Shown here piece by piece: positions 1 through 64,000 of a DNA stretch of 64,000 nt. Source of the stretch: Pacificispira spongiicola (GTDB lineage Bacteria > Pseudomonadota > Alphaproteobacteria > UBA8366 > Aestuariispiraceae); assembly GCF_012926505.1 (NCBI RefSeq), contig NZ_JABBNT010000003.1:1-64000 (forward strand), in the 5' to 3' direction. Every line of letters starts with the position of its first letter. Within the stretch, counting starts at the first letter, position 1. The notes beneath the pieces were generated by a model. It ran no database searches and was not told where the DNA came from. It saw only the letters and a list, made by a program, of their open reading frames with translations. Both the position numbers and the translations under genes were made by a program.

Positions 1-119
1 TAAACATCCGCAAGCGTCTTCGTGATCGCCGCCGTCAGCGTCGTCTTCCCGTGGTCAACGTGACCAATCGTTCCAATGTTGCAGTGCGGCTTCGTCCGCT
101 CGAACTTTTCCTTAGCCAT
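1..119 (-). CDS. tuf: Elongation factor Tu, N-terminal fragment
   Basis: The first 39 residues of EF-Tu are readable from an ATG at 119 to the window edge. They include the P-loop GHVDHGKT at about residues 19-26, which binds the GTP phosphates. EF-Tu brings aminoacyl-tRNA to the ribosome. The gene lies downstream of tRNA-Tyr and tRNA-Gly on the same strand, the classic tRNA-tufB arrangement, so it is probably cotranscribed with them. The remainder is outside the window. Confidence 0.97.
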
Positions 120-250
120 ATTTCCGCTTCCCTAAGCTCGTTAACGCCCTTGTGCGCCCGGTAGCGGGACCGCACCCTGTCACACATCCCGACATCCGTA
201 CCGCGCCCGCTTCGTTACCGTCCGGGGGCCCGGAACCGACGTCTTCAACC

Positions 251-324
251 TGGAGCGGGTGATGGGAATCGAACCCACGTAGCCAGCTTGGAAGGCTGGA
301 GCTTTACCATTAAGCTACACCCGC
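251..324 (-). tRNA. tRNA-Gly (anticodon TCC)
   Basis: A complete cloverleaf reads on the minus strand. It starts GCGGGTG, has an anticodon arm CCAGC-CTTCCAA-GCTGG with anticodon TCC, a T-arm with GGTTCGATTCC, and an encoded CCA end. It sits between tRNA-Tyr and tuf. Confidence 0.97.
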
Positions 325-466
325 AAGACAGACCCTCCCGGGAAACCAACCCCGGAACATAACCAAGGACGCCCGTTCCGGAATTTCCGGACCGACCGCC
401 CTTTTCGGGTCCCAAGCCATTCGGATCGGCCTACCTAGTCGGCTGGCGTGCCAACGGTGTCGTCGG

Positions 467-551
467 TGGTGGAGGGAGTTGGATTCGAACCAACGTAGGC
501 TAAGCCAACGGATTTACAGTCCGTCCCCTTTAACCACTCGGGCATCCCTCC
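467..551 (-). tRNA. tRNA-Tyr (anticodon GTA)
   Basis: An 85-nt class II tRNA on the minus strand. The acceptor pairs GGAGGGA with TCCCTCC, the anticodon loop CTGTAAA holds GTA, there is a long variable arm, and CCA is encoded. It is the first gene of the tRNA-Tyr, tRNA-Gly, tuf transcript. Confidence 0.97.
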
Positions 552-590
552 ACGGAACACCGACAAGACCGTTCCTTACGGCGGGACGGG

Positions 591-618
591 GTTTAAGGTT
601 CCGATCCGTCCTTGTCAA
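591..618 (-). promoter_or_regulatory. Putative promoter of the tRNA-Tyr/tRNA-Gly/tuf unit
   Basis: On the minus strand a perfect -35 TTGACA (613-618) is followed after 16 bp by TTAAAC (591-596). It lies about 40 bp before tRNA-Tyr. The -10 match is weak (3 of 6), so the call rests on the perfect -35 and its position. Confidence 0.5.
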
Positions 619-690
619 CGGGCAATCTAACGGAAATCTGAAACCGGCTGCCTCTTGCCCGCGACGTCCGTTCGTCCTAAAGACGCAGGC

Positions 691-1545
691 ATGAGCAAGC
701 ATCGGAAATCAGGACCTTCGCCGGATCGCGGCGGGCGCGGCCCCCGCGGCCCGAACCACGGCCCGAAGCGCGATTCGAAACGGGGCGGCGGCCCGCGCGC
801 CCAGCCGCCCAAAGGCGCGGGCGGCAACCGCTATTGGCTGACCGGCACGCATCCGGTGCGCGCTGCGCTGTCGAATCCCGAACGCGCCTGCCACCGGCTG
901 CTGTGCACCGACGGCGCGCGGGCCGATATCGAACCCTTGGCCCGTCAACGCGGCGTGCCGCTAGAGGTTACCGACCGCCAGGAAATCGACCGTTTGGCCG
1001 GGCCCGACATGGTGCATCAAGGCCTCGCCATGGAAGTCGAACCTTTGGAACCGCTGGCCCTTCAGGACCTGCCCGACGCCTCACCGGGCCGCCCGCTGCT
1101 GGTGTTGGATCAAGTCACCGATCCGCGCAATGTCGGTGCGATTCTTCGTTCCGCCGCCGTGTTCGGTGCTATTGCCGTACTGGTTCAGGACCGCCACGCC
1201 CCGCCGGAAACCGCCGCCCTCGCCAAGGCCGCATCGGGCGCCCTGGAATCCGTCCCTCTGGTGCGCGTCGGCAATCTGGCCCGCGCCCTGGACGAGGTGA
1301 AAGAGGCCGGCTACTGGACCGTCGGTCTGGCTGGGGAGGTAGACGATACGCTGAACGACGTGCCGTTGGATCGGCCGGTCGCCCTGATCCTGGGCGCCGA
1401 AGGCGACGGCATGCGCCGCCTGACCCGCGAAGGCTGCGATCAGGTCGTTCGAATCGATATGGTGCGGAACGAGGTCGGGTCCTTGAACGTCTCCAACGCC
1501 GCCGCCGTCGCCCTCTATGCCGCGACTCGTCCGGCGCAACCGTAA
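691..1545 (+). CDS. rlmB: TrmH/SpoU-family RNA 2'-O-methyltransferase (RlmB-like)
   Basis: A 284-residue SpoU-class methyltransferase, expected to use S-adenosylmethionine to methylate a ribose in 23S rRNA. A basic, Gly/Pro/Arg-rich tail of about 45 residues precedes the substrate-binding domain. The SPOUT core follows, with the knot motifs DPRNVGAILRSA, LGAEGDGM and SLNVSNAAAVALY in the C-terminal half. I chose the ATG at 691; an in-frame TTG upstream is possible but would overlap promoter sequence. The extended N-terminus is common in alphaproteobacterial members. Assignment to RlmB rather than another SpoU enzyme is by similarity only. Confidence 0.85.
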   Translation: MSKHRKSGPSPDRGGRGPRGPNHGPKRDSKRGGGPRAQPPKGAGGNRYWLTGTHPVRAALSNPERACHRLLCTDGARADIEPLARQRGVPLEVTDRQEIDRLAGPDMVHQGLAMEVEPLEPLALQDLPDASPGRPLLVLDQVTDPRNVGAILRSAAVFGAIAVLVQDRHAPPETAALAKAASGALESVPLVRVGNLARALDEVKEAGYWTVGLAGEVDDTLNDVPLDRPVALILGAEGDGMRRLTREGCDQVVRIDMVRNEVGSLNVSNAAAVALYAATRPAQP

Positions 1546-1612
1546 TCCACGATTGATTGGCGATTGATTTTGGGGCCGCTTGGCAGTAGACCCTGCCTGC
1601 CCGACGCGGCAC

Positions 1613-1688
1613 GCCGGATTAGCTCAGCTGGTAGAGCAGCGGTTTTGTAAACCGAAGGTCGCGGGTTCGATCCCTGCATCCGGCACCA
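1613..1688 (+). tRNA. tRNA-Thr (anticodon TGT)
   Basis: A complete 76-nt cloverleaf with acceptor GCCGGAT/ATCCGGC, D-arm AGCTCAGCTGGTAGAGCA, anticodon loop TTTGTAA (anticodon TGT), T-arm GGTTCGATCCC and encoded CCA. It follows rlmB on the same strand. Confidence 0.97.
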
Positions 1689-1724
1689 TCCTTTCCGAAA
1701 ATGATGATCCCGAACGCTCTGCCG

Positions 1725-2129
1725 TCACGGCACCCGTGCGATCATTTCCACCTCGATCTGGAATTGCGGATCGGCCAGCGCGGCGACCCCGATTCCCGTG
1801 ACGCTCGGTTGCGCCCCATCGAACAAGGCGAGAAGGCTGGGCATCGACGCATTCATGCGGTCCGGCGTCAGGTCGACCACATAAACCCGCACCATGACGA
1901 GATCCTGCGGCGTCGCCCCCGCCGCCGCCAGCGCCGCGCGGGCGTTACGAACGACAATATCCGTTTGATCCGCAAGACCGGACGGCACCGGCCCGCCATC
2001 CGGGTCAATCGCGACTTGCCCGGAAATATACGCCATCCGCCCCGGCTCGACGGTCGTGATCTGGGAATATCCGATCGCCCCGGCATCGGGGAGAGAGGGC
2101 GGGTTCATTCGTTGGATCATTTGTGTCAT
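1725..2129 (-). CDS. RidA/YjgF-family protein lacking the catalytic arginine
   Basis: A 134-residue protein with the RidA fold signature: the SGQVAIDPDG segment near residue 36, an AALAAAGA helix, and a C-terminal QIEVEMIA strand. RidA proper deaminates reactive enamine/imine intermediates using an arginine near residue 105. Here the matching stretch reads PSVTGIGV and has no arginine, so imine deaminase activity is doubtful and this is more likely one of the Rid subgroups of unknown activity. It is divergent from a TetR gene 64 bp away, which suggests TetR control. Confidence 0.85.
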   Translation of the reverse strand: MTQMIQRMNPPSLPDAGAIGYSQITTVEPGRMAYISGQVAIDPDGGPVPSGLADQTDIVVRNARAALAAAGATPQDLVMVRVYVVDLTPDRMNASMPSLLALFDGAQPSVTGIGVAALADPQFQIEVEMIARVP

Positions 2130-2174
2130 GGTCGTTCCTTGCAGAGCAGAAAATAACTAATGTCTCAATAATCA

Positions 2175-2186
2175 CTACAAATGTAG
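2175..2186. promoter_or_regulatory. Putative TetR operator (CTACAAATGTAG)
   Basis: An inverted repeat of two 5-bp arms, CTACA and TGTAG, separated by AA. It lies in the 64-bp gap between the divergent RidA and TetR genes, seven bases before the TetR start. Position and symmetry fit an autoregulatory operator; the site is short, so the call is tentative. Confidence 0.4.
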
Positions 2187-2193
2187 AGTTTCG

Positions 2194-2772
2194 ATGTCAA
2201 CACAAGTTAAAGACCGCCGCACCGCCATTCTGGACGCCGTGATCCAACTCTTGGCGGAAAAGGGGCTTTCCGGCGTCACCCACCGCGCCGCCGATATGCA
2301 GGCCGGGCTGCCGCAAGGGTCCACGACCTATTATTTCCCCAAAAAAACGGCCCTGCTGCGGGAAGCGGCCGCGCATCTGGCCCTGGAATTGGAAAAGGAT
2401 TGCGACGATCTGCAAATCGCCTTCGCCGATGTCGTGGCCAAACAGGGGATGGAAGCGGCGATCGACCGTGCCGCGCAGGGATTGTTGGCCTCCGCCGACA
2501 AGGGCAGGGAACTGCTGTTGGCGCGGATCGAACTGACGCTGGCGGCGGCGCGCGACGAAGACCTGTCGGATGTCGGCGAGCGATTGTCCGTGGCGGCACG
2601 GCGACCCATCGAATTTTTCGTGAATCTGGTGACCGGCGGCCGGAACACGGTGCCGATGGAAACCTGCGTCGGCCTGATCGACGGGATTGCCCTGATGTAT
2701 GCGACGGGACAGGGGCCGAAACCGACCGTCGCGCAGGTTTCGACGGTCCTGCGATCGCTCACAATCGATTGA
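2194..2772 (+). CDS. TetR-family transcriptional regulator
   Basis: A 192-residue regulator. The N-terminal HTH covers about residues 8-55, with the typical AAADMQAGLPQGSTTYYFPKK-like recognition region, visible as GLPQGSTTYYFP. The C-terminal ligand domain is a helical TetR type. It is divergent from the RidA gene and precedes an RND efflux pair on the same strand with a 141-bp gap, so it may control either or both. Confidence 0.88.
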   Translation: MSTQVKDRRTAILDAVIQLLAEKGLSGVTHRAADMQAGLPQGSTTYYFPKKTALLREAAAHLALELEKDCDDLQIAFADVVAKQGMEAAIDRAAQGLLASADKGRELLLARIELTLAAARDEDLSDVGERLSVAARRPIEFFVNLVTGGRNTVPMETCVGLIDGIALMYATGQGPKPTVAQVSTVLRSLTID

Positions 2773-2913
2773 GGATGCGCAATTCGCTTTGATCCGGCGA
2801 AAAAAATGGCATCCTGCGCAACATATTTCGACGGATCGCGCCGCTTGCGGCGTCCTTTGTGAGATGTCCGGCAAAAAAATGCCGGACCGTAACGGGTGAG
2901 GGTAAAACGTTCG

Positions 2914-3996
2914 ATGGGGATGCTGCGGCAGTTTTTCGTGATTCTGGTCCTCGCCGGTCTGGGCGCGGCGGCTTGGCATTTGGGCAAGCCCGATACGACC
3001 GCCGACAACGGGACCCGGGCGACGCGGAACGATACGATCACGGCGATCGCGGAATCCGTCGGCACGGCGTCCGAGCGAATCCGCCTGGAAGCCGTCGGCA
3101 CCGCCCGCGCGACGCGATCGGTCACCCTGCATCCCGAAACGGCGGGAGAAGTCGTCGCCGTCAACTTCACCGCCGACTCCCTGGTCGAACAGGGACAAGT
3201 CCTCCTCGACTTGCGACAGGACGCGGAAAAGCTGGATGTCGACCTTTCCCGCGTCATGGTCGCCGATGCGCAGCGTACCTTCGACCGCCTTGAAAAGCTC
3301 AGCAAAACCGGAACCTCGACCCAGGTCGCGCTGGATGAAGCGCGCACCGCCCTGCAATCCGCGCGCATCGAATTGCAGCAGGCGGAAGTCGCCCTGTCGA
3401 AACGCAGTGTCCGCGCACCCTTCACCGGGCATATCGGGTTGAGCGATATCGAACCCGGCGACCGGATCGACTCCGATACCGTGATCGCCAGCCTGGACGA
3501 CCGATCGTCCCTGCTGATCCGGTTCGACGTGCCCGAAGCCCTGTTGGGCCGGATCGAACCGGGATCGGTGATTCAGGTGTCCTCCTGGAACGACGACCGC
3601 AGCGCCGACGGTATCGTCGTCGATGTCGACAGCCGGATCGATTCGACCACGCGCACCTTCCCGGTTCGCGCCGAAATCGACAATGCCGACGATCGATTCC
3701 GACCGGGCATGAGCTTCCGCGTTGCAATGGATATCCTGGGGCGGACATGGCCGACCGTCCCCGAAATCGCCATTCTGTGGGGTGGAAGCGGCGCCTATTT
3801 GTGGACGATCCGCGACGGTAAGGCGGAACAGGTCGGCATTCGGATCATCCAACGTCAGGAAGCATCCGTCCTGATCGACGCCAAGATCGAACCGGGGGAA
3901 CCGGTCGTGGTCGAAGGCCTGCACCGCATGCGCGAGGGCCGTCCTGCGGAAGTGACCCTGCGCGACAATCCGGTAGCCGCGGGGAACGGGTCATGA
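2914..3996 (+). CDS. RND efflux periplasmic adaptor (membrane fusion protein)
   Basis: A 360-residue HlyD/AcrA-type adaptor that bridges an inner-membrane RND pump to the outer membrane. An N-terminal hydrophobic anchor spans about residues 4-22. The barrel-sandwich (biotinyl-lipoyl-like) half reads LHPETAGEVVAV, then an alpha-hairpin follows near residues 110-160, and RSVRAPFTGHIGLSDIEPGD closes the lipoyl domain. A beta-barrel domain follows. ATG 2914 has GAGGG about 11 bases upstream; a GTG at 2896 is the alternative. The stop overlaps the pump start by ATGA, indicating translational coupling. Confidence 0.93.
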   Translation: MGMLRQFFVILVLAGLGAAAWHLGKPDTTADNGTRATRNDTITAIAESVGTASERIRLEAVGTARATRSVTLHPETAGEVVAVNFTADSLVEQGQVLLDLRQDAEKLDVDLSRVMVADAQRTFDRLEKLSKTGTSTQVALDEARTALQSARIELQQAEVALSKRSVRAPFTGHIGLSDIEPGDRIDSDTVIASLDDRSSLLIRFDVPEALLGRIEPGSVIQVSSWNDDRSADGIVVDVDSRIDSTTRTFPVRAEIDNADDRFRPGMSFRVAMDILGRTWPTVPEIAILWGGSGAYLWTIRDGKAEQVGIRIIQRQEASVLIDAKIEPGEPVVVEGLHRMREGRPAEVTLRDNPVAAGNGS

Positions 3997-6900
3997 GTAC
4001 CGAACAATCCGAAGACGCGAAAGTCGACACCGGCAAGGAGGATCTGTCCTCGCTAAGCGTCCGGCGGCCCTTGCTGGCGCTGGTCATGAATCTGCTGATC
4101 GCGCTGGCCGGAGTTGCCGCCATCATGGCGGTGGAAGTCCGCGAATTGCCCAATGTGGACCGCCCGGTGGTGACCGTCCGCGGCATCCTGTCCGGGGCAT
4201 CCCCGGAAACTCTGGACGCCGAAGTGACCAGCATCGTCGAAGGCGCGGTCGCAAGGGTCAGCGGGATCAAGGAAATCCGATCCGCCAGCGAGGAAAACAA
4301 TTTCCGCGTCCATCTAACCTTTTCCTCCAATGTCGATCTGGATCTCGCCGCCTCCGATGTGCGCGAAGCCTTGAGCCGGGTCGAGCGCAACCTGCCCGAC
4401 GATGTCGAGGAACTGACCGTCATCAAGGCCGATGCCGACGCCGACCCCGTGATCCGGCTGGCCGCCATCGCCGATACGTTGAGCGAGGAGGAACTGGCCC
4501 GTGTCGTGGAAACGGATATCGTCCCGGCGCTGATTTCCGTGGACGGAGTCGCGGACGTGACCCTATTCGGGGACCGGCGGCGCATGTTGCGCGTCGTCCT
4601 GGATCCGATGCGCCTGACCAGTTTCGGCCTATCCGTCGCCGATGTCGCCGACGCGCTGGAAAACGCGCCCTTCGACATTCCGGCGGGCAGTTTCGCATCG
4701 GTCGATCACGAACTGATCGTGCGTGCCGACGCCACCGCCGATACTGCGGCGGAAATCGCCGGTATCGTCCTGCGCGATCCGGTGCGGATCGGCGATGTCG
4801 CGGATGTGTTCTTCGGGCCGGAAGACGCCGAAAGCTATGTTCGTGTCGACGGCCATACCGTCATCGGCATGGGGGTCGTCCGGCAGGCGTCGTCGAATAC
4901 GATCGAGATTTCCGACGGTATTCAGGCCGCCGTCGCTCGACTGGCCGACCGGCTGGACGGCGTCGACATCGCCATTGTCACGGACGACGCGCAATTCATC
5001 CGCGGATCCGTCCGGGAAGTGATCGTCACCCTGTTGCTGGCGGTGATCATCGTCATCGCGACTCTATGGCTGTTCCTGGGATCGCCCAGCGCGACATTGA
5101 TCCCCTGCGTGTCGATTCCGATCGCCTTGATCGGGTCCGTCGCCGCGATCTGGGCCATGGGGTTTTCGATCAACATCCTGACCCTGCTCGCCCTTGTCCT
5201 CGCGACCGGGCTGATCGTCGACGATTCCATCGTCGTCCTGGAAAACATCCAGCGCCGCCGCGGACACGGGCTGCGTGGCCGCGCCGCCGCGGTTCTGGGC
5301 GCACGGCAGGTCTTCTTCGCCGTTATCGCAACCACCGCGACATTGATTTCCGTTTTCGTGCCGATTTCCTTCCTGCCCAGCGATGCCGGACGCCTGTTTC
5401 GGGAATTCGGCTTCGTCCTGGCCGTGGCCGTCGCAATTTCCAGCTTCGTCGCCTTGACCATCGTCCCGGCCCTGGCCGCCCGCATGGGCGATGCGCCGCC
5501 CAGCGTTTTCGGAATCCGAACGGCGATCGCCCGTCTGGGCAATGTGACCGTCCGTCTTTATACCGCCGTGCTGAATCTGACCTTGCGCGTGCCGCTGGTG
5601 GTTTTCTTCCTGGCCGTCGTCGGCGCCGGCGGCGCGTGGTTCGCCTTCCAGAATATCGACCGGGAACTGCTGCCGGTGGAAGACCGGGGTCGAATCCTGA
5701 TTTTCGGTCAGGGACCGGACGGAACCGGCCTGTCCTATACCGACCGTCAGGCGCGCCAGATCGAAGCGATCCTGACCCCCTATCTGGACAGCGGGGAAAT
5801 CGAAACCGTTTTCACCATCGTCGGGCGTTGGGACCCGAATCGCGTCTTCGCCAGCGCACAGCTCGCCCCCTGGCATGACCGCAGCCGCCCGCAAAGCGAG
5901 TTGATCGCCGAATTGCGACCGCTCATGAATCAGGTCACCGGCATGCGGGTCAGCGTGATCAGCCCCAACAGCCTGAACCTGCGTGGCAGTTCGACCGGCC
6001 TGCGCGTCGCCCTGATCGGCAACGACTATCTGAAACTCTATGATGCAACGCTGGCCCTGTCGGATGCCATCGAAGACGAATTGCCGCGCCTGTCCAATAT
6101 CCGCATTTCCTATCAGCCGACCCAGCCGCAATTGAAGGTCCGCATCGACCGCCGACGCGCCACCGATCTGAACGTGCCGTTGACCGACCTGTCGGAAACC
6201 CTGCGCGTCATGATCAACGGGGACGAGGTCGTGGATCTGAGCATCGGCGACGAATCCGTGCCGATCCTGCTGGAAGCGCGCGGCGGCGCCATCGACGATC
6301 CCAGCGATTTGTTGAACCTCTATGTCCGAACCGGCGACGGCGCGCTGGTCCCGATGTCGTCTCTCGTCTCCCTTCGCGAGGAAGGCGTGGCGGCGCAATT
6401 GGACCGCTATGTCCAGCGACGCGCGATCCAAATCGATATGGACTATCCCAGCAGCTACCCGCTGCAACAGGCCTCCGCCGATCTGATGGCATTGGCGGAA
6501 CGCACTTTGCCGCCGGGGATGGAGCTTGTCCTGCTGGGCGAGGCGGCCAGCCTGGCGGAAACCGAACACGACGTCGCCGTGACCTATGTGATCGCCATCG
6601 TCGTCGTCTTCCTGGTCCTGGTGGCCCAGTTCGAAAGCTGGACCAGCGCCGCCGTGGTCGTCCTGACGGTGCCGTTCGGCATCGCCGCCGCGCTCTATGC
6701 CCTGCTGCTGACCGGCACCACGATCAACATCTATTCGCAGATCGGGCTGGTGATGATGATCGGACTTATGGCGAAGAACGGTATCCTGTTGGTCGAATTC
6801 GCAGATCAGCTGCGCGACCGAGGGCTTTCCGTCTTCGACGCCGTGCATCAGGCCGCCATCGTGCGCTTGCGGCCCATCGCCATGACGTTGATTTCCACCG

Positions 6901-7130
6901 TCGTCGGCGGTCTGCCGCTGATCCTGAGCACCGGCCCAGGGGCGGAAGCGCGCGCGGCCATCGGCTGGGTCGTGTTCGGCGGTCTGGGCCTCGCCGCCGT
7001 GTTTACCTTGTTCCTGACGCCGGTCGTCTATCTGGGGCTCGCGCGTCTATCCAAACCGCGCGCTCAAGAGGCCGGACGGCTGGATGAGGAACTGGACCAT
7101 GCCCGCGCTATTCCGGATCGGACGACGTGA
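3993..7130 (+). CDS. RND efflux pump inner-membrane subunit (AcrB/HAE1-like)
   Basis: A 1045-residue proton-driven exporter of normal family length with two sets of six transmembrane segments and two large periplasmic loops. TM1 is near residues 30-50. TM4 carries the proton-relay aspartate pair in GLIVDDSIVVLEN near residue 408. The second half ends with LMAKNGILLVEFADQ and a TM cluster near residues 870-1020. It overlaps the adaptor by four bases and its last codons overlap the convergent YdcF gene. No outer-membrane factor is encoded here, so a TolC from elsewhere is implied. The substrate cannot be read from sequence. Confidence 0.95.
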   Translation: MSTEQSEDAKVDTGKEDLSSLSVRRPLLALVMNLLIALAGVAAIMAVEVRELPNVDRPVVTVRGILSGASPETLDAEVTSIVEGAVARVSGIKEIRSASEENNFRVHLTFSSNVDLDLAASDVREALSRVERNLPDDVEELTVIKADADADPVIRLAAIADTLSEEELARVVETDIVPALISVDGVADVTLFGDRRRMLRVVLDPMRLTSFGLSVADVADALENAPFDIPAGSFASVDHELIVRADATADTAAEIAGIVLRDPVRIGDVADVFFGPEDAESYVRVDGHTVIGMGVVRQASSNTIEISDGIQAAVARLADRLDGVDIAIVTDDAQFIRGSVREVIVTLLLAVIIVIATLWLFLGSPSATLIPCVSIPIALIGSVAAIWAMGFSINILTLLALVLATGLIVDDSIVVLENIQRRRGHGLRGRAAAVLGARQVFFAVIATTATLISVFVPISFLPSDAGRLFREFGFVLAVAVAISSFVALTIVPALAARMGDAPPSVFGIRTAIARLGNVTVRLYTAVLNLTLRVPLVVFFLAVVGAGGAWFAFQNIDRELLPVEDRGRILIFGQGPDGTGLSYTDRQARQIEAILTPYLDSGEIETVFTIVGRWDPNRVFASAQLAPWHDRSRPQSELIAELRPLMNQVTGMRVSVISPNSLNLRGSSTGLRVALIGNDYLKLYDATLALSDAIEDELPRLSNIRISYQPTQPQLKVRIDRRRATDLNVPLTDLSETLRVMINGDEVVDLSIGDESVPILLEARGGAIDDPSDLLNLYVRTGDGALVPMSSLVSLREEGVAAQLDRYVQRRAIQIDMDYPSSYPLQQASADLMALAERTLPPGMELVLLGEAASLAETEHDVAVTYVIAIVVVFLVLVAQFESWTSAAVVVLTVPFGIAAALYALLLTGTTINIYSQIGLVMMIGLMAKNGILLVEFADQLRDRGLSVFDAVHQAAIVRLRPIAMTLISTVVGGLPLILSTGPGAEARAAIGWVVFGGLGLAAVFTLFLTPVVYLGLARLSKPRAQEAGRLDEELDHARAIPDRTT

Positions 7131-7878
7131 CGGCGACCAAATCCGCCGGCGAGATGCGCCCCCGTAGAATATAGTAAATGCTGCCCATCAGTTCGTAGCT
7201 CAACTGCGACCAAGCTGTCAGGCCGGAAACCGACGGCACGAAATCCACCCAACGCAATTCCGCCACACGCCTGCTTCGGGTCGGAACAACGGCGTCTATC
7301 GGCACATCCAAGGCCCGCATACAGGCGGCGAGGCGGCGCAGATGAATACCGTCGCTGACCAGGATATAACCCCCAGTCCAACCGTTTTCCTGGCGGATTC
7401 GCTGCGCCCCGACCGCGTTTTCCCAACTGTTCATCGCCCGGTCGTCCATAAGAATGGGCACGTCGGTCGCCAGATAACGGCTTAAGACTTCCGCTTCCGT
7501 CGTCTTATCGCGGTCCAGCGTCGGGCCGCCACTCAACACCATGGGAATCGACAGACGCCGCGCGACATCCGCGCCGACCACCCCACGCCGATAGGTTTCG
7601 ATGGACGGCCAGTACAGACCGCGCCCGTCACGGGACACCCCGCCACCGGCGATGAAAACCGCGTCGCTGTCCGTCCTCTGCCATACGACGCGCGGCGTGC
7701 CGTCCAAGGTCCAGGCCTCAATTGCCCATTTCGGCAAGACGGGAACGGACAGCACCAACAGCAAAACCGCGAGAACGCGTCGCACCGTCGTCGCATGGGG
7801 CACGTTCCGGACAAGAACGGACGCGATCAATGCCCAAAACAAAAAATTGGGCAGTAAGGAGATGGCAAACTCTTTCAT
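7108..7878 (-). CDS. YdcF/DUF218-family membrane protein
   Basis: A 256-residue protein with two N-terminal hydrophobic segments (about residues 8-25 and 33-50) followed by a DUF218 domain. Family landmarks are DAVFIAGGGVSRDGRG, MVLSGG, TEAEVLSRYL, a NSWENA segment and GYILVSDGIHLRRLAACM. DUF218 proteins (YdcF, SanA, ElyC) are linked to envelope or nucleotide-sugar functions, but the reaction is not established for most. Its 3' end overlaps the RND gene on the opposite strand by 23 bp. Confidence 0.85.
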   Translation of the reverse strand: MKEFAISLLPNFLFWALIASVLVRNVPHATTVRRVLAVLLLVLSVPVLPKWAIEAWTLDGTPRVVWQRTDSDAVFIAGGGVSRDGRGLYWPSIETYRRGVVGADVARRLSIPMVLSGGPTLDRDKTTEAEVLSRYLATDVPILMDDRAMNSWENAVGAQRIRQENGWTGGYILVSDGIHLRRLAACMRALDVPIDAVVPTRSRRVAELRWVDFVPSVSGLTAWSQLSYELMGSIYYILRGRISPADLVAVTSSDPE

Positions 7879-7885
7879 AAAGGAA

Positions 7886-8935
7886 TCATTCGATGATGGT
7901 GGTTTCGATTTGTCCGGAATCGGTCGCGGCGGGCGGCGAGACCAGACGCCTAGTCAGGTCCTGGCGTGCCGTCAATTCCTGACGCTTCAGGCGGATGAGT
8001 TCCCGCAATTCCGGAAAAGCCCCGCGCGATCCTTGAACCGCCGCGCGGTAGGGATCCCGGATGCCGGCCCGCGCGGCGAATTCGGCGGCGATTGCGGTAT
8101 AGTCATTGGGATCGGCGGGGACGCTTCCGCTCCGCGCCCGGTCCAGCCATGCGAAGACCGCCGCGACATCGACGCTACCGCCCAGCCTGGGATCGCCGTC
8201 TTCCAGCAAGGCACTGGCCAGATTGTATTGCGCGGCGGGCAAACCGTCTTCCGCCGCTAATAACAGCCATTGACGACCCAAGGAGCGATCCGCCGCATCA
8301 ATCGACCGCCGTAACGCCAAACCGTATAGGTTCCGCGCCCTCGCATCCCCGTCTTCCGCCAGCAACCGCAACTTCGCCAATTGATCTAGCCCCGCCCCGG
8401 CATTGAGGCGGTCGCGCACCGCTTCATATGTGTCCTCAGGCAGAAGCACGGGATCGCCGATCCCTGTTTCCGACGCCGCCCCCGTTGCCGCCACGCCGGA
8501 AAGACTGCCCGGCACGATACCCGCATCTTGCGCGATGCGTTGCCGGATGTCGGGTTCCAATGTTGCGGCCATGGCAGTGCGTTGGGCAACCGCCCCCTCC
8601 GCCCCCAATGCCTCGGCCTTAAGGAACCAGAAATAAGCTTGTTCCCCATCTTTCGCGACGCCATATCCATTGGCCAGCATCCATCCCAGGTCCAACGCTG
8701 CGGCGGGATGGCCATTTTCCGCCGCCGCGCGCAACCATCGCACGGCCTCGAAATCATCTTGAACCTGCCCCTTCCCGCTTTCGAAGGCGCGCGCCAATTT
8801 GTACTGCGCCTGCGCATCGCCGGTTTCGGCGGCGGCGCGAATGGCGGTCCAATCCTGCGCCCATACCGGGACCACGGCAAAAATGCCGACCCAAACGGAC
8901 AGGATTAAAGCGATTGTAAGGCGTATCGCGGTCAT
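7886..8935 (-). CDS. Secreted Sel1-repeat (TPR-like) protein
   Basis: A 349-residue protein with a signal peptide (residues 1-26, ending VWAQD) and Sel1-like repeats such as AQYKLARAFESGKGQVQDD, AALDLGWMLANGYGVAKDG and AAQYNLASALLEDGD. Sel1 repeats form helical solenoids used for protein binding in the periplasm, often in envelope or signalling contexts. It lies seven bases upstream of the YdcF gene on the same strand, so the two are probably cotranscribed. The partner is unknown. Confidence 0.85.
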   Translation of the reverse strand: MTAIRLTIALILSVWVGIFAVVPVWAQDWTAIRAAAETGDAQAQYKLARAFESGKGQVQDDFEAVRWLRAAAENGHPAAALDLGWMLANGYGVAKDGEQAYFWFLKAEALGAEGAVAQRTAMAATLEPDIRQRIAQDAGIVPGSLSGVAATGAASETGIGDPVLLPEDTYEAVRDRLNAGAGLDQLAKLRLLAEDGDARARNLYGLALRRSIDAADRSLGRQWLLLAAEDGLPAAQYNLASALLEDGDPRLGGSVDVAAVFAWLDRARSGSVPADPNDYTAIAAEFAARAGIRDPYRAAVQGSRGAFPELRELIRLKRQELTARQDLTRRLVSPPAATDSGQIETTIIE

Positions 8936-9063
8936 GCCTATTCATGCCCATAGGGGTGAAAGGCTGGCAAGCCCGAAGCGACGGCGAAACGCGGATTGAT
9001 TGGACGAAGGGACGAATCACGGCGTAGGATGGAACAAGTTTCGAAGACTGGAAGAGTAGCGAA

Positions 9064-9369
9064 ATGGCAAGCGAGAATGGAGCCCTGACAGAAGCCGCCG
9101 CCGCCGCAATCGGCAAGGCGGGCCGCGTCAGCGCCGCGAACAGGATCGGCGTGGAAATCACCGCCGTTCTGGGCACGGCGGAAATGAAGGTCTCCAACCT
9201 GCTGAAAATCGGTCGTGGCGCGGTTATCGAGCTGGACCGGCGGGTCGGCGACACGGTCGAAATCCGCTGCAACGGCCTGCCCATCGGACGCGGCGATATC
9301 GTGGTGGTGGAAGATCACCTAGCCGTGTCGATCACCGAAATCTACAGCCGGGCCGAAATCTTCGACTAA
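9064..9369 (+). CDS. fliN: FliN-like flagellar switch protein (SpoA domain)
   Basis: A 101-residue protein, essentially one SpoA/FliN domain: NRIGVEITAVLGTAEMKVSN, GRGAVIELDRRVGDTVEIRC, and a terminal GDIVVVEDHLAVSITEIYS. FliN forms the bottom of the flagellar C-ring with FliM and FliG and helps switch rotation. No other flagellar gene is in the window, so it stands apart from the usual fliF-fliG-fliH-fliN order. A serine replaces the arginine common in the terminal RITEI motif. It may be the only FliN or a paralogue. Confidence 0.85.
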   Translation: MASENGALTEAAAAAIGKAGRVSAANRIGVEITAVLGTAEMKVSNLLKIGRGAVIELDRRVGDTVEIRCNGLPIGRGDIVVVEDHLAVSITEIYSRAEIFD

Positions 9370-9617
9370 TCCAGATCGCCCAGCGACGGATCATCCCGCT
9401 TTTCAATTTCATACCGGAACACACCATCCCGTTCGGTCGACGAATGCAGGATATGGCCCTGACCTTCGCAGAAGGCCCGCATATCGGCGGGTGAACCGGG
9501 ATCGGTGGCGGATACGCGCAAGATATCGCCCGCCTGCAGGCGGTTGAGCGCGCGCCGGGCCTTCAATACAGGCAAGGGGCATTTCAACCCCGTCGCATCC
9601 AGTTCGGTTTCGGCCAT
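9366..9617 (-). CDS. TusA/SirA-family sulfur carrier
   Basis: An 83-residue TusA-like protein with the family CPxP motif in DATGLKCPLPVLKARRAL near its N-terminus; the cysteine would carry a persulfide. ATG 9617 gives the usual TusA length; a GTG twelve bases upstream is the alternative. It is convergent with fliN (4-bp overlap) and starts near a TauE exporter and a sulfite dehydrogenase, so a role in sulfur transfer during sulfur oxidation is plausible, though it is on the other strand from those genes. Confidence 0.88.
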   Translation of the reverse strand: MAETELDATGLKCPLPVLKARRALNRLQAGDILRVSATDPGSPADMRAFCEGQGHILHSSTERDGVFRYEIEKRDDPSLGDLD

Positions 9618-9801
9618 CCGTGCCAGCACCTTCCATCACTTTCGTGAACCGCATCCCGATATAAAACACCCGCCGCATTGACGAACAAGCCCGGCGCGGG
9701 TCATGGTGATCAGGGATTCCGGAGAGTTACAGCGAACGCCACACCCCCCGGATAAAATTCGAGACAAAACAGACCGGCAGCACGTAAGGACCGGCGAGAC
9801 A

Positions 9802-10740
9802 ATGCACATCTATCTGCCGATCGCCGAGATTTCGGTGAATATCCTGGTCATTCTCGGGATCGGCGCGGGTGTCGGTTTTTTGTCGGGAATTTTCGGCGTT
9901 GGCGGGGGCTTCCTAGCCACACCATTGCTGATCTTCCTGGGCGTTCCGGCGGCGGTCGCGGTCGGAACCGGGGCCAATCAGATCATCGCATCCAGCGTTT
10001 CCGGCGTACTGGCCCATTGGCGGCGCGGCAATGTCGACATCGCCATGGGGCTGGTCCTGTTGGCGGGCGGCGTCTTGGGGTCCACCCTGGGGGTCTTCAT
10101 ATTCAAATGGCTGCAATCCCTGGGTCAGATCGATCTGGTGATCAAGCTGTGCTACGTCATCTTCCTGGGCATTATCGGCGGGTTGATGGCCTTCGAAAGC
10201 GTGGGATCGCTGCTGCGGTCGCGCCGCAAATCGGCGCTGGGCCAACATGCCAAGCTGCATCACCACAATTGGATGCATGGCCTGCCTTTCAAGATGCGCT
10301 TCCGGAAATCGAAACTGTATATCAGCGTACTGCTGCCCGCCGGGATCGGCTTTTTCGTCGGCATCCTGACCGCGATCATGGGCGTGGGCGGCGGGTTCGT
10401 CATGGTGCCGGCCATGATCTACCTTCTGGGCATGCCGACCAGCGTTGTCGTCGGCACCTCGCTGTTCCAGATCATCTTCGTCAGCGCCAACGCGACCTTC
10501 TTTCAGGCGACGCTGAACCAGACGGTGGATGTCGTGCTGGCCCTGATCCTATTGGTCGGCGGCGTCATCGGGGCGCAGTTCGGCACCAAGATCGGCGCGA
10601 AACTGAACGGCGAACAGATCCGCAGCCTGCTGGCCTTCATCGTGCTGGCGGTCTGCGGCAAGTTACTGCTCGACCTCGCCATCGAACCGTCCGACATCTA
10701 TTCCATCGCGACCCTCACGCCGAAGGGGACGGTGCAATGA
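9802..10740 (+). CDS. TauE/SafE-family sulfite/sulfonate exporter
   Basis: A 312-residue integral membrane protein with about eight transmembrane helices and the duplicated TauE/SafE signature, GIFGVGGGFLATPLL in the first half and AIMGVGGGFVMVPAM in the second. ATG 9802 follows AAGGA at a suitable distance. The family moves sulfite or other anions out of the cytoplasm. It overlaps the next gene by ATGA, and that gene is followed three bases later by a SoeABC-type enzyme, so export of sulfite next to its oxidation is a consistent reading. Confidence 0.9.
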   Translation: MHIYLPIAEISVNILVILGIGAGVGFLSGIFGVGGGFLATPLLIFLGVPAAVAVGTGANQIIASSVSGVLAHWRRGNVDIAMGLVLLAGGVLGSTLGVFIFKWLQSLGQIDLVIKLCYVIFLGIIGGLMAFESVGSLLRSRRKSALGQHAKLHHHNWMHGLPFKMRFRKSKLYISVLLPAGIGFFVGILTAIMGVGGGFVMVPAMIYLLGMPTSVVVGTSLFQIIFVSANATFFQATLNQTVDVVLALILLVGGVIGAQFGTKIGAKLNGEQIRSLLAFIVLAVCGKLLLDLAIEPSDIYSIATLTPKGTVQ

Positions 10741-11483
10741 ACCGCCGCATCGCCTTTTTCGCGATCTGTCTCACCGTCTTGACCGCGTCGCGTGAGACCG
10801 TTGGCGACGAACCGCTGATCGCGGATTTGGACAGTCATCTGGTTGCGATCACGGCGGGCTTCACGGGCACGGAACTGCTGTTGTTCGGGTCGATCCAGAC
10901 GGATGGCGACGTCGTCGTCGTGGTCAGCGGACCGAAGCAGGACGTCACCGTCCGCCGCAAGGATCGCGTCGCCGGAATCTGGATCAACCGGGATTCTGTC
11001 GAATTCACCAGCGTTCCATCCTTCTACCGCGTCGCGACGACCGCGCAGGAAGGCCTGGATCTGCCGTCCAGCGCGCTGCGGCGGCACCAGATCGGCATCC
11101 AGAATATCCGCATGCGCGGCCCCGCCGGGGCGATGGCGGATCAGGTCGCCACGTTTGAGGAAGCCTTGTTGCGCAACAAGACCACGGTTGGGCATTACGA
11201 CCCGATCCCCGGCGTGGTCGAACGGCGCGGCGGACGCCTGTTCCGCACATCGGTCCTGATCCCCGCAAACGTCCCCATCGGCACCTATACCGTCGAAACC
11301 CTGCTGGTGCAGGACGGCCGCGTGATTTCCGCTCAAACCACGCCTTTATTCGTGAACAAGGAAGGTTTCAGCGCCCAGATTTTCCGACAGGCCCATCTTC
11401 ATCCGATGCTGTACGGCATCGTCGCCATCTTCCTGGCGGGGTTCGCCGGTCTGGCCGCGAACTGGGCCTTCCGGAAGATATAA
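10737..11483 (+). CDS. TIGR02186-family membrane-anchored protein
   Basis: A 248-residue protein with an N-terminal signal sequence (about residues 1-24), a beta-rich periplasmic domain and one C-terminal transmembrane helix (about residues 220-242, YGIVAIFLAGFAGLAANWAF). It resembles the alphaproteobacterial TIGR02186 family, which I recall as commonly encoded next to TauE-type exporters. The start overlaps the exporter stop by ATGA. The function is not established; an accessory role for the exporter is inferred from gene order only. Confidence 0.75.
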   Translation: MNRRIAFFAICLTVLTASRETVGDEPLIADLDSHLVAITAGFTGTELLLFGSIQTDGDVVVVVSGPKQDVTVRRKDRVAGIWINRDSVEFTSVPSFYRVATTAQEGLDLPSSALRRHQIGIQNIRMRGPAGAMADQVATFEEALLRNKTTVGHYDPIPGVVERRGGRLFRTSVLIPANVPIGTYTVETLLVQDGRVISAQTTPLFVNKEGFSAQIFRQAHLHPMLYGIVAIFLAGFAGLAANWAFRKI

Positions 11484-11486
11484 GAT

Positions 11487-14426
11487 ATGTCCCCCGCGCC
11501 GTCACAGCCCCGCGACCGGGCCGACCTGACGCCGGACGCCATCGACCGAACGGAATTCACGACCTGTTACATGTGCGCCTGCCGCTGCGGCATCCGCGTG
11601 CATTTCAAGGACGACAAGCTGCGCTATATCGACGGCAACCCGGATCACCCGGTCAATCGCGGCGTCCTCTGTGCCAAGGGGTCGGCGGGGATCATGAATG
11701 TCCTGTCGCCCGCCCGATTGAAAAAGCCGCTGAAGCGGGTCGGACCGCGCGGATCGGGGCAATTCGAGGAAATCGACTGGGACGAAGCGATGGCGATCGC
11801 CGAGTCCTGGTTGGGCGATATCCGCAAAACCGATCCGAAGCGCCTTGCCTTCTTTACCGGGCGAGATCAGAGCCAATCGCTGACCGGCTGGTGGGCGGCT
11901 CGGTTCGGCACACCGAATTTCGCGGCCCATGGCGGGTTCTGTTCGGTCAACATGGCCGCGGGCGGTCTGTATTCCATCGGCAGTTCCTTCTGGGAATTCG
12001 GCGAACCGGATTGGGAGCGCACCAAACTATTCCTGATGTTCGGCGTTGCCGAAGACCATGACAGCAACCCGATCAAGATCGGCCTGGGCACCCTGAAAAG
12101 TCGGGAGGACGCGAAATTCGTGTCCATCAATCCGGTGCGCACCGGCTATTCCGCCATCGCCGACGAATGGATCGGCATCACCCCCGGCACGGACGGGCTG
12201 TTCGCGGGGGCGCTGATCCACGAATTGCTGCGCGCGGAAGCGATCGATTGGGATTATCTGGCCCGATACACCAATGCGCCCTGGCTGGTCTATCAGGCGC
12301 CGGGTCGACCGGAAGACGGGCTGTTCGCCCGCGACAAGGACGGTCATCCGCTAGTGTTGGACGGTATCACAAAGGCACCGAGCGACGCCCTGTCGCCGGA
12401 TGCGAAACCGGTTTTCGCGGGGTCCGTCGAAATCGACGGGCTGCGCGCGGTTCCGGCCTTTCAGATCATGGCGGAACGGTTTCTGGACGACGCCTATGCG
12501 CCCGATACGGTCGCGGAGACCTGCGGCATTCCGGCGGCGACGATCCGGCGGCTGGCGGCCGAACTGTCCGAAATGGCGTTCAAGCACCAGATCGAACTGG
12601 ATATCGACTGGACCGATTGGGCCGGAAGGAAACAGACGAAAGTCGTCGGCAGACCGGTTTCCATGCATGCCATGCGTGGGATTTCCGCGCATTCCAATGG
12701 GTTCCATACCTGCCGCATCCTGCATCTGTTGCAGATGATCCTGGGTACGATCGACGTGCCGGGCGGCTTCCGGTCCAAACCGCCCTTTCCCCGGCCCATC
12801 CCGCCCGGCCCGAAACCGGCGGGCCACGATGTCAAACAGTCGACCCCTTTAGATGGCATGCCGCTGGGCTTTCCGACCGGCCCGGAAGACCTGCTTGTCC
12901 ATCCCGACGGGACGCCGAAGCGCCTGGACAAGGCCTATAGCTGGGATCATCCGCTGGCCGCCCATGGCCTGATGCAGATGGTCATCCACAACGCCTGGAA
13001 GGGCGATCCCTATCCGATCGACACGCTGTTCCTCTATATGGCGAATATGGGCTGGAACAGTTCGATGAACGTCCCGGCCACGCTGCACTATCTGACCGAC
13101 ACGGTGGCGGATGGCGGTTACAAGATTCCGCATATCATCGTGTCCGACGCCTATTATTCCGAAACCGTGCCTTATGCCGACCTCGTCCTGCCGGACACGA
13201 CCTATCTGGAACGCTGGGACTGTATCTCGCTGCTGGACCGCCCGATCTGCAGCGCCGAAGGACCGGCGGATGCGATCCGTCAGCCGATCCTGAAACCCGA
13301 CCGCGATGTCCGACCGTTCCAGGATGTCCTGATCGATCTGGGCGCGAGGCTGAAGCTGCCGGGTTTCGTGACGGCCTCCGGGGACCCCGCCTATCCCGGT
13401 CTCTATGCGGATTATATCGTGCACCACGAACGCGCGCCGGGAGTCGGGCCGTTGGCGGGATGGCGCGGCGAGGACGGTGACCAAAGCGGGCGCGGCGATC
13501 CGAATCCGGATCAGCTTCAACGCTATATCGACCATGGCGGCTTCTGGCACCATCCCTTCACGGAAGGTCAATCGTGGCTGAAGCACGGCAACCGGGACTA
13601 CCTAACCCACGCCCAGTCCATGGGCTGGATTCCCGCCGCCGACCGGATAGTCATGCAGATTTATTCCGAACCGCTGCAAAAATTCCGTCTGGCCGCACGC
13701 GGCCATGGGCCGGTCCTGCCGCCGCCGGGACATCGGGCGCGGATCGACACCTATTTCGACCCGGTTCCCTTCTGGTACCCGCCGTTCGAAGGATCGTCGG
13801 CTGACATGGGGACGGGGGCGGACTATCCGCTGCATGCCGTCACACAGCGCCCGATGCATATGTACCATAGCTGGGGATCGCAGAATGCCTGGCTGCGGCA
13901 GATCACCAACCACAACAAGCTGTATCTGCATCCGGATACGGCGGCGGCGCACGATGCCCGCGACGGCGATTGGGTTTGGATCGTCAGCCCGATCGGCCGC
14001 GTGAAGGCGCAGATCAAGACCATGCAGGGGGTGGAACGCAGCACGGTCTGGACCTGGAACGCCATCGGCAAGCGGCGCGGCGCCTGGGGGTTGGAAGCGG
14101 GCGCGCCGGAATCCGAAAAGGGCTTCCTGTTGAACCATGTCATTTCCGAATTGCTGCCCGCGACGGATGGCGGCTACCGTCACGCCAATGCCGACCCGGT
14201 CACGGGGCAGGCCGCGTGGTACGACTTGAAGGTCCGGTTGGAAAAATGCCTGCCGGAAGAAGCCGGAACGACAGAGCCGATGTTCGAACGGTTCGACGCG
14301 CCGAACCTCGCCCCGTCCCACGCCGTTGCCGGAACGCTTCGTTTCGGGGCGGATAGTACCGGCACAGCATCCGGCAGGCCGCCAACCCCGCACCGCGAGT
14401 TCGTGCGGAAGGACGGGGGCGCATGA
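11487..14426 (+). CDS. soeA: Sulfite dehydrogenase molybdopterin subunit (SoeA-like)
   Basis: A 979-residue member of the DMSO-reductase molybdoenzyme family. The N-terminal [4Fe-4S] motif reads CYMCACRCGI, with the fourth cysteine in GVLCAKG. Molybdopterin domains follow and a C-terminal cofactor-binding barrel begins near residue 790. There is no twin-arginine signal, so the enzyme is cytoplasmic, as is known for SoeABC and unlike DmsA or PhsA. SoeABC oxidises sulfite to sulfate and passes electrons to quinone. The neighbouring TauE exporter supports sulfite as substrate. Related polysulfide or other oxyanion enzymes cannot be excluded from sequence alone. Confidence 0.82.
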   Translation: MSPAPSQPRDRADLTPDAIDRTEFTTCYMCACRCGIRVHFKDDKLRYIDGNPDHPVNRGVLCAKGSAGIMNVLSPARLKKPLKRVGPRGSGQFEEIDWDEAMAIAESWLGDIRKTDPKRLAFFTGRDQSQSLTGWWAARFGTPNFAAHGGFCSVNMAAGGLYSIGSSFWEFGEPDWERTKLFLMFGVAEDHDSNPIKIGLGTLKSREDAKFVSINPVRTGYSAIADEWIGITPGTDGLFAGALIHELLRAEAIDWDYLARYTNAPWLVYQAPGRPEDGLFARDKDGHPLVLDGITKAPSDALSPDAKPVFAGSVEIDGLRAVPAFQIMAERFLDDAYAPDTVAETCGIPAATIRRLAAELSEMAFKHQIELDIDWTDWAGRKQTKVVGRPVSMHAMRGISAHSNGFHTCRILHLLQMILGTIDVPGGFRSKPPFPRPIPPGPKPAGHDVKQSTPLDGMPLGFPTGPEDLLVHPDGTPKRLDKAYSWDHPLAAHGLMQMVIHNAWKGDPYPIDTLFLYMANMGWNSSMNVPATLHYLTDTVADGGYKIPHIIVSDAYYSETVPYADLVLPDTTYLERWDCISLLDRPICSAEGPADAIRQPILKPDRDVRPFQDVLIDLGARLKLPGFVTASGDPAYPGLYADYIVHHERAPGVGPLAGWRGEDGDQSGRGDPNPDQLQRYIDHGGFWHHPFTEGQSWLKHGNRDYLTHAQSMGWIPAADRIVMQIYSEPLQKFRLAARGHGPVLPPPGHRARIDTYFDPVPFWYPPFEGSSADMGTGADYPLHAVTQRPMHMYHSWGSQNAWLRQITNHNKLYLHPDTAAAHDARDGDWVWIVSPIGRVKAQIKTMQGVERSTVWTWNAIGKRRGAWGLEAGAPESEKGFLLNHVISELLPATDGGYRHANADPVTGQAAWYDLKVRLEKCLPEEAGTTEPMFERFDAPNLAPSHAVAGTLRFGADSTGTASGRPPTPHREFVRKDGGA

Positions 14427-15157
14427 CCAGCCTTCCCCACCAGACGGACAAAAAGCTGGGCCTCGTCATCGACTTGGATATCTGCGTCGGGTGTCATGCC
14501 TGCGCCGTGAACTGCAAGGAATGGAATACGGGCGGGCATTCCGCCCCCCTGACCGACAATGACGCGTACGGTCCCGATCCGTCCGGTGTCTGGTTCAACC
14601 GGGTCCATACGTTCGAGGTCGTGTCCGAAGACGGCTGCGGGCGAATGGTGCATTTCCCGAAATCCTGTCTGCATTGCGAGGACGCGCCCTGTGTGACGGT
14701 TTGTCCGACCGGCGCGTCCTATAAACGGGTGGAGGACGGAATCGTGCTGGTCGATGCGGACCAGTGTATCGGCTGCAAATTGTGCAGTTGGGCCTGTCCC
14801 TACGGCGCGCGGGAATATGACGAGGACGCGGGTGTGATGAAGAAATGCACCCTGTGCATCGACCGTATCTATAACGACACCCTGCCGGAAGACATGCGGG
14901 TCCCGGCCTGCGTCTCGACCTGTCCGGCGGGTGCGCGCTCCTTCGGCGATCTGGGCGATCCGGACAGCGCGGTATCCAAACTGTCCGACCGCCGGGGCGG
15001 TTATGCCTTGATGCCGGAACAGGGGACGAAGCCGGTTAACCGCTACCTGCCGCCGCGCAAGCCGCATCGCACCGACGCCCCGAACGCCCTATCTCCCGTC
15101 GCCGCCGATGGTGCCGGGACGGTGGCGCGGTGGCTGGATAAAATTCTGTCTCTATAG
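14423..15157 (+). CDS. soeB: Sulfite dehydrogenase iron-sulfur subunit (SoeB-like)
   Basis: A 244-residue ferredoxin subunit with four cysteine clusters typical of DmsB/SoeB: CVGCHACAVNC, CLHCEDAPCVTVCP, CIGCKLCSWACP with KKCTLC, and CVSTCPAGA. These would bind four [4Fe-4S] centres and pass electrons from SoeA to the membrane subunit. It overlaps soeA by ATGA. No signal peptide is present, matching a cytoplasmic complex. Confidence 0.87.
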   Translation: MTSLPHQTDKKLGLVIDLDICVGCHACAVNCKEWNTGGHSAPLTDNDAYGPDPSGVWFNRVHTFEVVSEDGCGRMVHFPKSCLHCEDAPCVTVCPTGASYKRVEDGIVLVDADQCIGCKLCSWACPYGAREYDEDAGVMKKCTLCIDRIYNDTLPEDMRVPACVSTCPAGARSFGDLGDPDSAVSKLSDRRGGYALMPEQGTKPVNRYLPPRKPHRTDAPNALSPVAADGAGTVARWLDKILSL

Positions 15158-15165
15158 GGTCCGAC

Positions 15166-16107
15166 ATGCATCCCGCGAAGTCCGTCATTCTGTTCACCAC
15201 CGTATCCGGCGCCGGATACGGTCTGGCCATCCTGTTCGCCCTGTTCGATCTGGCGGGCATGGTACCGCCGCATCCGGCGGTCAGCCTTGCCGGACTGGGC
15301 CTCGCGCTGTTGCTGGTGGTGATCGGTCTTGTCGCCTCCACCTTTCACCTCGGCCATCCGGAGCGGGCCTGGCGGGCGTTGACGCAATGGCGGTCGTCCT
15401 GGCTCAGCCGCGAAGGATGCATGGCGCTGATCACCTTCATGCCGACCGGCCTTTATCTCGCCGCCCGCCTGATGGGGAAAACGGACGTGATCCCCGTTCT
15501 GGCGGGGGCGACGGTGGTCTGTTCCGTGCTGACGGTTCAGTGCACGGCCATGATCTATGCCTCGTTGAAGCCGGTGCCTGCCTGGGCAACACCGCTGACA
15601 CCCCTTACCTACCATGTCCTGGCACTGGCCAGCGGCGGGTTGGTCCTGAACGCGCTCGCCCACACTCTCGGTTTCTGGCGGTCCGACTTCGTGGATATCC
15701 TGTCGTTGCTGTTGCTGTCCGGGATGGTCGTGAAGATCGTGTATTGGCGGAAAATCGGCCGGGCCTCGGCGACCGCGACGGCGGAAAGCGCCACCGGTCT
15801 GGGCGAGATCGGCAAGGTCACGCTATTCGAAGGCCCGCATGACGCCGACAATTATCTGATGAAGGAAATGGGGTTCCAGATCGCGCGCAAACACGCGATG
15901 CGCCTGCGCCGCCTCAGCCTGCTCTGGGGGTTTCTGTTCCCGCTTCTCGCCGTCAGTTTCGCATCCTTCACGCAAGGCGTCGGCGCCAGCATTCTGGTCG
16001 GAGTCTCGCTCCTGACCGCCGCCGTCGGTCTGTTCGCCGAACGCTGGCTGTTCTTCGCCGAAGCGAAACACGCGGTCACCCTGTATTACGGGAATGACAA
16101 GGTTTAG
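15166..16107 (+). CDS. soeC: Sulfite dehydrogenase membrane anchor (SoeC/DmsC-like)
   Basis: A 313-residue membrane protein with about eight transmembrane helices and DmsC-family features, including a TFHLGHPERAWRALTQWRSS segment near residue 62 and a SREGC motif. It would anchor SoeAB to the membrane and deliver electrons to quinone. It starts eight bases after soeB and overlaps the convergent hydroxylase gene by four bases. Confidence 0.86.
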   Translation: MHPAKSVILFTTVSGAGYGLAILFALFDLAGMVPPHPAVSLAGLGLALLLVVIGLVASTFHLGHPERAWRALTQWRSSWLSREGCMALITFMPTGLYLAARLMGKTDVIPVLAGATVVCSVLTVQCTAMIYASLKPVPAWATPLTPLTYHVLALASGGLVLNALAHTLGFWRSDFVDILSLLLLSGMVVKIVYWRKIGRASATATAESATGLGEIGKVTLFEGPHDADNYLMKEMGFQIARKHAMRLRRLSLLWGFLFPLLAVSFASFTQGVGASILVGVSLLTAAVGLFAERWLFFAEAKHAVTLYYGNDKV

Positions 16108-16922
16108 CTTTTGCCGATCCCCAGCATGGCCCAACGGCGGTAATAAATCGACTTGAACGCCGTCGCGGCCCAGGAAATCGGGACCAACAATACGCGGAGC
16201 AGCGGCTGTACCGGCGAGGGGCGTAGGATATCCATGAAGACGACATAGCGCCGCCCGTCGTGATCGTTCACGGATCGGTGCATCAGCGTATCGTCGAAAA
16301 TGAACAGAGGATTTTCCGCCCAATAGTGCTTCGTCTTGCCGCATTCGATGAAAACTTCCGCATCCTTCACCGGGGTCAGATTGAACAACACCCGCAAGGT
16401 GAGGCGCAGCGGCCCGAAATGGAAATTCGTCCGCTCCGTTCCCTGGAAAACGGAAACGGCGATGGTGCGAATATGCTTGAAGTCGCCGTTCAGGGCCTCG
16501 AATTCACGATTGTAGCGCTGTCCGTACCAGCGGAACAGGAACATGCCGCGCTTCTCATCGCCCAATTCCCGGTCGATCCGGGCGATGACGGCGTCCTTGT
16601 TGTCGCGAAAAAAGCCCAGGGTCCGGTCCAGTTCCTGCCGCGCTTCCCCGGAAAAATCCTCCAACCGATAAATTTTCCGGTTCCGATAGGACAGCAGGTC
16701 CAGCAGCAGGTTCAACGGCGACACCAGCCATGTGGTGAAGCCGTTGCCGCTGAAGTAGCGTTGGATCAGATACCAATCCCGCTTTTCATTGCGCAGGACG
16801 TCCAGAGACCCGGCCAAGATATAAATCGCGGTCGCGATCGGCGATAACGCGACAGCCACGGTCAGGAAGACCGCCGCAATGACGCCTTGTTTGATCCGCT
16901 TCCGGCTGACCCTGGACGCCAT
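16104..16922 (-). CDS. Aspartyl/asparaginyl beta-hydroxylase-family protein
   Basis: A 272-residue protein with an N-terminal hydrophobic segment (about residues 12-37) and a PF05118-type Fe(II)/2-oxoglutarate dioxygenase domain. Visible catalytic candidates are H168 in FHFGPLR, H215 in DDTLMHRSVND, and arginines at 224-225 for 2-oxoglutarate. The position of the usual facial-triad acid is G170, giving H-x-G, the pattern I recall from mammalian AspH rather than the H-x-D of LpxO-type lipid A hydroxylases. Lipid A is still a possible substrate given the membrane anchor. It lies 24 bp downstream of pheT on the same strand. Confidence 0.78.
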   Translation of the reverse strand: MASRVSRKRIKQGVIAAVFLTVAVALSPIATAIYILAGSLDVLRNEKRDWYLIQRYFSGNGFTTWLVSPLNLLLDLLSYRNRKIYRLEDFSGEARQELDRTLGFFRDNKDAVIARIDRELGDEKRGMFLFRWYGQRYNREFEALNGDFKHIRTIAVSVFQGTERTNFHFGPLRLTLRVLFNLTPVKDAEVFIECGKTKHYWAENPLFIFDDTLMHRSVNDHDGRRYVVFMDILRPSPVQPLLRVLLVPISWAATAFKSIYYRRWAMLGIGKS

Positions 16923-16946
16923 CCCGCCACTCCCTGCCGCTAAATC

Positions 16947-19355
16947 CTAGCGTCGCAGCTCGCCGCCGGTGCTCTTCGCCACATTGCCGACGATCTTTTC
17001 GGCAACGGCGTCGATTTCCTTGTCGGTCAGGGTCGCATCGACGGGCTGGAGGGTGACGGACAGGGCGATCGATTTCTTGCCGCCCAGTTCCTCGCCCGTA
17101 TAGACGTCGAACACTTCCGCATTCACGACCAGGGCCTTGTCGGCGCCCAGCGCGGCGCGCACCAGCTTTTCCGCCGGAACGTCGCCATCGACCAGGAAGG
17201 CGAAATCGCGGTTCAGCGGCTGGAAGGCCGAATTCTTCAACAACGGACGTCCCTTGCCCGCGCCTTTCTTCACCTTCGGCTGCGGAATCGCTTCCATGAA
17301 GATTTCGAACCCGGCCACACGGCCCTTCAGGTCATAGCGCTTGGCCACCGCCGGATGGATTTCCCCGAACCGCGCGACCAGGATCGGGCCCAGACGGAAG
17401 GTGCCGGACCGACCGGGATGGTACCAATCGGGCAAATCGTCCGTGGATACTTGCAGCTTGTCCACCGGCGCGCCGCACACTTCCAGCACCGCCAGAACAT
17501 CGGCCTTCGCATCGAAGGTATCCGGCTCCCGCGTCTTTTCCTGCCAATGGCGCGGGACCGCCTTGCCGCAGCGGATGCCCGTCGCGACCGTATCCTGATC
17601 CTTGGGGCCGCGCCCGCGATAGGCGGGGCCGACCTCGAACAGGGCGACATCGGGATAGCCGCGCCCGCTGTTGCGTTGCGCCGCCGCCAACAGGTTCGGC
17701 AGGATCGACGGCCGCATGGCGTCCAGATCCGCGCTGATCGGATTGGCCAGCGCCAGGGTTTGCGCGTTGCCGCCGAAGGCGACGGCCTCGCCCTTGGGCA
17801 TGAAGGACCAAGTCACGGCCTCCAGCATGCCGCGCTGGGCGAGCTGCTTCTTGGCGAAGGCGACGCGACGCTGGGCCAAGGTCAAGACGGGCTGCGGCAG
17901 GGCGCCGTCCCGTTCCAGCGACACCGCCGGAATTTTGTCGAAACCTTTGACCCGCAACACCTCTTCGATCAGGCACTGTTCATGTTCCACGTCATTGCGC
18001 CAGGACGGCGTATTGACCGTGATCATGCCGTAGGGATGCATGGTGACAAAGCCCAGGCGTTCCAGGATTTCCGTCGCTTCCTTGTCCGGCACCGCCAATC
18101 CGCCGAAGCTTTTCAGCTTTTCCGGTCGCAGGGCGATGGTCTTCGTATTGTCGGGCTTCGTCCCGGCCTCGACCACGCGGGAGGTCTCGCCGCCGCACCA
18201 TTCCAGGATCAGCTTCGCCGCAACGGCCGTGCCCCAGGTCAGGCCCGCCGTGTCCAGACCGCGCTCAAACCGGTAGCGTGCATCGGAATCGATGCCCAGC
18301 TTGCGGCCCGTTTCCGCCACCGCGACGGCGTCGAACCACGCACATTCCAGGAACACATCCGTCGTCTCGTCGGTGCAGCCGGACAATTCCCCGCCCATGA
18401 CGCCGCCGATCCCTTCCGGACCGTTTTCGTCGGAAATGATCGGCATCCCTGCTTCCAAGGTATAGTCCTTGCCGTCCAGCGCCAGGATGGATTCACCGTC
18501 CTTCGCACGCCGCATCAGCAGCGTGTCGCCCTTCACCTTCGCCGCGTCGAATACATGCAGCGGACGCCCCAGGTCATGGGTGACATAGTTGGTCACGTCC
18601 ACCAGCGCGGAAATCGGCCGCAGACCGATCGCCGTCAGGCGGCGCTGTACCCAGGCCGGGGACGGGCCGTTCTTCACGCCGCGGAAATGCCGCCCGGCAA
18701 CATAGGGACAGGCATCCCCGATATCGTCCGACCGCGCCCATTTCAGCGGCGAGTCATAGGTGCCTTCAACCGGTTCCAGATCGATCGGCTTCAGGATACC
18801 CAAGCCTTTCGCGGCCAGATCGCGCGCAATACCGCGCACGCCCAGACAATCGCCCCGGTCCGGCGTGATGGCGATTTCGATCACCGGATCGTCCAGCCCG
18901 GCATATTCGGCGAAGCTCGCCCCGACCGGCGCGTCTTCCGGCAGATCGATGATGCCGTCGTGATCGTCGGACAGCCCCATCTCCCGTTCGGAGCACAGCA
19001 TGCCGTTCGATTCCTCGCCCCGGATCACCCCCGGTTTCAGGGTCATGTCCGTCCCCGGCACATAGGCGCCGGACGGCGCGAAGACGCCCTTCATCCCGGT
19101 CCGCGCATTGGGTGCGCCGCAGACGACCTGCACCACCTCGCCGTCGCCGGTTTCGACCATGCAGACACGCAGACGATCCGCATTGGGATGCTGCTTCGCC
19201 TCCCGCACATAGGCGATGGTAAAGGGCTTCAGTTTCGCCGCCGGATCGTCGACGCCTTCAACCTCAAGACCCAACGAGGTCAGCGCCTCGGTGATCTCGG
19301 AGAGCGTCGCCTCGGTTTCCAGATGATCCTTCAGCCAGGACAGGGTGAACTTCAT
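16947..19355 (-). CDS. pheT: Phenylalanyl-tRNA synthetase beta subunit
   Basis: An 802-residue PheT of normal length. [14 protein letters not shown] starts at the ATG at 19355, and upstream codons belong to pheS. Domains in order are the N-terminal EMAP-like tRNA-binding domain (about 40-150), the B3/B4 editing domain, the B5 domain, the catalytic-like core and a C-terminal ferredoxin-fold anticodon-binding domain. Its start overlaps the pheS stop by ATGA. It forms the alpha2-beta2 enzyme that charges tRNA-Phe. Confidence 0.97.
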
Positions 19356-20449
19356 GGCGTAAGCCCTCGTACCAAAGAGGCCGCTTCCAGCGGCACGAAA
19401 CCGTAATGCTTCAGCCAACGCATATCGGCGTCGAAGAAGGTGCGTAGATCGGGGATGCCGTATTTCAGCATCGCGATACGTTCGATCCCCATGCCGAAGG
19501 CGAAGCCTTGATATTCTTCCGGGTCGATACCGGACATGGTCAGGACCTTCGGGTTCACCATGCCGGAGCCGAGAATTTCCAGCCACCCGTCGCCGTCATC
19601 GCCCTGATGGCCGATGGTCAGCCCCCCGTCCTTGCGGTTGCAGCCGATATCGACTTCCGCCGACGGTTCGGTGAAGGGGAAATAGCTGGGCCGGAACCGC
19701 AACGGAATGTTTTCCACCTCGAAATAGGCGGAGCAGAAATCCTGCAAGCAGCCTTTCAGATGTCCGAAATGGGTTTTCTTATCGATGACCAGCGCTTCGA
19801 CCTGATGGAACATCGGCGTATGCGTCATGTCGCTGTCGGAGCGATAGGTCCGCCCCGGCGCGATAATGCGGATCGGCGGCTTCTGGTTTTCCATGGTGCG
19901 CACCTGCACCGGAGAGGTATGCGTGCGCAGCACCGCCGCCATATTCGCGCCACCGGATTCATCGGCCATGTAGAACGTGTCGTGCATCTGACGCGCCGGG
20001 TGTTCCGGCGGGATATTGAGGGCGGTGAAATTGTGGTAATCGTCCTCGATATCCGGGCCTTCGGCGACGGCGAAGCCCATTTCGCCGAAGATCGCGATGA
20101 TCTCGTCCAGGGTCTGGCTGATCGGGTGCAGGCGACCGATCGATTCCGGACGCGGCGGCAGGGAAACGTCGACGCGGTCGCTTTCCAGCTTCGCGTTCAT
20201 TTCCGACAGTTCCAGCGCGGATTTGCGGGTTTCGATCGCGTCGGCCACACGGTCCTTCACCGCGTTCAGCGCCTGTCCGGCGGCCTTGCGCGCCTCCGGA
20301 TCCAGACCGCCCAGCGTCTTCATTTCCGCCGTGATCCGACCCTTCTTGCCCAGGGCTTCGACCCGGACATCGTCCAGGCTTTTCAAATCCGCCGCCGCTT
20401 CGACCCGCGCGAGGAGTTCGTCGCCCAGCGCTTGCGCATCCACCGTCAT
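19352..20449 (-). CDS. pheS: Phenylalanyl-tRNA synthetase alpha subunit
   Basis: A 365-residue PheS with an N-terminal coiled-coil region (about 1-100) and a class II catalytic core. Motif 2 is visible in the [13 protein letters not shown] region and motif 3 in [16 protein letters not shown]. It catalyses Phe-tRNA formation with PheT. An intrinsic terminator ends only about 12 bases before the start codon, with AGGGG as the ribosome binding site directly after the T-run, suggesting attenuation control. Confidence 0.97.
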
Positions 20450-20461
20450 ATCCCGACCCCT

Positions 20462-20518
20462 AAAAGAAAAACGCCGGCTCTCGCATCACCCTGGTTTCGG
20501 GGGAGGGAGAACCGGCGT
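20462..20518 (-). terminator. Intrinsic terminator/attenuator between rplT and pheS
   Basis: On the minus strand a 12-bp stem (ACGCCGGTTCTC with GAGAGCCGGCGT, one T-G wobble) closes a 24-base loop and runs into TTTTTCTTTT. The T-run abuts the pheS ribosome binding site. A second perfect hairpin (GACTGTC/GACAGTC, 20537-20554) lies just upstream. A terminator inside the rplT-pheS unit would reduce read-through, as in known pheST attenuation. I saw no Phe-rich leader peptide. Confidence 0.85.
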
Positions 20519-20564
20519 CTTACGTAACGTAAACCCGACTGTCCGTCGACAGTCTATCGCTGGC

Positions 20565-20936
20565 TTAGTTCGCCGCCAGAGCTTCCTGAGCCCGGGTCAC
20601 CAGCGACTTAAACGCTTCCGGGTCGTGAACGGCGATATCGGCCAGAACCTTGCGGTCCAGTTCGATTTCGGCCTTGTTCAGACCGTTGATGAAGCGGGCA
20701 TAGGTCATTTCATGTTCCGACGCATCGCGGACAGCGGCGTTGATGCGCTGAATCCACAGGGCGCGGAAGTTCCGCTTCTTCGCGCGGCGGTCGCGATAGG
20801 CGTACTGACCGGCCTTCTCCACCGCCTGAACGGCCGTGCGGAAGGTATTTTTCCGGCGACCGCGATAACCGTCGGCCTGCTTGATGATCTTTTTGTGTTT
20901 GGCGTGGGTGGTAACACCCCGTTTGACGCGTGCCAT
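20565..20936 (-). CDS. rplT: 50S ribosomal protein L20
   Basis: A 123-residue L20, starting [16 protein letters not shown], with the conserved [13 protein letters not shown] and [16 protein letters not shown] segments. L20 is an early assembly protein binding 23S rRNA and in many bacteria represses its own operon. It follows rpmI by 47 bases and precedes pheS. Confidence 0.98.
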
Positions 20937-20983
20937 GTCTCGGCTCCTCGAATTCTAAAGTCTGATCGATGCGATCGGGGCGC

Positions 20984-21184
20984 TTACTGGCCGCGCAGCC
21001 AGTTGCGTTTCACCACGGTCGCGTCGGACGCGCACATGATCTGACCGCCACGGTTCTGGCGTTTCATCTGCGTCGGACGATTCGAGGTGTTGTGACGCAG
21101 GCAGGCGCTGTAGAAGCGGACCTTACCCGTGCCGGTGATCTTGAACCGCTTTTTGGCGGAACTTTTCGACTTGATCTTGGGCAT
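20984..21184 (-). CDS. rpmI: 50S ribosomal protein L35
   Basis: A 66-residue L35 beginning MPKIKSKSSAKKRFKITGTG. The ATG at 21184 matches the family start; an in-frame TTG two codons upstream is ignored. It is the first gene of rpmI-rplT-pheS-pheT. infC, often the preceding gene, is not here. Confidence 0.97.
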   Translation of the reverse strand: MPKIKSKSSAKKRFKITGTGKVRFYSACLRHNTSNRPTQMKRQNRGGQIMCASDATVVKRNWLRGQ

Positions 21185-21289
21185 TTTCAAACTCCATCAC
21201 TGGGCGGATTGTCCCGGAAAACCGGTCCTTATCCGCTTGTTCATTCTGGCGGCCGGGCATACCCATCAGGCCCGGACGCGCCGCTCCAC

Positions 21290-21310
21290 CTCCCCGACCG
21301 AAGTCGGGAG
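21290..21310 (-). promoter_or_regulatory. 5'-terminal hairpin of the rpmI leader
   Basis: On the minus strand CTCCCGAC-TTCG-GTCGGGGAG forms a stem with a UUCG tetraloop and one bulge, placed right at the predicted transcription start. It may protect the 5' end of the mRNA or belong to L20-type autoregulation; the sequence does not decide. Confidence 0.45.
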
Positions 21311-21317
21311 ACGCGGG

Positions 21318-21346
21318 CTTATAGCCGTCCGCCTCCGATCATGCAA
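21318..21346 (-). promoter_or_regulatory. Putative promoter of rpmI-rplT-pheST
   Basis: On the minus strand TTGCAT (21341-21346) and TATAAG (21318-21323) are separated by 17 bp, matching 4 of 6 and 5 of 6 bases of the sigma-70 consensus. It sits about 135 bp before the rpmI start. Confidence 0.55.
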
Positions 21347-21382
21347 GGGCCGTCTCGACGAAGAAGGCCGGAAATCCGCCGA

Positions 21383-22111
21383 TCAAGCCTTATCCCTCTC
21401 CAATGCCTCGACATAGCCGGTCAGCCAGTCGGTCAGGTCCTCGACCTCGTGATGGACGTGTTCGTTGCCCACCCCGCCATGGGACCATTCGTGATCGGTG
21501 CGCACCCAGACCGTCCGCATGCCCAGTTCCGCGGGTACGATCAGGTTTTGGGCGATATCTTCGACCATCACGGCACGGTCGGCCGAGACCTCGTGGTCCG
21601 CAACCATCCGATGATAGGGTTCGGCGTTCGGCTTCGGCACGAAATCGGCGGCGACGATATCGAAAATCCCGTCGAACCGGTTGGCGATTCCCAAGCGATC
21701 CAGCACGGCTTCGGCATGGGCGACGGTGCCGTTGGTGAAGATCAGCTTACGCCCCGGCAGCCGATCCAAGGCCTCCCCCAGTGCCGCATCGGCCGGAATC
21801 GGGCTGTAGTCGATATCGTGTACGAAGGCCAGAAAGGCATGCGGGTCCGCGCCGTGATGTTCCATCAAACCGCGCAGTGTCGTTCCATATTGCCGGAAAT
21901 AGCCTTTCTGCAGCGCGCGGGCCTCTTCATAGGCGATGTCCAACAACTGCGAGATGTAACCGCCCATGCGGTGATCGACCTGCTGAAACAAGTTGCAGGC
22001 CGCCGGATACAGCGTGTTGTCCAGATCGAAAATCCAGGTATCCGCCCCCCGCAGGCCGGGATCCGCGTGGTGTGCCGGTACGGCGGGGGCGTCAGGCTTC
22101 TTCGTCATCAT
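21383..22111 (-). CDS. HAD-family pyrimidine 5'-nucleotidase-like hydrolase
   Basis: A 242-residue HAD hydrolase. Motif I is WIFDLDNTLYP with the nucleophile aspartate, motif II is the threonine in LIFTNGT, a lysine occurs in FVPKPNAEPY, and motif IV is in VMVEDIAQNL. An all-alpha cap lies between motifs I and II. This layout matches the Sdt1/SSM1-like pyrimidine 5'-nucleotidase group, which dephosphorylates nucleotides or related phosphates. ATG 22111 is chosen; a GTG at 22132 would add seven residues. Confidence 0.85.
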   Translation of the reverse strand: MMTKKPDAPAVPAHHADPGLRGADTWIFDLDNTLYPAACNLFQQVDHRMGGYISQLLDIAYEEARALQKGYFRQYGTTLRGLMEHHGADPHAFLAFVHDIDYSPIPADAALGEALDRLPGRKLIFTNGTVAHAEAVLDRLGIANRFDGIFDIVAADFVPKPNAEPYHRMVADHEVSADRAVMVEDIAQNLIVPAELGMRTVWVRTDHEWSHGGVGNEHVHHEVEDLTDWLTGYVEALERDKA

Positions 22112-22334
22112 GTCTGGCTTCTTTTCTGTCACCGGCGGTCGCCCACCTAAGAACTTTCCATATCGCCGTTTCGGACCGTATTCGCGGCTTTCCCGATGCG
22201 GCGCGTCGATATCCTTGAATTAGTCAAGATCGGAACTTGCCGCAATCCCTTCGGACTTTTACCCTTTTTTCATCTTGTACTGCCTACTCTGTTATACCCA
22301 TGTACTTAATAGGCAAATCCGGGCACCGTGTTGA

Positions 22335-24011
22335 ATGGCCGTAAAAATCGAAAATAAGGCGGGAAACCGTCTGTCGGCGATGGCCGAGATATTCGATACC
22401 TATTCAGGGCCCGTGCTTCTGTTGGAAGACGACGCGCAATTGACGGCGCTGAACGGCCCGGGCGTCGAGGTCGTGGAAGCAATCGGCATCGATGAAGGCC
22501 TGAGCGTCATGCCCGCGGTCATTCAACTGGCGGTGAAGACGCGCACGGAAAATCGATCGCGGACCCGTACCTTCTCCCTTCCCGCATCCGGACGGCAGAT
22601 CGAATTCACCATGCTGCCGCAGCGTGACGGCACGCAATTGATGATCGGCCGCGACGCGACCCTGGAAGTAAACATCCGATCCGCACTCGCCGAATCCAGA
22701 ACACGCTTCAAGGATCTGGTCGACGTTGCCGCCGACTTCGCCTGGGAAACCAACCGTGACGGTCTGATCAGCTATATCTCCCCGCGCGGCGCGATGGGCT
22801 ATTCGCCGGAGGAACTGTTGGGCGAACGGCCGCAATCCTTCCTGGTGGCGCCGGAAAGCGCGCCGACCCCGCTGCCGTTTTCCGCGCAAACCACGGTGCG
22901 GAACGTTGAACTGTGGGTGCGCACGCGCGACGGCGAGGATGCCTGTATCCTGGTATCGGCCGTGCCGGTCTTGGGGAAGGACGGCCTGCCGTCCGGCACG
23001 CGCGGCATCGCCATCGACGTCACCGAAGAACGAAACCGGCAGAGCGAGCTGGCACGACTGAAAATCCGCGAACGCCTGGTCGCCTATATCGTCGATGCGC
23101 TTCGTAATGAGGTCACGCCGACGGAAATGGTGCATTCGGCGGCGTCCGCCCTGGGCCGATCGACATCCGCGGCGGCCTGCAGCGTCCTGGTCCGCGGGCC
23201 GAAAGGCGGGGTTCTGGAATTCGCCGGATATGGTGAAGGACCGGCCCAGGAACTGGTCGACGAGATCGCGAACCGCCTGACCCGCGAGGACGGGACGGAG
23301 GAAGGCGTGATCGGGGAATTTTCCTACCTTGCCATGCAAACGGCCTATCGCGGCGCCGCCAACGGGTCGATCATCCTGTGGCAACGTCAGGGCGACGCCG
23401 TCTGGGAAAACGACGAACCCGCGCTGTTGAAGGCGATCGAACCGCAATTCGGCATCGTCTTCCGCCAAATTTCCGACCAGTACGTGTTGGAACATCTGTC
23501 GCGGACAGACGAATTGACCGGATTGCAGAACCGCCGGGCCTTCATGGAAGACCTGTCGCGGGAAATGTCGCGCTACGAACGCTACGGCAGCGGTGGATGC
23601 CTGTTGTTCATCGATCTGGACAACTTCAAGACCATTAACGACAAATACGGGCATGAAGCCGGGGACGACGCGCTTCAAGCCATCGCCCAGATTCTATTGG
23701 ACGGTACGCGGACCTATGATCTGACCTGTCGTCTCGGCGGTGACGAATTCGCCGTCTGGATTGAAGGCGCGGATGCGGGTATTGCTAATGCCCGCGCGGA
23801 GGCGTTTCTTTCGAAGCTGGCCGCGTGGAAAAAGGCATATGGCAAAAATATTGACGATTTCGGCATGTCGATTGGTATTTCAGAATTTCATCCCGGCCTG
23901 AACGAGACGGTGGAAGGCCTGATCGCCAGAGCGGACAGGGCGATGTACGACGCGAAGAAGGGCGGGAAGCAAACCATTGTTTTCGCACCGGGGAAACGCG
24001 CCGATGGTTAA
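22335..24011 (+). CDS. PAS-GGDEF diguanylate cyclase
   Basis: A 558-residue signalling protein. A PAS domain covers roughly residues 118-235 (FKDLVDVAADFAWETN onward), a GAF-like segment covers about 245-375, and a GGDEF domain covers about 385-550. The active-site GGDEF is intact at about residues 468-472. An inhibitory I-site RTYD lies five residues upstream, so c-di-GMP product inhibition is expected. There is no transmembrane segment, indicating a cytoplasmic sensor. Its last eight bases overlap the start of a DUF2336 gene. Confidence 0.92.
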   Translation: MAVKIENKAGNRLSAMAEIFDTYSGPVLLLEDDAQLTALNGPGVEVVEAIGIDEGLSVMPAVIQLAVKTRTENRSRTRTFSLPASGRQIEFTMLPQRDGTQLMIGRDATLEVNIRSALAESRTRFKDLVDVAADFAWETNRDGLISYISPRGAMGYSPEELLGERPQSFLVAPESAPTPLPFSAQTTVRNVELWVRTRDGEDACILVSAVPVLGKDGLPSGTRGIAIDVTEERNRQSELARLKIRERLVAYIVDALRNEVTPTEMVHSAASALGRSTSAAACSVLVRGPKGGVLEFAGYGEGPAQELVDEIANRLTREDGTEEGVIGEFSYLAMQTAYRGAANGSIILWQRQGDAVWENDEPALLKAIEPQFGIVFRQISDQYVLEHLSRTDELTGLQNRRAFMEDLSREMSRYERYGSGGCLLFIDLDNFKTINDKYGHEAGDDALQAIAQILLDGTRTYDLTCRLGGDEFAVWIEGADAGIANARAEAFLSKLAAWKKAYGKNIDDFGMSIGISEFHPGLNETVEGLIARADRAMYDAKKGGKQTIVFAPGKRADG

Positions 24012-25314
24012 ATCCGGACACAGGCAGGACGGTTCCGACACACCCTTCGTCGAGTTGCCCCTCGACCGCGTCGCACGGAATGGCGATTCTTACGAAAAGC
24101 AGAAAATTCAAGCGCGGGACCCGGATCCGGAAATCCGTGCCGCGCTGGCCGCCGCGCCGGATACCCTGCCGGAAATCCTTTACTATCTGGCAGAAGACAA
24201 CAACGAACTGGTCCGGCATAAGGTCGCGTTGAACGATCAGGCGCCGCGTCAGGCCGATCTGCTGTTGACGCAGGATGCCAGCGGCGACATCCGCGGCGAC
24301 CTTGCCGCGAAAATTGCGCGGCTAACTCCGGAACTTCCGGTCGATCGGCGCACCACGCTTTACAAACTGACGGTGCGCGCCTTGGAGGCCCTGGCGGAAG
24401 ACCAGATGGTGCGCGTACGTGAAATTCTGTCCAACGCCCTGAAAGACGTGGCCAACGCCCCGGCGAGCGTCATCCTGACCCTGGCGAAAGACAAGGAACT
24501 GAGCGTCGCCCAGCCGATCCTGGAATTTTCACCGGTCCTGTCCGATCGGGACTTGATGGAAATCATCAATTCCGGCCCGATCCAAGGCGCGATGGGGGCA
24601 ATCGCGAAACGGCGCGCCCTGCGCGACACGATTTCCGACGTTATCGCCCGGTCCGGGGACGAGGAAGCCGTCGCCGCCCTGCTGTCGAACGACAGCGCGC
24701 AAATCCGCGAAGACACGCTGGATTTCATCATCGACCGCGCCCCGCAGGCCGTCACCTGGCACGAACCGCTGACGATGCGTCCGCGCCTGTCGCCGCGCGC
24801 CGTGCAACGGATCGCCAGCTTCGTCGCGATGAATCTGCTGGACCGGATGCAGAAGCGGCTAGACCTGGACGACGCGACGCTGATCGCCGTCGCCGATACC
24901 GTGGAACGGCGCCTGGCCGAGGATTCGGCCCGTCAAACCGCCGAACCGGAATGGGCCACCGCGGATAATATCGGGGAAACCGTCGAACAGATGTACAAGG
25001 CGGGCGAACTATCCGCCGAAACGTTGGAAGCCGCCCTGGCGCGCGGTGAAAAGCGGTTCGTCCTGTATGCCGTCGCCCGGCTGTCCGATCTGCCCATCGA
25101 TACAATTCACAAGGTCGTCGCGAACCGCAGCGCGAAAGCGGTCGTCGCCCTGTCGTGGAAAGCCGGCCTGACGCCGCATTTCGCATCGCAGATGCAAGCG
25201 CAGGTCTTGGGCCTGTCACCGAAGGAAATGATCGTCCCGCATGGCGAACAGTGGCCCCTATCCTTCGAAGCCATGCAGTGGCAGATCGATTTCTACGAAA
25301 AGGCCCAGACTTGA
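24004..25314 (+). CDS. DUF2336-family protein
   Basis: A 436-residue soluble alpha-helical protein matching the DUF2336 family, which is largely alphaproteobacterial. HEAT-like helical repeats are suggested by recurring segments such as VRHKVALNDQAP, VRVREILSNALKDVANAP and LSVAQPILEFSPVLSDRDL. It starts at ATG 24004, inside the end of the diguanylate cyclase, so the pair is translationally coupled. DUF2336 function is unsettled; coupling to a c-di-GMP enzyme suggests a role in that signalling chain. Confidence 0.85.
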   Translation: MVKSGHRQDGSDTPFVELPLDRVARNGDSYEKQKIQARDPDPEIRAALAAAPDTLPEILYYLAEDNNELVRHKVALNDQAPRQADLLLTQDASGDIRGDLAAKIARLTPELPVDRRTTLYKLTVRALEALAEDQMVRVREILSNALKDVANAPASVILTLAKDKELSVAQPILEFSPVLSDRDLMEIINSGPIQGAMGAIAKRRALRDTISDVIARSGDEEAVAALLSNDSAQIREDTLDFIIDRAPQAVTWHEPLTMRPRLSPRAVQRIASFVAMNLLDRMQKRLDLDDATLIAVADTVERRLAEDSARQTAEPEWATADNIGETVEQMYKAGELSAETLEAALARGEKRFVLYAVARLSDLPIDTIHKVVANRSAKAVVALSWKAGLTPHFASQMQAQVLGLSPKEMIVPHGEQWPLSFEAMQWQIDFYEKAQT

Positions 25315-25356
25315 CAAGGTCCTGCGATCCGCCGGGCAGGGGGCGATCCGGTCCCG

Positions 25357-28300
25357 TTAGTCGGATGTCGATAAGCTGACGATTTCGTTCCGCGCCCGGT
25401 TCAATTCGCTGGTCGTCAGGATCAATCGTCGCCCCAAGTCGCGCGTCATTTCAAACGCGAAATGTGGGTCCTGACGGGCCATTTCGGAGAAAACCTCACG
25501 ATTGAGGCGCAGAGCCGTCGTTTTCTTCCGCGCCCGGACCGTCGCCGTCCGTTCGGAATCGCATAGCAGCGCCAATTCCCCGACCAGTTTGTTGGCGCCG
25601 AGTTCGAACAAAACCTGTTCCTTGCCGCCGCTGACGATCACGACCTCCGCCGCGCCGTCCAGGATAACATAGGCGGCCTCGCCCTCGTCGCCCTGCTGCA
25701 TCAGAACCTCGCCGGGATTGTAGGTCAGGCGCTCGCTGGTAAAGGCCAGGAACTTGAGCTTGTTGGCGTCCAGATTCGAAAACAGCGGCAATTCGTGAAG
25801 ACTGCGCGCTTCCGCCGTCAAGGCTTCGTCCGCACTGCCTTCCTCCCGCTCGTCGGCGTCCTTTTCGGCGGCGGTATGTTCCGTGATCTGCTCTGCGTCG
25901 CTTGCCTCGAACACGCGCCCGTTCTTCAGTTCCAGATAGCGATCGAAAGCCACACCGTCCGGCGTGGACGACCCGATCCAGATCGTCGTCGCCTGGGGCA
26001 ACAGTTCCCGCAATCGGCGCATGATCCGGTCGCGCTGCGCGGTATCGACGCCGCTGAGTCCATCGTTCAGGATCAGCACATCCGGATTTTTCAAAAGACT
26101 GCGCATCAGGTTCAGTTTCTGACGCTGCGTCGTCGACAAGCGACCACCGCCGATCCCGACCTGGAAGTTCAGGGCCGTTCGGATGATGTCGTCTTCGAAA
26201 TCCAGGTCGCGTACGACCTCATGCACCAGCGCCCCGACTTTCTCCCAAGCGTCCGCGCGGCCGTGCACGACACGACCGAACAGAATGTTGTCGAGAATGC
26301 TGAGCCCCTGGTTGATCCGGGCGGCATCATAGGATTCGACCCCGCCGCCCGGTTCGAACACTTCCGGGTGACAGTCGCGCAAATCCTTACGCAGCGCGAC
26401 GAGGCGGCGCTGCATGGTTTCGTCGATCACTCCCAGGCGATGGCGCTGTACCGTCAGACTGAAGGGCAGGCTGGTTATAAGACGGCGTTCCTCCTCCGTC
26501 ACGTCGCCGGCGCCGTTTTCCTGATCCGCCTTGCGGACGATCATCTTCAGTTCCGGCAGCAGCTCTTCGTTGACGAAACTGTACTGATCGAAAAATGGGT
26601 GTCCCGGCGGCACATCCTTGAACAAATCGACCATCAACCCCGCGATACGCAGGCCGATATCGTAGAATTCCTTAAGGAGTTCATGTTTCTTCATCATCGC
26701 CAACATGGTCGGATTGGTCATCCAGTTGGCATATTCCCATTCCGGCTGCGTCGCCTTGCCGAAGATGATATTGCCGCCGACGGAGGCATAGGTGTTGAAG
26801 CGATCGAAATCGTAGGTCTGAACCAGATCGTCCATCGCCCGCGCCGTCAGCGTTTCGTTGATGCGCGGCCGCGCCATGGCGATTTTCGCCGCCAAGTCTT
26901 CCATCCGGTCCGGATCGACCGTCAGGCGCAAACCCAAGGCGTAGAAATCCTCGCGAAGCTCGACACTGTCCAACAGGTCCGTAATGCGGTCGAGGACCGC
27001 ATCCCGAGAGTCGAATCCGGCCGACCTGTAATCGATCCAGTCCGCCGAGGGGCTGAACGGGCTGTTGCCGGAGGCCAGCGCTTCCTCAATTTCGGACAGG
27101 CGCTCTTCATCCGCCTTTTCGGAGTCCAATTCATCGCGCGGCGGCAAGCGGGACAGGCCCAGCAGCACATTGTCCAGGATGGTCCCATTGAAGAAGGTCG
27201 CGTCGCCGTTGACCAATCCGACCCGCGCCCCGATGACGGATTCGTGCAGCCTGTCCGCATCCTTCCCGGCGAAGGACAGACTGCCGCCGGTCGGCAGCAA
27301 CACCCGGCTGAGCAGACGCGAGAAGACGTCCTTCGCGGTGCCGCTGGCCGCGACGACGGCGACGGACTGCCCCTTGGACAAGGTGAAGGACGCGGAATCC
27401 AGAACCCGCACGCCGTCCTCATCGGCCCAGCTCAGGCTATTGGCGACGATATCGCCGTCCAGATGCGGAATCTCCTGCGGCGGGTTTTCCTGCAGTTCGG
27501 CGGGCAGCATGTTCGGCGGCTGGAACTGACCGATCAACTGTTCGTATTTGATCTTCGAATCCGCCAGCCGCTGATACCAGTTCAGTAATTCCTTCCACGG
27601 CGCAGCCAGGTCCTTGTATGCCGCCAAGGCGGCGACCAGCGCCCCGATGGACAATTCGCCATACAGAACCAGATAGCCGCCGATCGCGAAGAACAGGAAC
27701 GGCGTCATCTGATTGATGAAGTTGTTCACGAACTTCATGAAGAATTTGCGCTGATAGATTTCCAGCCGGACCCAGAAAATGCGGCCCAATTGGCGCGACA
27801 GATCCGACAGAATGAACCCCGTATTGGCGTGGGCGCGAACATCGGTGACGCCGTTGATAACTTCCCCAATCCTATTGGACAGGCCGCGCACATGGCGCAC
27901 CCGTTCCTTGCCCAGCAGGTTCACCTTCCGCTGAAGCTTCGGAATAATGTAGCCCTGCACCGGGACCAGCGCCGTCGCCGCCAGCCCCATCATAGGGTCC
28001 TGGGCGAACAAGAAATAGATGATCGTCAGGAAGGTCCCGCCCTGGAACGCGACAAGCACGATGGCGTCCCCGAAGAATCCGCCCAGCGGCTCCACTTCGG
28101 CGGTGACCATGGTCACGACCTCGCCGGACGAAGTTTTTTGGAACTGCGGCAGCGGGAAGCGCAGCGTGCGCTCCACCAGGATATAGCGCAGCCGCCGCAA
28201 TAGGCGTTCCGACATGATGCCGACGAAGGTGTTGATGCGCATCTTGAAGACGCCGTTGATACAGACCAGCGCCAGGAACAACCCGCACAACAACAGCAGG

Positions 28301-28557
28301 TAGGTCAGACGCTCCACCTCTATCCCGATCAATTCCGTGAAGTCGTACCCGAAAATCTGAATATGCACGATTTCCGTCGGCACGGACGCGGCGTCGACTC
28401 CGGCTTCCGTCGGGTCCTTGATTGCCCGGTTGATGATCGTCTTCGGCAGATCGAGGGAGAAATACAGAAAGGGGAAGGACACCAGGGTCAGGGTCAGCGC
28501 AATCAGCTGCTCCCGTTTGGAATAGGCCCAGATGAAACCGTACATGGACTTATGCAT
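25357..28557 (-). CDS. ABC exporter-like protein with degenerate ATPase and cyclic-nucleotide domain
   Basis: A 1066-residue protein. Residues 1-335 form an ABC exporter transmembrane domain. An ABC-like nucleotide domain begins near 370, but its motifs are decayed. The Walker A region reads AASGTAKD (no S/T), the Q-loop region reads GLVNGDATFF, the signature is LSTTQ (807-811), Walker B is LILND with N for D, and the H-loop histidine is absent (IGSSTP). About 280 extra residues (468-745) sit between Q-loop and signature, with repeats of an ILDNxLxG-like motif at 460, 591-600 and 753-761. Residues 920-1045 form a cyclic-nucleotide-binding domain with an intact GELALL...ERTATV phosphate cassette. 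A pseudo-ATPase or ligand-gated membrane protein is inferred. Confidence 0.8.
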   Translation of the reverse strand: MHKSMYGFIWAYSKREQLIALTLTLVSFPFLYFSLDLPKTIINRAIKDPTEAGVDAASVPTEIVHIQIFGYDFTELIGIEVERLTYLLLLCGLFLALVCINGVFKMRINTFVGIMSERLLRRLRYILVERTLRFPLPQFQKTSSGEVVTMVTAEVEPLGGFFGDAIVLVAFQGGTFLTIIYFLFAQDPMMGLAATALVPVQGYIIPKLQRKVNLLGKERVRHVRGLSNRIGEVINGVTDVRAHANTGFILSDLSRQLGRIFWVRLEIYQRKFFMKFVNNFINQMTPFLFFAIGGYLVLYGELSIGALVAALAAYKDLAAPWKELLNWYQRLADSKIKYEQLIGQFQPPNMLPAELQENPPQEIPHLDGDIVANSLSWADEDGVRVLDSASFTLSKGQSVAVVAASGTAKDVFSRLLSRVLLPTGGSLSFAGKDADRLHESVIGARVGLVNGDATFFNGTILDNVLLGLSRLPPRDELDSEKADEERLSEIEEALASGNSPFSPSADWIDYRSAGFDSRDAVLDRITDLLDSVELREDFYALGLRLTVDPDRMEDLAAKIAMARPRINETLTARAMDDLVQTYDFDRFNTYASVGGNIIFGKATQPEWEYANWMTNPTMLAMMKKHELLKEFYDIGLRIAGLMVDLFKDVPPGHPFFDQYSFVNEELLPELKMIVRKADQENGAGDVTEEERRLITSLPFSLTVQRHRLGVIDETMQRRLVALRKDLRDCHPEVFEPGGGVESYDAARINQGLSILDNILFGRVVHGRADAWEKVGALVHEVVRDLDFEDDIIRTALNFQVGIGGGRLSTTQRQKLNLMRSLLKNPDVLILNDGLSGVDTAQRDRIMRRLRELLPQATTIWIGSSTPDGVAFDRYLELKNGRVFEASDAEQITEHTAAEKDADEREEGSADEALTAEARSLHELPLFSNLDANKLKFLAFTSERLTYNPGEVLMQQGDEGEAAYVILDGAAEVVIVSGGKEQVLFELGANKLVGELALLCDSERTATVRARKKTTALRLNREVFSEMARQDPHFAFEMTRDLGRRLILTTSELNRARNEIVSLSTSD

Positions 28558-28694
28558 TCACAACCTGCCCCCGGGCTCTCGCGACAAAGAGAGTAATGCG
28601 CAACGTCTTTTTGTAGCCCGTGGCGAGCGGCGCCCTTCCGAAAAGCCCCAACAAGCGCCTCGCCTGCAGCTTTCCGCATATTACCGAATTCGAC

Positions 28695-29489
28695 CTAGGA
28701 GGCGAATTGTTCTTTCAGGATGCGTTCTTCCAGATTGTGTTCCGGATCGAACAGGATGATCGCGACCCGGTCGCGTTCTTCCGAAATCGCCACATGGCGG
28801 ACATCGCGGACTTCCGTATCGTCAGCCACGGCGCTGACCGGTCGCTTTTCTGTATCGCGCACTTCGAATTCCACTTCGGCCCAACGGGGCAAGAGCGCAC
28901 CGCGCCAACGGCGCGGGCGGAAGGCGCTGATCGGCGTCAGGGCCAGAACCCCCGCGCCCAGCGGCACGATCGGACCATGCGCGGACAGGTTATAGGCCGT
29001 ACTGCCGGCCGGGGTGGACAGCAAGACACCGTCGCAAACCAGCCCGTTCAGCCGCGCGACGCCGTCGACGCGGATATCGATCTGCGCCGCCTGACGCGTC
29101 TCGCGGAACAGCGATACCTCGTTGATCGCCAGCGCTTCCTCGACATCGCCGGACACGGTGGTCGCGCGCATGCGCAGCGGATGCAGGCGCAATTGCACCG
29201 CGCCCGCGATCCGGTCCAGCAGCCCGTCGACCACGAACTCGTTCATCAGGAACCCGACCGTCCCCCGGTTCATGCCGTAGACAGGCTTGTCCGTGCCGAT
29301 GAAGCGCCGCAACGTCTGCAACATGAATCCGTCGCCGCCCAGCGCGACGATGACATCCGCCGTACTAGGGTCGTCTTCCACCGGGAAGCGTTTCCGCAAG
29401 GCGGAGACGGCCTCTTTCGCGCGCGGCGTGTCGGACGCCACGATCGCGATTTTCAAATCGGCTTTCTTGGAAAGAATCGGATCGGTCAT
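28695..29489 (-). CDS. nadK: NAD kinase
   Basis: A 264-residue ATP-NAD kinase making NADP. Visible are the [11 protein letters not shown] motif (diacylglycerol-kinase-like GGDGT site), [13 protein letters not shown], and the C-terminal [17 protein letters not shown] stretch. Start ATG 29489 gives standard length; upstream in-frame codons lack similarity. It lies downstream of uup on the same strand. Confidence 0.95.
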
Positions 29490-29591
29490 GGTTCTGTTCG
29501 TTCTGTCCGGGACAGGTCCGGCCGACCCGTTGGCGGCCACTCTAGTGTGGCGGGAAGCACATGTGAAGCACGCAAAGCCCAGACCGCGCGG

Positions 29592-31424
29592 TCAGCCTTC
29601 CAGTTCCTCACGCAGCATTTCCAGCTCCAGCCATGTCGTTTCCGCCATGTCCAATGCCGACAATGTGCTGTCCAGGGCCTTGGCCGTCTTGTCCGCCGCC
29701 TCGCGGTCGCGACTGAAGAATGTAGGGTCGGCGAGCGCGGCTTCCAGTTTTTCCTTTTGCGCGCGTAAACTCTCGATCCGACCCGGCAGGGTTTTCAGGG
29801 CCTCTCGCTCCTTCAGACCCAACTTCCGTTTCCCCGACGGACGCGCGGCGGTGCCCGACGGGGGCGCATCGGCAGGCTTGGACTTGGTCGGTGCGGCCTT
29901 GGCCGATGCGGGTGACGGTATGGGCGCGACGGGGGACGCCCCGCGTTGCCGCACCATATCCGAATAACCACCGGGGAATTCGCGCCAGATGCCCTTTCCT
30001 TCCGACACCAGGACGGATGTCGCGACCCGATCCAGAAAATCGCGGTCATGGCTGACCAGCAGCACCGTACCCGGAAAATCGGCCAGCATTTCCTGCAACA
30101 GGTCCAGGGTTTCCAGGTCCAAGTCGTTGGTCGGTTCGTCGAGGATCAACAGGTTCGCCGGTTGGATCAGCGCACGCGCCAGCATCAGGCGCCCGCGTTC
30201 CCCGCCGGACAATCGACCGATGGGCTGACGCGCCTGTTCCGGTCCGAACAGGAAATCCTTCATGTAACCGATCACATGGCGCGGTTTGCCGTTGATGACG
30301 ACCTGGTCCGTGCCGCCGCCGGTCAGCGCGTCCTGCAACGACGTGTCGGGGTCGAGGCTGGCCCGGCGCTGGTCCAGGCTGGCGACGGTCAAACCAGTGC
30401 CCTGGATCGACGTGCCGGAATCCGGTTCCAGATCGCCGGTCAGCAGGCGCAGCAAGGTCGTCTTCCCCGCCCCGTTCGGACCGATGATGCCCAACCGGTC
30501 ACCGCGCAACACGCGCAGCGACAGGTCCTTCACGATCGGACGGCCGTCGAAACTCTTGCACAGATTTTCGACTTCCATCACCCGCTTGCCGGATGTCGAC
30601 GCTTCCGCCGCTTCCAGCGTCGCGGTCCCCTGCGCCTTGCGGTAGTCGCGCCGGTCCTGACGCATGGCGATCAGGTTGCCCAGGCGCTTCTGGTTCCGCT
30701 TACGGCGCGCCGTGACGCCATAGCGCAGCCAGTCTTCCTCCATCGCGATCTTGCGGTCCAGCTTGTGCCGGTCGCGTTCCTCATCCTCCAGCACCTGATC
30801 GCGCCAGGCCTCGAACGCGTCGAAGCCCTGTTCCAAACGCCGGGCGCGGCCCCGGTCAATCCACAAGGTCGCGCGGGACAGCCGCGTCAGGAATCGGCGG
30901 TCGTGGCTGATCAGCACCATGGCCGACCGCAGGGACAGTAGTTCCTCTTCCAGCCATTCGATGGCAGCGAGGTCCAAATGGTTCGTCGGTTCGTCGAGCA
31001 GCAGGATATCGGGTTCCGGCGCCAGGACGCGCGCCAGCGCGGCCCGCCGCGCCTCCCCGCCCGACAGGGTCGCGGCGGATAGGGATCCGGATATGCCCAG
31101 TCGGTCCAGCAGGTATTCGGCGCGATAACTGCCGGTTTCCGGATCCAGGCCTTCCTCGACATAGGACAGAACCGTGTCGTGGCCGCTCAGGTCCGGTTCC
31201 TGCGGCAAATAACGCAAAGTCGTGCCGGGATGGACCCAGCGGTCGCCGCTGTCGGGTTCCACCGTCCCTGCGGCGATTTTCAGTAAGGTCGATTTGCCCG
31301 ACCCGTTGCGCCCGACAAGACAGAGGCGTTCGCCCTGCCCGACGGACAGGGTCGCGCCGTTCAGCAGGGCATGCCCGCCGAAGGTCAGGTGGATATCGTC
31401 AAGGGTAAGAAGCTGCCGCGCCAT
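29592..31424 (-). CDS. uup: ABC-F ATPase (Uup-like)
   Basis: A 610-residue soluble tandem ABC protein without a membrane domain. NBD1 has GRNGSGKSTL and LSGGEARRAALAR, and NBD2 has GPNGAGKTTLLRLL and LSGGERGRLMLARAL. Both have LLDEPTNHLD or LILDEPTNDLD Walker B motifs, and an arm region joins the halves. A C-terminal coiled coil (about 530-608) is the Uup hallmark. ABC-F proteins act on ribosomes or DNA structures. Start ATG 31424 (MARQLLTL) is preferred over an upstream in-frame start. Confidence 0.92.
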   Translation of the reverse strand: MARQLLTLDDIHLTFGGHALLNGATLSVGQGERLCLVGRNGSGKSTLLKIAAGTVEPDSGDRWVHPGTTLRYLPQEPDLSGHDTVLSYVEEGLDPETGSYRAEYLLDRLGISGSLSAATLSGGEARRAALARVLAPEPDILLLDEPTNHLDLAAIEWLEEELLSLRSAMVLISHDRRFLTRLSRATLWIDRGRARRLEQGFDAFEAWRDQVLEDEERDRHKLDRKIAMEEDWLRYGVTARRKRNQKRLGNLIAMRQDRRDYRKAQGTATLEAAEASTSGKRVMEVENLCKSFDGRPIVKDLSLRVLRGDRLGIIGPNGAGKTTLLRLLTGDLEPDSGTSIQGTGLTVASLDQRRASLDPDTSLQDALTGGGTDQVVINGKPRHVIGYMKDFLFGPEQARQPIGRLSGGERGRLMLARALIQPANLLILDEPTNDLDLETLDLLQEMLADFPGTVLLVSHDRDFLDRVATSVLVSEGKGIWREFPGGYSDMVRQRGASPVAPIPSPASAKAAPTKSKPADAPPSGTAARPSGKRKLGLKEREALKTLPGRIESLRAQKEKLEAALADPTFFSRDREAADKTAKALDSTLSALDMAETTWLELEMLREELEG

Positions 31425-31489
31425 GGCCGCGGGTTTACGCGGACAAAGGCGCGGCGGCAAGCGGGATCAAACGATCCGCGGCACGATCC

Positions 31490-31912
31490 TTAGTCGGACA
31501 GCGTCTTCAGATAGGCGATGACGTCGGCGCGTTCCTTTTCTTTCTTCAGCTTGAACGTCATTTTGGTGCGACCGTCCGGCGTGCCACCGTTCGACGAAAC
31601 ATAGGTTTCGAGGAACTTCTGCGGATCGACCAGATAATCCATCAGGGTTTCGTCGTTCCAGACCAGGCCGACTTCCGACGCTTCGCCGTTCAGCTTGGAA
31701 TAGGAATAGCCCTCGCCGGTACCGGCATGGCGCCCGAAGACGCCGTGCAGGGACGGGCCGACCTTGTTCACGCCCGGTTCGACGGAATGACAGGCGGCGC
31801 ATTTCTTGAAGACCTTCTCACCCTTGGCGGCGTCGCCGTCGGCAAAGGCGGGGCCGGCGGCCAGCAGGGCGGCGGCGGAAGCGGCGAGACAGAGGCTTTT
31901 CAAACAGTTCAT
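31490..31912 (-). CDS. Periplasmic class I cytochrome c (c2/c552-like)
   Basis: A 140-residue protein with a signal peptide (residues 1-22, ending AFADG) and one haem motif CAACH near residue 38. A distal methionine candidate is in KMTF near residue 117, and the C-terminal helix reads ERADVIAYLKTLSD. It resembles cytochrome c2 types that carry electrons in the periplasm to oxidases. Start ATG 31912 places the signal peptide correctly. Confidence 0.92.
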   Translation of the reverse strand: MNCLKSLCLAASAAALLAAGPAFADGDAAKGEKVFKKCAACHSVEPGVNKVGPSLHGVFGRHAGTGEGYSYSKLNGEASEVGLVWNDETLMDYLVDPQKFLETYVSSNGGTPDGRTKMTFKLKKEKERADVIAYLKTLSD

Positions 31913-32194
31913 AACGGAATTCTCCCGTAGGTTCGGCGAAACGGCGTCCCCAGGCGCCCCCGGCCTTAGGCCGGGACACTGGAAATAATTGGATATACCT
32001 AAGGTCCTTCGGCGTCCAGACAACCGGGCGCGGCAAAACGACCGGGTCGATCCGTTCGCTTAAAAATTTTTCACCGACTAGTTTTGTGTACTATTTTTTC
32101 CAAAATGGGATTTCAGACCGCTTGGCGACGAAACGGCGCTCTGCTAGGAAGGCAAGTGGACACCCGGAAACCACCGGAATTTTTGGAGATCACG

Positions 32195-33361
32195 ATGACG
32201 CGCACCCTTACCGGAAATTGGAATTACCCGACGCGGATGATGGTAGGCCCCGGCCGTATTGCCGACCTGCCCAAGGCTTGCGCGTCGCTGGGCATGAAAC
32301 GCCCGATCCTGATCACCGATGCCGGTCTGCGCGATCTGCCGATGACCAAGAACGCGATTGCCTTGCTGGAAGCCGCCGGGATGCCCTGTGCGCTGTATTC
32401 CGATGTGAAGGGCAATCCGGTCGGTGCGAATGTGGACGGTGGGGTCGCCGCCTATCGCGCCCATGATGCAGACGGTGTCATCGCGTTCGGCGGCGGGTCG
32501 GGCCTGGACGCGGCCAAGGCCGTCGCCCTGATGGTCGGCCAGGATCTGCCGATCTGGGATTTTGAGGATGTCGGCGATAACTGGAAACGGGTGAAGCCGG
32601 AAGGCGTCGCCCCGATCGTCGCCGTGCCGACCACGGCCGGAACAGGCTCGGAAGTCGGCCGCGCCTCCGTCATTACCAACGAAGACACGCATGAAAAGAA
32701 AATCATCTTCCATCCGACGATGTTGCCGGGGATCGTCATTTCCGACCCGGAACTGACGCTGGGCCTGCCGCCGCATATCACGGCGGCGACCGGCGTCGAT
32801 GCCTTCGTCCACTGTTTCGAGGCCTATAGCGCGACGTCCTATCACCCGATGGCGGACGGCGTGGCACTGGAAGGCATGCGGTTGATCGCGGATGCGCTGC
32901 CGCGTGCCTATGCCGACGGGTCGAACCTGGAAGCCCGCGCCGACCTGCTGACCGCCGCGTCGATGGGCGCGACCGCTTTCCAGAAAGGCCTGGGCGCCGT
33001 CCATGGGCTGGCCCATCCGATCGGGGCGGTCTTCGACACGCATCATGGCCTGACCAACGCGGTGCTGCTGCCCTATGTCATGCGTTTCAACGAACGGGCG
33101 ATCAAGGACAAGGCGGACCTGCTGGGGCGCGTCCTGAATCTGAGCCGCACCGATTTCACCGGCCTGATGGATTGGGTCCTGCGCTTTCGCGACCGTCTGG
33201 GTATTCCGCACAAGGCCAGCGCCCTGGGCATTGACATGAACCGCAGCGCCGAAATCGCCAAGGCGGCGGAGGCCGACCCATCGACCGGCGGCAATCCGAT
33301 CCCGGTTACCGCGGCGGATTACGAAAAAATCCTCGCCGCCGCCTATGAGGGCAAACTCTAA
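32195..33361 (+). CDS. Iron-containing (group III) alcohol dehydrogenase
   Basis: A 388-residue NAD(P)-dependent dehydrogenase with the GGGSGLDAAKAVA nucleotide loop near residue 96, VPTTAGTGSEVG near 144, and metal-ligand histidines in AVHGLAHPIGAVFDTHHG near 270-285. Start ATG 32195 has GGAG eight bases upstream. The next gene is convergent and overlaps by four bases. The substrate is not deducible; neighbours suggest a catabolic role. Confidence 0.92.
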   Translation: MTRTLTGNWNYPTRMMVGPGRIADLPKACASLGMKRPILITDAGLRDLPMTKNAIALLEAAGMPCALYSDVKGNPVGANVDGGVAAYRAHDADGVIAFGGGSGLDAAKAVALMVGQDLPIWDFEDVGDNWKRVKPEGVAPIVAVPTTAGTGSEVGRASVITNEDTHEKKIIFHPTMLPGIVISDPELTLGLPPHITAATGVDAFVHCFEAYSATSYHPMADGVALEGMRLIADALPRAYADGSNLEARADLLTAASMGATAFQKGLGAVHGLAHPIGAVFDTHHGLTNAVLLPYVMRFNERAIKDKADLLGRVLNLSRTDFTGLMDWVLRFRDRLGIPHKASALGIDMNRSAEIAKAAEADPSTGGNPIPVTAADYEKILAAAYEGKL

Positions 33362-34479
33362 ACCGAAAGCCGAAACTGGGGGTCGGCGGCGCTCATCGCC
33401 CCGTCGACCACCCGGATGCGGGTCGGCACGGGCATGCCTTGCGCCGTCATCCGCAAGGGCGGGTCGATCATGTCCGTCGCGTAATAGCGATCGGTACCGC
33501 CGACATCGCCCGGAACGGTGCAGCCGGACAAGGCGGCTACCGCCAGATTGGCAGCCCGTGCGATGCAGAAATCGTGCATGCCGCCGATCATGATAGGCAA
33601 TCCGGCCTTCACCGCGCGGTCGTGCATCTTTTTCGCCTGCCACGGCCCGCCGACATGGGCGGGTTTCAACACGACCGCCCGACAGGCGCGCAGCGCAATA
33701 GCCGTGCGCAGATCGTTTTCGGATTGCAGGCTTTCATCCAGTGCCAGCGGCGTCTTGATCATCCCCTGCAGGGTGGCGTGGTCCGCGAAATCGTCCCAGG
33801 CCAGCGGCTGTTCCAGCAAGGTCAGTCCAATGGAATCCAATGCAATTAACGTCGCCGCATCCGACAGGGTATAGGCGCTGTTGCCGTCGGCGGTCAGGGA
33901 CAGGTCAGGATACCGCGCACGGATCGGTTCCAGGATTTGGATATCCCGGCCCGGCGCTATCTTCACCTTCACGCGGCTATGGCCCGATGCCAGGGCGTCG
34001 TCGATCCGATCGAACAAATCTTCCGCCCGTTCCGGCAAGCCGAAGGTCGCCCCGGCGGCGACATGGGTTGCGGTCGCGCCCAGCAAGGACGCGTGGCTGA
34101 TCCCGCGCAGTTGCGCGATCAGGTCCAGTGCGGCGGTTTCCAGGGCGTGTTTCGCGAACAGATTGCCCCGTACCGGCGCCATGGCCGCCGCCGCATCGTC
34201 CGGCCCGGTAAGGGCGACGCCCAACAGGCGCGGGATCAAGTGATGGCGCAACGCGTCCAACACGGTGGCCACGCTTTCCGGTAGGTAAAGAGGCGCCAGC
34301 GGAACCGGCGCCTCCCCCCACCCGATCAGGCCACCGGCCCTCACGCTCACAATCACATGCGTTTCGCGCTGAACCGTCTCGTTCGCGCTGCTGAACGGGG
34401 TCAAGCGGTCGAGGGTGAGGGTCCAAACCTCCACCGCCTCGACCGTCGGTCCCGATTCTCGTTCCGTCTTCCCGCTCAT
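33358..34479 (-). CDS. Enolase-superfamily racemase/epimerase (OSBS/NSAR-like)
   Basis: A 373-residue enolase-superfamily enzyme. The catalytic KxK is in RVKVKIAPG, metal ligands are in TADGNSAYT, LEQPLAWDD and LALDESL, and the second acid/base lysine is in VVLKPAHVGG. This pattern matches o-succinylbenzoate synthase / N-succinylamino-acid racemase relatives rather than mandelate racemase. No menaquinone genes are near, and it overlaps the TRAP permease gene by ATGA, so racemisation of an imported acid or N-acyl amino acid is more likely than menaquinone synthesis. Confidence 0.82.
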   Translation of the reverse strand: MSGKTERESGPTVEAVEVWTLTLDRLTPFSSANETVQRETHVIVSVRAGGLIGWGEAPVPLAPLYLPESVATVLDALRHHLIPRLLGVALTGPDDAAAAMAPVRGNLFAKHALETAALDLIAQLRGISHASLLGATATHVAAGATFGLPERAEDLFDRIDDALASGHSRVKVKIAPGRDIQILEPIRARYPDLSLTADGNSAYTLSDAATLIALDSIGLTLLEQPLAWDDFADHATLQGMIKTPLALDESLQSENDLRTAIALRACRAVVLKPAHVGGPWQAKKMHDRAVKAGLPIMIGGMHDFCIARAANLAVAALSGCTVPGDVGGTDRYYATDMIDPPLRMTAQGMPVPTRIRVVDGAMSAADPQFRLSV

Positions 34480-35816
34480 AACAAACTGGGCAGGTAGAGC
34501 GACAGAATGGGGAAGGTCAGCAACAGGATCATCACGACCACATCTGAAATCAGAAAGACGCTGACTCCTTTGAAAATCTTCTCCAGGGAAATCGTGTCCC
34601 CGACGATGGACTTGATGACGAAGACGTTCAGTCCGATCGGCGGCGTCACCAACCCGATCTCCAACAGTTTCACGACGATAATGCCGTACCAAATCAGATC
34701 CAGGCCATAGGCTTCGACCACCGGCAGGGTCACCGGCAGGGTCAAAAGGATGATCCCCAGCGGGTCCAACATCATGCCCAACACAACATAGAGAATGCAG
34801 ATCAGGGCCATGACCAGGACGACCGACAATTCCGCATGCCCGATCCAATCGGTCAGCTGCGCGGCGATGGTCGACAGGGCGATGAAGTTGACGAACAGCT
34901 TGCCCGCGATGGCGATGGCGAACAGTTGCGCCGTCTGCGTCACCGCCTCACGCAGGGCTTCCGCGATTTTGGCAAAGGACAAGCGCCGCAGGACGCCGCC
35001 CAGGATCAGGGTCGCCACCGCGCCGACGCCCGCCGCTTCCGTCGGGGTGAAGGCGCCCATATAGATGCCGCCGATGATCACGGCGAACAGCAGGACAATC
35101 GGCCAGCAGCGGCCCAGCGCTTCCATCCGCTTTTCGGACAACCCGTCCGTTGCCGTCCGCGGCGCGTCTTCCGGGCGCAACCGGACCCAGATCATCACGA
35201 CGACGATATAGCCGACCAGCGACAGAATGCCCGGCACGGCGGCGGCCAGGAACAGTTTCGCAATCGATTGTTCCGCGAAGACGCCGAAAATGATGAACAG
35301 GATCGACGGCGGGATCAGCGACCCCAGCGTCCCGCCGATGGCGACAGACCCCGACGCCATGGCCTTCGAATAGCGGCTTTGCAGCATTTCCGGGACGGCG
35401 ATCCGGCCCATTGCCGCCGCGCAGGCGACGGATGAACCGCTGATCGCGCTGAAGCCGCCGCAGCCGACGATCGACGCGATGGCCAGCCCACCGGGCAGGC
35501 GCGCCAACCAAACGCGCGCCGCCGCGTAAATATCCGTGGTGAACCCGGCCTGAAATGCCAGATGCCCGATGAAGATGAACAAGGGCACTGTCGACAAGGC
35601 ATAGGAATTGACGAAATCCACCGGTGTGGACGCAAGAAGCGCGCTGACCGGCGCCCAGGCCGCTTCCAGCGAAAACGGCATCCATGGCTGCCATGCATAG
35701 ATCAGCAGCATGCCGCCCGCCGCGACACTGCCCAGACTGATGGCGATCGGCACCCGCAGGGCCAGCAGGACGAAAACCGCCGCGAAGCCCAGATATCCGA
35801 CGAGATGAGGATCCAT
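34476..35816 (-). CDS. TRAP transporter large permease (DctM)
   Basis: A 446-residue membrane protein with about 12 transmembrane helices, beginning with the typical GFAAVFVLLALRVPIAISLG. Internal DctM motifs are ISGSSVACAAAMGRIAVPEM and LGSLIPPSILFIIFG. It forms the ion-coupled channel for a solute delivered by the DctP protein. It is 13 bases after the DctQ gene and overlaps the racemase gene. Confidence 0.95.
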   Translation of the reverse strand: MDPHLVGYLGFAAVFVLLALRVPIAISLGSVAAGGMLLIYAWQPWMPFSLEAAWAPVSALLASTPVDFVNSYALSTVPLFIFIGHLAFQAGFTTDIYAAARVWLARLPGGLAIASIVGCGGFSAISGSSVACAAAMGRIAVPEMLQSRYSKAMASGSVAIGGTLGSLIPPSILFIIFGVFAEQSIAKLFLAAAVPGILSLVGYIVVVMIWVRLRPEDAPRTATDGLSEKRMEALGRCWPIVLLFAVIIGGIYMGAFTPTEAAGVGAVATLILGGVLRRLSFAKIAEALREAVTQTAQLFAIAIAGKLFVNFIALSTIAAQLTDWIGHAELSVVLVMALICILYVVLGMMLDPLGIILLTLPVTLPVVEAYGLDLIWYGIIVVKLLEIGLVTPPIGLNVFVIKSIVGDTISLEKIFKGVSVFLISDVVVMILLLTFPILSLYLPSLL

Positions 35817-35829
35817 ACCGAACGCGTCC

Positions 35830-36384
35830 CTACTTTTCAGCGCCGCGCGACGTCAGGCAGACGATCACGTCGCCGACCGCACAAAGGGCCAACCGAATTG
35901 CGAAAAGTCCCATGCCGATGCCGAAAACGACCTTCACCGGCCAGACGGGAATGAGAAGCTGCCCATCGTAGTAGTGGTTCTGCGCGAAAGCCTGCGGCAC
36001 GGACGCGACGGTCAGCCAGGCAATCGCCCCGAACAGCAAGGTTCCGATCACATGCCCCAGGATACGGCCGCACGCGCCATAGCCCCAGGGCAGCCGGTCC
36101 GTGATGACGGTCACGGAAATCTGTCCCCGGTCGCGTTGAACATGCGACAGCGGCAGGCAGACGACCGCGACCATGGACAGGCCGACCAGCAGAATGTCGT
36201 CGGGAATGGTGACGCCGATCTGTTCCCGGGCCGCGACGCTGGCCGTGATCAGGATTCCCATGGCCAGCAGAACCAACCCGGCAACGAACGACATCGCGCG
36301 TTCTATCCGATCCAGGAAGCGATCCAGGATGCCGAGCCCGCTGCCAGGCGGCAGGCTCGGCATTCCGTCATTGGAACCACTCAC
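35830..36384 (-). CDS. TRAP transporter small permease (DctQ)
   Basis: A 184-residue protein with four predicted transmembrane helices, the usual DctQ form. It starts two bases after the DctP stop and ends 13 bases before DctM, so the three are one transcript. Confidence 0.92.
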   Translation of the reverse strand: MSGSNDGMPSLPPGSGLGILDRFLDRIERAMSFVAGLVLLAMGILITASVAAREQIGVTIPDDILLVGLSMVAVVCLPLSHVQRDRGQISVTVITDRLPWGYGACGRILGHVIGTLLFGAIAWLTVASVPQAFAQNHYYDGQLLIPVWPVKVVFGIGMGLFAIRLALCAVGDVIVCLTSRGAEK

Positions 36385-36386
36385 GG

Positions 36387-37463
36387 TTAGTTACTGCCCG
36401 CCCAGGGGTAGCCGTTCGCGTCGCGTTCCGCCGTATACTTTTCGACCGCCGCATCGAACGCCGCCAACAGGGCGTCGGCTTCCGAAAGCCCCTGTTCCTT
36501 TTCCCGGGCCAGCCAGTCGAGACCGGCCTTTTCCGCGGCATCGTTCAGGCTCTTGGACAGGGCTTCGGCGCCTTCATGTTCGACGATGGTGTTGCCGTCG
36601 ATCCCATCGCGCAGCTTCTGCATGATCGTGGTGCGGGATTCGTACATCTTCTGCGCCAGATACAGGGTCGTGTCGCGGCCCAACTGGGTCAGCAATTCCT
36701 GCTGTTCCGGCTTCAGGCTGGCCCAGACGCGGTTGTTGATGACGATGCCCCAACCCAGATTCTGCCCCATATTGATCGTGGTCAGGTTGCTGGCGACTTC
36801 ATACTGTTTGTAGGAATTGATGACATAGGCATAGCTGGCCGTACCGTCGATCGTCCCGGTCGACAGCGCCTGATACACGTCGGGCTGACTCATGGACACG
36901 GCCGCCGCGCCGTTTTCTTCGAACGCCTTGCCGAAATTGCCGGTGGCGCGGATTTTCTTGCCTTTCAGCTCGTCCAGCGTGGTGATCGGCTCGCGGCTCA
37001 ACAATTGCGACGGGCCGGTCGTGAAGTTGGCGACGAAACGCACGTTCTGCGCCTCGAAATCGGCCTTTGCGGCGTCACTCTGCGTCATCAGGTCATAGGT
37101 CGCCATCATGCCGATATATTCGTCGCTGACCGGACGAATATCGGACACGCGCCAGGCCGACAGTTTGCCCGGCTCGTAAACCGGCACGACGGAGGCCATA
37201 TCGGCAACGCCGTTCCCGGCCCCTTCGATCGCGTTCTTCGCACCCAGCAGCGTTCCGCCCCAGGTGATGTTCAGGCCCAGCGCTCCGTCGCTGCGCGCGC
37301 GCAGTTCGCTATCCATCCACTTGATGGCGTCGGCGCGGGTGCCGCGGTCCGGCCCGAAATCCGCATACCGCAATTCGCGGGTTTGCGCCTGCGCCCCGGA
37401 AATGCCGGCGATGAGCGTCGCGGCCGACAAAATGACCGCCGCAAGATGACTGAAACGTAGCAT
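36387..37463 (-). CDS. TRAP transporter solute-binding protein (DctP)
   Basis: A 358-residue periplasmic binding protein with a signal peptide (residues 1-26, ending SGAQAQ). The DctP fold is visible in ITTLDELKGKKIRATGNFGKAFEENGAAAVS and YQALSTGTIDGT, which includes the conserved arginine that usually binds a carboxylate. A strong GGGAGG ribosome binding site lies 9 bases upstream. A short hairpin (37526-37557) lies between it and the preceding metalloenzyme gene, with no clear T-run, so read-through is possible. Confidence 0.95.
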   Translation of the reverse strand: MLRFSHLAAVILSAATLIAGISGAQAQTRELRYADFGPDRGTRADAIKWMDSELRARSDGALGLNITWGGTLLGAKNAIEGAGNGVADMASVVPVYEPGKLSAWRVSDIRPVSDEYIGMMATYDLMTQSDAAKADFEAQNVRFVANFTTGPSQLLSREPITTLDELKGKKIRATGNFGKAFEENGAAAVSMSQPDVYQALSTGTIDGTASYAYVINSYKQYEVASNLTTINMGQNLGWGIVINNRVWASLKPEQQELLTQLGRDTTLYLAQKMYESRTTIMQKLRDGIDGNTIVEHEGAEALSKSLNDAAEKAGLDWLAREKEQGLSEADALLAAFDAAVEKYTAERDANGYPWAGSN

Positions 37464-37572
37464 CCTTCTTCCTCCCTTATAGTGAACGGACTTCTAACCC
37501 AATTTTCTTATTTGGTCCCTCAAACCCGGACAGCGAACGTTGTGCCCTGCCGTCCGGATCGCAACGCGTTAT

Positions 37573-39141
37573 TCAGTCGTGACCTCCGCAGCAATTGCCC
37601 GGCAGGACCGGCGCGGAAACGCCGCTGTGTTCGCAGCAACCGCCCTTCCACCATTTCGCCCCGTCGCCGTGGCAATACTTGCCGTCGGCTTCGACCATTT
37701 TCATGAACAGCGGATGATAGTTGCGGCAGATATTCAGTTCCGACTTTACCCAGTGCAGCGGATCGTTCGCGTAGTGATCCCAGTAGTCGCCGGCCATGTT
37801 GATGCCCGGAACGGCAGGGTTCCAGCTTTCGTCCAGCCACATTTCCGGATCGCCGTAATTGGCGCATAGCTTGCGGATTTCCGGATCGTCCAGGGCCAAC
37901 AGGCGGCCGTCCTTGATGATCTGTTCGTTGTCGCCGTCCCGTTCCGTGTCGTAGGTCGGGAAATACAGGTGCAGGTGCCAATGGCCGACCAGATGGCCCA
38001 TGCGCGCCGCCTCGCGTTCCGCCATGGACGAAATGATCGTGCCGAAGCCCATATGGATGACGCCGGAACGCACCCGTTCGTACAGGCAATTGACGAAGCC
38101 CGACGGGAAATCCTTACGCGGACGGTGCACATGCGGGTTCGTGCCGATGGACGCTTCCCACCAATGCATGATGCCCTTGCTGGGGAAGGTCGGATACTGA
38201 ATGTCCTTCGTGCGCTCCATCACGTCGCGCAGCTTGTCGCCGAATTCGCCGCCCTCGCGGATTTCCATGATCTTGGAATTTTCGACGACCAACTGGGTCC
38301 AGTCGCAGGGCGCGATATGGTTCGTCGTCCCCGCGATAATCCCGCACCCGTCTTCCTTGAACGGATGGAACATCCAGGGGCGGCCCGTAATATGGCCCGG
38401 TAGATACGTCTTGCCGAAATGTTCGTTGCCGCGCCAGGTCGCCGCCGTCAGTTCCGGGTTATAAAACTCGCGGTTCTCGTCCCAATATTCGTCATGGTTG
38501 GTGAAGGAAAGGTCGGTGCCTTCCGGGTCGGTGATGCGCGCGCGCTTCGCCGTGCGGATCCGGTCCCAGGTCCATTTATCGATGGCGTTCACCACGTCGA
38601 TCGGCATGGCATGCGCGGGGGAGGCCAGGATTTCCGGGGTGATGAAGGGCATACGCTGAATCTTGATGAAGCGTTCGGCGAGCACCGGCCCGCCATAGCC
38701 CATCAGAATCTTGTCGTATTGCTGCTTCTTTTCCTCCTCTTCCCACATATCCATCCATTCCGCCAATTCCTTGGTGCGGAACAGGTAGTAATCGACCTCG
38801 TCGGCGCCGACCCAATCGGGGACCGGGCCGCGGTCGATATATTTGATCTCGTATTTGACCTTGTATTTTTCGAGGATCTTCTTGCAGGCCTCGATGGTCA
38901 ATTCGCTGTGCCAGTTGTCGACGCGCAGCAGGACGCGCTCGCCTTCCTTCAGGTCCCAACATGCGTTCAAGCCGTGGTTATAGGGACGCTTCGCCACATG
39001 CTCCAAATAGGGCATCAGCTGATCGGAATTCGTCACCTCGACAAAGGGCGGGCAGCGCGGCGGCCGCGACTGCTTCAGCGGCGGGCTGTCAAATTTCGGT
39101 TTGGCGTCCGATACGATATGTTCCGAAAAGCTGTCCGGCAT
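37573..39141 (-). CDS. M29 aminopeptidase / NicX-like metalloenzyme, substrate unknown
   Basis: A 522-residue cytoplasmic protein. The central part resembles the M29/aminopeptidase T fold, which also includes NicX dioxygenases. Shared landmarks are ARITDPEGTDLSF, VENSKIMEIREGGEFGD, EASIGTNPHVHRP (metal-ligand glutamate region), RSGVIHMGFG (histidine) and GHWHLHLYFP before IIKDGRLLAL. It ends in a cysteine-rich tail, CCEHSG and NCCGGHD. ATG 39141 has GGAGG upstream. It is divergent from a GntR regulator and lies upstream of the TRAP genes. Peptidase, ring-cleaving dioxygenase or another metal-dependent activity are all possible. Confidence 0.6.
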   Translation of the reverse strand: MPDSFSEHIVSDAKPKFDSPPLKQSRPPRCPPFVEVTNSDQLMPYLEHVAKRPYNHGLNACWDLKEGERVLLRVDNWHSELTIEACKKILEKYKVKYEIKYIDRGPVPDWVGADEVDYYLFRTKELAEWMDMWEEEEKKQQYDKILMGYGGPVLAERFIKIQRMPFITPEILASPAHAMPIDVVNAIDKWTWDRIRTAKRARITDPEGTDLSFTNHDEYWDENREFYNPELTAATWRGNEHFGKTYLPGHITGRPWMFHPFKEDGCGIIAGTTNHIAPCDWTQLVVENSKIMEIREGGEFGDKLRDVMERTKDIQYPTFPSKGIMHWWEASIGTNPHVHRPRKDFPSGFVNCLYERVRSGVIHMGFGTIISSMAEREAARMGHLVGHWHLHLYFPTYDTERDGDNEQIIKDGRLLALDDPEIRKLCANYGDPEMWLDESWNPAVPGINMAGDYWDHYANDPLHWVKSELNICRNYHPLFMKMVEADGKYCHGDGAKWWKGGCCEHSGVSAPVLPGNCCGGHD

Positions 39142-39297
39142 TGCGGCGTTCCTCCGATCCCATTCTTCCGGCCCGACCCGCGGGCTAAAATTGTTTGGCC
39201 CGATTTTGTCGTGCCCCTTCTTTCGCGTTCCGTGCAAATCGTACTTGCGTAAACAGGCAACGTCCGGCTTCCTAACCGTCGAGCGTTTGACGCAATA

Positions 39298-39390
39298 TGC
39301 ATGCAATTTTTGGCGACGCAATGATGTATTGGGGTTTTCGTAGTCAAAAAGATCGAATGTTGCATGCATTTCGTGAATTGATTGCATGCA
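39298..39390. promoter_or_regulatory. Three TGCATGCA palindromes (putative GntR operators)
   Basis: Identical 8-bp palindromes lie at 39298-39305, 39361-39368 and 39383-39390, all between the divergent metalloenzyme and GntR genes. Spacings of 63 and 22 bp are close to six and two helical turns, which would put the sites on one face of the DNA. The last one ends 17 bases before the GntR start. These are the natural candidates for autoregulation and for control of the minus-strand operon. Confidence 0.6.
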
Positions 39391-39407
39391 GTTAGGAAAT
39401 TGAACCT

Positions 39408-40148
39408 ATGGCGACGCAATTGGACCAGATCACGCAGAACTTGCGAGAGATCCTGCTGGAGGGCGAATACGAACCCGGCGAGGCCCTGCGCGAAGTCGCC
39501 GTCGCGGAACGGCTGGGGGTCTCCCGGACGCTGGTACGGCTGGCCATGGGCGCCTTGGAGCAGGAAGGCCTGCTGAACCGCGCGCCGAACAAAGGGTTTC
39601 GGGTCCGGCTGTTCACCATCGACGAGGTTGCGGGGGCGATTGAGGTTCGCGGCGAGTTGGAAGCCTTGGCCGCCCGCAACGCCGCGGAAAAGGGTATCCC
39701 GAAAACGCTGCAGGATCGATTGCGTGCAATCTTGTCGGAAGCGGAAGTCCTGGTCGAAACGGGCCTGGGCGACCTTGAGGCGCGCACCCGTTGGATCGAC
39801 CTGAACACCGCCTTTCATGCCGGAATCGTGGAAGGCGCGGGCAACCAATCGCTGGGCCCCGCCATCGACCATATCTGCCGCATCCCGCTGGCATCGCCGC
39901 GCGCCATCGTTTTCGACCGCACGCAACCGGATCGAAACGTCGAACAGGTGCGCGCGGCCAATGCGGACCACGTCCAAATCCTGGATGCCATCGTCAACCG
40001 GCAGGGGATGCGGGCGGCCTGCCTGATCCGCGAACACGCCTACCGCAGCGGCCGGAACAAGCGCACCAATTTCGACGCCTTGCAACAGGCGCGGCCCCTT
40101 CCCGCCCTGCCCGGATTGGCCCTGGTCCGGCGCGGGTCGAGCAACTAA
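39408..40148 (+). CDS. GntR-family (FadR/FCD) transcriptional regulator
   Basis: A 246-residue regulator with an N-terminal winged helix (about residues 5-70: GEALREVAVAERLGVSRTLV and GLLNRAPNKGFRVR) and an all-helical FCD ligand domain. FCD members often bind metal plus an organic acid. It faces away from the M29-like gene and toward the cupin and acyl-CoA genes. Three palindromes just upstream are likely targets. Confidence 0.92.
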   Translation: MATQLDQITQNLREILLEGEYEPGEALREVAVAERLGVSRTLVRLAMGALEQEGLLNRAPNKGFRVRLFTIDEVAGAIEVRGELEALAARNAAEKGIPKTLQDRLRAILSEAEVLVETGLGDLEARTRWIDLNTAFHAGIVEGAGNQSLGPAIDHICRIPLASPRAIVFDRTQPDRNVEQVRAANADHVQILDAIVNRQGMRAACLIREHAYRSGRNKRTNFDALQQARPLPALPGLALVRRGSSN

Positions 40149-40191
40149 TTTACCCGGTAAAGACAGAGGCCCCGATTTTTTGGAGGACGAT

Positions 40192-40701
40192 ATGACCGTT
40201 ACCTTGGAAAGCCTGTGCGACGACCTGCGAACCGCCTTGAAGGACGGCGAATCCGCCACTTCCCTGGAAAACGTCCGGACGCTGGTGGAACAGGCCCTGA
40301 GGGATGAGAACTTCATGACTACCGTGATGCGTGGCCGCACACCGCCGCCGGAACGGGTCGTCCTGTTCGAAGACCCAGATCTCGGCTTCTGCGTCTGCGC
40401 CCATATCTATGAAGGCGAGAAAATCGGCGGGCCGCATGATCACGGTCCGACCTGGGCGGTCTACGGCCAGGCGGAAGGCGAAACCGTCATGACCGACTGG
40501 CGGATTGTCCGCCCCGCGGCGGATGGAAATCCGGCCTTAGTGGAGGAAACGAAGCGCTACACCCTGAAACCGGGCGATGCGCATGCCTATCCGACCGGGG
40601 CGGTCCATGCGCCCATCCGCTATGGATCGACCCTACTGTTGCGCATCGAAGGAAAGAATACCGACAAGGTCGCCCGCACCCCGATTGAGGTCGCGGCCTG
40701 A
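40192..40701 (+). CDS. Cupin-domain protein (cysteine-dioxygenase-like fold)
   Basis: A 169-residue single-cupin protein. Metal-ligand candidates are the histidines in GGPHDHGPTWAVYG near residue 81 and the later histidines in PGDAHAYPTGAVHAP. ATG 40192 follows a GGAGG site six bases away. It lies 43 bases after the GntR gene. The fold is that of small mononuclear iron dioxygenases, but the substrate is not identifiable. Confidence 0.72.
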   Translation: MTVTLESLCDDLRTALKDGESATSLENVRTLVEQALRDENFMTTVMRGRTPPPERVVLFEDPDLGFCVCAHIYEGEKIGGPHDHGPTWAVYGQAEGETVMTDWRIVRPAADGNPALVEETKRYTLKPGDAHAYPTGAVHAPIRYGSTLLLRIEGKNTDKVARTPIEVAA

Positions 40702-40794
40702 TCCTGCATCAAATTCCGTTATCCCCTTTCCGACGTCGGTTCCGCTTGCTACACCCGACGCCGAAATCTGCATTTACATAAGCGCGAGAGACCC

Positions 40795-42861
40795 ATGTCC
40801 GACAAAGCCCGTCTGGAGCGGCACGGCCGCATTGCCGTCATCTTCATCGAAAACCCGCCGGTCAACGCGATGAGCGTCGGCGTGCCGGGCGCGTTGATCG
40901 CCTGCCTGGATCAGGCGCAGGCGGATGACGAGATCGATGCGATCGTCCTGACCGGCGGCAATAAGGGCCTGATCGGCGGCGCGGATATCAACATGCTGGG
41001 CAAGCCCTGGCCGGAAGGCGAGCCGACCCTGCATATGCTGATCGACGCGCTGGACGCCTGCAAAAAGCCGGTCGTCGCGGCGCTTCAGGCGCATACATTG
41101 GGCGGTGGGTATGAAATCGCGCTGGGCTGCCATTACCGCTTAATCCATCCGGCAGGTCAGGTCGGCCTGCCGGAAGTCAATCTGGGCATCCCGCCCGGCG
41201 CGGGCGGGACACAGCGCCTGCCCCGCCTGATCGGGCTGGAAAAGGCGGCGGAGGTCATCGTCGGCGGCAAGCCGGCGAAGGCCGCGAAAGCTTTCGACAT
41301 GGGCATGGTGGACCGTATCGCAGCAGAGGGCGATCTGTTGGAACAGGCGATTGCCTTCGCGCAGGACGTGGCCGGTAAAGGCGCGGCAACGCCGATTTCG
41401 GCCCGCAGCGTAACTCTGCCGTCCGATGGATTCTTCGACGATTTGCGGGCGAGTTGGGCGAAGAAGGCGAAGGGCCTGCGCGCCCCGATGGCCTGTATCG
41501 ACTGCCTGGAAGCGTCCCTGTTGCCCTTCCCCGAGGGGTATGCCGAATCCCGCCGCATCTTCCTGGATTGCGCCGGATCGGAAGAGGCTGCCGCCCTGCG
41601 CCATATGTTCTTCGCCGAACGCACGGCGGCGAAGATCGACGGCATCGACAACAAGCAGTCGACCCGCCCCGTTTCCACCGTCGGCGTCATCGGCGCCGGG
41701 ACGATGGGGTCCGGCATCGCCATCGCCATGCTGGATTCCGGTTATTCCGTCATCCTGATGGAACGCAACAAAGATGCGTTGGACGCCGGATGCGCCCGCA
41801 TCGACAAGAACTATGCCGGACAGGTCGCAAAAGGCCGCATGACGGAAGACGCGAAGGCGAAGCGCATCGGCGCGCTGACCGCCGTCACCGATATCGAGGC
41901 CATGGCCGATGCCGATCTGGTCGTCGAGGCCGTGTTCGAGGATCTGGGTGTCAAACAGGCGATTTTCGCCGATCTGGCGCGCGTTACGAAACCGGGAGCG
42001 ATCCTGGCCACCAACACATCCTATATCGACGTGAACAAGATCGCGGAAGCGGCAGGCGAGCGTGTATCCGACGTGTTGGGCATGCATTTCTTCAGCCCGG
42101 CCAACATCATGAAGCTTCTGGAAATCGTGCGCGCCGACAAGGCCGCGCCGGACGCCCTGCTGACCGCCATGTCGGTCGGCCGCAAAATGGGCAAGACAGC
42201 AGTGGTCGCGGGCATTTGCGACGGGTTCATCGGCAACCGCATCTATAACGTCTACCGGCGGGAGGCGATCTTCCTGCTGGAGGAAGGGGCCAGCCCGTCC
42301 CAGGTCGACAAGGCGATGACGGATTTCGGCATGGCGCTGGGGCCTTTCGCCGTCATGGATCTGGCGGGGTTGGACATCGCCTGGGCGCAGCGCAAGGCGA
42401 CGGCGCATCTGCGTGATCCGAACAAGCGATATTGCACCCTGCCGGACCGGCTGTGCGAACTGGGTCGGTTCGGCCAGAAAACCTCTCGCGGCTTCTATAT
42501 TTACGAAGAAGGCAACCGCAAACCGATCCCCGACCCGGAAGTCGAGGCCTTGGCCGCCGAAACCGCGGCGGAAGCAGGCATTACCCGCCGGACGATTACC
42601 GACGAGGAAATCGTGCAGCGCTGCCTCTTTGCCCTGGTGAACGAGGCTTGCGCGATCCTGGACGAAGGCATCGCCCAGCGCGAAAGCGATATCGACGTTG
42701 TCTTCTGCAACGGATACGGCTTCCCGCGTCGCCGCGGCGGCCCGATGTTCTGGGCCGGGCGGGTAGGATTTGACAAGGTTCTGTCCCAAGTGAAACAGTA
42801 TTCCCAGACGCACGACTTCTGGGATCCGTCTCCCGCATTGGTGCGTCTCGCGAATAACTAG
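40795..42861 (+). CDS. Bifunctional enoyl-CoA hydratase / 3-hydroxyacyl-CoA dehydrogenase
   Basis: A 688-residue fusion. Residues 1-190 are an enoyl-CoA hydratase (crotonase) with the oxyanion-hole LIGGADINML and GGGYEIALGCHYRL. Residues 295-688 are a 3-hydroxyacyl-CoA dehydrogenase, with the NAD loop VIGAGTMGSGIA near residue 300, HFFSPANIMKLLE near 440 (catalytic histidine) and a GFIGNRIYNVYRREA segment. It catalyses the hydration and oxidation steps of beta-oxidation. It follows the cupin gene and belongs to the same catabolic block. Confidence 0.94.
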   Translation: MSDKARLERHGRIAVIFIENPPVNAMSVGVPGALIACLDQAQADDEIDAIVLTGGNKGLIGGADINMLGKPWPEGEPTLHMLIDALDACKKPVVAALQAHTLGGGYEIALGCHYRLIHPAGQVGLPEVNLGIPPGAGGTQRLPRLIGLEKAAEVIVGGKPAKAAKAFDMGMVDRIAAEGDLLEQAIAFAQDVAGKGAATPISARSVTLPSDGFFDDLRASWAKKAKGLRAPMACIDCLEASLLPFPEGYAESRRIFLDCAGSEEAAALRHMFFAERTAAKIDGIDNKQSTRPVSTVGVIGAGTMGSGIAIAMLDSGYSVILMERNKDALDAGCARIDKNYAGQVAKGRMTEDAKAKRIGALTAVTDIEAMADADLVVEAVFEDLGVKQAIFADLARVTKPGAILATNTSYIDVNKIAEAAGERVSDVLGMHFFSPANIMKLLEIVRADKAAPDALLTAMSVGRKMGKTAVVAGICDGFIGNRIYNVYRREAIFLLEEGASPSQVDKAMTDFGMALGPFAVMDLAGLDIAWAQRKATAHLRDPNKRYCTLPDRLCELGRFGQKTSRGFYIYEEGNRKPIPDPEVEALAAETAAEAGITRRTITDEEIVQRCLFALVNEACAILDEGIAQRESDIDVVFCNGYGFPRRRGGPMFWAGRVGFDKVLSQVKQYSQTHDFWDPSPALVRLANN

Positions 42862-42893
42862 GACGCCGCGATCGCCGGCGCGGGAGGGAGCCG

Positions 42894-44714
42894 GTGGAGG
42901 ACGGCAGTATCGGGGGAGATTCAACAGATACCGTATCGGACGTTCTCAACCGTGTCCCATACGCCTTCGCCTTGTTCGCCTCGGACGGCACCCTTTTTCG
43001 CGGCAACCGGAAATTCAGAAACCTTCTGCCTGAGGACAACGGGGCGGCGCTGGAGCCGTTTTTAACCGGTGTGTTTCATCGCACGGCGGACACCGACCTC
43101 ATTCTTGCGGGAATTTGTCATACCGCCGACCTCTATCATCGGGACGACCGAATCTTCGAAGCGGTCTACGACATCGACGCGTCGGGAACGGCGAGTCTGC
43201 TGCTGAAGGACGTCACCGACCGGCGGCAGGAAGCACGGCGGATCAAGGACAGCGAAGCGAAGCTTCTATCCCTGCTGGATATTGCCAGCGACTGGGTGTG
43301 GGAAACCGATGCGGACCTTCGCCTGTCCTATATCTCGCGGAAATTCGAACACGTCATGGGAGTGCCTGCCGCGACTTTCATCGGACGGCGTCGGGACGAT
43401 TATTCGGCAGTATCGCCCGATCAGGCAAAACATCTGCGCGAGAATATCGACATGATGGAACGGCGCGAACCGTTTCGCGACTTCCGTTTCGACATTCAAG
43501 ACGGAAGCGGAAAGCGGCGGCGGATCGCGATAAGCGGGGCACCAAGCTACGATGCCGCCGGCGTTTTCGTCGGTTATCAGGGTACGGGCCGGGATATGAC
43601 AGAACTGGCCACGCTGTCCCGGGAATTGAGCCTGCAGGCAGCCCGCATTTCCGGACTGATGAAGCATTCTCCCGCACCGATCTATTTCAAGGACACGCAT
43701 CATCGTTTCATCATGGCGAATGAGGCCTTTTGCCAAGAACGCGGCACGACCGTGGACGAATTGATCGGCCATTCCTCCGCCGAACTGTTCGAGCCGTCCG
43801 TCGCCCATGTCCTGATGGAGCACGACCGGGCAGCCCTGGAAAGTCAGGACGGCGTGGTGCGGGAGCAGAATGTGAACGGACGGATCGTGCGCAGCTACAA
43901 ATTCCCCGTTTTCGACGAAGCCGGGAAGTTGATCGGCCTCGGCGGCGTCGACCTCGACGTCACCGATCGGGTGCTGGAAGCCCAGGCATTGGCGACGGCC
44001 AAGAACGACGCGGAACGCGCGAACCGGGCGAAATCCTTCTTCCTGGCGAAGGTCAGCCACGAATTGCGCACGCCGCTGAATGCCGTCATCGGCTTTGGCG
44101 AGGTTTTACAGAACGAAGTCTTCGGCGCGCATTCGATCCCGCGTTACAAGGAATATGCTGCGGATATCGTCTCATCAGGGCGCCATCTATTGGGCCTGGT
44201 GTCCGATATTCTGGATATCTCCAAAATCGAATCCGACGAGTTGGAACTGAAGATCGAAGCGATCGACCTGAGCGCCCTCGTCACGCGGGCCGTCGGGGTC
44301 GTCCAGGCGGGACGGGACCAGCCGCATGCCGATATCACCTGCACCTTGGGAAGTACCCCCATCATTGTGAACGGCGATTCCACCGCCTTGGAGCGGATCA
44401 TCTTCAACCTTGTCGGAAACGCGATCAAATTCACCCCGCCGGACGGATCGATCGAAGTCGCGCTACGGCGCGGCAAGAAGAAGGAAATCATCCTAACGGT
44501 GTCGGATACCGGCATCGGCATCCCGGAAGACCGGATTCACGATATCCTGGAACCGTTTTCGACCGGGGCCAGCCCGTTGAGCCTGCAATACGAAGGGGCC
44601 GGGTTGGGCCTCGCCATTGTCAAGGCGCTGTGCGACGCCCACGGCGCGATCTTTTCCATACAAAGCACCGTGGATGTCGGGACGACCTGTATGGTGGTCT
44701 TCCCCAAGACCTGA
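42894..44714 (+). CDS. PAS-domain sensor histidine kinase
   Basis: A 606-residue cytoplasmic kinase. Two PAS domains cover roughly residues 118-245 and 255-365. The HisKA H-box is FLAKVSHELRTPLNAVIGFGE near 388, followed by an HATPase with N-box NLVGNAIKFTPPD and G-boxes DTGIGIPEDR near 538 and GAGLGLAIVKAL. A GTG start at 42894 follows GGGAGGGA. No transmembrane helix or receiver domain is present, and no response regulator lies next to it. Confidence 0.92.
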   Translation: MEDGSIGGDSTDTVSDVLNRVPYAFALFASDGTLFRGNRKFRNLLPEDNGAALEPFLTGVFHRTADTDLILAGICHTADLYHRDDRIFEAVYDIDASGTASLLLKDVTDRRQEARRIKDSEAKLLSLLDIASDWVWETDADLRLSYISRKFEHVMGVPAATFIGRRRDDYSAVSPDQAKHLRENIDMMERREPFRDFRFDIQDGSGKRRRIAISGAPSYDAAGVFVGYQGTGRDMTELATLSRELSLQAARISGLMKHSPAPIYFKDTHHRFIMANEAFCQERGTTVDELIGHSSAELFEPSVAHVLMEHDRAALESQDGVVREQNVNGRIVRSYKFPVFDEAGKLIGLGGVDLDVTDRVLEAQALATAKNDAERANRAKSFFLAKVSHELRTPLNAVIGFGEVLQNEVFGAHSIPRYKEYAADIVSSGRHLLGLVSDILDISKIESDELELKIEAIDLSALVTRAVGVVQAGRDQPHADITCTLGSTPIIVNGDSTALERIIFNLVGNAIKFTPPDGSIEVALRRGKKKEIILTVSDTGIGIPEDRIHDILEPFSTGASPLSLQYEGAGLGLAIVKALCDAHGAIFSIQSTVDVGTTCMVVFPKT

Positions 44715-44751
44715 CAGCGAGTCGGCCGACAGCCGGGAAGGCAACAGCCGC

Positions 44752-45219
44752 TTAGGCGATCTCGATCACCGCGTCGATTTCCACCGCGACATTCAGCGGC
44801 AGCGATCCCGCCCCCATGGCGAACCGGGCATGCGCCCCTTTTTCGCCGAAGATATCGCCGATCAGATTGGACGCGCCGTTGATCACCTTCGGATGATCGG
44901 TGAAATCCGCCGGGCAATTCACGAAACCGCCCAGCTTCACGATCCGCACGATACGATCCAGATCGCCATCCAGCGCCGCCTTGGCCTGGGCGATGATGTT
45001 CAGGGCGCAAACCCGCGCGGCCTCCTGGCCTTCCTCCAGCGTCAGATCGCCGCCGACCTTGCCCTGATGGCGGATTTCGCCGTTCCAGATCGGGATTTGC
45101 CCCGCCACGAACAATTGGTTGCCGCTGCGGACATAGCCGACATAGGCGCCCGCCGCCGCCGGTGCCGTCGGCAGTTCAAGACCCAATTCCGCAAGCCGCG
45201 CGTCGATTTTTCCCGCCAT
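44752..45219 (-). CDS. RidA-family protein (second copy)
   Basis: A 155-residue RidA-like protein of the longer subgroup, with LFVAGQIPIWNG and the C-terminal GAHARFAMGAGSLPLNVAVE. Unlike the copy at 1.7 kb it keeps an arginine in the active-site loop. The ATG at 45219 is chosen; ATG 45231 would add four residues. It is convergent with the histidine kinase gene. Confidence 0.82.
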   Translation of the reverse strand: MAGKIDARLAELGLELPTAPAAAGAYVGYVRSGNQLFVAGQIPIWNGEIRHQGKVGGDLTLEEGQEAARVCALNIIAQAKAALDGDLDRIVRIVKLGGFVNCPADFTDHPKVINGASNLIGDIFGEKGAHARFAMGAGSLPLNVAVEIDAVIEIA

Positions 45220-45418
45220 GTCTTTTTCCATTCCCAAACACTGTTCCATCAATGGCACGGACTATAATGCGCCGATAGTCGATTTAGAAGCACCGGGCGC
45301 CCGTGAAAAGCCCTCCTTACGGCAGCGGTCGACAAAATCGCCTTAACCATTGGCCGGATGGGAATGACGCTCTAGACTGTAAACCAGACTGGATCGGATC
45401 GAAGGTTTTTCCCGACAT

Positions 45419-46303
45419 ATGCGTTACGATATTCCCGGCGTTCTCGACCTTACCCTGCCTGAGACGGAGACGGTTCCGCTGCTGCTGGACTCCCCGCATT
45501 CGGGCCGGGACTATCCGCCGGATTTCAAGCCGCTGGTGGATCGGGAAGAATTGCGCCGGGTCGAAGACGCCTATGTCGACGCCCTGTTTTCGCAGGCCCC
45601 GGAAATGGGGGCAACGCTGCTCTGCGCGCGATTCCCGCGGTCCTATGTCGACACGAACCGGGCGGAAACGGACATCGACCCCGCGATGCTGGACGGTCGC
45701 TGGCCGACCCAGCTGCGCCCGACGGAAAAGTCGCGGCTGGGACACGGTCTGGTTTGGAAAACCTACCCACCCGACCGCGCGCTCTACAGTGCGCGCCTGT
45801 CCGTGCAGGCGGTGCGCCATCGGGTGGATACCTATTGGCGCCCCTATCACGAGACGCTGGAAACCGAAATGCACAGGCTGCAAAGCGTGCACGGCGCGGT
45901 CTGGCATCTGAACTGCCATTCCATGCCGTCGACCAGCAGCCCCTTCATCCCCGGACGCGCGGGCACGCGGGCGGATTTCGTACTGGGTGACCGGGACGGA
46001 ACCAGTTGCGAACGGGGCTTCACCCATTTCGTCCGCGATAAGCTGGAATCCATGGGCTACGCCGTTCGGCTGAACGACCCCTATCGCGGGGCGGAACTGG
46101 TGCGCGCCTATGCGTCCCCCCTGCTGGGGCGGCACAGTTTGCAGATCGAAATCAACCGGGCCCTTTACCTGGACGAACGCCGGTCCGAACCGGGCCAAGG
46201 TTTCGATGCGTTGAAGGAAAGCCTGACCCGCCTGACCCAAGCCATGGCGGCCTATACCCGTCGCCGATGCGAGGAAATCCCCGCCGCAGAGGCGGCGGAG
46301 TAG
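45419..46303 (+). CDS. N-formylglutamate amidohydrolase-family protein
   Basis: A 294-residue protein of the PF05013 family. Characteristic stretches are LLLDSPHSGRDYPPDF near residue 20, FPRSYVDTNRAETDIDPAML near 76, LNCHSMPS and YRGAELVRAY. In histidine degradation the family releases formate from N-formylglutamate. No hut genes are nearby, so it may act on another N-formyl amino acid. The start follows an AT-rich stretch at 45419. Confidence 0.87.
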   Translation: MRYDIPGVLDLTLPETETVPLLLDSPHSGRDYPPDFKPLVDREELRRVEDAYVDALFSQAPEMGATLLCARFPRSYVDTNRAETDIDPAMLDGRWPTQLRPTEKSRLGHGLVWKTYPPDRALYSARLSVQAVRHRVDTYWRPYHETLETEMHRLQSVHGAVWHLNCHSMPSTSSPFIPGRAGTRADFVLGDRDGTSCERGFTHFVRDKLESMGYAVRLNDPYRGAELVRAYASPLLGRHSLQIEINRALYLDERRSEPGQGFDALKESLTRLTQAMAAYTRRRCEEIPAAEAAE

Positions 46304-46369
46304 ATCGGGCGTTACTTGGCAACCCAAGTAACACTAATTTTGTTTCCCGAATACGGAATAAAATACCGC

Positions 46370-46387
46370 TATATTTTATAAAATATA
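46370..46387. repeat. 18-bp perfect palindrome, partly repeated
   Basis: TATATTTTATAAAATATA reads the same on both strands. A copy of its first part, TATATTTTATAA, recurs at 46411-46422. Such AT-only palindromes can be UP-elements, IHF/H-NS-type sites or extruded hairpins; position suggests promoter architecture. Confidence 0.6.
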
Positions 46388-46429
46388 AGGCTTAGCGGAA
46401 GCCCTATTTCTATATTTTATAATTCACGT

Positions 46430-46464
46430 CACGTCATTTTTGTTCATGATTCACAAATGACGTG
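46430..46464. promoter_or_regulatory. Dyad CACGTCATTT ... AAATGACGTG (putative operator)
   Basis: Two perfect 10-bp inverted arms (46430-46439 and 46455-46464) are separated by 15 bp. No T-run follows on either strand, so a protein-binding dyad is more likely than a terminator. It lies about 230 bp before the LolA-like gene. Confidence 0.5.
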
Positions 46465-46695
46465 AAGAAAATTCATCTAACCCTAATTTTATTTGATTTG
46501 GAAAGAATCGATACTGGACAAAGAATACCCAGCGTGGAACCGTGCCCGCCGACATCCTCGTTGCGGCTTGGGAGGGCAGCCTGCGAGGGTCGATCAGCGA
46601 TGGGCCGAACCATGGTCCGGAAGGCGTTGTTTCCGCCGTCAGTTAATGGCGGTCCGCCACAGTCATTTTAGTAGGTGTAAAGGTAGCTCACTCCC

Positions 46696-47586
46696 ATGTC
46701 TGAAAATTCAAGCCGTTTCCTCGCCCTCTTCGCTGCGGGTGCACTGACCCTTTGCGCGCCGTTCATCCCCCTGCAGACCACTGCCCAGCAAGCCGCTGCT
46801 CAGACGGTCGCGCCGGAAGACATGACCGGCGCGCAGATCATGGATGAAGTCTCCGGCCGGCATGACCGTCCTTATGAGATGGAAAATCAGGCCATGACCC
46901 TGATGGACGATCGCGGCAATACCGAGGACCGCATGCTGCGGCGCTACGCGCGGGAAGTCGAAGACGACCTGTATCGTTATCTGCTGGTTTTCGACGAACC
47001 CGCCGGGGTTCGCGGCGTCGCCCTGCTGACCTGGCAGAACCGGGGGGCCAGCGACGATCAGTGGATTCACCTGCCTGCCTATGGCCGGGAAATGAAGCGG
47101 TCCGCCGACGGCGGTAAGCGGAACTATTTCATGGGAACGGATTTCGCCTTCGAGGATATGACCTCCGAAGACCGGTCCAAATTCAGCTATGAGCGTCAGG
47201 CCGACGAGACGGCGGAAATCAAGGACGAAACCGGTGCCGTCGTGGAAACCGTCGATGCCTTCGTCGTCGATGCCTATCCGAAGGACGAGGATCTGGCCGC
47301 CGAAACCGGGTATCAATATCGCCGCCTGTATATCAGCAAGGATCGGTTCTTCATCCGACGGATCGACTTCTTCGACCGTCGCGGGCGCTATCTGAAGACC
47401 CAGCATTCCCGCGACATGGTCCAGATCGAAGGCGACACCTGGCGCGCCAACACGACCGTCATGGACAATGACAAGCTGAAGCATAAGACCCTGGTCCGCG
47501 TCGAATCCCGCGATCTGTCGGAAGACTCGGTCCCGGCCCGAATGTTCGAACAGCGTTGGGTCACCAGCGGCAGGCACCTTCGTTAA
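46696..47586 (+). CDS. LolA-like outer-membrane lipoprotein-sorting family protein
   Basis: A 296-residue exported protein. A signal peptide occupies about residues 1-37 (hydrophobic FLALFAAGALTLCAPF). The rest is a beta-rich LolA-like domain of the kind annotated outer membrane lipoprotein-sorting protein, including RGVALLTWQNR, YFMGTDFAFEDM and YISKDRFFIRRIDFFDRRG. Family members usually sit beside RND/MMPL transporters, as here, and are thought to carry a lipid or lipoprotein across the periplasm. It is the first gene of a three-gene operon. Confidence 0.85.
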   Translation: MSENSSRFLALFAAGALTLCAPFIPLQTTAQQAAAQTVAPEDMTGAQIMDEVSGRHDRPYEMENQAMTLMDDRGNTEDRMLRRYAREVEDDLYRYLLVFDEPAGVRGVALLTWQNRGASDDQWIHLPAYGREMKRSADGGKRNYFMGTDFAFEDMTSEDRSKFSYERQADETAEIKDETGAVVETVDAFVVDAYPKDEDLAAETGYQYRRLYISKDRFFIRRIDFFDRRGRYLKTQHSRDMVQIEGDTWRANTTVMDNDKLKHKTLVRVESRDLSEDSVPARMFEQRWVTSGRHLR

Positions 47587-47625
47587 CGCGTTGATTATAG
47601 GCGGGGCCTGCCGGTAGTGGGACGG

Positions 47626-47648
47626 CGAGGCAGTGGAAAGCTGCCTCG
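47626..47648 (+). other. Intercistronic mRNA hairpin
   Basis: A perfect 8-bp stem, CGAGGCAG and CTGCCTCG, closes a 7-base loop between the LolA-like and RND genes. No T-run follows, so it is more likely an RNA stability or processing element than a terminator. Confidence 0.5.
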
Positions 47649-47686
47649 GCATGAGGACCGGCATGGCGCCCGTTGGGGGAATTCCC

Positions 47687-50473
47687 ATGCAGAATTTGCT
47701 GACTTTCGGGGCGCGGCACCGGCTGATTACCCTGATCATCCTGACACTCGTCACCGCGCTGTGCGCGACGGGCCTGGACAAGCTGCGTATCGATACCAGC
47801 TTCGACAGCCTGATCAGCGACAACGACCCGACCAAGATCGCCTATGAGACGATCAAGGACGAATTCGGGTCCGACAACACGACGATGATCTATGTCCGGT
47901 CCGAAAATCTGTGGACCGAAGACCGCATCGCCGCCCTTGAGGAAATGCATTACGCGTTGGAGGACCTGCCCTTCGTTCAGCGCGTGGAAAGCCTGTTCAA
48001 CACGCGCAGCATCCGCGACCGCGACGGGATGATCGAATCCTCCACCGTTCTGGACGGCGTGCCGTTCGATGCGTCGGAAATGGCGGATGCGAAGGCCCGC
48101 GCCCTCTATTCCCCGTTGGTCGTCGGTAACTTCATTTCCGAAGACGGCACGGTCACGGCCATCAATGTCAGCATTGAAAAGGACCCGACCGACCCGGAAT
48201 TCGACCGTCATGCCTTTGAGGCGATGAACGCTGCGATCGCCCCTTATACTGATGCTTTCGACGAAAGCTTCCAGGTCGGCCCGCCGCGCGTGAACGAGGA
48301 AACCACGGTCAGCCTCTTCGCCGATTTCTCGCGCCTGATTCCGTTGTCGCTGGGCGTGCTGATCGTGACCATCGTCATCTTTCTGCGCAACGGTCTGGCC
48401 TGCATCTTCCCGCTGCTGACCTCCGCGCTCAGCATCGTTTTCGCCTTCGGGCTGATGGGACATCTAGGCATCCCGATCAACATTCTGTCGGCCATGGTCC
48501 CGTCGCTGGTCATCGTCATCGGGTCGACCGAAGACACCCATATGCTGGCCAGCTATCTGCAAGGTCTGGGCGGCGGCGATGCGGACGCGAAGAAATCGGA
48601 ACGGCGTCGCGCCGCAACCTTCTTCATGGTTCGACAATTGGGCCTGCCGTTGATCCTGACATCGGTGACGACGACGCTGGGCTTTTCCGCCAACGGTTTC
48701 GCGGAAATGGAACTGATCCGCGACTTTTCCTATTCCGCATCCATGGCCATCGCGGCGAATGCCGTCGTCACCATCCTGACGATCCCGCTGTTGCTGACGA
48801 TCTTCGGGCCGTTGAAAAGCCGGTTGCACACGCACAATCCCAGTTCCGAAACCCCAGAAGAGGATTTGAGCGGCATTGTCGGCGCCATTCTGTCCGTGTT
48901 CCGCCGCATCGTCGAAAAGCCGAAAACCGTGATCGCGGTCAGCGCCGTCCTGTTCGTTGTCTGCACCGCCTTCGGCTTCCAGACAAAGGTATCGAACGAC
49001 CCCATCGCCTTCTTCAAGTCGGACCATCCGCTGGTCCAGAACGTCGAACAACTGGCCGAAGACCTGTCGGGGATGGAGATTTTCTACATCAACCTGGATT
49101 CGACGGAGGATTTCGCCTTCCGCCAACCGGAAAACCTGCGGAAGCTGGCGGCCATCAAGCAATACATCATGGCGGACGGCCGTTTCGACAACGCCATTTC
49201 CATCGCCGACCACCTGTCCATGGTGAACCGCGAATTCCACGGCAGCGACCCGGCGATGATGACCGTGCCGGACACGCCGGAACTGGTGAACCAATATCTG
49301 CTGTTCTTCCAGCGCGGCGATCTGGAAAGCTATATCAGCGCGGATTACGAACGCGCGAATATGGTTGTGCGCCACAATATCCATAACAGCCACGACCTGA
49401 AGCTCGCTGTCGCCGACCTGACCGCAAAGGTTCACGAGATTGCGGGCCCCGGCCTGCGGGTGCATCTGGTCGGGCAGAACCTGATGATCAACAATGCGGC
49501 CGAAGACCTGATCGCCGCGCAGGTGCAGTCGGTGCTGCTGTTGCTGGCCGTCATCTTCATCATGATGTCGCTGGTCTATACCTCCGTCATCGGGGGGCTG
49601 TTGTCCCTGATCCCCAATATCATCCCGATCGCCGTGATTTTCGGGGTTATGGGGATTTTCGATATCCCGCTGAATCCGGGAACCGCGACGGTCGCGGTGA
49701 TCGCCATCGGTATCGCCATCGACGACACGATCCATCTGCTGTCGACCTATGCCCATGAAAGCCGCCTGACGCCGGACCGGATGCTCGCCATCCGCCGGAC
49801 CCAGACGCATCAGGCGATCCCGGCGATTTCGACCTCCGTCGCCTTGGGCGCGGGGTTCCTGGTGCTGATGGATTCGAATTTCACCATCATCTCGCAATTC
49901 GGCATGCTCTCGGCCATCGCCATGATCGCGGCCCTGGTCGCGGATTTGATCGTCACGCCGGTGCTGATGTCCTTCGTCCGATTGGTCGGCCTGGACGAAA
50001 TCCTGATGCTGCGCGTCGGCAAGTCGGTCTTCGAAAACAGCCCACTATTCGACGGCATGACGCCCTATCAGATGCGCAAAACCGTCCTTCTGTCCGAAAC
50101 CCAGCCTTTCAAGGCGGGCGACCGGCTGGTCGAACAGGGGACGGTCGGCGACGATATGATCATGATCCTGTCGGGGCAGGTTGTCGTGACACTGGACCAG
50201 AACGGCAAAACGACGCGTCTTGCCGAACGCGGGCCGGGCGGCATCCTGGGCGAAATCGGTTTCGTTCAGGAACAGGAACGCACCGCCAATGTCGATGCGG
50301 TGACGGATGGGGAAATGCTGGTCTTCAACGCAGAACGGGTGCGCCGAAACATGCTGCTCTACCCGCATATCGCCAGCAAGCTGAACCAGAACATCGCCCG
50401 AATCCTGGGCGCGCGGCTGGCCGCGACGTCGCAGCGCCTGGGTCAATTCGAAGAAGCCGGAAAGACGTCCTGA
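47687..50473 (+). CDS. RND/MMPL-family exporter with C-terminal cyclic-nucleotide-binding domain
   Basis: A 928-residue membrane protein. The RND core has two halves of six transmembrane helices, with soluble loops after TM1 (about 30-220) and TM7 (about 440-600). TM4- and TM10-type motifs are VIVIGSTEDTHMLASY and IAIGIAIDDTIHLLSTYAHE. A cyclic-nucleotide-binding domain is fused at about 785-905, with the phosphate cassette GEIGFVQEQERTANV near 854, close to that of CRP. Start ATG 47687 follows GGGGGA. Lipid-type cargo is inferred from its LolA-like and barrel neighbours. The fusion suggests gating by a nucleotide. Confidence 0.85.
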   Translation: MQNLLTFGARHRLITLIILTLVTALCATGLDKLRIDTSFDSLISDNDPTKIAYETIKDEFGSDNTTMIYVRSENLWTEDRIAALEEMHYALEDLPFVQRVESLFNTRSIRDRDGMIESSTVLDGVPFDASEMADAKARALYSPLVVGNFISEDGTVTAINVSIEKDPTDPEFDRHAFEAMNAAIAPYTDAFDESFQVGPPRVNEETTVSLFADFSRLIPLSLGVLIVTIVIFLRNGLACIFPLLTSALSIVFAFGLMGHLGIPINILSAMVPSLVIVIGSTEDTHMLASYLQGLGGGDADAKKSERRRAATFFMVRQLGLPLILTSVTTTLGFSANGFAEMELIRDFSYSASMAIAANAVVTILTIPLLLTIFGPLKSRLHTHNPSSETPEEDLSGIVGAILSVFRRIVEKPKTVIAVSAVLFVVCTAFGFQTKVSNDPIAFFKSDHPLVQNVEQLAEDLSGMEIFYINLDSTEDFAFRQPENLRKLAAIKQYIMADGRFDNAISIADHLSMVNREFHGSDPAMMTVPDTPELVNQYLLFFQRGDLESYISADYERANMVVRHNIHNSHDLKLAVADLTAKVHEIAGPGLRVHLVGQNLMINNAAEDLIAAQVQSVLLLLAVIFIMMSLVYTSVIGGLLSLIPNIIPIAVIFGVMGIFDIPLNPGTATVAVIAIGIAIDDTIHLLSTYAHESRLTPDRMLAIRRTQTHQAIPAISTSVALGAGFLVLMDSNFTIISQFGMLSAIAMIAALVADLIVTPVLMSFVRLVGLDEILMLRVGKSVFENSPLFDGMTPYQMRKTVLLSETQPFKAGDRLVEQGTVGDDMIMILSGQVVVTLDQNGKTTRLAERGPGGILGEIGFVQEQERTANVDAVTDGEMLVFNAERVRRNMLLYPHIASKLNQNIARILGARLAATSQRLGQFEEAGKTS

Positions 50474-51855
50474 TGACCGGAAAGACCGCCGCATGCCGCA
50501 TTCTGCCCCCCGTGATCGGCGGGGCGGCCTGCCTTTTCGCCCTGCCGGCCATGGCGCAGGAATCGTTTCTGGGGGAGGTCGCCGACAACGCGCTCTATGA
50601 GGCGGAGACCGTCGTCAACTTTTTCCCCCGGAACGCCCATCAGGCGGAATCCAAGGATATCGAGGACGAAGCCGTCGAGGTCTGGACACATCTGAACATG
50701 TCCAGCGACACCTTCATCGGCGATTACTGGAGTTTCGGCCTCGGGGTGGATGCCGTTGCCTCCTCCTATCGCGGGGAGGAAGCGGGCGTCTTTTCCGCCC
50801 CCGGCACCCGCGCCGGTCAGGGCCGCTTCCTGGACATCAGCCGCCTGGTCCTGACCTATCTGGGCGATGCGGTGGAGGTCCATCTGGGCAAGGACGATAT
50901 CCCCTTCGGCCTGGGCGAAATCTATTCGCCGACCGATCTCTACGCCAAACAGAACAGCGCCAATCCGCAGAACGCCATCGATTACGGCGTCTGGCAGGCG
51001 CGCGCCGACTATTATATCGGCAGCGACCGCCTCAGCGGCTTCATCCTGCCGTTCGAGGAAAAGGAACCCGGACCGGCCGATCATTCCCGTTGGGTCGGGG
51101 GGAATGGCGGGGCGGGCACGTCGGAATTCTCCAGCGTCGAAATTCCCGGCCTTCCGGCGGGTCTGAGCCCGGAGATTCGGGACGACCTGCGCGGCGCCAG
51201 CCCGACGGAATGGGGCTATCTGGTTCAGTATAAGGGCACGGCGACGGGCCTGGACTATTTCGTGTCCGGCTTCAACGGACCCAGCCCCTTTCCGGTGCTG
51301 AAACGCCCGGACGTGATCGACAAGCTCACCGAATACGACAAGGTCTATCCGCGCGTCACCATCGCCTCCGCCGGGGCGGCGATGACTGAAGGCTCCTGGA
51401 AATTCTATGCCGAAGGGATCGGCCTCTGGGCCATCAACGACACGGATGAGGATATCGCCCGCGCCCTCGCCGGGGTGAAATACCGCGAAACGACGCTGGC
51501 CAACCGCCTCGGCTTCGACGAGATCACGCCCATCGTGGAATATGCGAAGGAATGGCGCTTCGATCAGCAAAGCCATCCGCAATATGTCGTGTCCTCCGCC
51601 AAAGCCCGGCCCAATCCGAACAACCTGATCCTGTCCGTGACGGTGAAGGTCGACAGCGAATGGGAAGTCGGCGGCGGCTATAACGAATCCCTGACGGAAC
51701 ACGACTCGCTGACCAACGCCTATATCAAGTATTCCCCCAACGACAATCTGTGGATGGCGTTGAGCGGCACCGAATATGGCGGCGAAAGCGACACCCTGTT
51801 CGGCCGCTACAACCGCCACGACAATGTCGCGTTCCAGGTGAATTACAGCTTCTAA
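50473..51855 (+). CDS. Outer-membrane beta-barrel protein
   Basis: A 460-residue exported protein with a signal peptide (about residues 1-28, ending AMAQES), alternating-pattern beta strands throughout, and a C-terminal phenylalanine in AFQVNYSF, the signal used by the BAM machinery. It starts inside the stop of the exporter gene (TGATG), so it is translationally coupled. I do not recognise the barrel family. With the LolA-like protein and the exporter it would complete an inner-to-outer-membrane path. Confidence 0.8.
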   Translation: MTGKTAACRILPPVIGGAACLFALPAMAQESFLGEVADNALYEAETVVNFFPRNAHQAESKDIEDEAVEVWTHLNMSSDTFIGDYWSFGLGVDAVASSYRGEEAGVFSAPGTRAGQGRFLDISRLVLTYLGDAVEVHLGKDDIPFGLGEIYSPTDLYAKQNSANPQNAIDYGVWQARADYYIGSDRLSGFILPFEEKEPGPADHSRWVGGNGGAGTSEFSSVEIPGLPAGLSPEIRDDLRGASPTEWGYLVQYKGTATGLDYFVSGFNGPSPFPVLKRPDVIDKLTEYDKVYPRVTIASAGAAMTEGSWKFYAEGIGLWAINDTDEDIARALAGVKYRETTLANRLGFDEITPIVEYAKEWRFDQQSHPQYVVSSAKARPNPNNLILSVTVKVDSEWEVGGGYNESLTEHDSLTNAYIKYSPNDNLWMALSGTEYGGESDTLFGRYNRHDNVAFQVNYSF

Positions 51856-51879
51856 CCCGCGCCGTTACCGTTTCCCGCC

Positions 51880-52182
51880 CTACCTTTTTCCATTTTTGGG
51901 CGGGCGGTGACGGCCCAGCTTGTCCGGCGGCTGCTTGCGCACCCAGCGTATGAAGGACTGAATCTCCTCCTCTGCCAGCAAGGCCTCCGGCGACGACAGC
52001 CGCACGGCCAGCGTCGCCTCGTCATACAGCGAATGGATTTTCTTGTGGCAGATCCGGTGCAGCCACGACCAGTCCGTCCCCTTGAACCGCTTCGGCACCC
52101 AATGATGCCGATCCACGGCCTCCCCTTTCACCATGGGACGCCCACACAGGGCACAGGGGCCTAAATCGTTGGTGGATGTCAT
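51880..52182 (-). CDS. Small HNH-nuclease-like protein
   Basis: A 100-residue protein with a CALCGRP zinc-knuckle half, DRHHWVPKRFKG and HRICHKKIHSLY, the order expected for an HNH/treble-clef nuclease (first histidine pair, then CHxxIH). A lysine-rich tail follows. It lies 28 bp beyond the tRNA-Leu 3' repeat, and a decayed second copy of its start occurs at 53.2 kb. Free-standing HNH proteins can be nicking or restriction-type nucleases; the role here is unknown. Confidence 0.78.
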   Translation of the reverse strand: MTSTNDLGPCALCGRPMVKGEAVDRHHWVPKRFKGTDWSWLHRICHKKIHSLYDEATLAVRLSSPEALLAEEEIQSFIRWVRKQPPDKLGRHRPPKNGKR

Positions 52183-52210
52183 CGAACGGCTCTTCGTGAT
52201 GCTGAAACCG

Positions 52211-52267
52211 TTGGTGCGGGCGGCCGGGCTCGAACCGGCACGATCAAGGATCGAGGGATTTTAAGTC
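52211..52267. repeat. Attachment-site-like direct repeat: 3' part of tRNA-Leu(TAA)
   Basis: These 57 bases match 53971-54027 with one mismatch (52248). The copy runs from one base past CCA through the T-arm, variable arm and anticodon to GACTT, then homology stops. It is a tRNA fragment, not a gene, and forms the far end of a 1.76-kb segment bounded by the intact tRNA. That is the geometry of tRNA-targeted integration. Confidence 0.85.
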
Positions 52268-52370
52268 TGCAGCAATTGCACAAATTTCCAGTAAACCTGC
52301 GGCCTTCAGACTAGTACCGCCGTCAAAAATTGAGCTGGTAGCAACGTCACTTGCAACATTGCGATAAACT

Positions 52371-53000
52371 TCATTCGTCCGGCACGGCTTCCCTTGCGTT
52401 TTGAATACCGCGCTCGATTTTTGCGATCAGTACAAACAGGAAATTTGCAAGAGCCTCGGCAAACTCGACCGACTGAACCGCCTCATCATGAGACACATGC
52501 GGTCGATCCTCATCAGCATGCCGAGGACGATTCGATCCAAGCCGAACTTCGTGAGCCCATTCTCCCATCGCCTCGGTCAACAAGTGATCGGCTACGGCTT
52601 GGTCAATGCGGATATAAAGTGAACCATCTCGATACCCCTTCTCTTTGAGCATTGCGTCGACGGCACTACCGGCCATAACTGCTGCCGCATCAGGCGCATG
52701 CAGAGTTTCATAAGATTGTTGGAGGAACTGTCTAGCGACAGCTGGTATGTCTTCATGGGCCGTTTTTGGAGATGGAAATAGGTCCAGCACAAGAGGCTCA
52801 CCGGACGTGTCACCTGGATATCCTTTTGCAGAAACCGCATTTCCACAAGAGGTGCACCTGTACAGAGCCCATCTGCTCATTGGGCCAAGAGTACTCCTAT
52901 GGAGTAAATCGTCCGAGCGCCAGACCCTAATAAGTACGGGATGAGCAACTCCACAATGAGGGCATCGCGGAACATCGTCGAGTTGTTGACCCAGTCTCAT
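52371..53000 (-). CDS. Zinc-ribbon / DUF4145-like protein
   Basis: A 209-residue soluble protein. The N-terminus has a four-cysteine zinc ribbon (PRCPHCG and YRCTSCGNAV). The C-terminal half (about 80-205) is helical with features of DUF4145 (ARQFLQQSYETLHAPDAAAV, then AGSAVDAMLKEKGY). DUF4145 occurs alone and fused to restriction-enzyme subunits, and its activity is unknown. ATG 53000 has AAGGA ten bases upstream, inside a perfect AAGGATATCCTT palindrome. It is an accessory gene between tRNA fragments. Confidence 0.65.
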   Translation of the reverse strand: MRLGQQLDDVPRCPHCGVAHPVLIRVWRSDDLLHRSTLGPMSRWALYRCTSCGNAVSAKGYPGDTSGEPLVLDLFPSPKTAHEDIPAVARQFLQQSYETLHAPDAAAVMAGSAVDAMLKEKGYRDGSLYIRIDQAVADHLLTEAMGEWAHEVRLGSNRPRHADEDRPHVSHDEAVQSVEFAEALANFLFVLIAKIERGIQNAREAVPDE

Positions 53001-53021
53001 AAAAGGATATCCTTCAAGTGT

Positions 53022-53069
53022 TGTGGGTGGCCGGACTCGAACCGGCATAGACAAAGCCCGAGGGACTTT
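53022..53069 (-). pseudogene. 3' exon of a second tRNA-Leu (remnant)
   Basis: On the minus strand the sequence aligns base for base with the 3' part of the intact tRNA-Leu: AAAG then TCCCT anticodon stem, a long variable arm, T-arm GCCGG-TTCGAGT-CCGGC, acceptor CACCCAC and discriminator A. The CCA is altered to ACA. No 5' half follows the usual way; it is preceded by an intron remnant ending in G. The first bases would be positions 35-38, so the anticodon was NAA (Leu). Confidence 0.8.
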
Positions 53070-53215
53070 CTTCAAACTATAGCTTTGGCTGCCGCCCATG
53101 CGGGCTTTGTGCGCTGGACAATGCCTTCACCGTAGCGTAGCTGCCTTAGGTGCTGCCCGTCTAGTCTCTACACCTTCCCCGTGCCGGGCTTTGCCCGGAA
53201 CGCAATATTAGAGAT
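53070..53215 (-). ncRNA. Group I intron, 3' half only (tRNA-type, degenerate)
   Basis: On the minus strand the R element region GTGTAGAGACTAGACGG (53157-53173) and the S element GAAGGCATTGTCC (53116-53128) occur in the right order, with AGCACCTAAGGC between them. This closely matches my recollection of bacterial tRNA introns such as that of Azoarcus. The intron ends in G (53070) directly before the tRNA-Leu 3' exon at the N34/A35 boundary. The P7 pairing has one mismatch (TTGTC where TAGTC is expected). The 5' core (P3-P5) and the 5' exon are missing, so it cannot splice. Confidence 0.75.
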
Positions 53216-53218
53216 TTC

Positions 53219-53262
53219 CCCGTTCACCAGCACTCGCCCGCCGAGAGGACAGGGGCCTAACA
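53219..53262 (-). pseudogene. Decayed start of a second HNH-like gene
   Basis: On the minus strand, after a one-base shift, the codons give LGPCPLGGRVLVNG, matching LGPCALCGRPMVKG near the start of the HNH gene at 51880-52182. The nucleotides share a run ACAGGGGCCTAA (plus-strand sense). It is cut off where the intron remnant begins, so only about 14 codons survive. Confidence 0.6.
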
Positions 53263-53270
53263 TCGTCTGT

Positions 53271-53918
53271 TCATTTACCAAACGCAGCAGAAACAAACTT
53301 TCTGCCTAGTGCGTTGATTGAATAATATGTTCCCGGGTCGATTGAGGAGAATGTGTTATAGTCTTGCTCCGCTTCACTCACTAGCCCAAGAGCCGCCAAA
53401 TATGGCAACGCATCTCCTTTCAGCTTTTCTTCGTCGTTTACGCCGGAAATATAAACTAGGTCAGGAAAGTGGGCTCTATCAACAATCATCGAAAATCGTC
53501 TTAACTCATCGCCTGTTATTCTGTTCTCTATTCTAGCCTTGTAAAGGCGCCCGATAATCGGAGGCTTGTCGAGGTCATCAAGCCGATCAATTAGCATCAT
53601 TAAAGCAGCGCCAGCCTTTGCCCGAGTGCCAGAATCTTCTTCGAGCTCCCTGACAAATTTAATTCGCTTCTCCTGACTAACACTTTGAAGTTCATTCAAA
53701 AATGACGCGATTTTTTTCAGAAAAAGCCTGTCACGAATCGAGACTCCAGCACCAAGAATTCTCGCTATATTGCCAAAGACAGGTATCGCGGCAATCAGTT
53801 CATTTTTAGTTACTGCATCCAACCCAACCTCAGCTAGGTCCACAGCTATATCTTTAATATTAGACCTCGCAACAGAATCTATAAGCGCTACTTCTACAGT
53901 TTTCTCTTCTTCCGACAC
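53271..53918 (-). CDS. Orphan hypothetical protein in tRNA-Leu island
   Basis: A 215-residue protein starting with GTG at 53918, with a strong AGGAGG seven bases upstream. It has no signal peptide. There is one moderately hydrophobic stretch (AAIPVFGNIARILGAGVSI near residues 43-61), a helical charged middle, and a C-terminal part ending GTYYSINALGRKFVSAAFGK, which could be a winged-helix-like end. Base composition is clearly more AT-rich than the flanks (ATA, TTA and AGA codons are frequent), a sign of transfer. I do not recognise the family. It lies between an intact tRNA-Leu and the intron remnant. Confidence 0.75.
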   Translation of the reverse strand: MSEEEKTVEVALIDSVARSNIKDIAVDLAEVGLDAVTKNELIAAIPVFGNIARILGAGVSIRDRLFLKKIASFLNELQSVSQEKRIKFVRELEEDSGTRAKAGAALMMLIDRLDDLDKPPIIGRLYKARIENRITGDELRRFSMIVDRAHFPDLVYISGVNDEEKLKGDALPYLAALGLVSEAEQDYNTFSSIDPGTYYSINALGRKFVSAAFGK

Positions 53919-53970
53919 ACCTATCCTCCTTCAATAAAATCACCGGATTGATGTATAAGGATCGTTCAAA

Positions 53971-54027
53971 TTGGTGCGGGCGGCCGGGCTCGAACCGGCA
54001 CGATCAAAGATCGAGGGATTTTAAGTC
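53971..54027. repeat. Attachment-site-like direct repeat inside intact tRNA-Leu
   Basis: This is the partner of 52211-52267 (56 of 57 identical). It covers the tRNA 3' end through the anticodon. If an element inserted here, this end restored the functional tRNA. Confidence 0.85.
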
Positions 54028-54057
54028 CCTTGCGTCTACCAATTCCGCCACGCCCGC
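53972..54057 (-). tRNA. tRNA-Leu (anticodon TAA)
   Basis: A complete 86-nt class II tRNA with acceptor GCGGGCG/CGCCCGC, anticodon stem AGGGA/TCCCT with loop CTTAAAA (TAA), a long variable arm CGATCTTTGATCGT, T-arm GCCGG-TTCGAGC-CCGGC and encoded CCA. Unlike the remnant downstream, it has no intron. Confidence 0.97.
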
Positions 54058-54149
54058 AAAGACGGCCCGGATATCCGGTCGGCCGAATGCGGCGGAGAGT
54101 AGCGACGGTTTCGGGAGGGCGCAAGAATGCGCGTGAGGGCGTCCTGAAA

Positions 54150-54437
54150 TCAGGCCTCCGGCACCGCGAAGAAGGCGGTGATGCGGGTCCAGATATCCTG
54201 GGCGGTCGGGATTCCCAAGCGTTCCATCAGGTCGGGTAACAGCAGCCACGCGCCGATCGCGGCGACCAGAAGCAGCCCGACGAACAGGCCGTAGACCCAG
54301 GCGGGTCGGGAATCCCGCCGATCCCTGTGCAGGAAACGACCGTTTTTGGAATTCGACGTCACGTGGTCGCGCAGCAAGAGGGAAACCGTGCCGCCCAGCG
54401 TGTCGCCGCGATCCATCCGTATCTTGCGCCGTTTCAT
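54150..54437 (-). CDS. Small single-pass membrane protein
   Basis: A 95-residue protein with a basic N-terminal half (KRRKIRMDRG, RFLHRDRRDSR) and one transmembrane helix at about residues 48-68 (VYGLFVGLLLVAAIGAWLLL). ATG 54437 follows GGGTGG; longer in-frame starts exist but add low-complexity sequence. Unknown function; it lies upstream of tRNA-Leu on the same strand. Confidence 0.55.
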   Translation of the reverse strand: MKRRKIRMDRGDTLGGTVSLLLRDHVTSNSKNGRFLHRDRRDSRPAWVYGLFVGLLLVAAIGAWLLLPDLMERLGIPTAQDIWTRITAFFAVPEA

Positions 54438-54627
54438 TGACCACCCGAAGAGAAAGACATCCTGCCGAGCCGTCTTCATGCCAGTCAATTGCGGCGGAAG
54501 GGTGACGAGACCGCGACGATATGGGATCGTTTTACGGAATGAGTATTCGGCACCGGCCCACCCGGCCACCCCGGAATCGTAAACTATGGGTGAGGAGTGG
54601 GCTGGCGCGATTAACAATGGGTGACGC

Positions 54628-54783
54628 GTGGATCGAGGACCGATTTATTTTCTGGCGGTGGCCTTGGGCGGGGTCCTGCTGTGGCTGATCTATCGGCGCG
54701 GCATGGGGTTGCGCGGGCGCATGGTTCTGCTGGCCTGCGCCGTCGCGATTGCGGCGGCCATCGCGGTGCTGCTGGGTCTTTAG
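54628..54783 (+). CDS. Putative 51-residue two-helix membrane protein
   Basis: From a GTG at 54628 a frame of 51 codons encodes two hydrophobic helices, IYFLAVALGGVLLWLIY and MVLLACAVAIAAAIAVLLGL, joined by a basic hairpin RRGMGLRGR. The positive loop and even helix lengths look like a real membrane hairpin. The start signal is modest, and the frame ends 16 bases before a convergent CinA gene. Confidence 0.5.
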   Translation: MDRGPIYFLAVALGGVLLWLIYRRGMGLRGRMVLLACAVAIAAAIAVLLGL

Positions 54784-54799
54784 GACGCTGGACTTTAGG

Positions 54800-55555
54800 T
54801 CAGGAGTCGCCCAGGCGTTCCGGGACCTCCCCCAGATCGCGGATCAGGGATTCGACCGCCGCCGCCCCTGCCTCCAGCCGCGTCGGGTCGCTGCCCCGCA
54901 CGACGATGGTCAATTGAAAGGCCGTGCTGGTCCAGGCGGGATAGGAGCCGAAGGACAGGTCCGGCATGGCCTGCGCCAGTTTCCCCAGCGACTCCGCCGC
55001 CTTGCCTTCCTGCAACGGGCTACGGACGGAGATGGACAGCAGGGGCGCGCCGCCCTTCAAGGTCGGCAGGATACCGGACAGCATCGCCTGCATGATGCGC
55101 GGCACGCCCGCCATGACATGGACATTGCCGATGCGGAAACCCGGCGCGGCGGACACCGGATTGTCGATCAATTCCGCGCCTTCCGGGATACGGGCCATGC
55201 GCAGGCGCGCGGCGTTCAATTCCAGGCCGGTATCGGCATAGTGGACTTCCAGCCGTCGCCGGGCCTCCGCATTCTCCCCGATCGGGACGCCGAAAGCCTC
55301 CGCCACGCAATCGGCGGTGATGTCGTCATGGGTCGGACCGATCCCGCCGGTGGTGAAGACATAATCGAAACCCGCGCTCATCTCCCGCACCGTTCGGACG
55401 ATGACGGCGGGGTCGTCGGGGATGATCCGGGCCTCCCCCAAGCCGATGCCGATCGCGGACAGCGTTTCCGCGATATAGGGTAGGTTCTTGTCGTGAGTCC
55501 TGCCGGACAGGACCTCGTCCCCGATGACGATTACGGCCGCGCGTACCGACGCCAT
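54800..55555 (-). CDS. CinA/MoaB-like molybdopterin-binding domain protein
   Basis: A 251-residue protein with the MoCF-biosynthesis (MoaB/Mog-like) domain at about residues 5-170: AAVIVIGDEVLSGRTHDKN, VFTTGGIGPTHDDIT. A C-terminal domain of about 75 residues follows. This is the N-terminal module of CinA without the NMN-deamidase domain, often annotated competence/damage-inducible protein A. The reaction (pyrophosphatase-type in CinA) is by analogy only. It is 18 bases after the S9 peptidase gene. Confidence 0.88.
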   Translation of the reverse strand: MASVRAAVIVIGDEVLSGRTHDKNLPYIAETLSAIGIGLGEARIIPDDPAVIVRTVREMSAGFDYVFTTGGIGPTHDDITADCVAEAFGVPIGENAEARRRLEVHYADTGLELNAARLRMARIPEGAELIDNPVSAAPGFRIGNVHVMAGVPRIMQAMLSGILPTLKGGAPLLSISVRSPLQEGKAAESLGKLAQAMPDLSFGSYPAWTSTAFQLTIVVRGSDPTRLEAGAAAVESLIRDLGEVPERLGDS

Positions 55556-55573
55556 GCCAGCGCTTCCTTTCGA

Positions 55574-57511
55574 TTAAGAGAGATTGTGGATTTCCAGATC
55601 CGCCATACCGTCTGCCGGGGTGAACCCGAAAATCCTGCCATAGAAGGTCAGTTCCGCGCCCAGTGCCGCCTGGATCGCGTCCGCGCCCCGGAAACCGTGG
55701 CCTTCCCCGTCGAACAGCAGATAGGCGACGGGCACGCCTTTTTCCTTCAGCGCCGCGACCATGCTTTCGGCCTGGTTCGGCGGCACGACCTTATCCTCGC
55801 TGCCTTGCAGGAACAGAACCGGGCAGTTCAGCCCGTCCGGGTGATGCAGGGCGGATCGCGCGTGATAGACCGCCGCCGCTTCCGGCCAAGGGCCGATCAG
55901 CTTGTCGCAATAGCGGCTTTCGAATTTATGCGTGTCGCGGACCAGGGTTTCCAGATCGCCGATGCCGTAGGACGACCGCCCCGCCTTGAACACGTCGCGG
56001 AAGGCCAGCGCCGACAGGCAGGTATAGCCCCCGGCACTGCCGCCGACGATGATCAGCCGGTCCCGGTCGACATCGCCGCGCTCGGCCAGATACAGCGCCG
56101 CTGCGCAACAATCGTCGACATCCACCACGCCCCATTGCCCGGTCAGACGTTCGCGATAGGCGCGGCCGAAACCGGTGCTGCCGCCGTAATTCACATCGCA
56201 GACGGCAAAACCGCGCGAGGTCCAGAACTGGATTTTTTCGGAATAGGCGCTGTGCGTCTGGCTGGTCGGGCCGCCGTGGCTCATCACGATCAGGGGCGGC
56301 TTTTCGCCGTCCGGCGCGCAATGGGTGGCGCTGGCGGGGGGATAGAAATAGGCATGCGCCGTCACGCCGCCTTCCGACGGGAAGGCGATGGTTTCCGGGA
56401 GCGACACGCCGCCGGGAGGCAGCAGGCTTTCGCTGGACCAGCGCAGCACGCGTTCCGGTTCCGCCCCACCGAAGGACAGCAACACCACGCCGCCCGGCCC
56501 GTCCGGCCGCGTGCCGACGAACAGCGCCCGATTGCCGGAGGCGACAATACCGTCGAAGCCCGTCCAGGGCAGGTCGATCGGCGTCGCGCGGCCCGTATCC
56601 AGGTCGAACAGGGCCAGCCGCCAATCGCCGTTCTGGGCGAAGGTGACGATGGCGGTGGAGGCATCCAGAAAGTCATAGGTCCGCATGCCCAATTGCCACA
56701 GCGGCTGTCCGAATTCCGCCATCGCCCGGAAATGCGCCGGTTCCGCGCCGTCGCGGTACAGGTTCCAATAGCCGCTTTCGTCCGACACGTAATAGAGCCG
56801 CCCGTCGGGGGCATAGGACGGCTGGAACACGCTGACCGCATCGCCGCCCGCGACAATGCGCGCCTCGCCCAACATGCCGTCTGCCAGGACCGGCGCCTCC
56901 CGGCAGGTCGTGCCGTCCCAGGGCATATTCGGATGCCGCCATTCGATCCAGACCAGCCGCGACCCGTCCGGCGACAGGCTGGGCGCGGCATAGAAATCCG
57001 CCCCTCCCGCCAGCCGCGTCACCGTACCGTCCGCGTCGATGGCGACCAGGAAATTTTCCGGTTCCTGACCCTCGCGCGGCTGTTCCGCCACGGCGATCAA
57101 CCGGCGGCGTGCCGCATCGACAGTGAAATCCGCCAGTTCCATCGGCAGGGTCGCGGTGACGGGTTCCGGCTTGTCGGGCTCGGATACCTTATAAATACGA
57201 CGGTCGCCGCCGTCGAAATACCATGCCGTTCCGCCACGTGCGGCAAAGGCCCGCCCGCCATATTCGTGCACGCGGCTGCGCACATTATGCGCCGCGCCGG
57301 ACATATCCTGCGGCGCATCGGTCCCGCGCTGACGCACCAGGATGGACCGTCCCTTTTCCCAAGGGCGCGATTCCGTCCAATAACTGTCCGGCCCGTCCTG
57401 GGCGAGGAAGCGCAAGCCGACCGATCCCTTGGTCATCGCCGCCGCCGTCAGGGGGGAGGGCCAGGAACCACAAGGAGCGGGCTGTTTCGCGTTCGGGTCT
57501 GTTTCGGGCAT
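55574..57511 (-). CDS. S9 prolyl-oligopeptidase-family serine peptidase
   Basis: A 645-residue protein. An N-terminal beta-propeller (about 1-390) precedes an alpha/beta-hydrolase domain. The catalytic serine is S492 in VGGSAGGYTCLSAL, the aspartate is in LFLQGSEDKVVPP, and the histidine is in FDGEGHGFRGAD. No signal peptide is present. Acylaminoacyl- or dipeptidyl-peptidase activity is typical; the exact specificity is unknown. Confidence 0.92.
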   Translation of the reverse strand: MPETDPNAKQPAPCGSWPSPLTAAAMTKGSVGLRFLAQDGPDSYWTESRPWEKGRSILVRQRGTDAPQDMSGAAHNVRSRVHEYGGRAFAARGGTAWYFDGGDRRIYKVSEPDKPEPVTATLPMELADFTVDAARRRLIAVAEQPREGQEPENFLVAIDADGTVTRLAGGADFYAAPSLSPDGSRLVWIEWRHPNMPWDGTTCREAPVLADGMLGEARIVAGGDAVSVFQPSYAPDGRLYYVSDESGYWNLYRDGAEPAHFRAMAEFGQPLWQLGMRTYDFLDASTAIVTFAQNGDWRLALFDLDTGRATPIDLPWTGFDGIVASGNRALFVGTRPDGPGGVVLLSFGGAEPERVLRWSSESLLPPGGVSLPETIAFPSEGGVTAHAYFYPPASATHCAPDGEKPPLIVMSHGGPTSQTHSAYSEKIQFWTSRGFAVCDVNYGGSTGFGRAYRERLTGQWGVVDVDDCCAAALYLAERGDVDRDRLIIVGGSAGGYTCLSALAFRDVFKAGRSSYGIGDLETLVRDTHKFESRYCDKLIGPWPEAAAVYHARSALHHPDGLNCPVLFLQGSEDKVVPPNQAESMVAALKEKGVPVAYLLFDGEGHGFRGADAIQAALGAELTFYGRIFGFTPADGMADLEIHNLS

Positions 57512-57610
57512 GGAGTCTCTTCAACGCATACTGTGGAAGGGGATACTATGAATGGGTACGTGATGGGGATAGAGCCTAACCCGCAAATGCGGTTTGACAA
57601 GAAAAGCCAT

Positions 57611-57639
57611 TTGACAAGCAGGGGGCCGGTCCATATGTT
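57611..57639 (+). promoter_or_regulatory. Putative rpmJ promoter
   Basis: A perfect TTGACA (57611-57616) and TATGTT (57634-57639) are separated by 17 bp, about 60 bp before rpmJ. A second TTGACA lies 17 bp upstream (57594). Confidence 0.55.
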
Positions 57640-57701
57640 CCGCCGGTCTTTCATCCGGGGGCGGTTTCCGCTGTCGGCCAGGAACTATACGGAGAAGCGC
57701 C

Positions 57702-57827
57702 ATGCGCATCGCTAGCTCGCTGAAAACGCTGAAAAAGCGTGAAAAAGACTGCCGCGTGATCCGCCGCAAAGGCCGGGTCTTCGTGATCAACAAGAAGAAC
57801 CCGCGCTTCAAGGCGAAGCAGGCCTAA
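57702..57827 (+). CDS. rpmJ: 50S ribosomal protein L36
   Basis: A 41-residue L36 starting [20 protein letters not shown] and ending RFKAKQA, with the core [16 protein letters not shown]. Only one cysteine is present, so it is the zinc-free form usual in alphaproteobacteria. The gene stands alone, with its own promoter and terminator. Confidence 0.95.
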
Positions 57828-57868
57828 TAGGCCTCTTTTCCGCGCGTTCCTCTGTTGAATTGCAGCAG

Positions 57869-57899
57869 CCGCGTCCGAATTCGGGCGCGGTTTTCGCTT
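57869..57899 (+). terminator. Intrinsic terminator of rpmJ
   Basis: CCGCGTCCG-AATT-CGGGCGCGG forms a 9-bp stem (one T-G wobble), extendable through the AATT, followed by TTTTCGCTT. It lies 41 bases after the rpmJ stop. Confidence 0.85.
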
Positions 57900-58034
57900 G
57901 CCTGGAGTCCGGCCCCTATTCCGGGCGCCCCAAATCCGGTCGCAATTGAGAAGTTTTCGTCGCGGGGGGAGTTTCTCTTCCCGCCCAAAACGCCTATAGC
58001 CTAACCAGCGGTTTTTAAAACAGTAGAGGCCGAG

Positions 58035-58940
58035 ATGGGCGATAGGGATTTGCGGGGGAAGCCGGTCGCGGATGCGATCCTGGCGGAAGTGAAGACGGCG
58101 GTCGCCGATATGGCCGACAGCGGCTGGGTGCCGAAACTGGTATCCATCACCGTGGGCGATGTGGAAGCGGTCGACGTTTATGTCCGCAACCAGCGCCGTG
58201 TGGCCGAACGGGTCGGCATCGCCTTCGAGGAACGGAACTTCCCCGGCGACGTGACCCAGGAGGAAATGGAAGTCGCCATTTCCACGATGAATGTCGATCC
58301 CCGCGTGACCGGCATCATCCTGCAACGCCCCGTTCCGCCACAGATTTCCATCAAGGCCCTGCAAAGCGCCGTGCATCCGTACAAGGATGTGGAGGGGATG
58401 AACCCGACCTCCATCGGCAATATCGTCTATAACGAATTGGACCTCGCGCCCTGCACGGCCGCGGCGTCCGTGGAATTGCTGAAAAGCACGAACCTGCCGC
58501 TCCAGGGGTTGGAAGTGGTCGTCATCGGCCATTCCGAAATCGTCGGCAAGCCCATCGCCTTCCTGTTGATGGCGGAAGGGGCGACGGTTACCGTCTGTCA
58601 CCATATGACGCGCGCCCTGTCGGTGCATTCGCGCCGGGCGGACGCGGTTTTTGTCGCCGTCGGCAAGCCGAAACTGGTAACCGCCGATATGATCAAGCCC
58701 GGCGCGGCGGTGATCGATATCGGCATCAACGCCCTGAAAGACGAAAAGACCGGCGAAGAAACGATCTGCGGCGACGTCGATTATGACGGCGTGTCGGAAG
58801 TCGCGGGCTGGGTTACGCCTGTGCCCGGCGGTGTCGGGCCGGTGACCGTGGCGATCCTGATGCGCAACACGATGATCGCCCTGCAACGCCAAAAGAACGC
58901 CTATTCGTCGCAATTCCGGTCCGTCGCGACCGCGGAATAA
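58035..58940 (+). CDS. folD: FolD-family methylene-tetrahydrofolate dehydrogenase with altered cyclohydrolase site
   Basis: A 301-residue FolD of normal fold: the substrate domain (about 1-140), then a Rossmann domain with VVIGHSEIVGKPIAFLL, and the terminal GWVTPVPGGVGPVTVAIL. FolD converts methylene- to methenyl- to formyl-tetrahydrofolate. Three signature positions differ from E. coli FolD. The lysine after YVxxx is Gln (Y49, Q53 in VYVRNQRR), the aspartate of KDVDG is Glu (E120), and PCTPxG reads PCTAAA. The lysine is needed for cyclohydrolase action, so a dehydrogenase-only or specialised paralogue is likely. An aminotransferase gene follows 27 bases later. Confidence 0.88.
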   Translation: MGDRDLRGKPVADAILAEVKTAVADMADSGWVPKLVSITVGDVEAVDVYVRNQRRVAERVGIAFEERNFPGDVTQEEMEVAISTMNVDPRVTGIILQRPVPPQISIKALQSAVHPYKDVEGMNPTSIGNIVYNELDLAPCTAAASVELLKSTNLPLQGLEVVVIGHSEIVGKPIAFLLMAEGATVTVCHHMTRALSVHSRRADAVFVAVGKPKLVTADMIKPGAAVIDIGINALKDEKTGEETICGDVDYDGVSEVAGWVTPVPGGVGPVTVAILMRNTMIALQRQKNAYSSQFRSVATAE

Positions 58941-58967
58941 TCGTAACGGCTTGGGGAGGCCACGCAT

Positions 58968-60209
58968 ATGACCGAAACGCTGGATATCGATTTCTGCCGG
59001 GCACAGTTCCCGCCGCTGACCGAAACCGACCCCGGGGTCTATTTCGACAATGCGGGTGGGGCCTATGTTCCGCATCACGTGATCGACGCGATGACGGATT
59101 TCATGCGCGACAGCCAGACCCAGCCGGAATGGCCCTTCCCCCGCGCGCAGCGCGGTCACGCGCGGATCGAACGGGCGAAGACGGGAATCGCCGACCTGTT
59201 CAATATCGGGACCGACGAAATGGTCGTCGGCCCGTCGACGACGCTCAACGCCTATGTCCTCAGCCACGCTCTGCGCGGCGGATACCTGACCGAGGGCGAC
59301 GCCATCGTCGTCACCAATCAGGATCATGAGGCGAATTCCGGCTGCTGGCGGCGGCTGGCCGAAACTGGCATCGAGGTCCGCGAATGGCGGATCGATCCGG
59401 TAAGCGGCGATTTGGACACGGCGGCCCTGACGCCGCTGCTGGCCGACGGCAAGGTGAAGCTGGTCAGCTTCCCGCACGTGTCCAACGTGGTCGGATCGGT
59501 GAACGATGTGAAGGCGATCACGGAAATCGCCCATGCCGCCGGGGCCATGGTCGTCGTCGACGGGGTGGCCGCGGTCGCCCATACCCTGCCGGACCTGAAG
59601 GACATGGGTGTCGATTTTTATATGTTCAGCTTCTACAAGCTGTTCGGCCCGCATCTGGCGATGCTGTATGCGCGGCGGGATCATCTGCCGCTGATCAAGA
59701 ACCAGAACCATTTCTTTCATGAACAGAACGGCATCGCGAAACTGAACCCCGGCGGCACGAACTATGAATCGGCGGCCTCCATCGGCGGTGTTCTCGATTA
59801 TTTCGACGCGGTTTACGACCACCATTTCGACAGTGGGGCAAACGCACCCCGCATCCGCGCGCTGAAAATCTTCGGCCTGTTCAAGAAACAGGAAGAAGCC
59901 CTGTCCCGGCATTTCCTGACCTGGCTGGACGCGCATCCGGAAATCCGTCTGATCGGGCGGCGCGAATTCGATCCGGCGCGCCGCGCGGCGACCTTTTCCC
60001 TGTCCATTCCGGACAAGAACCCGATGGACCTGGCCGAAGCCCTGGGCGACCAGGAAATCGGTGTCGGCTACGGTCATTTCTATGGCTATCGCTGTGTCGA
60101 GGCCCTGGGTATCGATCCGGAAGTCGGCGTCTTGCGCATTTCCATGGTGCATTATTCGACCACGGCGGAAATCGACCGCCTGACCGCCGCCTTGGAAAAA
60201 CTGCTCTAG
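58968..60209 (+). CDS. Class V aminotransferase (cysteine desulfurase-like)
   Basis: A 413-residue PLP enzyme. The PLP lysine is in FYMFSFYKLFGPHLAM, the phosphate-binding and Asp sites precede it (VVVDGVAAVAHT), and the substrate loop includes NPGGTNYESAAS. It resembles the cysteine-desulfurase-like TIGR01976 group rather than IscS or SufS. No iron-sulfur assembly genes are near. Position directly after folD suggests a role with amino acids or one-carbon units, but that is inference. Confidence 0.85.
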   Translation: MTETLDIDFCRAQFPPLTETDPGVYFDNAGGAYVPHHVIDAMTDFMRDSQTQPEWPFPRAQRGHARIERAKTGIADLFNIGTDEMVVGPSTTLNAYVLSHALRGGYLTEGDAIVVTNQDHEANSGCWRRLAETGIEVREWRIDPVSGDLDTAALTPLLADGKVKLVSFPHVSNVVGSVNDVKAITEIAHAAGAMVVVDGVAAVAHTLPDLKDMGVDFYMFSFYKLFGPHLAMLYARRDHLPLIKNQNHFFHEQNGIAKLNPGGTNYESAASIGGVLDYFDAVYDHHFDSGANAPRIRALKIFGLFKKQEEALSRHFLTWLDAHPEIRLIGRREFDPARRAATFSLSIPDKNPMDLAEALGDQEIGVGYGHFYGYRCVEALGIDPEVGVLRISMVHYSTTAEIDRLTAALEKLL

Positions 60210-60215
60210 ACCGAG

Positions 60216-61700
60216 CTACCGGGATCGGGCGACCGCCAGCATGGCATCCAGGTCGGCATGTGCCTCCATATGGTCGGCCAGCCGGTCCAGCGTTTCATCG
60301 ACCAACGCGTCATAGCGGACGGTCGCCGACCGTCCCTGCCGGAATCGCGCCAGATAGGCCGCGCGGAAATCATCCGACGCGAACAAGCCGTGCAGATAGC
60401 AGCCGACGATCCGACCGTCCGCAGACACCGCGCCATCAGGCCGCCCGTCAATTTCCGCCGCCGGATTGGCGCAGCCCGGACCGTCGGTGCGGCCCATATG
60501 CATTTCATACCCGTGAACCGCCTGCCCCGTCGTCAGCTCCCGTCCCGATGCCTGAACCAGTCGCTTCGGCCCCTGCATTACCGTTTCCACATCCAGCAGA
60601 CCCAAGCCGGCAACCTCTCCCGGCGGGCCTTCGATACCATCCGGATCGGCGATACGCTGCCCCATCATCTGATACCCGGCACACAGGCCCAGGACATGAC
60701 CGCCGCGCCGCACATGGGCCGCCAAGTCGATATCCCAGCCTTCGGCGCGGAAAGCGCGCAAATCTTCGATCGTCGTCTTGGATCCGGGTAGCAGGACCAG
60801 ATCGGCATCCCCCGGCAGGGCGCGGCCCGTCGACACGATATCCAAATCCACATCCGGTTCGGCGCGCAGCGGGTCCAGGTCGTCGAAATTCGCGATGCGG
60901 GACAGGCGCGGCACGGCGATCTTGATCGGCGCGGCGCCCGCCCCGGTCTTGCCGATGGTGCCGCGGTCCAGCGCCACGGCGTCTTCCGCCGGAAGCAACC
61001 CCGCCTGCGCGAACCAGGGCAGGACACCGAAACAGGTCAGACCGGTGCGCATGCCGATGGCCGCGACCCCGTTTTCGAACAGGGACGGGTCGCCCCGGAA
61101 CTTATTGACCAGATACCCTTTCAACCGCGCCTGTTCCGCCGGGTCCAGCACCGCATGCGTCCCGACCAGGGCTGCGATCACCCCGCCACGGTCGATATCC
61201 GCGACCAGCACGACGGGCAGGTCGGCGGCCTCAGCAAAGCCCATATTCGCGATATCCCCGGCCCGCAGATTGATTTCCGCTGGGCTGCCCGCCCCCTCCA
61301 CCAGAACGAGGTCCACCCGGGACGAAAGACGCCCGAAGCTTTCCAGCACGCGGGGCAGCAATTCGGCCTTCAGCTTGTAGTAATCCCGCGCCTTCGCCGT
61401 GCCGTAGACGCGCCCCTGCACGATAATCTGGGAGCCCATATCCGTCTGCGGTTTCAGCAGGATCGGGTTCATGTCGGTGGATGGATCGAGGCCCGCCGCC
61501 ATCGCCTGGAGGGCCTGGGCGCGGCCGATCTCACCGCCGTTCGGAGTCACGGCGGCATTGTTCGACATGTTCTGAGGCTTGAACGGGGCAACGGAAAGCC
61601 CGCGCCTGCGATAGGCACGGGCCAGTCCCGCGACAAGAAGGCTTTTCCCGACATCGGACCCCGTGCCTTGCAGCATCAGGGCCGGAATGCGCCCTCCCAT
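60216..61700 (-). CDS. cobQ: Cobyric acid synthase
   Basis: A 494-residue CobQ/CbiP that amidates adenosylcobyrinic diamide at four side chains using glutamine and ATP. The N-terminal P-loop-like [19 protein letters not shown] is at residues 9-27, a [16 protein letters not shown] segment follows, and the glutamine amidotransferase half carries [10 protein letters not shown] with the nucleophile cysteine. A late cobalamin step, fitting cobO two genes away on the same strand. Confidence 0.96.
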
Positions 61701-61716
61701 ATAGTGTCGCCTCGTC

Positions 61717-62412
61717 TTACGGGGTGGTGACCAAACGCTTCAACGTCGCGCGCAGCTCATCCGCCTGCGGATTGCCGACAACGCCGTTCAGCACGATTTC
61801 ATGCGGGGAAACCGACCGCCCGTAATAGTCGCGGTTCAGGCTTTCGCGCGGGATCAGGGCGGTGCCTTCCAGGCTGGCCCCGACGAACACGCCCTTCGCG
61901 ATGGAATAGGCGATGATATCCGCGTCCATATTGGTCGTGGTCGATGCGGATGTGCCGCCGCCATAGGGTCCGAACGCGCCGGTCAGTTCCCCACCGACCT
62001 TCACCTGATCGTCCAGGATTGCCTGCAATCCCTTGCCTGTCATGACGATCAACAGCATTTCGGAACTCTGTCCGCCGATCTGGAACCCGATCGATGCGGA
62101 TCCGACGGATAGGAAAGCCGGATAGCTCCAATCATTGTTCTGCGCGCGCGCCATGATAATGCCGGAACCGCCTTCGCCGCCGATAATGAAACCGCCCTTC
62201 AGCATGGACGGAACAATGACGACGGCCTTCGCCTGCTTCAGATAATGCCGCACATAGTCCGAAAAATCCGGATGATCCCACATCTTGCGGACGGTGATTT
62301 CGGATTCGGTGACCAGTTCTTCCGCATCCAGCTTGTCCGCCGCGCGAGCAGGCGCGGCGAGGTAGAGCGGCGCCAGCGCCAACAGCGCCGCAAGGGCCGT
62401 CGCGATACGCAT
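61717..62412 (-). CDS. SYLF-domain lipid-binding protein, secreted
   Basis: A 231-residue protein with a signal peptide (residues 1-24, ending APARA) and a SYLF (YSC84/DUF500) domain: [45 protein letters not shown], and [18 protein letters not shown]. The family binds lipids or membranes. It sits between cobQ and cobO on the same strand, an odd position for an envelope protein. Confidence 0.9.
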
Positions 62413-62425
62413 GGATTCGATCCTC

Positions 62426-63049
62426 CTAGAATTCGATACCGATCTGCGCCTTCACGCCGGATCGGAACGGATGTTTCACCTGGGTCATTTCGGTTACCAG
62501 ATCGGCGATTTCCAGTAATTCGTCCTTCGCGTTCCGCCCCGTGATCACGACATGCAGCATATCGCGCCGCGATTTCAATGCTTCCAGAACCTCTTCCAGG
62601 TCCAGATAGTCATAGCGCAGGACGATGTTCATTTCGTCCAGGATCACCATGTCGAAGCTGGGGTCGGCCATCGCTTCCTTCGCGAAGGCCCAGGCAGCCT
62701 GCGCGGCGGCGATATCGCGGGCACGATCCTGGGTATCCCAGGTGAACCCTTCGCCCATCGCCTTCATCACGCATAGATCGGGGAAGTGTTTCAACACCTC
62801 CCGTTCACCGGTATTCCACACACCTTTCACGAATTGAACGATGCAGACCTTCTTGCCGTTGCCGACGGCGCGCGCCGCAAGGCCCATGGCCGCGGTCGTC
62901 TTTCCCTTACCCTTGCCGGTATGGACGATCAGCAGGCCCTTTTCGATGGTCTTTTCCGCCAACATCTTGTCGCGGGCGGCCTTCTTCTTGGCCATCTTTT
63001 CCGCGTGGCGCTGGTTGATTTCCTCTTCGGTCATGCCGTCGGTTTTCAT
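62426..63049 (-). CDS. cobO: Cob(I)yrinic acid a,c-diamide adenosyltransferase
   Basis: A 207-residue CobO/BtuR with the P-loop VHTGKGKGKTTAAMGLAARA near residues 42-61, FVKGVWNTGE, and VILDEMNIVLRYDYLD. It adds the adenosyl group to the corrinoid cobalt. The N-terminal 30 residues are charged and helical. It is 13 bases upstream of the SYLF gene. I found no B12-riboswitch core in the 210 bp upstream. Confidence 0.95.
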   Translation of the reverse strand: MKTDGMTEEEINQRHAEKMAKKKAARDKMLAEKTIEKGLLIVHTGKGKGKTTAAMGLAARAVGNGKKVCIVQFVKGVWNTGEREVLKHFPDLCVMKAMGEGFTWDTQDRARDIAAAQAAWAFAKEAMADPSFDMVILDEMNIVLRYDYLDLEEVLEALKSRRDMLHVVITGRNAKDELLEIADLVTEMTQVKHPFRSGVKAQIGIEF

Positions 63050-63081
63050 CGTCGCGATCTTTCATCCATCCCAAGAGCCTT

Positions 63082-63121
63082 GGCGCGCGGCGGTGCCTCT
63101 TTGAAGCTGCCGCCGCGCGCC
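63082..63121. other. Strong inverted repeat between cobO and the DMT gene
   Basis: Perfect 12-bp arms GGCGCGCGGCGG and CCGCCGCGCGCC enclose 16 bases. In the cobO leader it would form a very stable hairpin about 30 bases before the start codon. No T-run follows on either strand, so simple termination is unlikely. Confidence 0.65.
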
Positions 63122-63262
63122 GCAGCACCCTGGCACGATTCGTCTAAAGCACCATTTCGAAATCATTGAGTCGCAATAAAGGCATTTCCTTGACCACCCC
63201 TTTCCGCGCCGTATATCGATCAAAAGACGGCTGCCGAATTCGGCAGATAATTCGGGGAAATC

Positions 63263-64000
63263 ATGACGATAGAAACCGACGATAGGGCGGTGCCCCGACA
63301 ATTGCACGGCATCCTGCTGATGGCGGCGGCGATGCTGACCGTCCCCATGGTGGACGGGATCGCAAAATATCTCAGCGCCGATCATTCTCCGCTGTTCCTG
63401 GGTTGGGCCCGTTACGCGACCGCCAGTCTGGTCGTCGTCCCCTTCGCCCTGTTGCGGGCACGGCAAGCGCGGCCCGGCCGCGAATTACGAGTCTTTCCAC
63501 GCCGGAATCGGAGCATGCATTTGATCCGCACCCTGTTCCTGGTGTCGGCAATGACATGCTACTTCTATTCGATTTCGCTGATCCCGTTGGCAACGGCGGC
63601 AATTGTGTCTTTCATCGGACCGGTCATTGCCGTTCTGATCGCCGTGCCGTTGTTGAAGGAAAAACTGACGGCGACGAAACTGCTGTCGCTCTGCCTCGGC
63701 TTCGGCGGGGCGCTGATCATGCTGAATCCCGGTGGGACCATCGGCGCGAGCGTCGATCCGGGCATCCTGCTGGCCCTCGGCGCCGGAACCTTTTTCGCCT
63801 TTTACCTGATCGCCACGCGACAAGCATCCCAGGGCAGCGACCCCGTCGCGACCCTGGTCTTTCAATGCGTCGTCGGCACGATCGTGCTCACCCCGCTTGC
63901 GGTTGCCAATTGGTCGATGCCATCGCAAGCGGATATCCCCTTCTTGCTGATGCTGGGGACGATTTCTTGTCTGAGCCACGTGATGTCGATTGCCGCTTTC
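63263..64000 (+). CDS. EamA/DMT-family transporter, N-terminal part
   Basis: The first 246 residues of a drug/metabolite transporter run off the window. About eight of the usual ten transmembrane helices are visible, beginning with ILLMAAAMLTVPMVDGIAKYL. Family landmarks include LGWARYATASLVVVP and ATAAIVSFIGPVIAVLIAVP. Substrate unknown; members export amino acids, amines or other small metabolites. Confidence 0.9.
   Translation, partial: MTIETDDRAVPRQLHGILLMAAAMLTVPMVDGIAKYLSADHSPLFLGWARYATASLVVVPFALLRARQARPGRELRVFPRRNRSMHLIRTLFLVSAMTCYFYSISLIPLATAAIVSFIGPVIAVLIAVPLLKEKLTATKLLSLCLGFGGALIMLNPGGTIGASVDPGILLALGAGTFFAFYLIATRQASQGSDPVATLVFQCVVGTIVLTPLAVANWSMPSQADIPFLLMLGTISCLSHVMSIAAF

Follow-up and report, generated by a model that had tools for sequence, protein, structure and literature searches.

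The 64,000-nucleotide stretch of Pacificispira spongiicola DNA analyzed here (the window) contains a complete tRNA-Leu(TAA) gene whose 3' part occurs a second time on the far side of two small genes, and the question arises whether the enclosed DNA was inserted into the tRNA gene and, if so, in how many steps and from which source. On the minus strand, the order of the features is tRNA-Leu(TAA), gene A, a scrap of HNH gene sequence, a tRNA-Leu 3' end with intron sequence, gene B, a 57-nt tRNA 3' end and the HNH gene, and the island has a total size of 1.8 kb (Table 1). The evidence presented below makes it likely that the region 52211-54057 is a decayed composite scar, which accreted by at least two integrations at a tRNA-Leu(UAA) integration hotspot.

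Table 1. Features of the tRNA-Leu island and of the adjoining flank in the window.
Feature	Position	Strand	Evidence or remark
tRNA-Leu(TAA), complete, intronless	53972..54057	-	ARAGORN; Rfam tRNA 58.6 bits
Proximal 57-nt repeat copy, anticodon loop to CCA end	53971..54027	-	Repeat finder
Gene A, 215 aa, GTG start	53271..53918	-	ORF list
HNH scrap, like the start of the neighboring HNH gene	53217..53260	-	Repeat finder and local alignment
Decayed remnant of a tRNA-Leu gene with intron (3' part: group I intron sequence beginning near position 54, then the 3' exon)	53016..53222 (upper end approximate)	-	Covariance-model match 53016-53176
Gene B, 209 aa, four conserved cysteines and DUF4145	52371..53000	-	PF13643, PHROG 1305
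Distal 57-nt repeat copy	52211..52267	-	Repeat finder; followed by the HNH gene, as after the single tRNA in G002 and G004
HNH gene, flanking backbone at the site in G000, G002 and G004	51880..52182	-	Below-cut-off family matches

The original prediction of a repeated 57-bp tRNA-Leu(TAA) 3' part with one mismatch was reproduced at the same positions by the repeat finder and ARAGORN. The two outer copies share 98% identity, with one mismatch in 57 nt, and the repeat finder additionally revealed a third tRNA-Leu-like end at 53018-53074 with 68% identity to the repeat. In the variable arm, the complete tRNA and the distal copy differ at one base, and the base of the distal copy is the one present in the genus relatives G002 and G004. 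At the sequence level, the distal copy is probably the displaced native 3' end of the tRNA gene, and the 3' half of the complete tRNA-Leu(TAA) probably came with the inserted DNA. That the island is in places richer in AT was likewise borne out by the base composition: the GC content in windows of 300 nt is 0.40-0.56 inside the island versus 0.57-0.71 in the flanks, and the GC3 values of gene A (0.39) and gene B (0.44) are far from the 0.79-0.85 of five neighboring genes. Both genes are located directly downstream of a tRNA end and are co-oriented with it. The HNH gene of the flank gave matches below the respective cut-offs (Pfam HNH, 17.6 bits, cut-off 21.4; NCBIfam HlpB, 72.1 bits, cut-off 130). 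As had also been predicted, no integrase is encoded inside the island: neither gene A nor gene B matched an integrase, an integrase remnant was not detected between the repeats, and none of the four PF00589 matches obtained for the whole genome falls into the island. This absence counts against a reading of the island as a product of integrases.

The site was compared with that of five relatives of the same genus (G001 to G005). G002 and G004 possess a single tRNA-Leu(taa) with the HNH gene within about 80 nt, and in G001 and G003 the single tRNA is followed by a flank that in G005 starts about 540 nt past the distal tRNA copy; no HNH match was obtained in G001, G003 and G005. Accordingly, the site is empty in four of the five relatives and occupied by other cargo in the same tRNA gene in the fifth. 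The cargo of G005 is an integrase-bearing, prophage-like element. Its integrase (395 aa, PF00589 at 1.6e-31) ends 35 nt from the tRNA-Leu gene and is accompanied on this side by a Toprim primase and an AAA_25 protein; the distal tRNA 3' copy comprises 59 nt and lies on a separate contig, and, provided that the two contig ends are parts of a single element, its length is at least 15 kb. The identity blocks in the window and in G005 start at the same place of the anticodon loop, within about one base, and the anticodon loop is described as one crossover class of tRNA islands in the Islander literature (PMC4383910). In another genome of the family (G012), about 10.4 kb separate the tRNA-Leu gene from the HNH gene, and two proteins of this interval showed no Pfam match. 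Because a single tRNA copy is present in four of the five genus relatives and an integrase-bearing element in the fifth, the island was inserted at a hotspot of integration and is not old backbone. The original prediction had named an empty site with one tRNA copy, or different cargo, as support for insertion, and both were found; the same genes and repeats in all relatives, which it had named as the mark of old backbone, were not encountered among the five. Its main claim, an insertion at the tRNA 3' end that is left without an integrase, thus gains support from the empty sites, the cargo of G005 and the foreign base composition. Of its three proposed origins, the best fit is a decayed element at a cargo hotspot; a satellite moved in trans is conceivable.

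The 'remnants of other sequences' that had been noticed between the two genes turned out to be a group I intron, preserved in its 3' part and joined to a tRNA-Leu 3' exon, together with the HNH scrap. A covariance model (R1), for which 30 of the 74 usable intact copies of tRNA-Leu(taa) served as input, matched the middle region over the full model length with 119.3 bits and an E-value of 1.5e-37, the E-values of this model being rough. The fragment is identical to the related locus L308 in 156 of 196 alignment columns. A DNA search with positions 53015-53275 matched 41 of 289 genomes of the class, its own genome included, and the five best non-self matches showed 73-77% identity over about 150-215 nt. 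Of 19 fetched loci, ARAGORN with introns allowed interpreted 18 as intron-containing tRNA genes (intron length about 200-280 nt), and these 18 included eight tRNA-Leu(taa) and four tRNA-Arg(cct). The Rfam model RF00028 gave no match in the window at the gathering threshold and none for the fragment alone at E-values up to 10; this threshold was passed by two of eight related loci (L026 and L029). An ARAGORN call of a tRNA-Arg(gcg) with a 122-nt intron in the middle region, made with introns allowed and without a model, was taken as spurious. The 5' exon and roughly 53 nucleotides from the start of the intron are missing, and the fragment does not represent a complete spliceable intron. Since the first half of the intron is missing, the left edge of the fragment is not an att junction.

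Among 13 relatives of the family, a strong R1 match was obtained only in G011, which carries an intact gene (163.7 bits), whereas the other 12 did not exceed 50.9 bits, a level given by their tRNA genes alone. The middle fragment is probably foreign to the genus, because the tRNA-Leu(taa) gene is intronless in all five genus relatives. A native relic of the lineage is not favored in view of these intronless genes and of the single intact intron gene in the family; a relic older than the genus is conceivable.

The HNH scrap adjoins the intron side of the middle fragment and is 75% identical over 44 nt to the start of the HNH gene, according to the repeat finder. Its local alignment score of 40 was not reached in any of 1000 shuffles (maximum 33), and it was the best of 790 tiles of the window, the runner-up scoring 31. 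A chance similarity is ruled out by these two controls. Simple tandem integration fails to explain the scrap, and deletion or homologous recombination is thus also indicated. The nature of the remnants, an intron-bearing tRNA end and a piece of HNH gene, marks the island as a composite and not as one element.

The GTG start codon of gene A is preceded by an AGGAGG-type ribosome binding site, as judged by eye. Profile searches with Pfam, PADLOC, NCBIfam and PHROG assigned the protein to no family at any cut-off, and among 385 genomes of the class the gene was found in its own genome alone. Relatives were detected in 42 plasmid records, with 26-34% identity in the 20 listed of the 42, and on three rhizobial plasmids the relative is located between traA and the gene of a type IV coupling protein. 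Two phage records also matched, with the match ending within 80 nt of the end of the record. Eight aligned gene A proteins, three of them mutually close, share ten invariant positions. As a single query, gene A retrieved no relatives from the collections of genome contigs and viral contigs, and a sequence comparison with solved structures yielded nothing usable (best E-value 0.97); the predicted structure, calculated from three sequences, has a pLDDT of 54.4. Gene A consequently represents an unnamed family with plasmid and phage relatives.

Gene B, which starts 16 nt past the middle tRNA end, matched PF13643 (DUF4145) with 36.1 bits, above the cut-off of 23.1, and PHROG 1305 at 4.9e-19. Four cysteines are invariant in nine aligned proteins and, with zinc-ribbon matches below the cut-off, probably form a zinc ribbon. 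The gene occurs in five of 385 class genomes, its own included; a search of plasmids gave no match, and relatives with 39-61% identity were found on eight viral contigs, three of which also carry an integrase-family match. The structural model (mean pLDDT 81.4) predicts a strand-rich N-terminal half and a helical C-terminal half. Of 89 matches of this predicted fold in the PDB none reached an E-value of 0.001 or lower; HEPN toxins recur among them, with a best E-value of 0.56, and a comparison with solved structures by sequence gave nothing usable (best E-value 0.041). The catalytic R...H motif of HEPN proteins has the spacing Rx4-6H. Residues R153, N157 and H161 are invariant in the nine gene B proteins, with an R-H spacing unlike this motif. 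The HEPN superfamily, to which DUF4145 has been assigned, contains many RNases of biological conflicts (PMC3710099), and the DUF4145 family outlined there includes zinc-ribbon fusions and members in double-stranded DNA viruses; gene B resembles it in matching PF13643 above the cut-off, but differs as a stand-alone protein of phage type whose structural matches to HEPN toxins are not significant. By its sequence features, gene B may act on RNA in a conflict with phages, which is a weak inference. No PADLOC family matched gene A or gene B at E-values up to 1, and neither gene was assigned to a known anti-phage defense system by these models. A defense function of the two genes is no more than plausible, on the strength of the DUF4145 (HEPN) assignment of gene B and of the defense-like cargo of comparable loci. 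Both genes are probably accessory genes of prophages or plasmids.

Such loci were sought by means of the intron. A scan with an exact 27-nt intron core led to at least 118 genome stretches and four viral contigs, and 123 sites were examined, namely those of 118 genome stretches (one with two sites), three viral sites and plasmid pUSDA76. ARAGORN assigned an intron-bearing tRNA to 109 sites, one of these calls, in LMTR 3, being spurious, and none to 14. The latter comprise eight sites at the end of a stretch (four by position only), two with N gaps, one with a 5' exon (L199) and three where the 5' exon is missing (L161, L244 and pUSDA76, L046). A search with R1 in 49 genomes and pUSDA76 at an E-value of at most 1e-20 and with strict filters gave 59 matches; all 15 copies from the six genomes with more than one match were inspected, and the 5' exon is missing in three of them (Afipia L299, Bradyrhizobium LMTR 3 L301 and Caulobacter L309). 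Besides the window, six records thus carry 3' fragments of intron-bearing tRNA-Leu genes without the 5' exon. Local alignments of these fragments with intact genes start at intron position 1 in pUSDA76, 19 in LMTR 3, 21 in L244, 23 in L161, 47 in Afipia, 54 in the window and 98 in Caulobacter. For four of the seven (pUSDA76, Afipia, LMTR 3 and L244), the end point is no more than 3 nt away from the CCA end; it is at -10 in the window, +15 in Caulobacter and -31 in L161.

Three of the six records have an integrase, or a piece of one, upstream of the fragment and on its strand: a 145-aa piece with the N-terminal domain only (Phage_int_SAM_3, 2.4e-6) in pUSDA76, a 376-aa protein (PF00589, 1.7e-21) in LMTR 3 and a 465-aa protein (3.5e-10) in Caulobacter, where the next gene after the fragment has the opposite orientation. 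Matches to defense genes also adjoin three of the six fragments. The gene following the fragment in pUSDA76 matches PADLOC Ppl (9.9e-42), and in LMTR 3 the fragment is followed by a 356-aa frame with matches to PADLOC HerA (5.4e-62) and SIR2 (1.4e-34). In Afipia, an intact intron-bearing tRNA-Leu gene precedes the copy without 5' exon by 4.6 kb; the interval encodes a type III methyltransferase (PADLOC, 1.1e-106) as well as a type III restriction protein (2.1e-7), and a weak integrase-like piece (3.8e-4, below cut-off) is located on the opposite side of the tRNA gene. No integrase or defense gene was recognized by eye in the ORF lists of L161 and L244. The association of the fragments with integrases or defense genes is suggestive only. 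A layout like that of the window was found in Bradyrhizobium CSA207 (L198), where a tRNA gene is followed by a 497-aa gene, a 47-nt copy of the 3' exon and a 415-aa gene; the product of the former contains a SEC-C motif and shows only partial PADLOC similarity, and that of the latter showed no PADLOC similarity.

These data can be combined into a probable history of the island. Mobile DNA would have entered the tRNA gene in the part from the anticodon loop to the CCA end, the integrase step being assumed by analogy with G005, and the incoming sequence would have replaced the 3' half of the tRNA and displaced the native 3' end to its present distal position. At least two modules would have been stacked in this way, one consisting of gene A and the other of gene B headed by the intron-bearing tRNA-Leu 3' end. 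The middle fragment would derive from DNA with a group I intron in a tRNA-Leu gene, probably as a displaced or att-borne 3' end. The integrases were presumably lost by deletion, and the HNH scrap points to some shuffling by recombination or deletion. No strain with just the gene A unit or just the gene B unit was found.

A different origin of the same layout might be seen in non-autonomous cassettes of a single gene and a tRNA-Leu 3' end, which are mobilized in trans by the integrase of another element, line up in head-to-tail order and might be transcribed from the tRNA promoter. The presence of one gene per tRNA end without an integrase, both in the window and in Bradyrhizobium CSA207, and the start of the window genes close behind the tRNA ends agree with such cassettes; however, only two loci of this kind were seen, neither a circle nor an integrase acting in trans was identified, and the integrase of G005 shows only partial matches, at 26-40% identity, when compared with the four integrase-family genes of the P. 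spongiicola genome. Deletion of larger elements, moreover, yields an identical layout, and we consider the cassettes unlikely.

The scrap, in turn, is what would be expected if homologous replacement between the tRNA-Leu/HNH loci of strains or species, along with deletions, had delivered gene A and gene B jointly with the HNH scrap and the intron fragment, with the action of integrases being older and having taken place elsewhere. HNH genes indeed adjoin tRNA-Leu in three genomes of the genus, but the outer boundaries of the island are the anticodon loop and the CCA end, as in the products of integrases, and the arrangement of a donor was not found among 14 genomes of the family, which renders this scenario rather improbable as well. 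That the region is ordinary old backbone or an artefact of the assembly has very little to recommend it: the draft assembly consists of 19 contigs, but the region is situated inside a contig of 755,649 nt, its GC3 is foreign, and the four empty sites and the other cargo in G005 rule out old backbone. The decayed composite of stacked integrations remains the preferred reading.

A further proposal concerns the origin of the middle fragment. Bacterial elements might use intron-bearing tRNA-Leu(UAA) genes as att sites with a crossover at or near the junction of 5' exon and intron, carry along the intron and the 3' exon (about 260 nt) and deposit them with accessory or defense genes in new genomes; we put this forward as a tentative idea that is more doubtful than the composite nature of the island. 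The best single piece in its favor is the junction at intron position 1 beside the truncated integrase in pUSDA76, whereas the other starts of the fragments (19 to 98) reflect decay or speak against a fixed crossover. Should the proposal be true, att sites would spread self-splicing tRNA introns and leave a layered record of past hosts, of which the window would hold one layer. The locus also marks the ends of tRNA-Leu genes as places to seek small accessory genes without an integrase, which are missed by finders that require one.

Islands targeted to tRNA genes and their stacking in tandem are already known (Islander, PMC4383910; PMC4048246), and a tandem pair of islands has been described in a tRNA-Leu gene of Klebsiella (PMC4048246). 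The island of the window resembles the Islander islands, as portrayed in these sources, in the intact tRNA with displaced 3' fragments in the same orientation, the crossover of the anticodon-loop class and the stacking, but differs in the missing integrase, the total size of 1.8 kb and the middle fragment from an intron-bearing tRNA gene. An intact tRNA with a displaced fragment in the same orientation, as in islands of the Islander type, was found, and so were empty sites in relatives, a criterion added here, whereas an integrase gene between tRNA and fragment was not; the island is therefore a remnant of an Islander-type island rather than a member. Bacterial att fragments that consist of intron-bearing tRNA ends were not found in titles and abstract openings of the open-licence literature, and 3' ends with a group I intron that act as displaced att sites in bacteria are possibly new. 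In Archaea, an intron-containing attP has been proposed to bring an intron into a tRNA gene (PMC3293823; PMC8371274). This model, in the outline given by these sources, shares with the window the mobile DNA with an intron-bearing tRNA sequence and the tRNA fragments left at the insertion, but it deals with archaeal tRNA introns and not with a bacterial group I intron, and the recipient tRNA gene of the window has remained without an intron, the intron itself being defunct. Archaeal tRNA introns have been proposed both to guard tRNA genes against integration and to travel inside att sites (PMC3293823). The fragments described here pose the bacterial group I version of this question, and if the elements recombine at the border of exon and intron, the introns would be cargo rather than armor.

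Two Bradyrhizobium records carry fragments of intron-bearing tRNA-Leu genes without the 5' exon next to integrase sequences (see the table). In the plasmid pUSDA76 of Bradyrhizobium elkanii, an N-terminal integrase piece extends to the start of the intron and tRNA-Leu 3' exon, which are followed by a TrlF/Ppl-type gene. The frame located behind the fragment in strain LMTR 3 is SIR2-like at its start and HerA-like at its end; perhaps a deletion has joined the two genes of a defence system here. The Afipia metagenome-assembled genome (MAG) contained five matches to R1, the covariance model built from intact intron-bearing tRNA-Leu(taa) copies.

Coordinates of the loci
Locus	Source	Positions	Arrangement
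L046	pUSDA76	3479-7106	integrase piece, intron and tRNA-Leu 3' exon, TrlF/Ppl-type gene
L312	Bradyrhizobium sp. LMTR 3	6999-10549	Dus gene, integrase, intron-bearing tRNA-Leu fragment, SIR2-/HerA-like frame
L311	Afipia MAG (G459:C5)	1149-6168	intact intron-bearing tRNA-Leu and decayed copy without 5' exon enclosing type III restriction-modification genes
L081	family member G012	1943-12366	tRNA-Leu(taa) and HNH gene about 10.4 kb apart
L096		1180-1890	gene B relative starting about 25 nt past a tRNA-like sequence

At the tRNA-Leu(taa)-HNH locus of G012 no distal tRNA copy was reported. The tRNA-like sequence preceding the gene B relative in L096 was recognised by eye and received no ARAGORN call. 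A relative of gene A adjoins an FRG-domain gene in the Klebsiella plasmid pINF192.5 (L257).

In an Acidobacteria MAG (L167), a pair of complete intron-bearing tRNA genes lies on one strand, 3.1 kb apart. A search of the plasmid collection with the intact intron-bearing tRNA-Leu gene L028 matched 1272 records, for the most part from Enterobacterales, with at least 80% of the gene covered in 1265 of them and an identity of 60-80% in nearly all. In L047 (NZ_CP135650.1), which was picked up with the window's own query and is the sole one of these records inspected for neighbours, aac(3)-IId adjoins the match.
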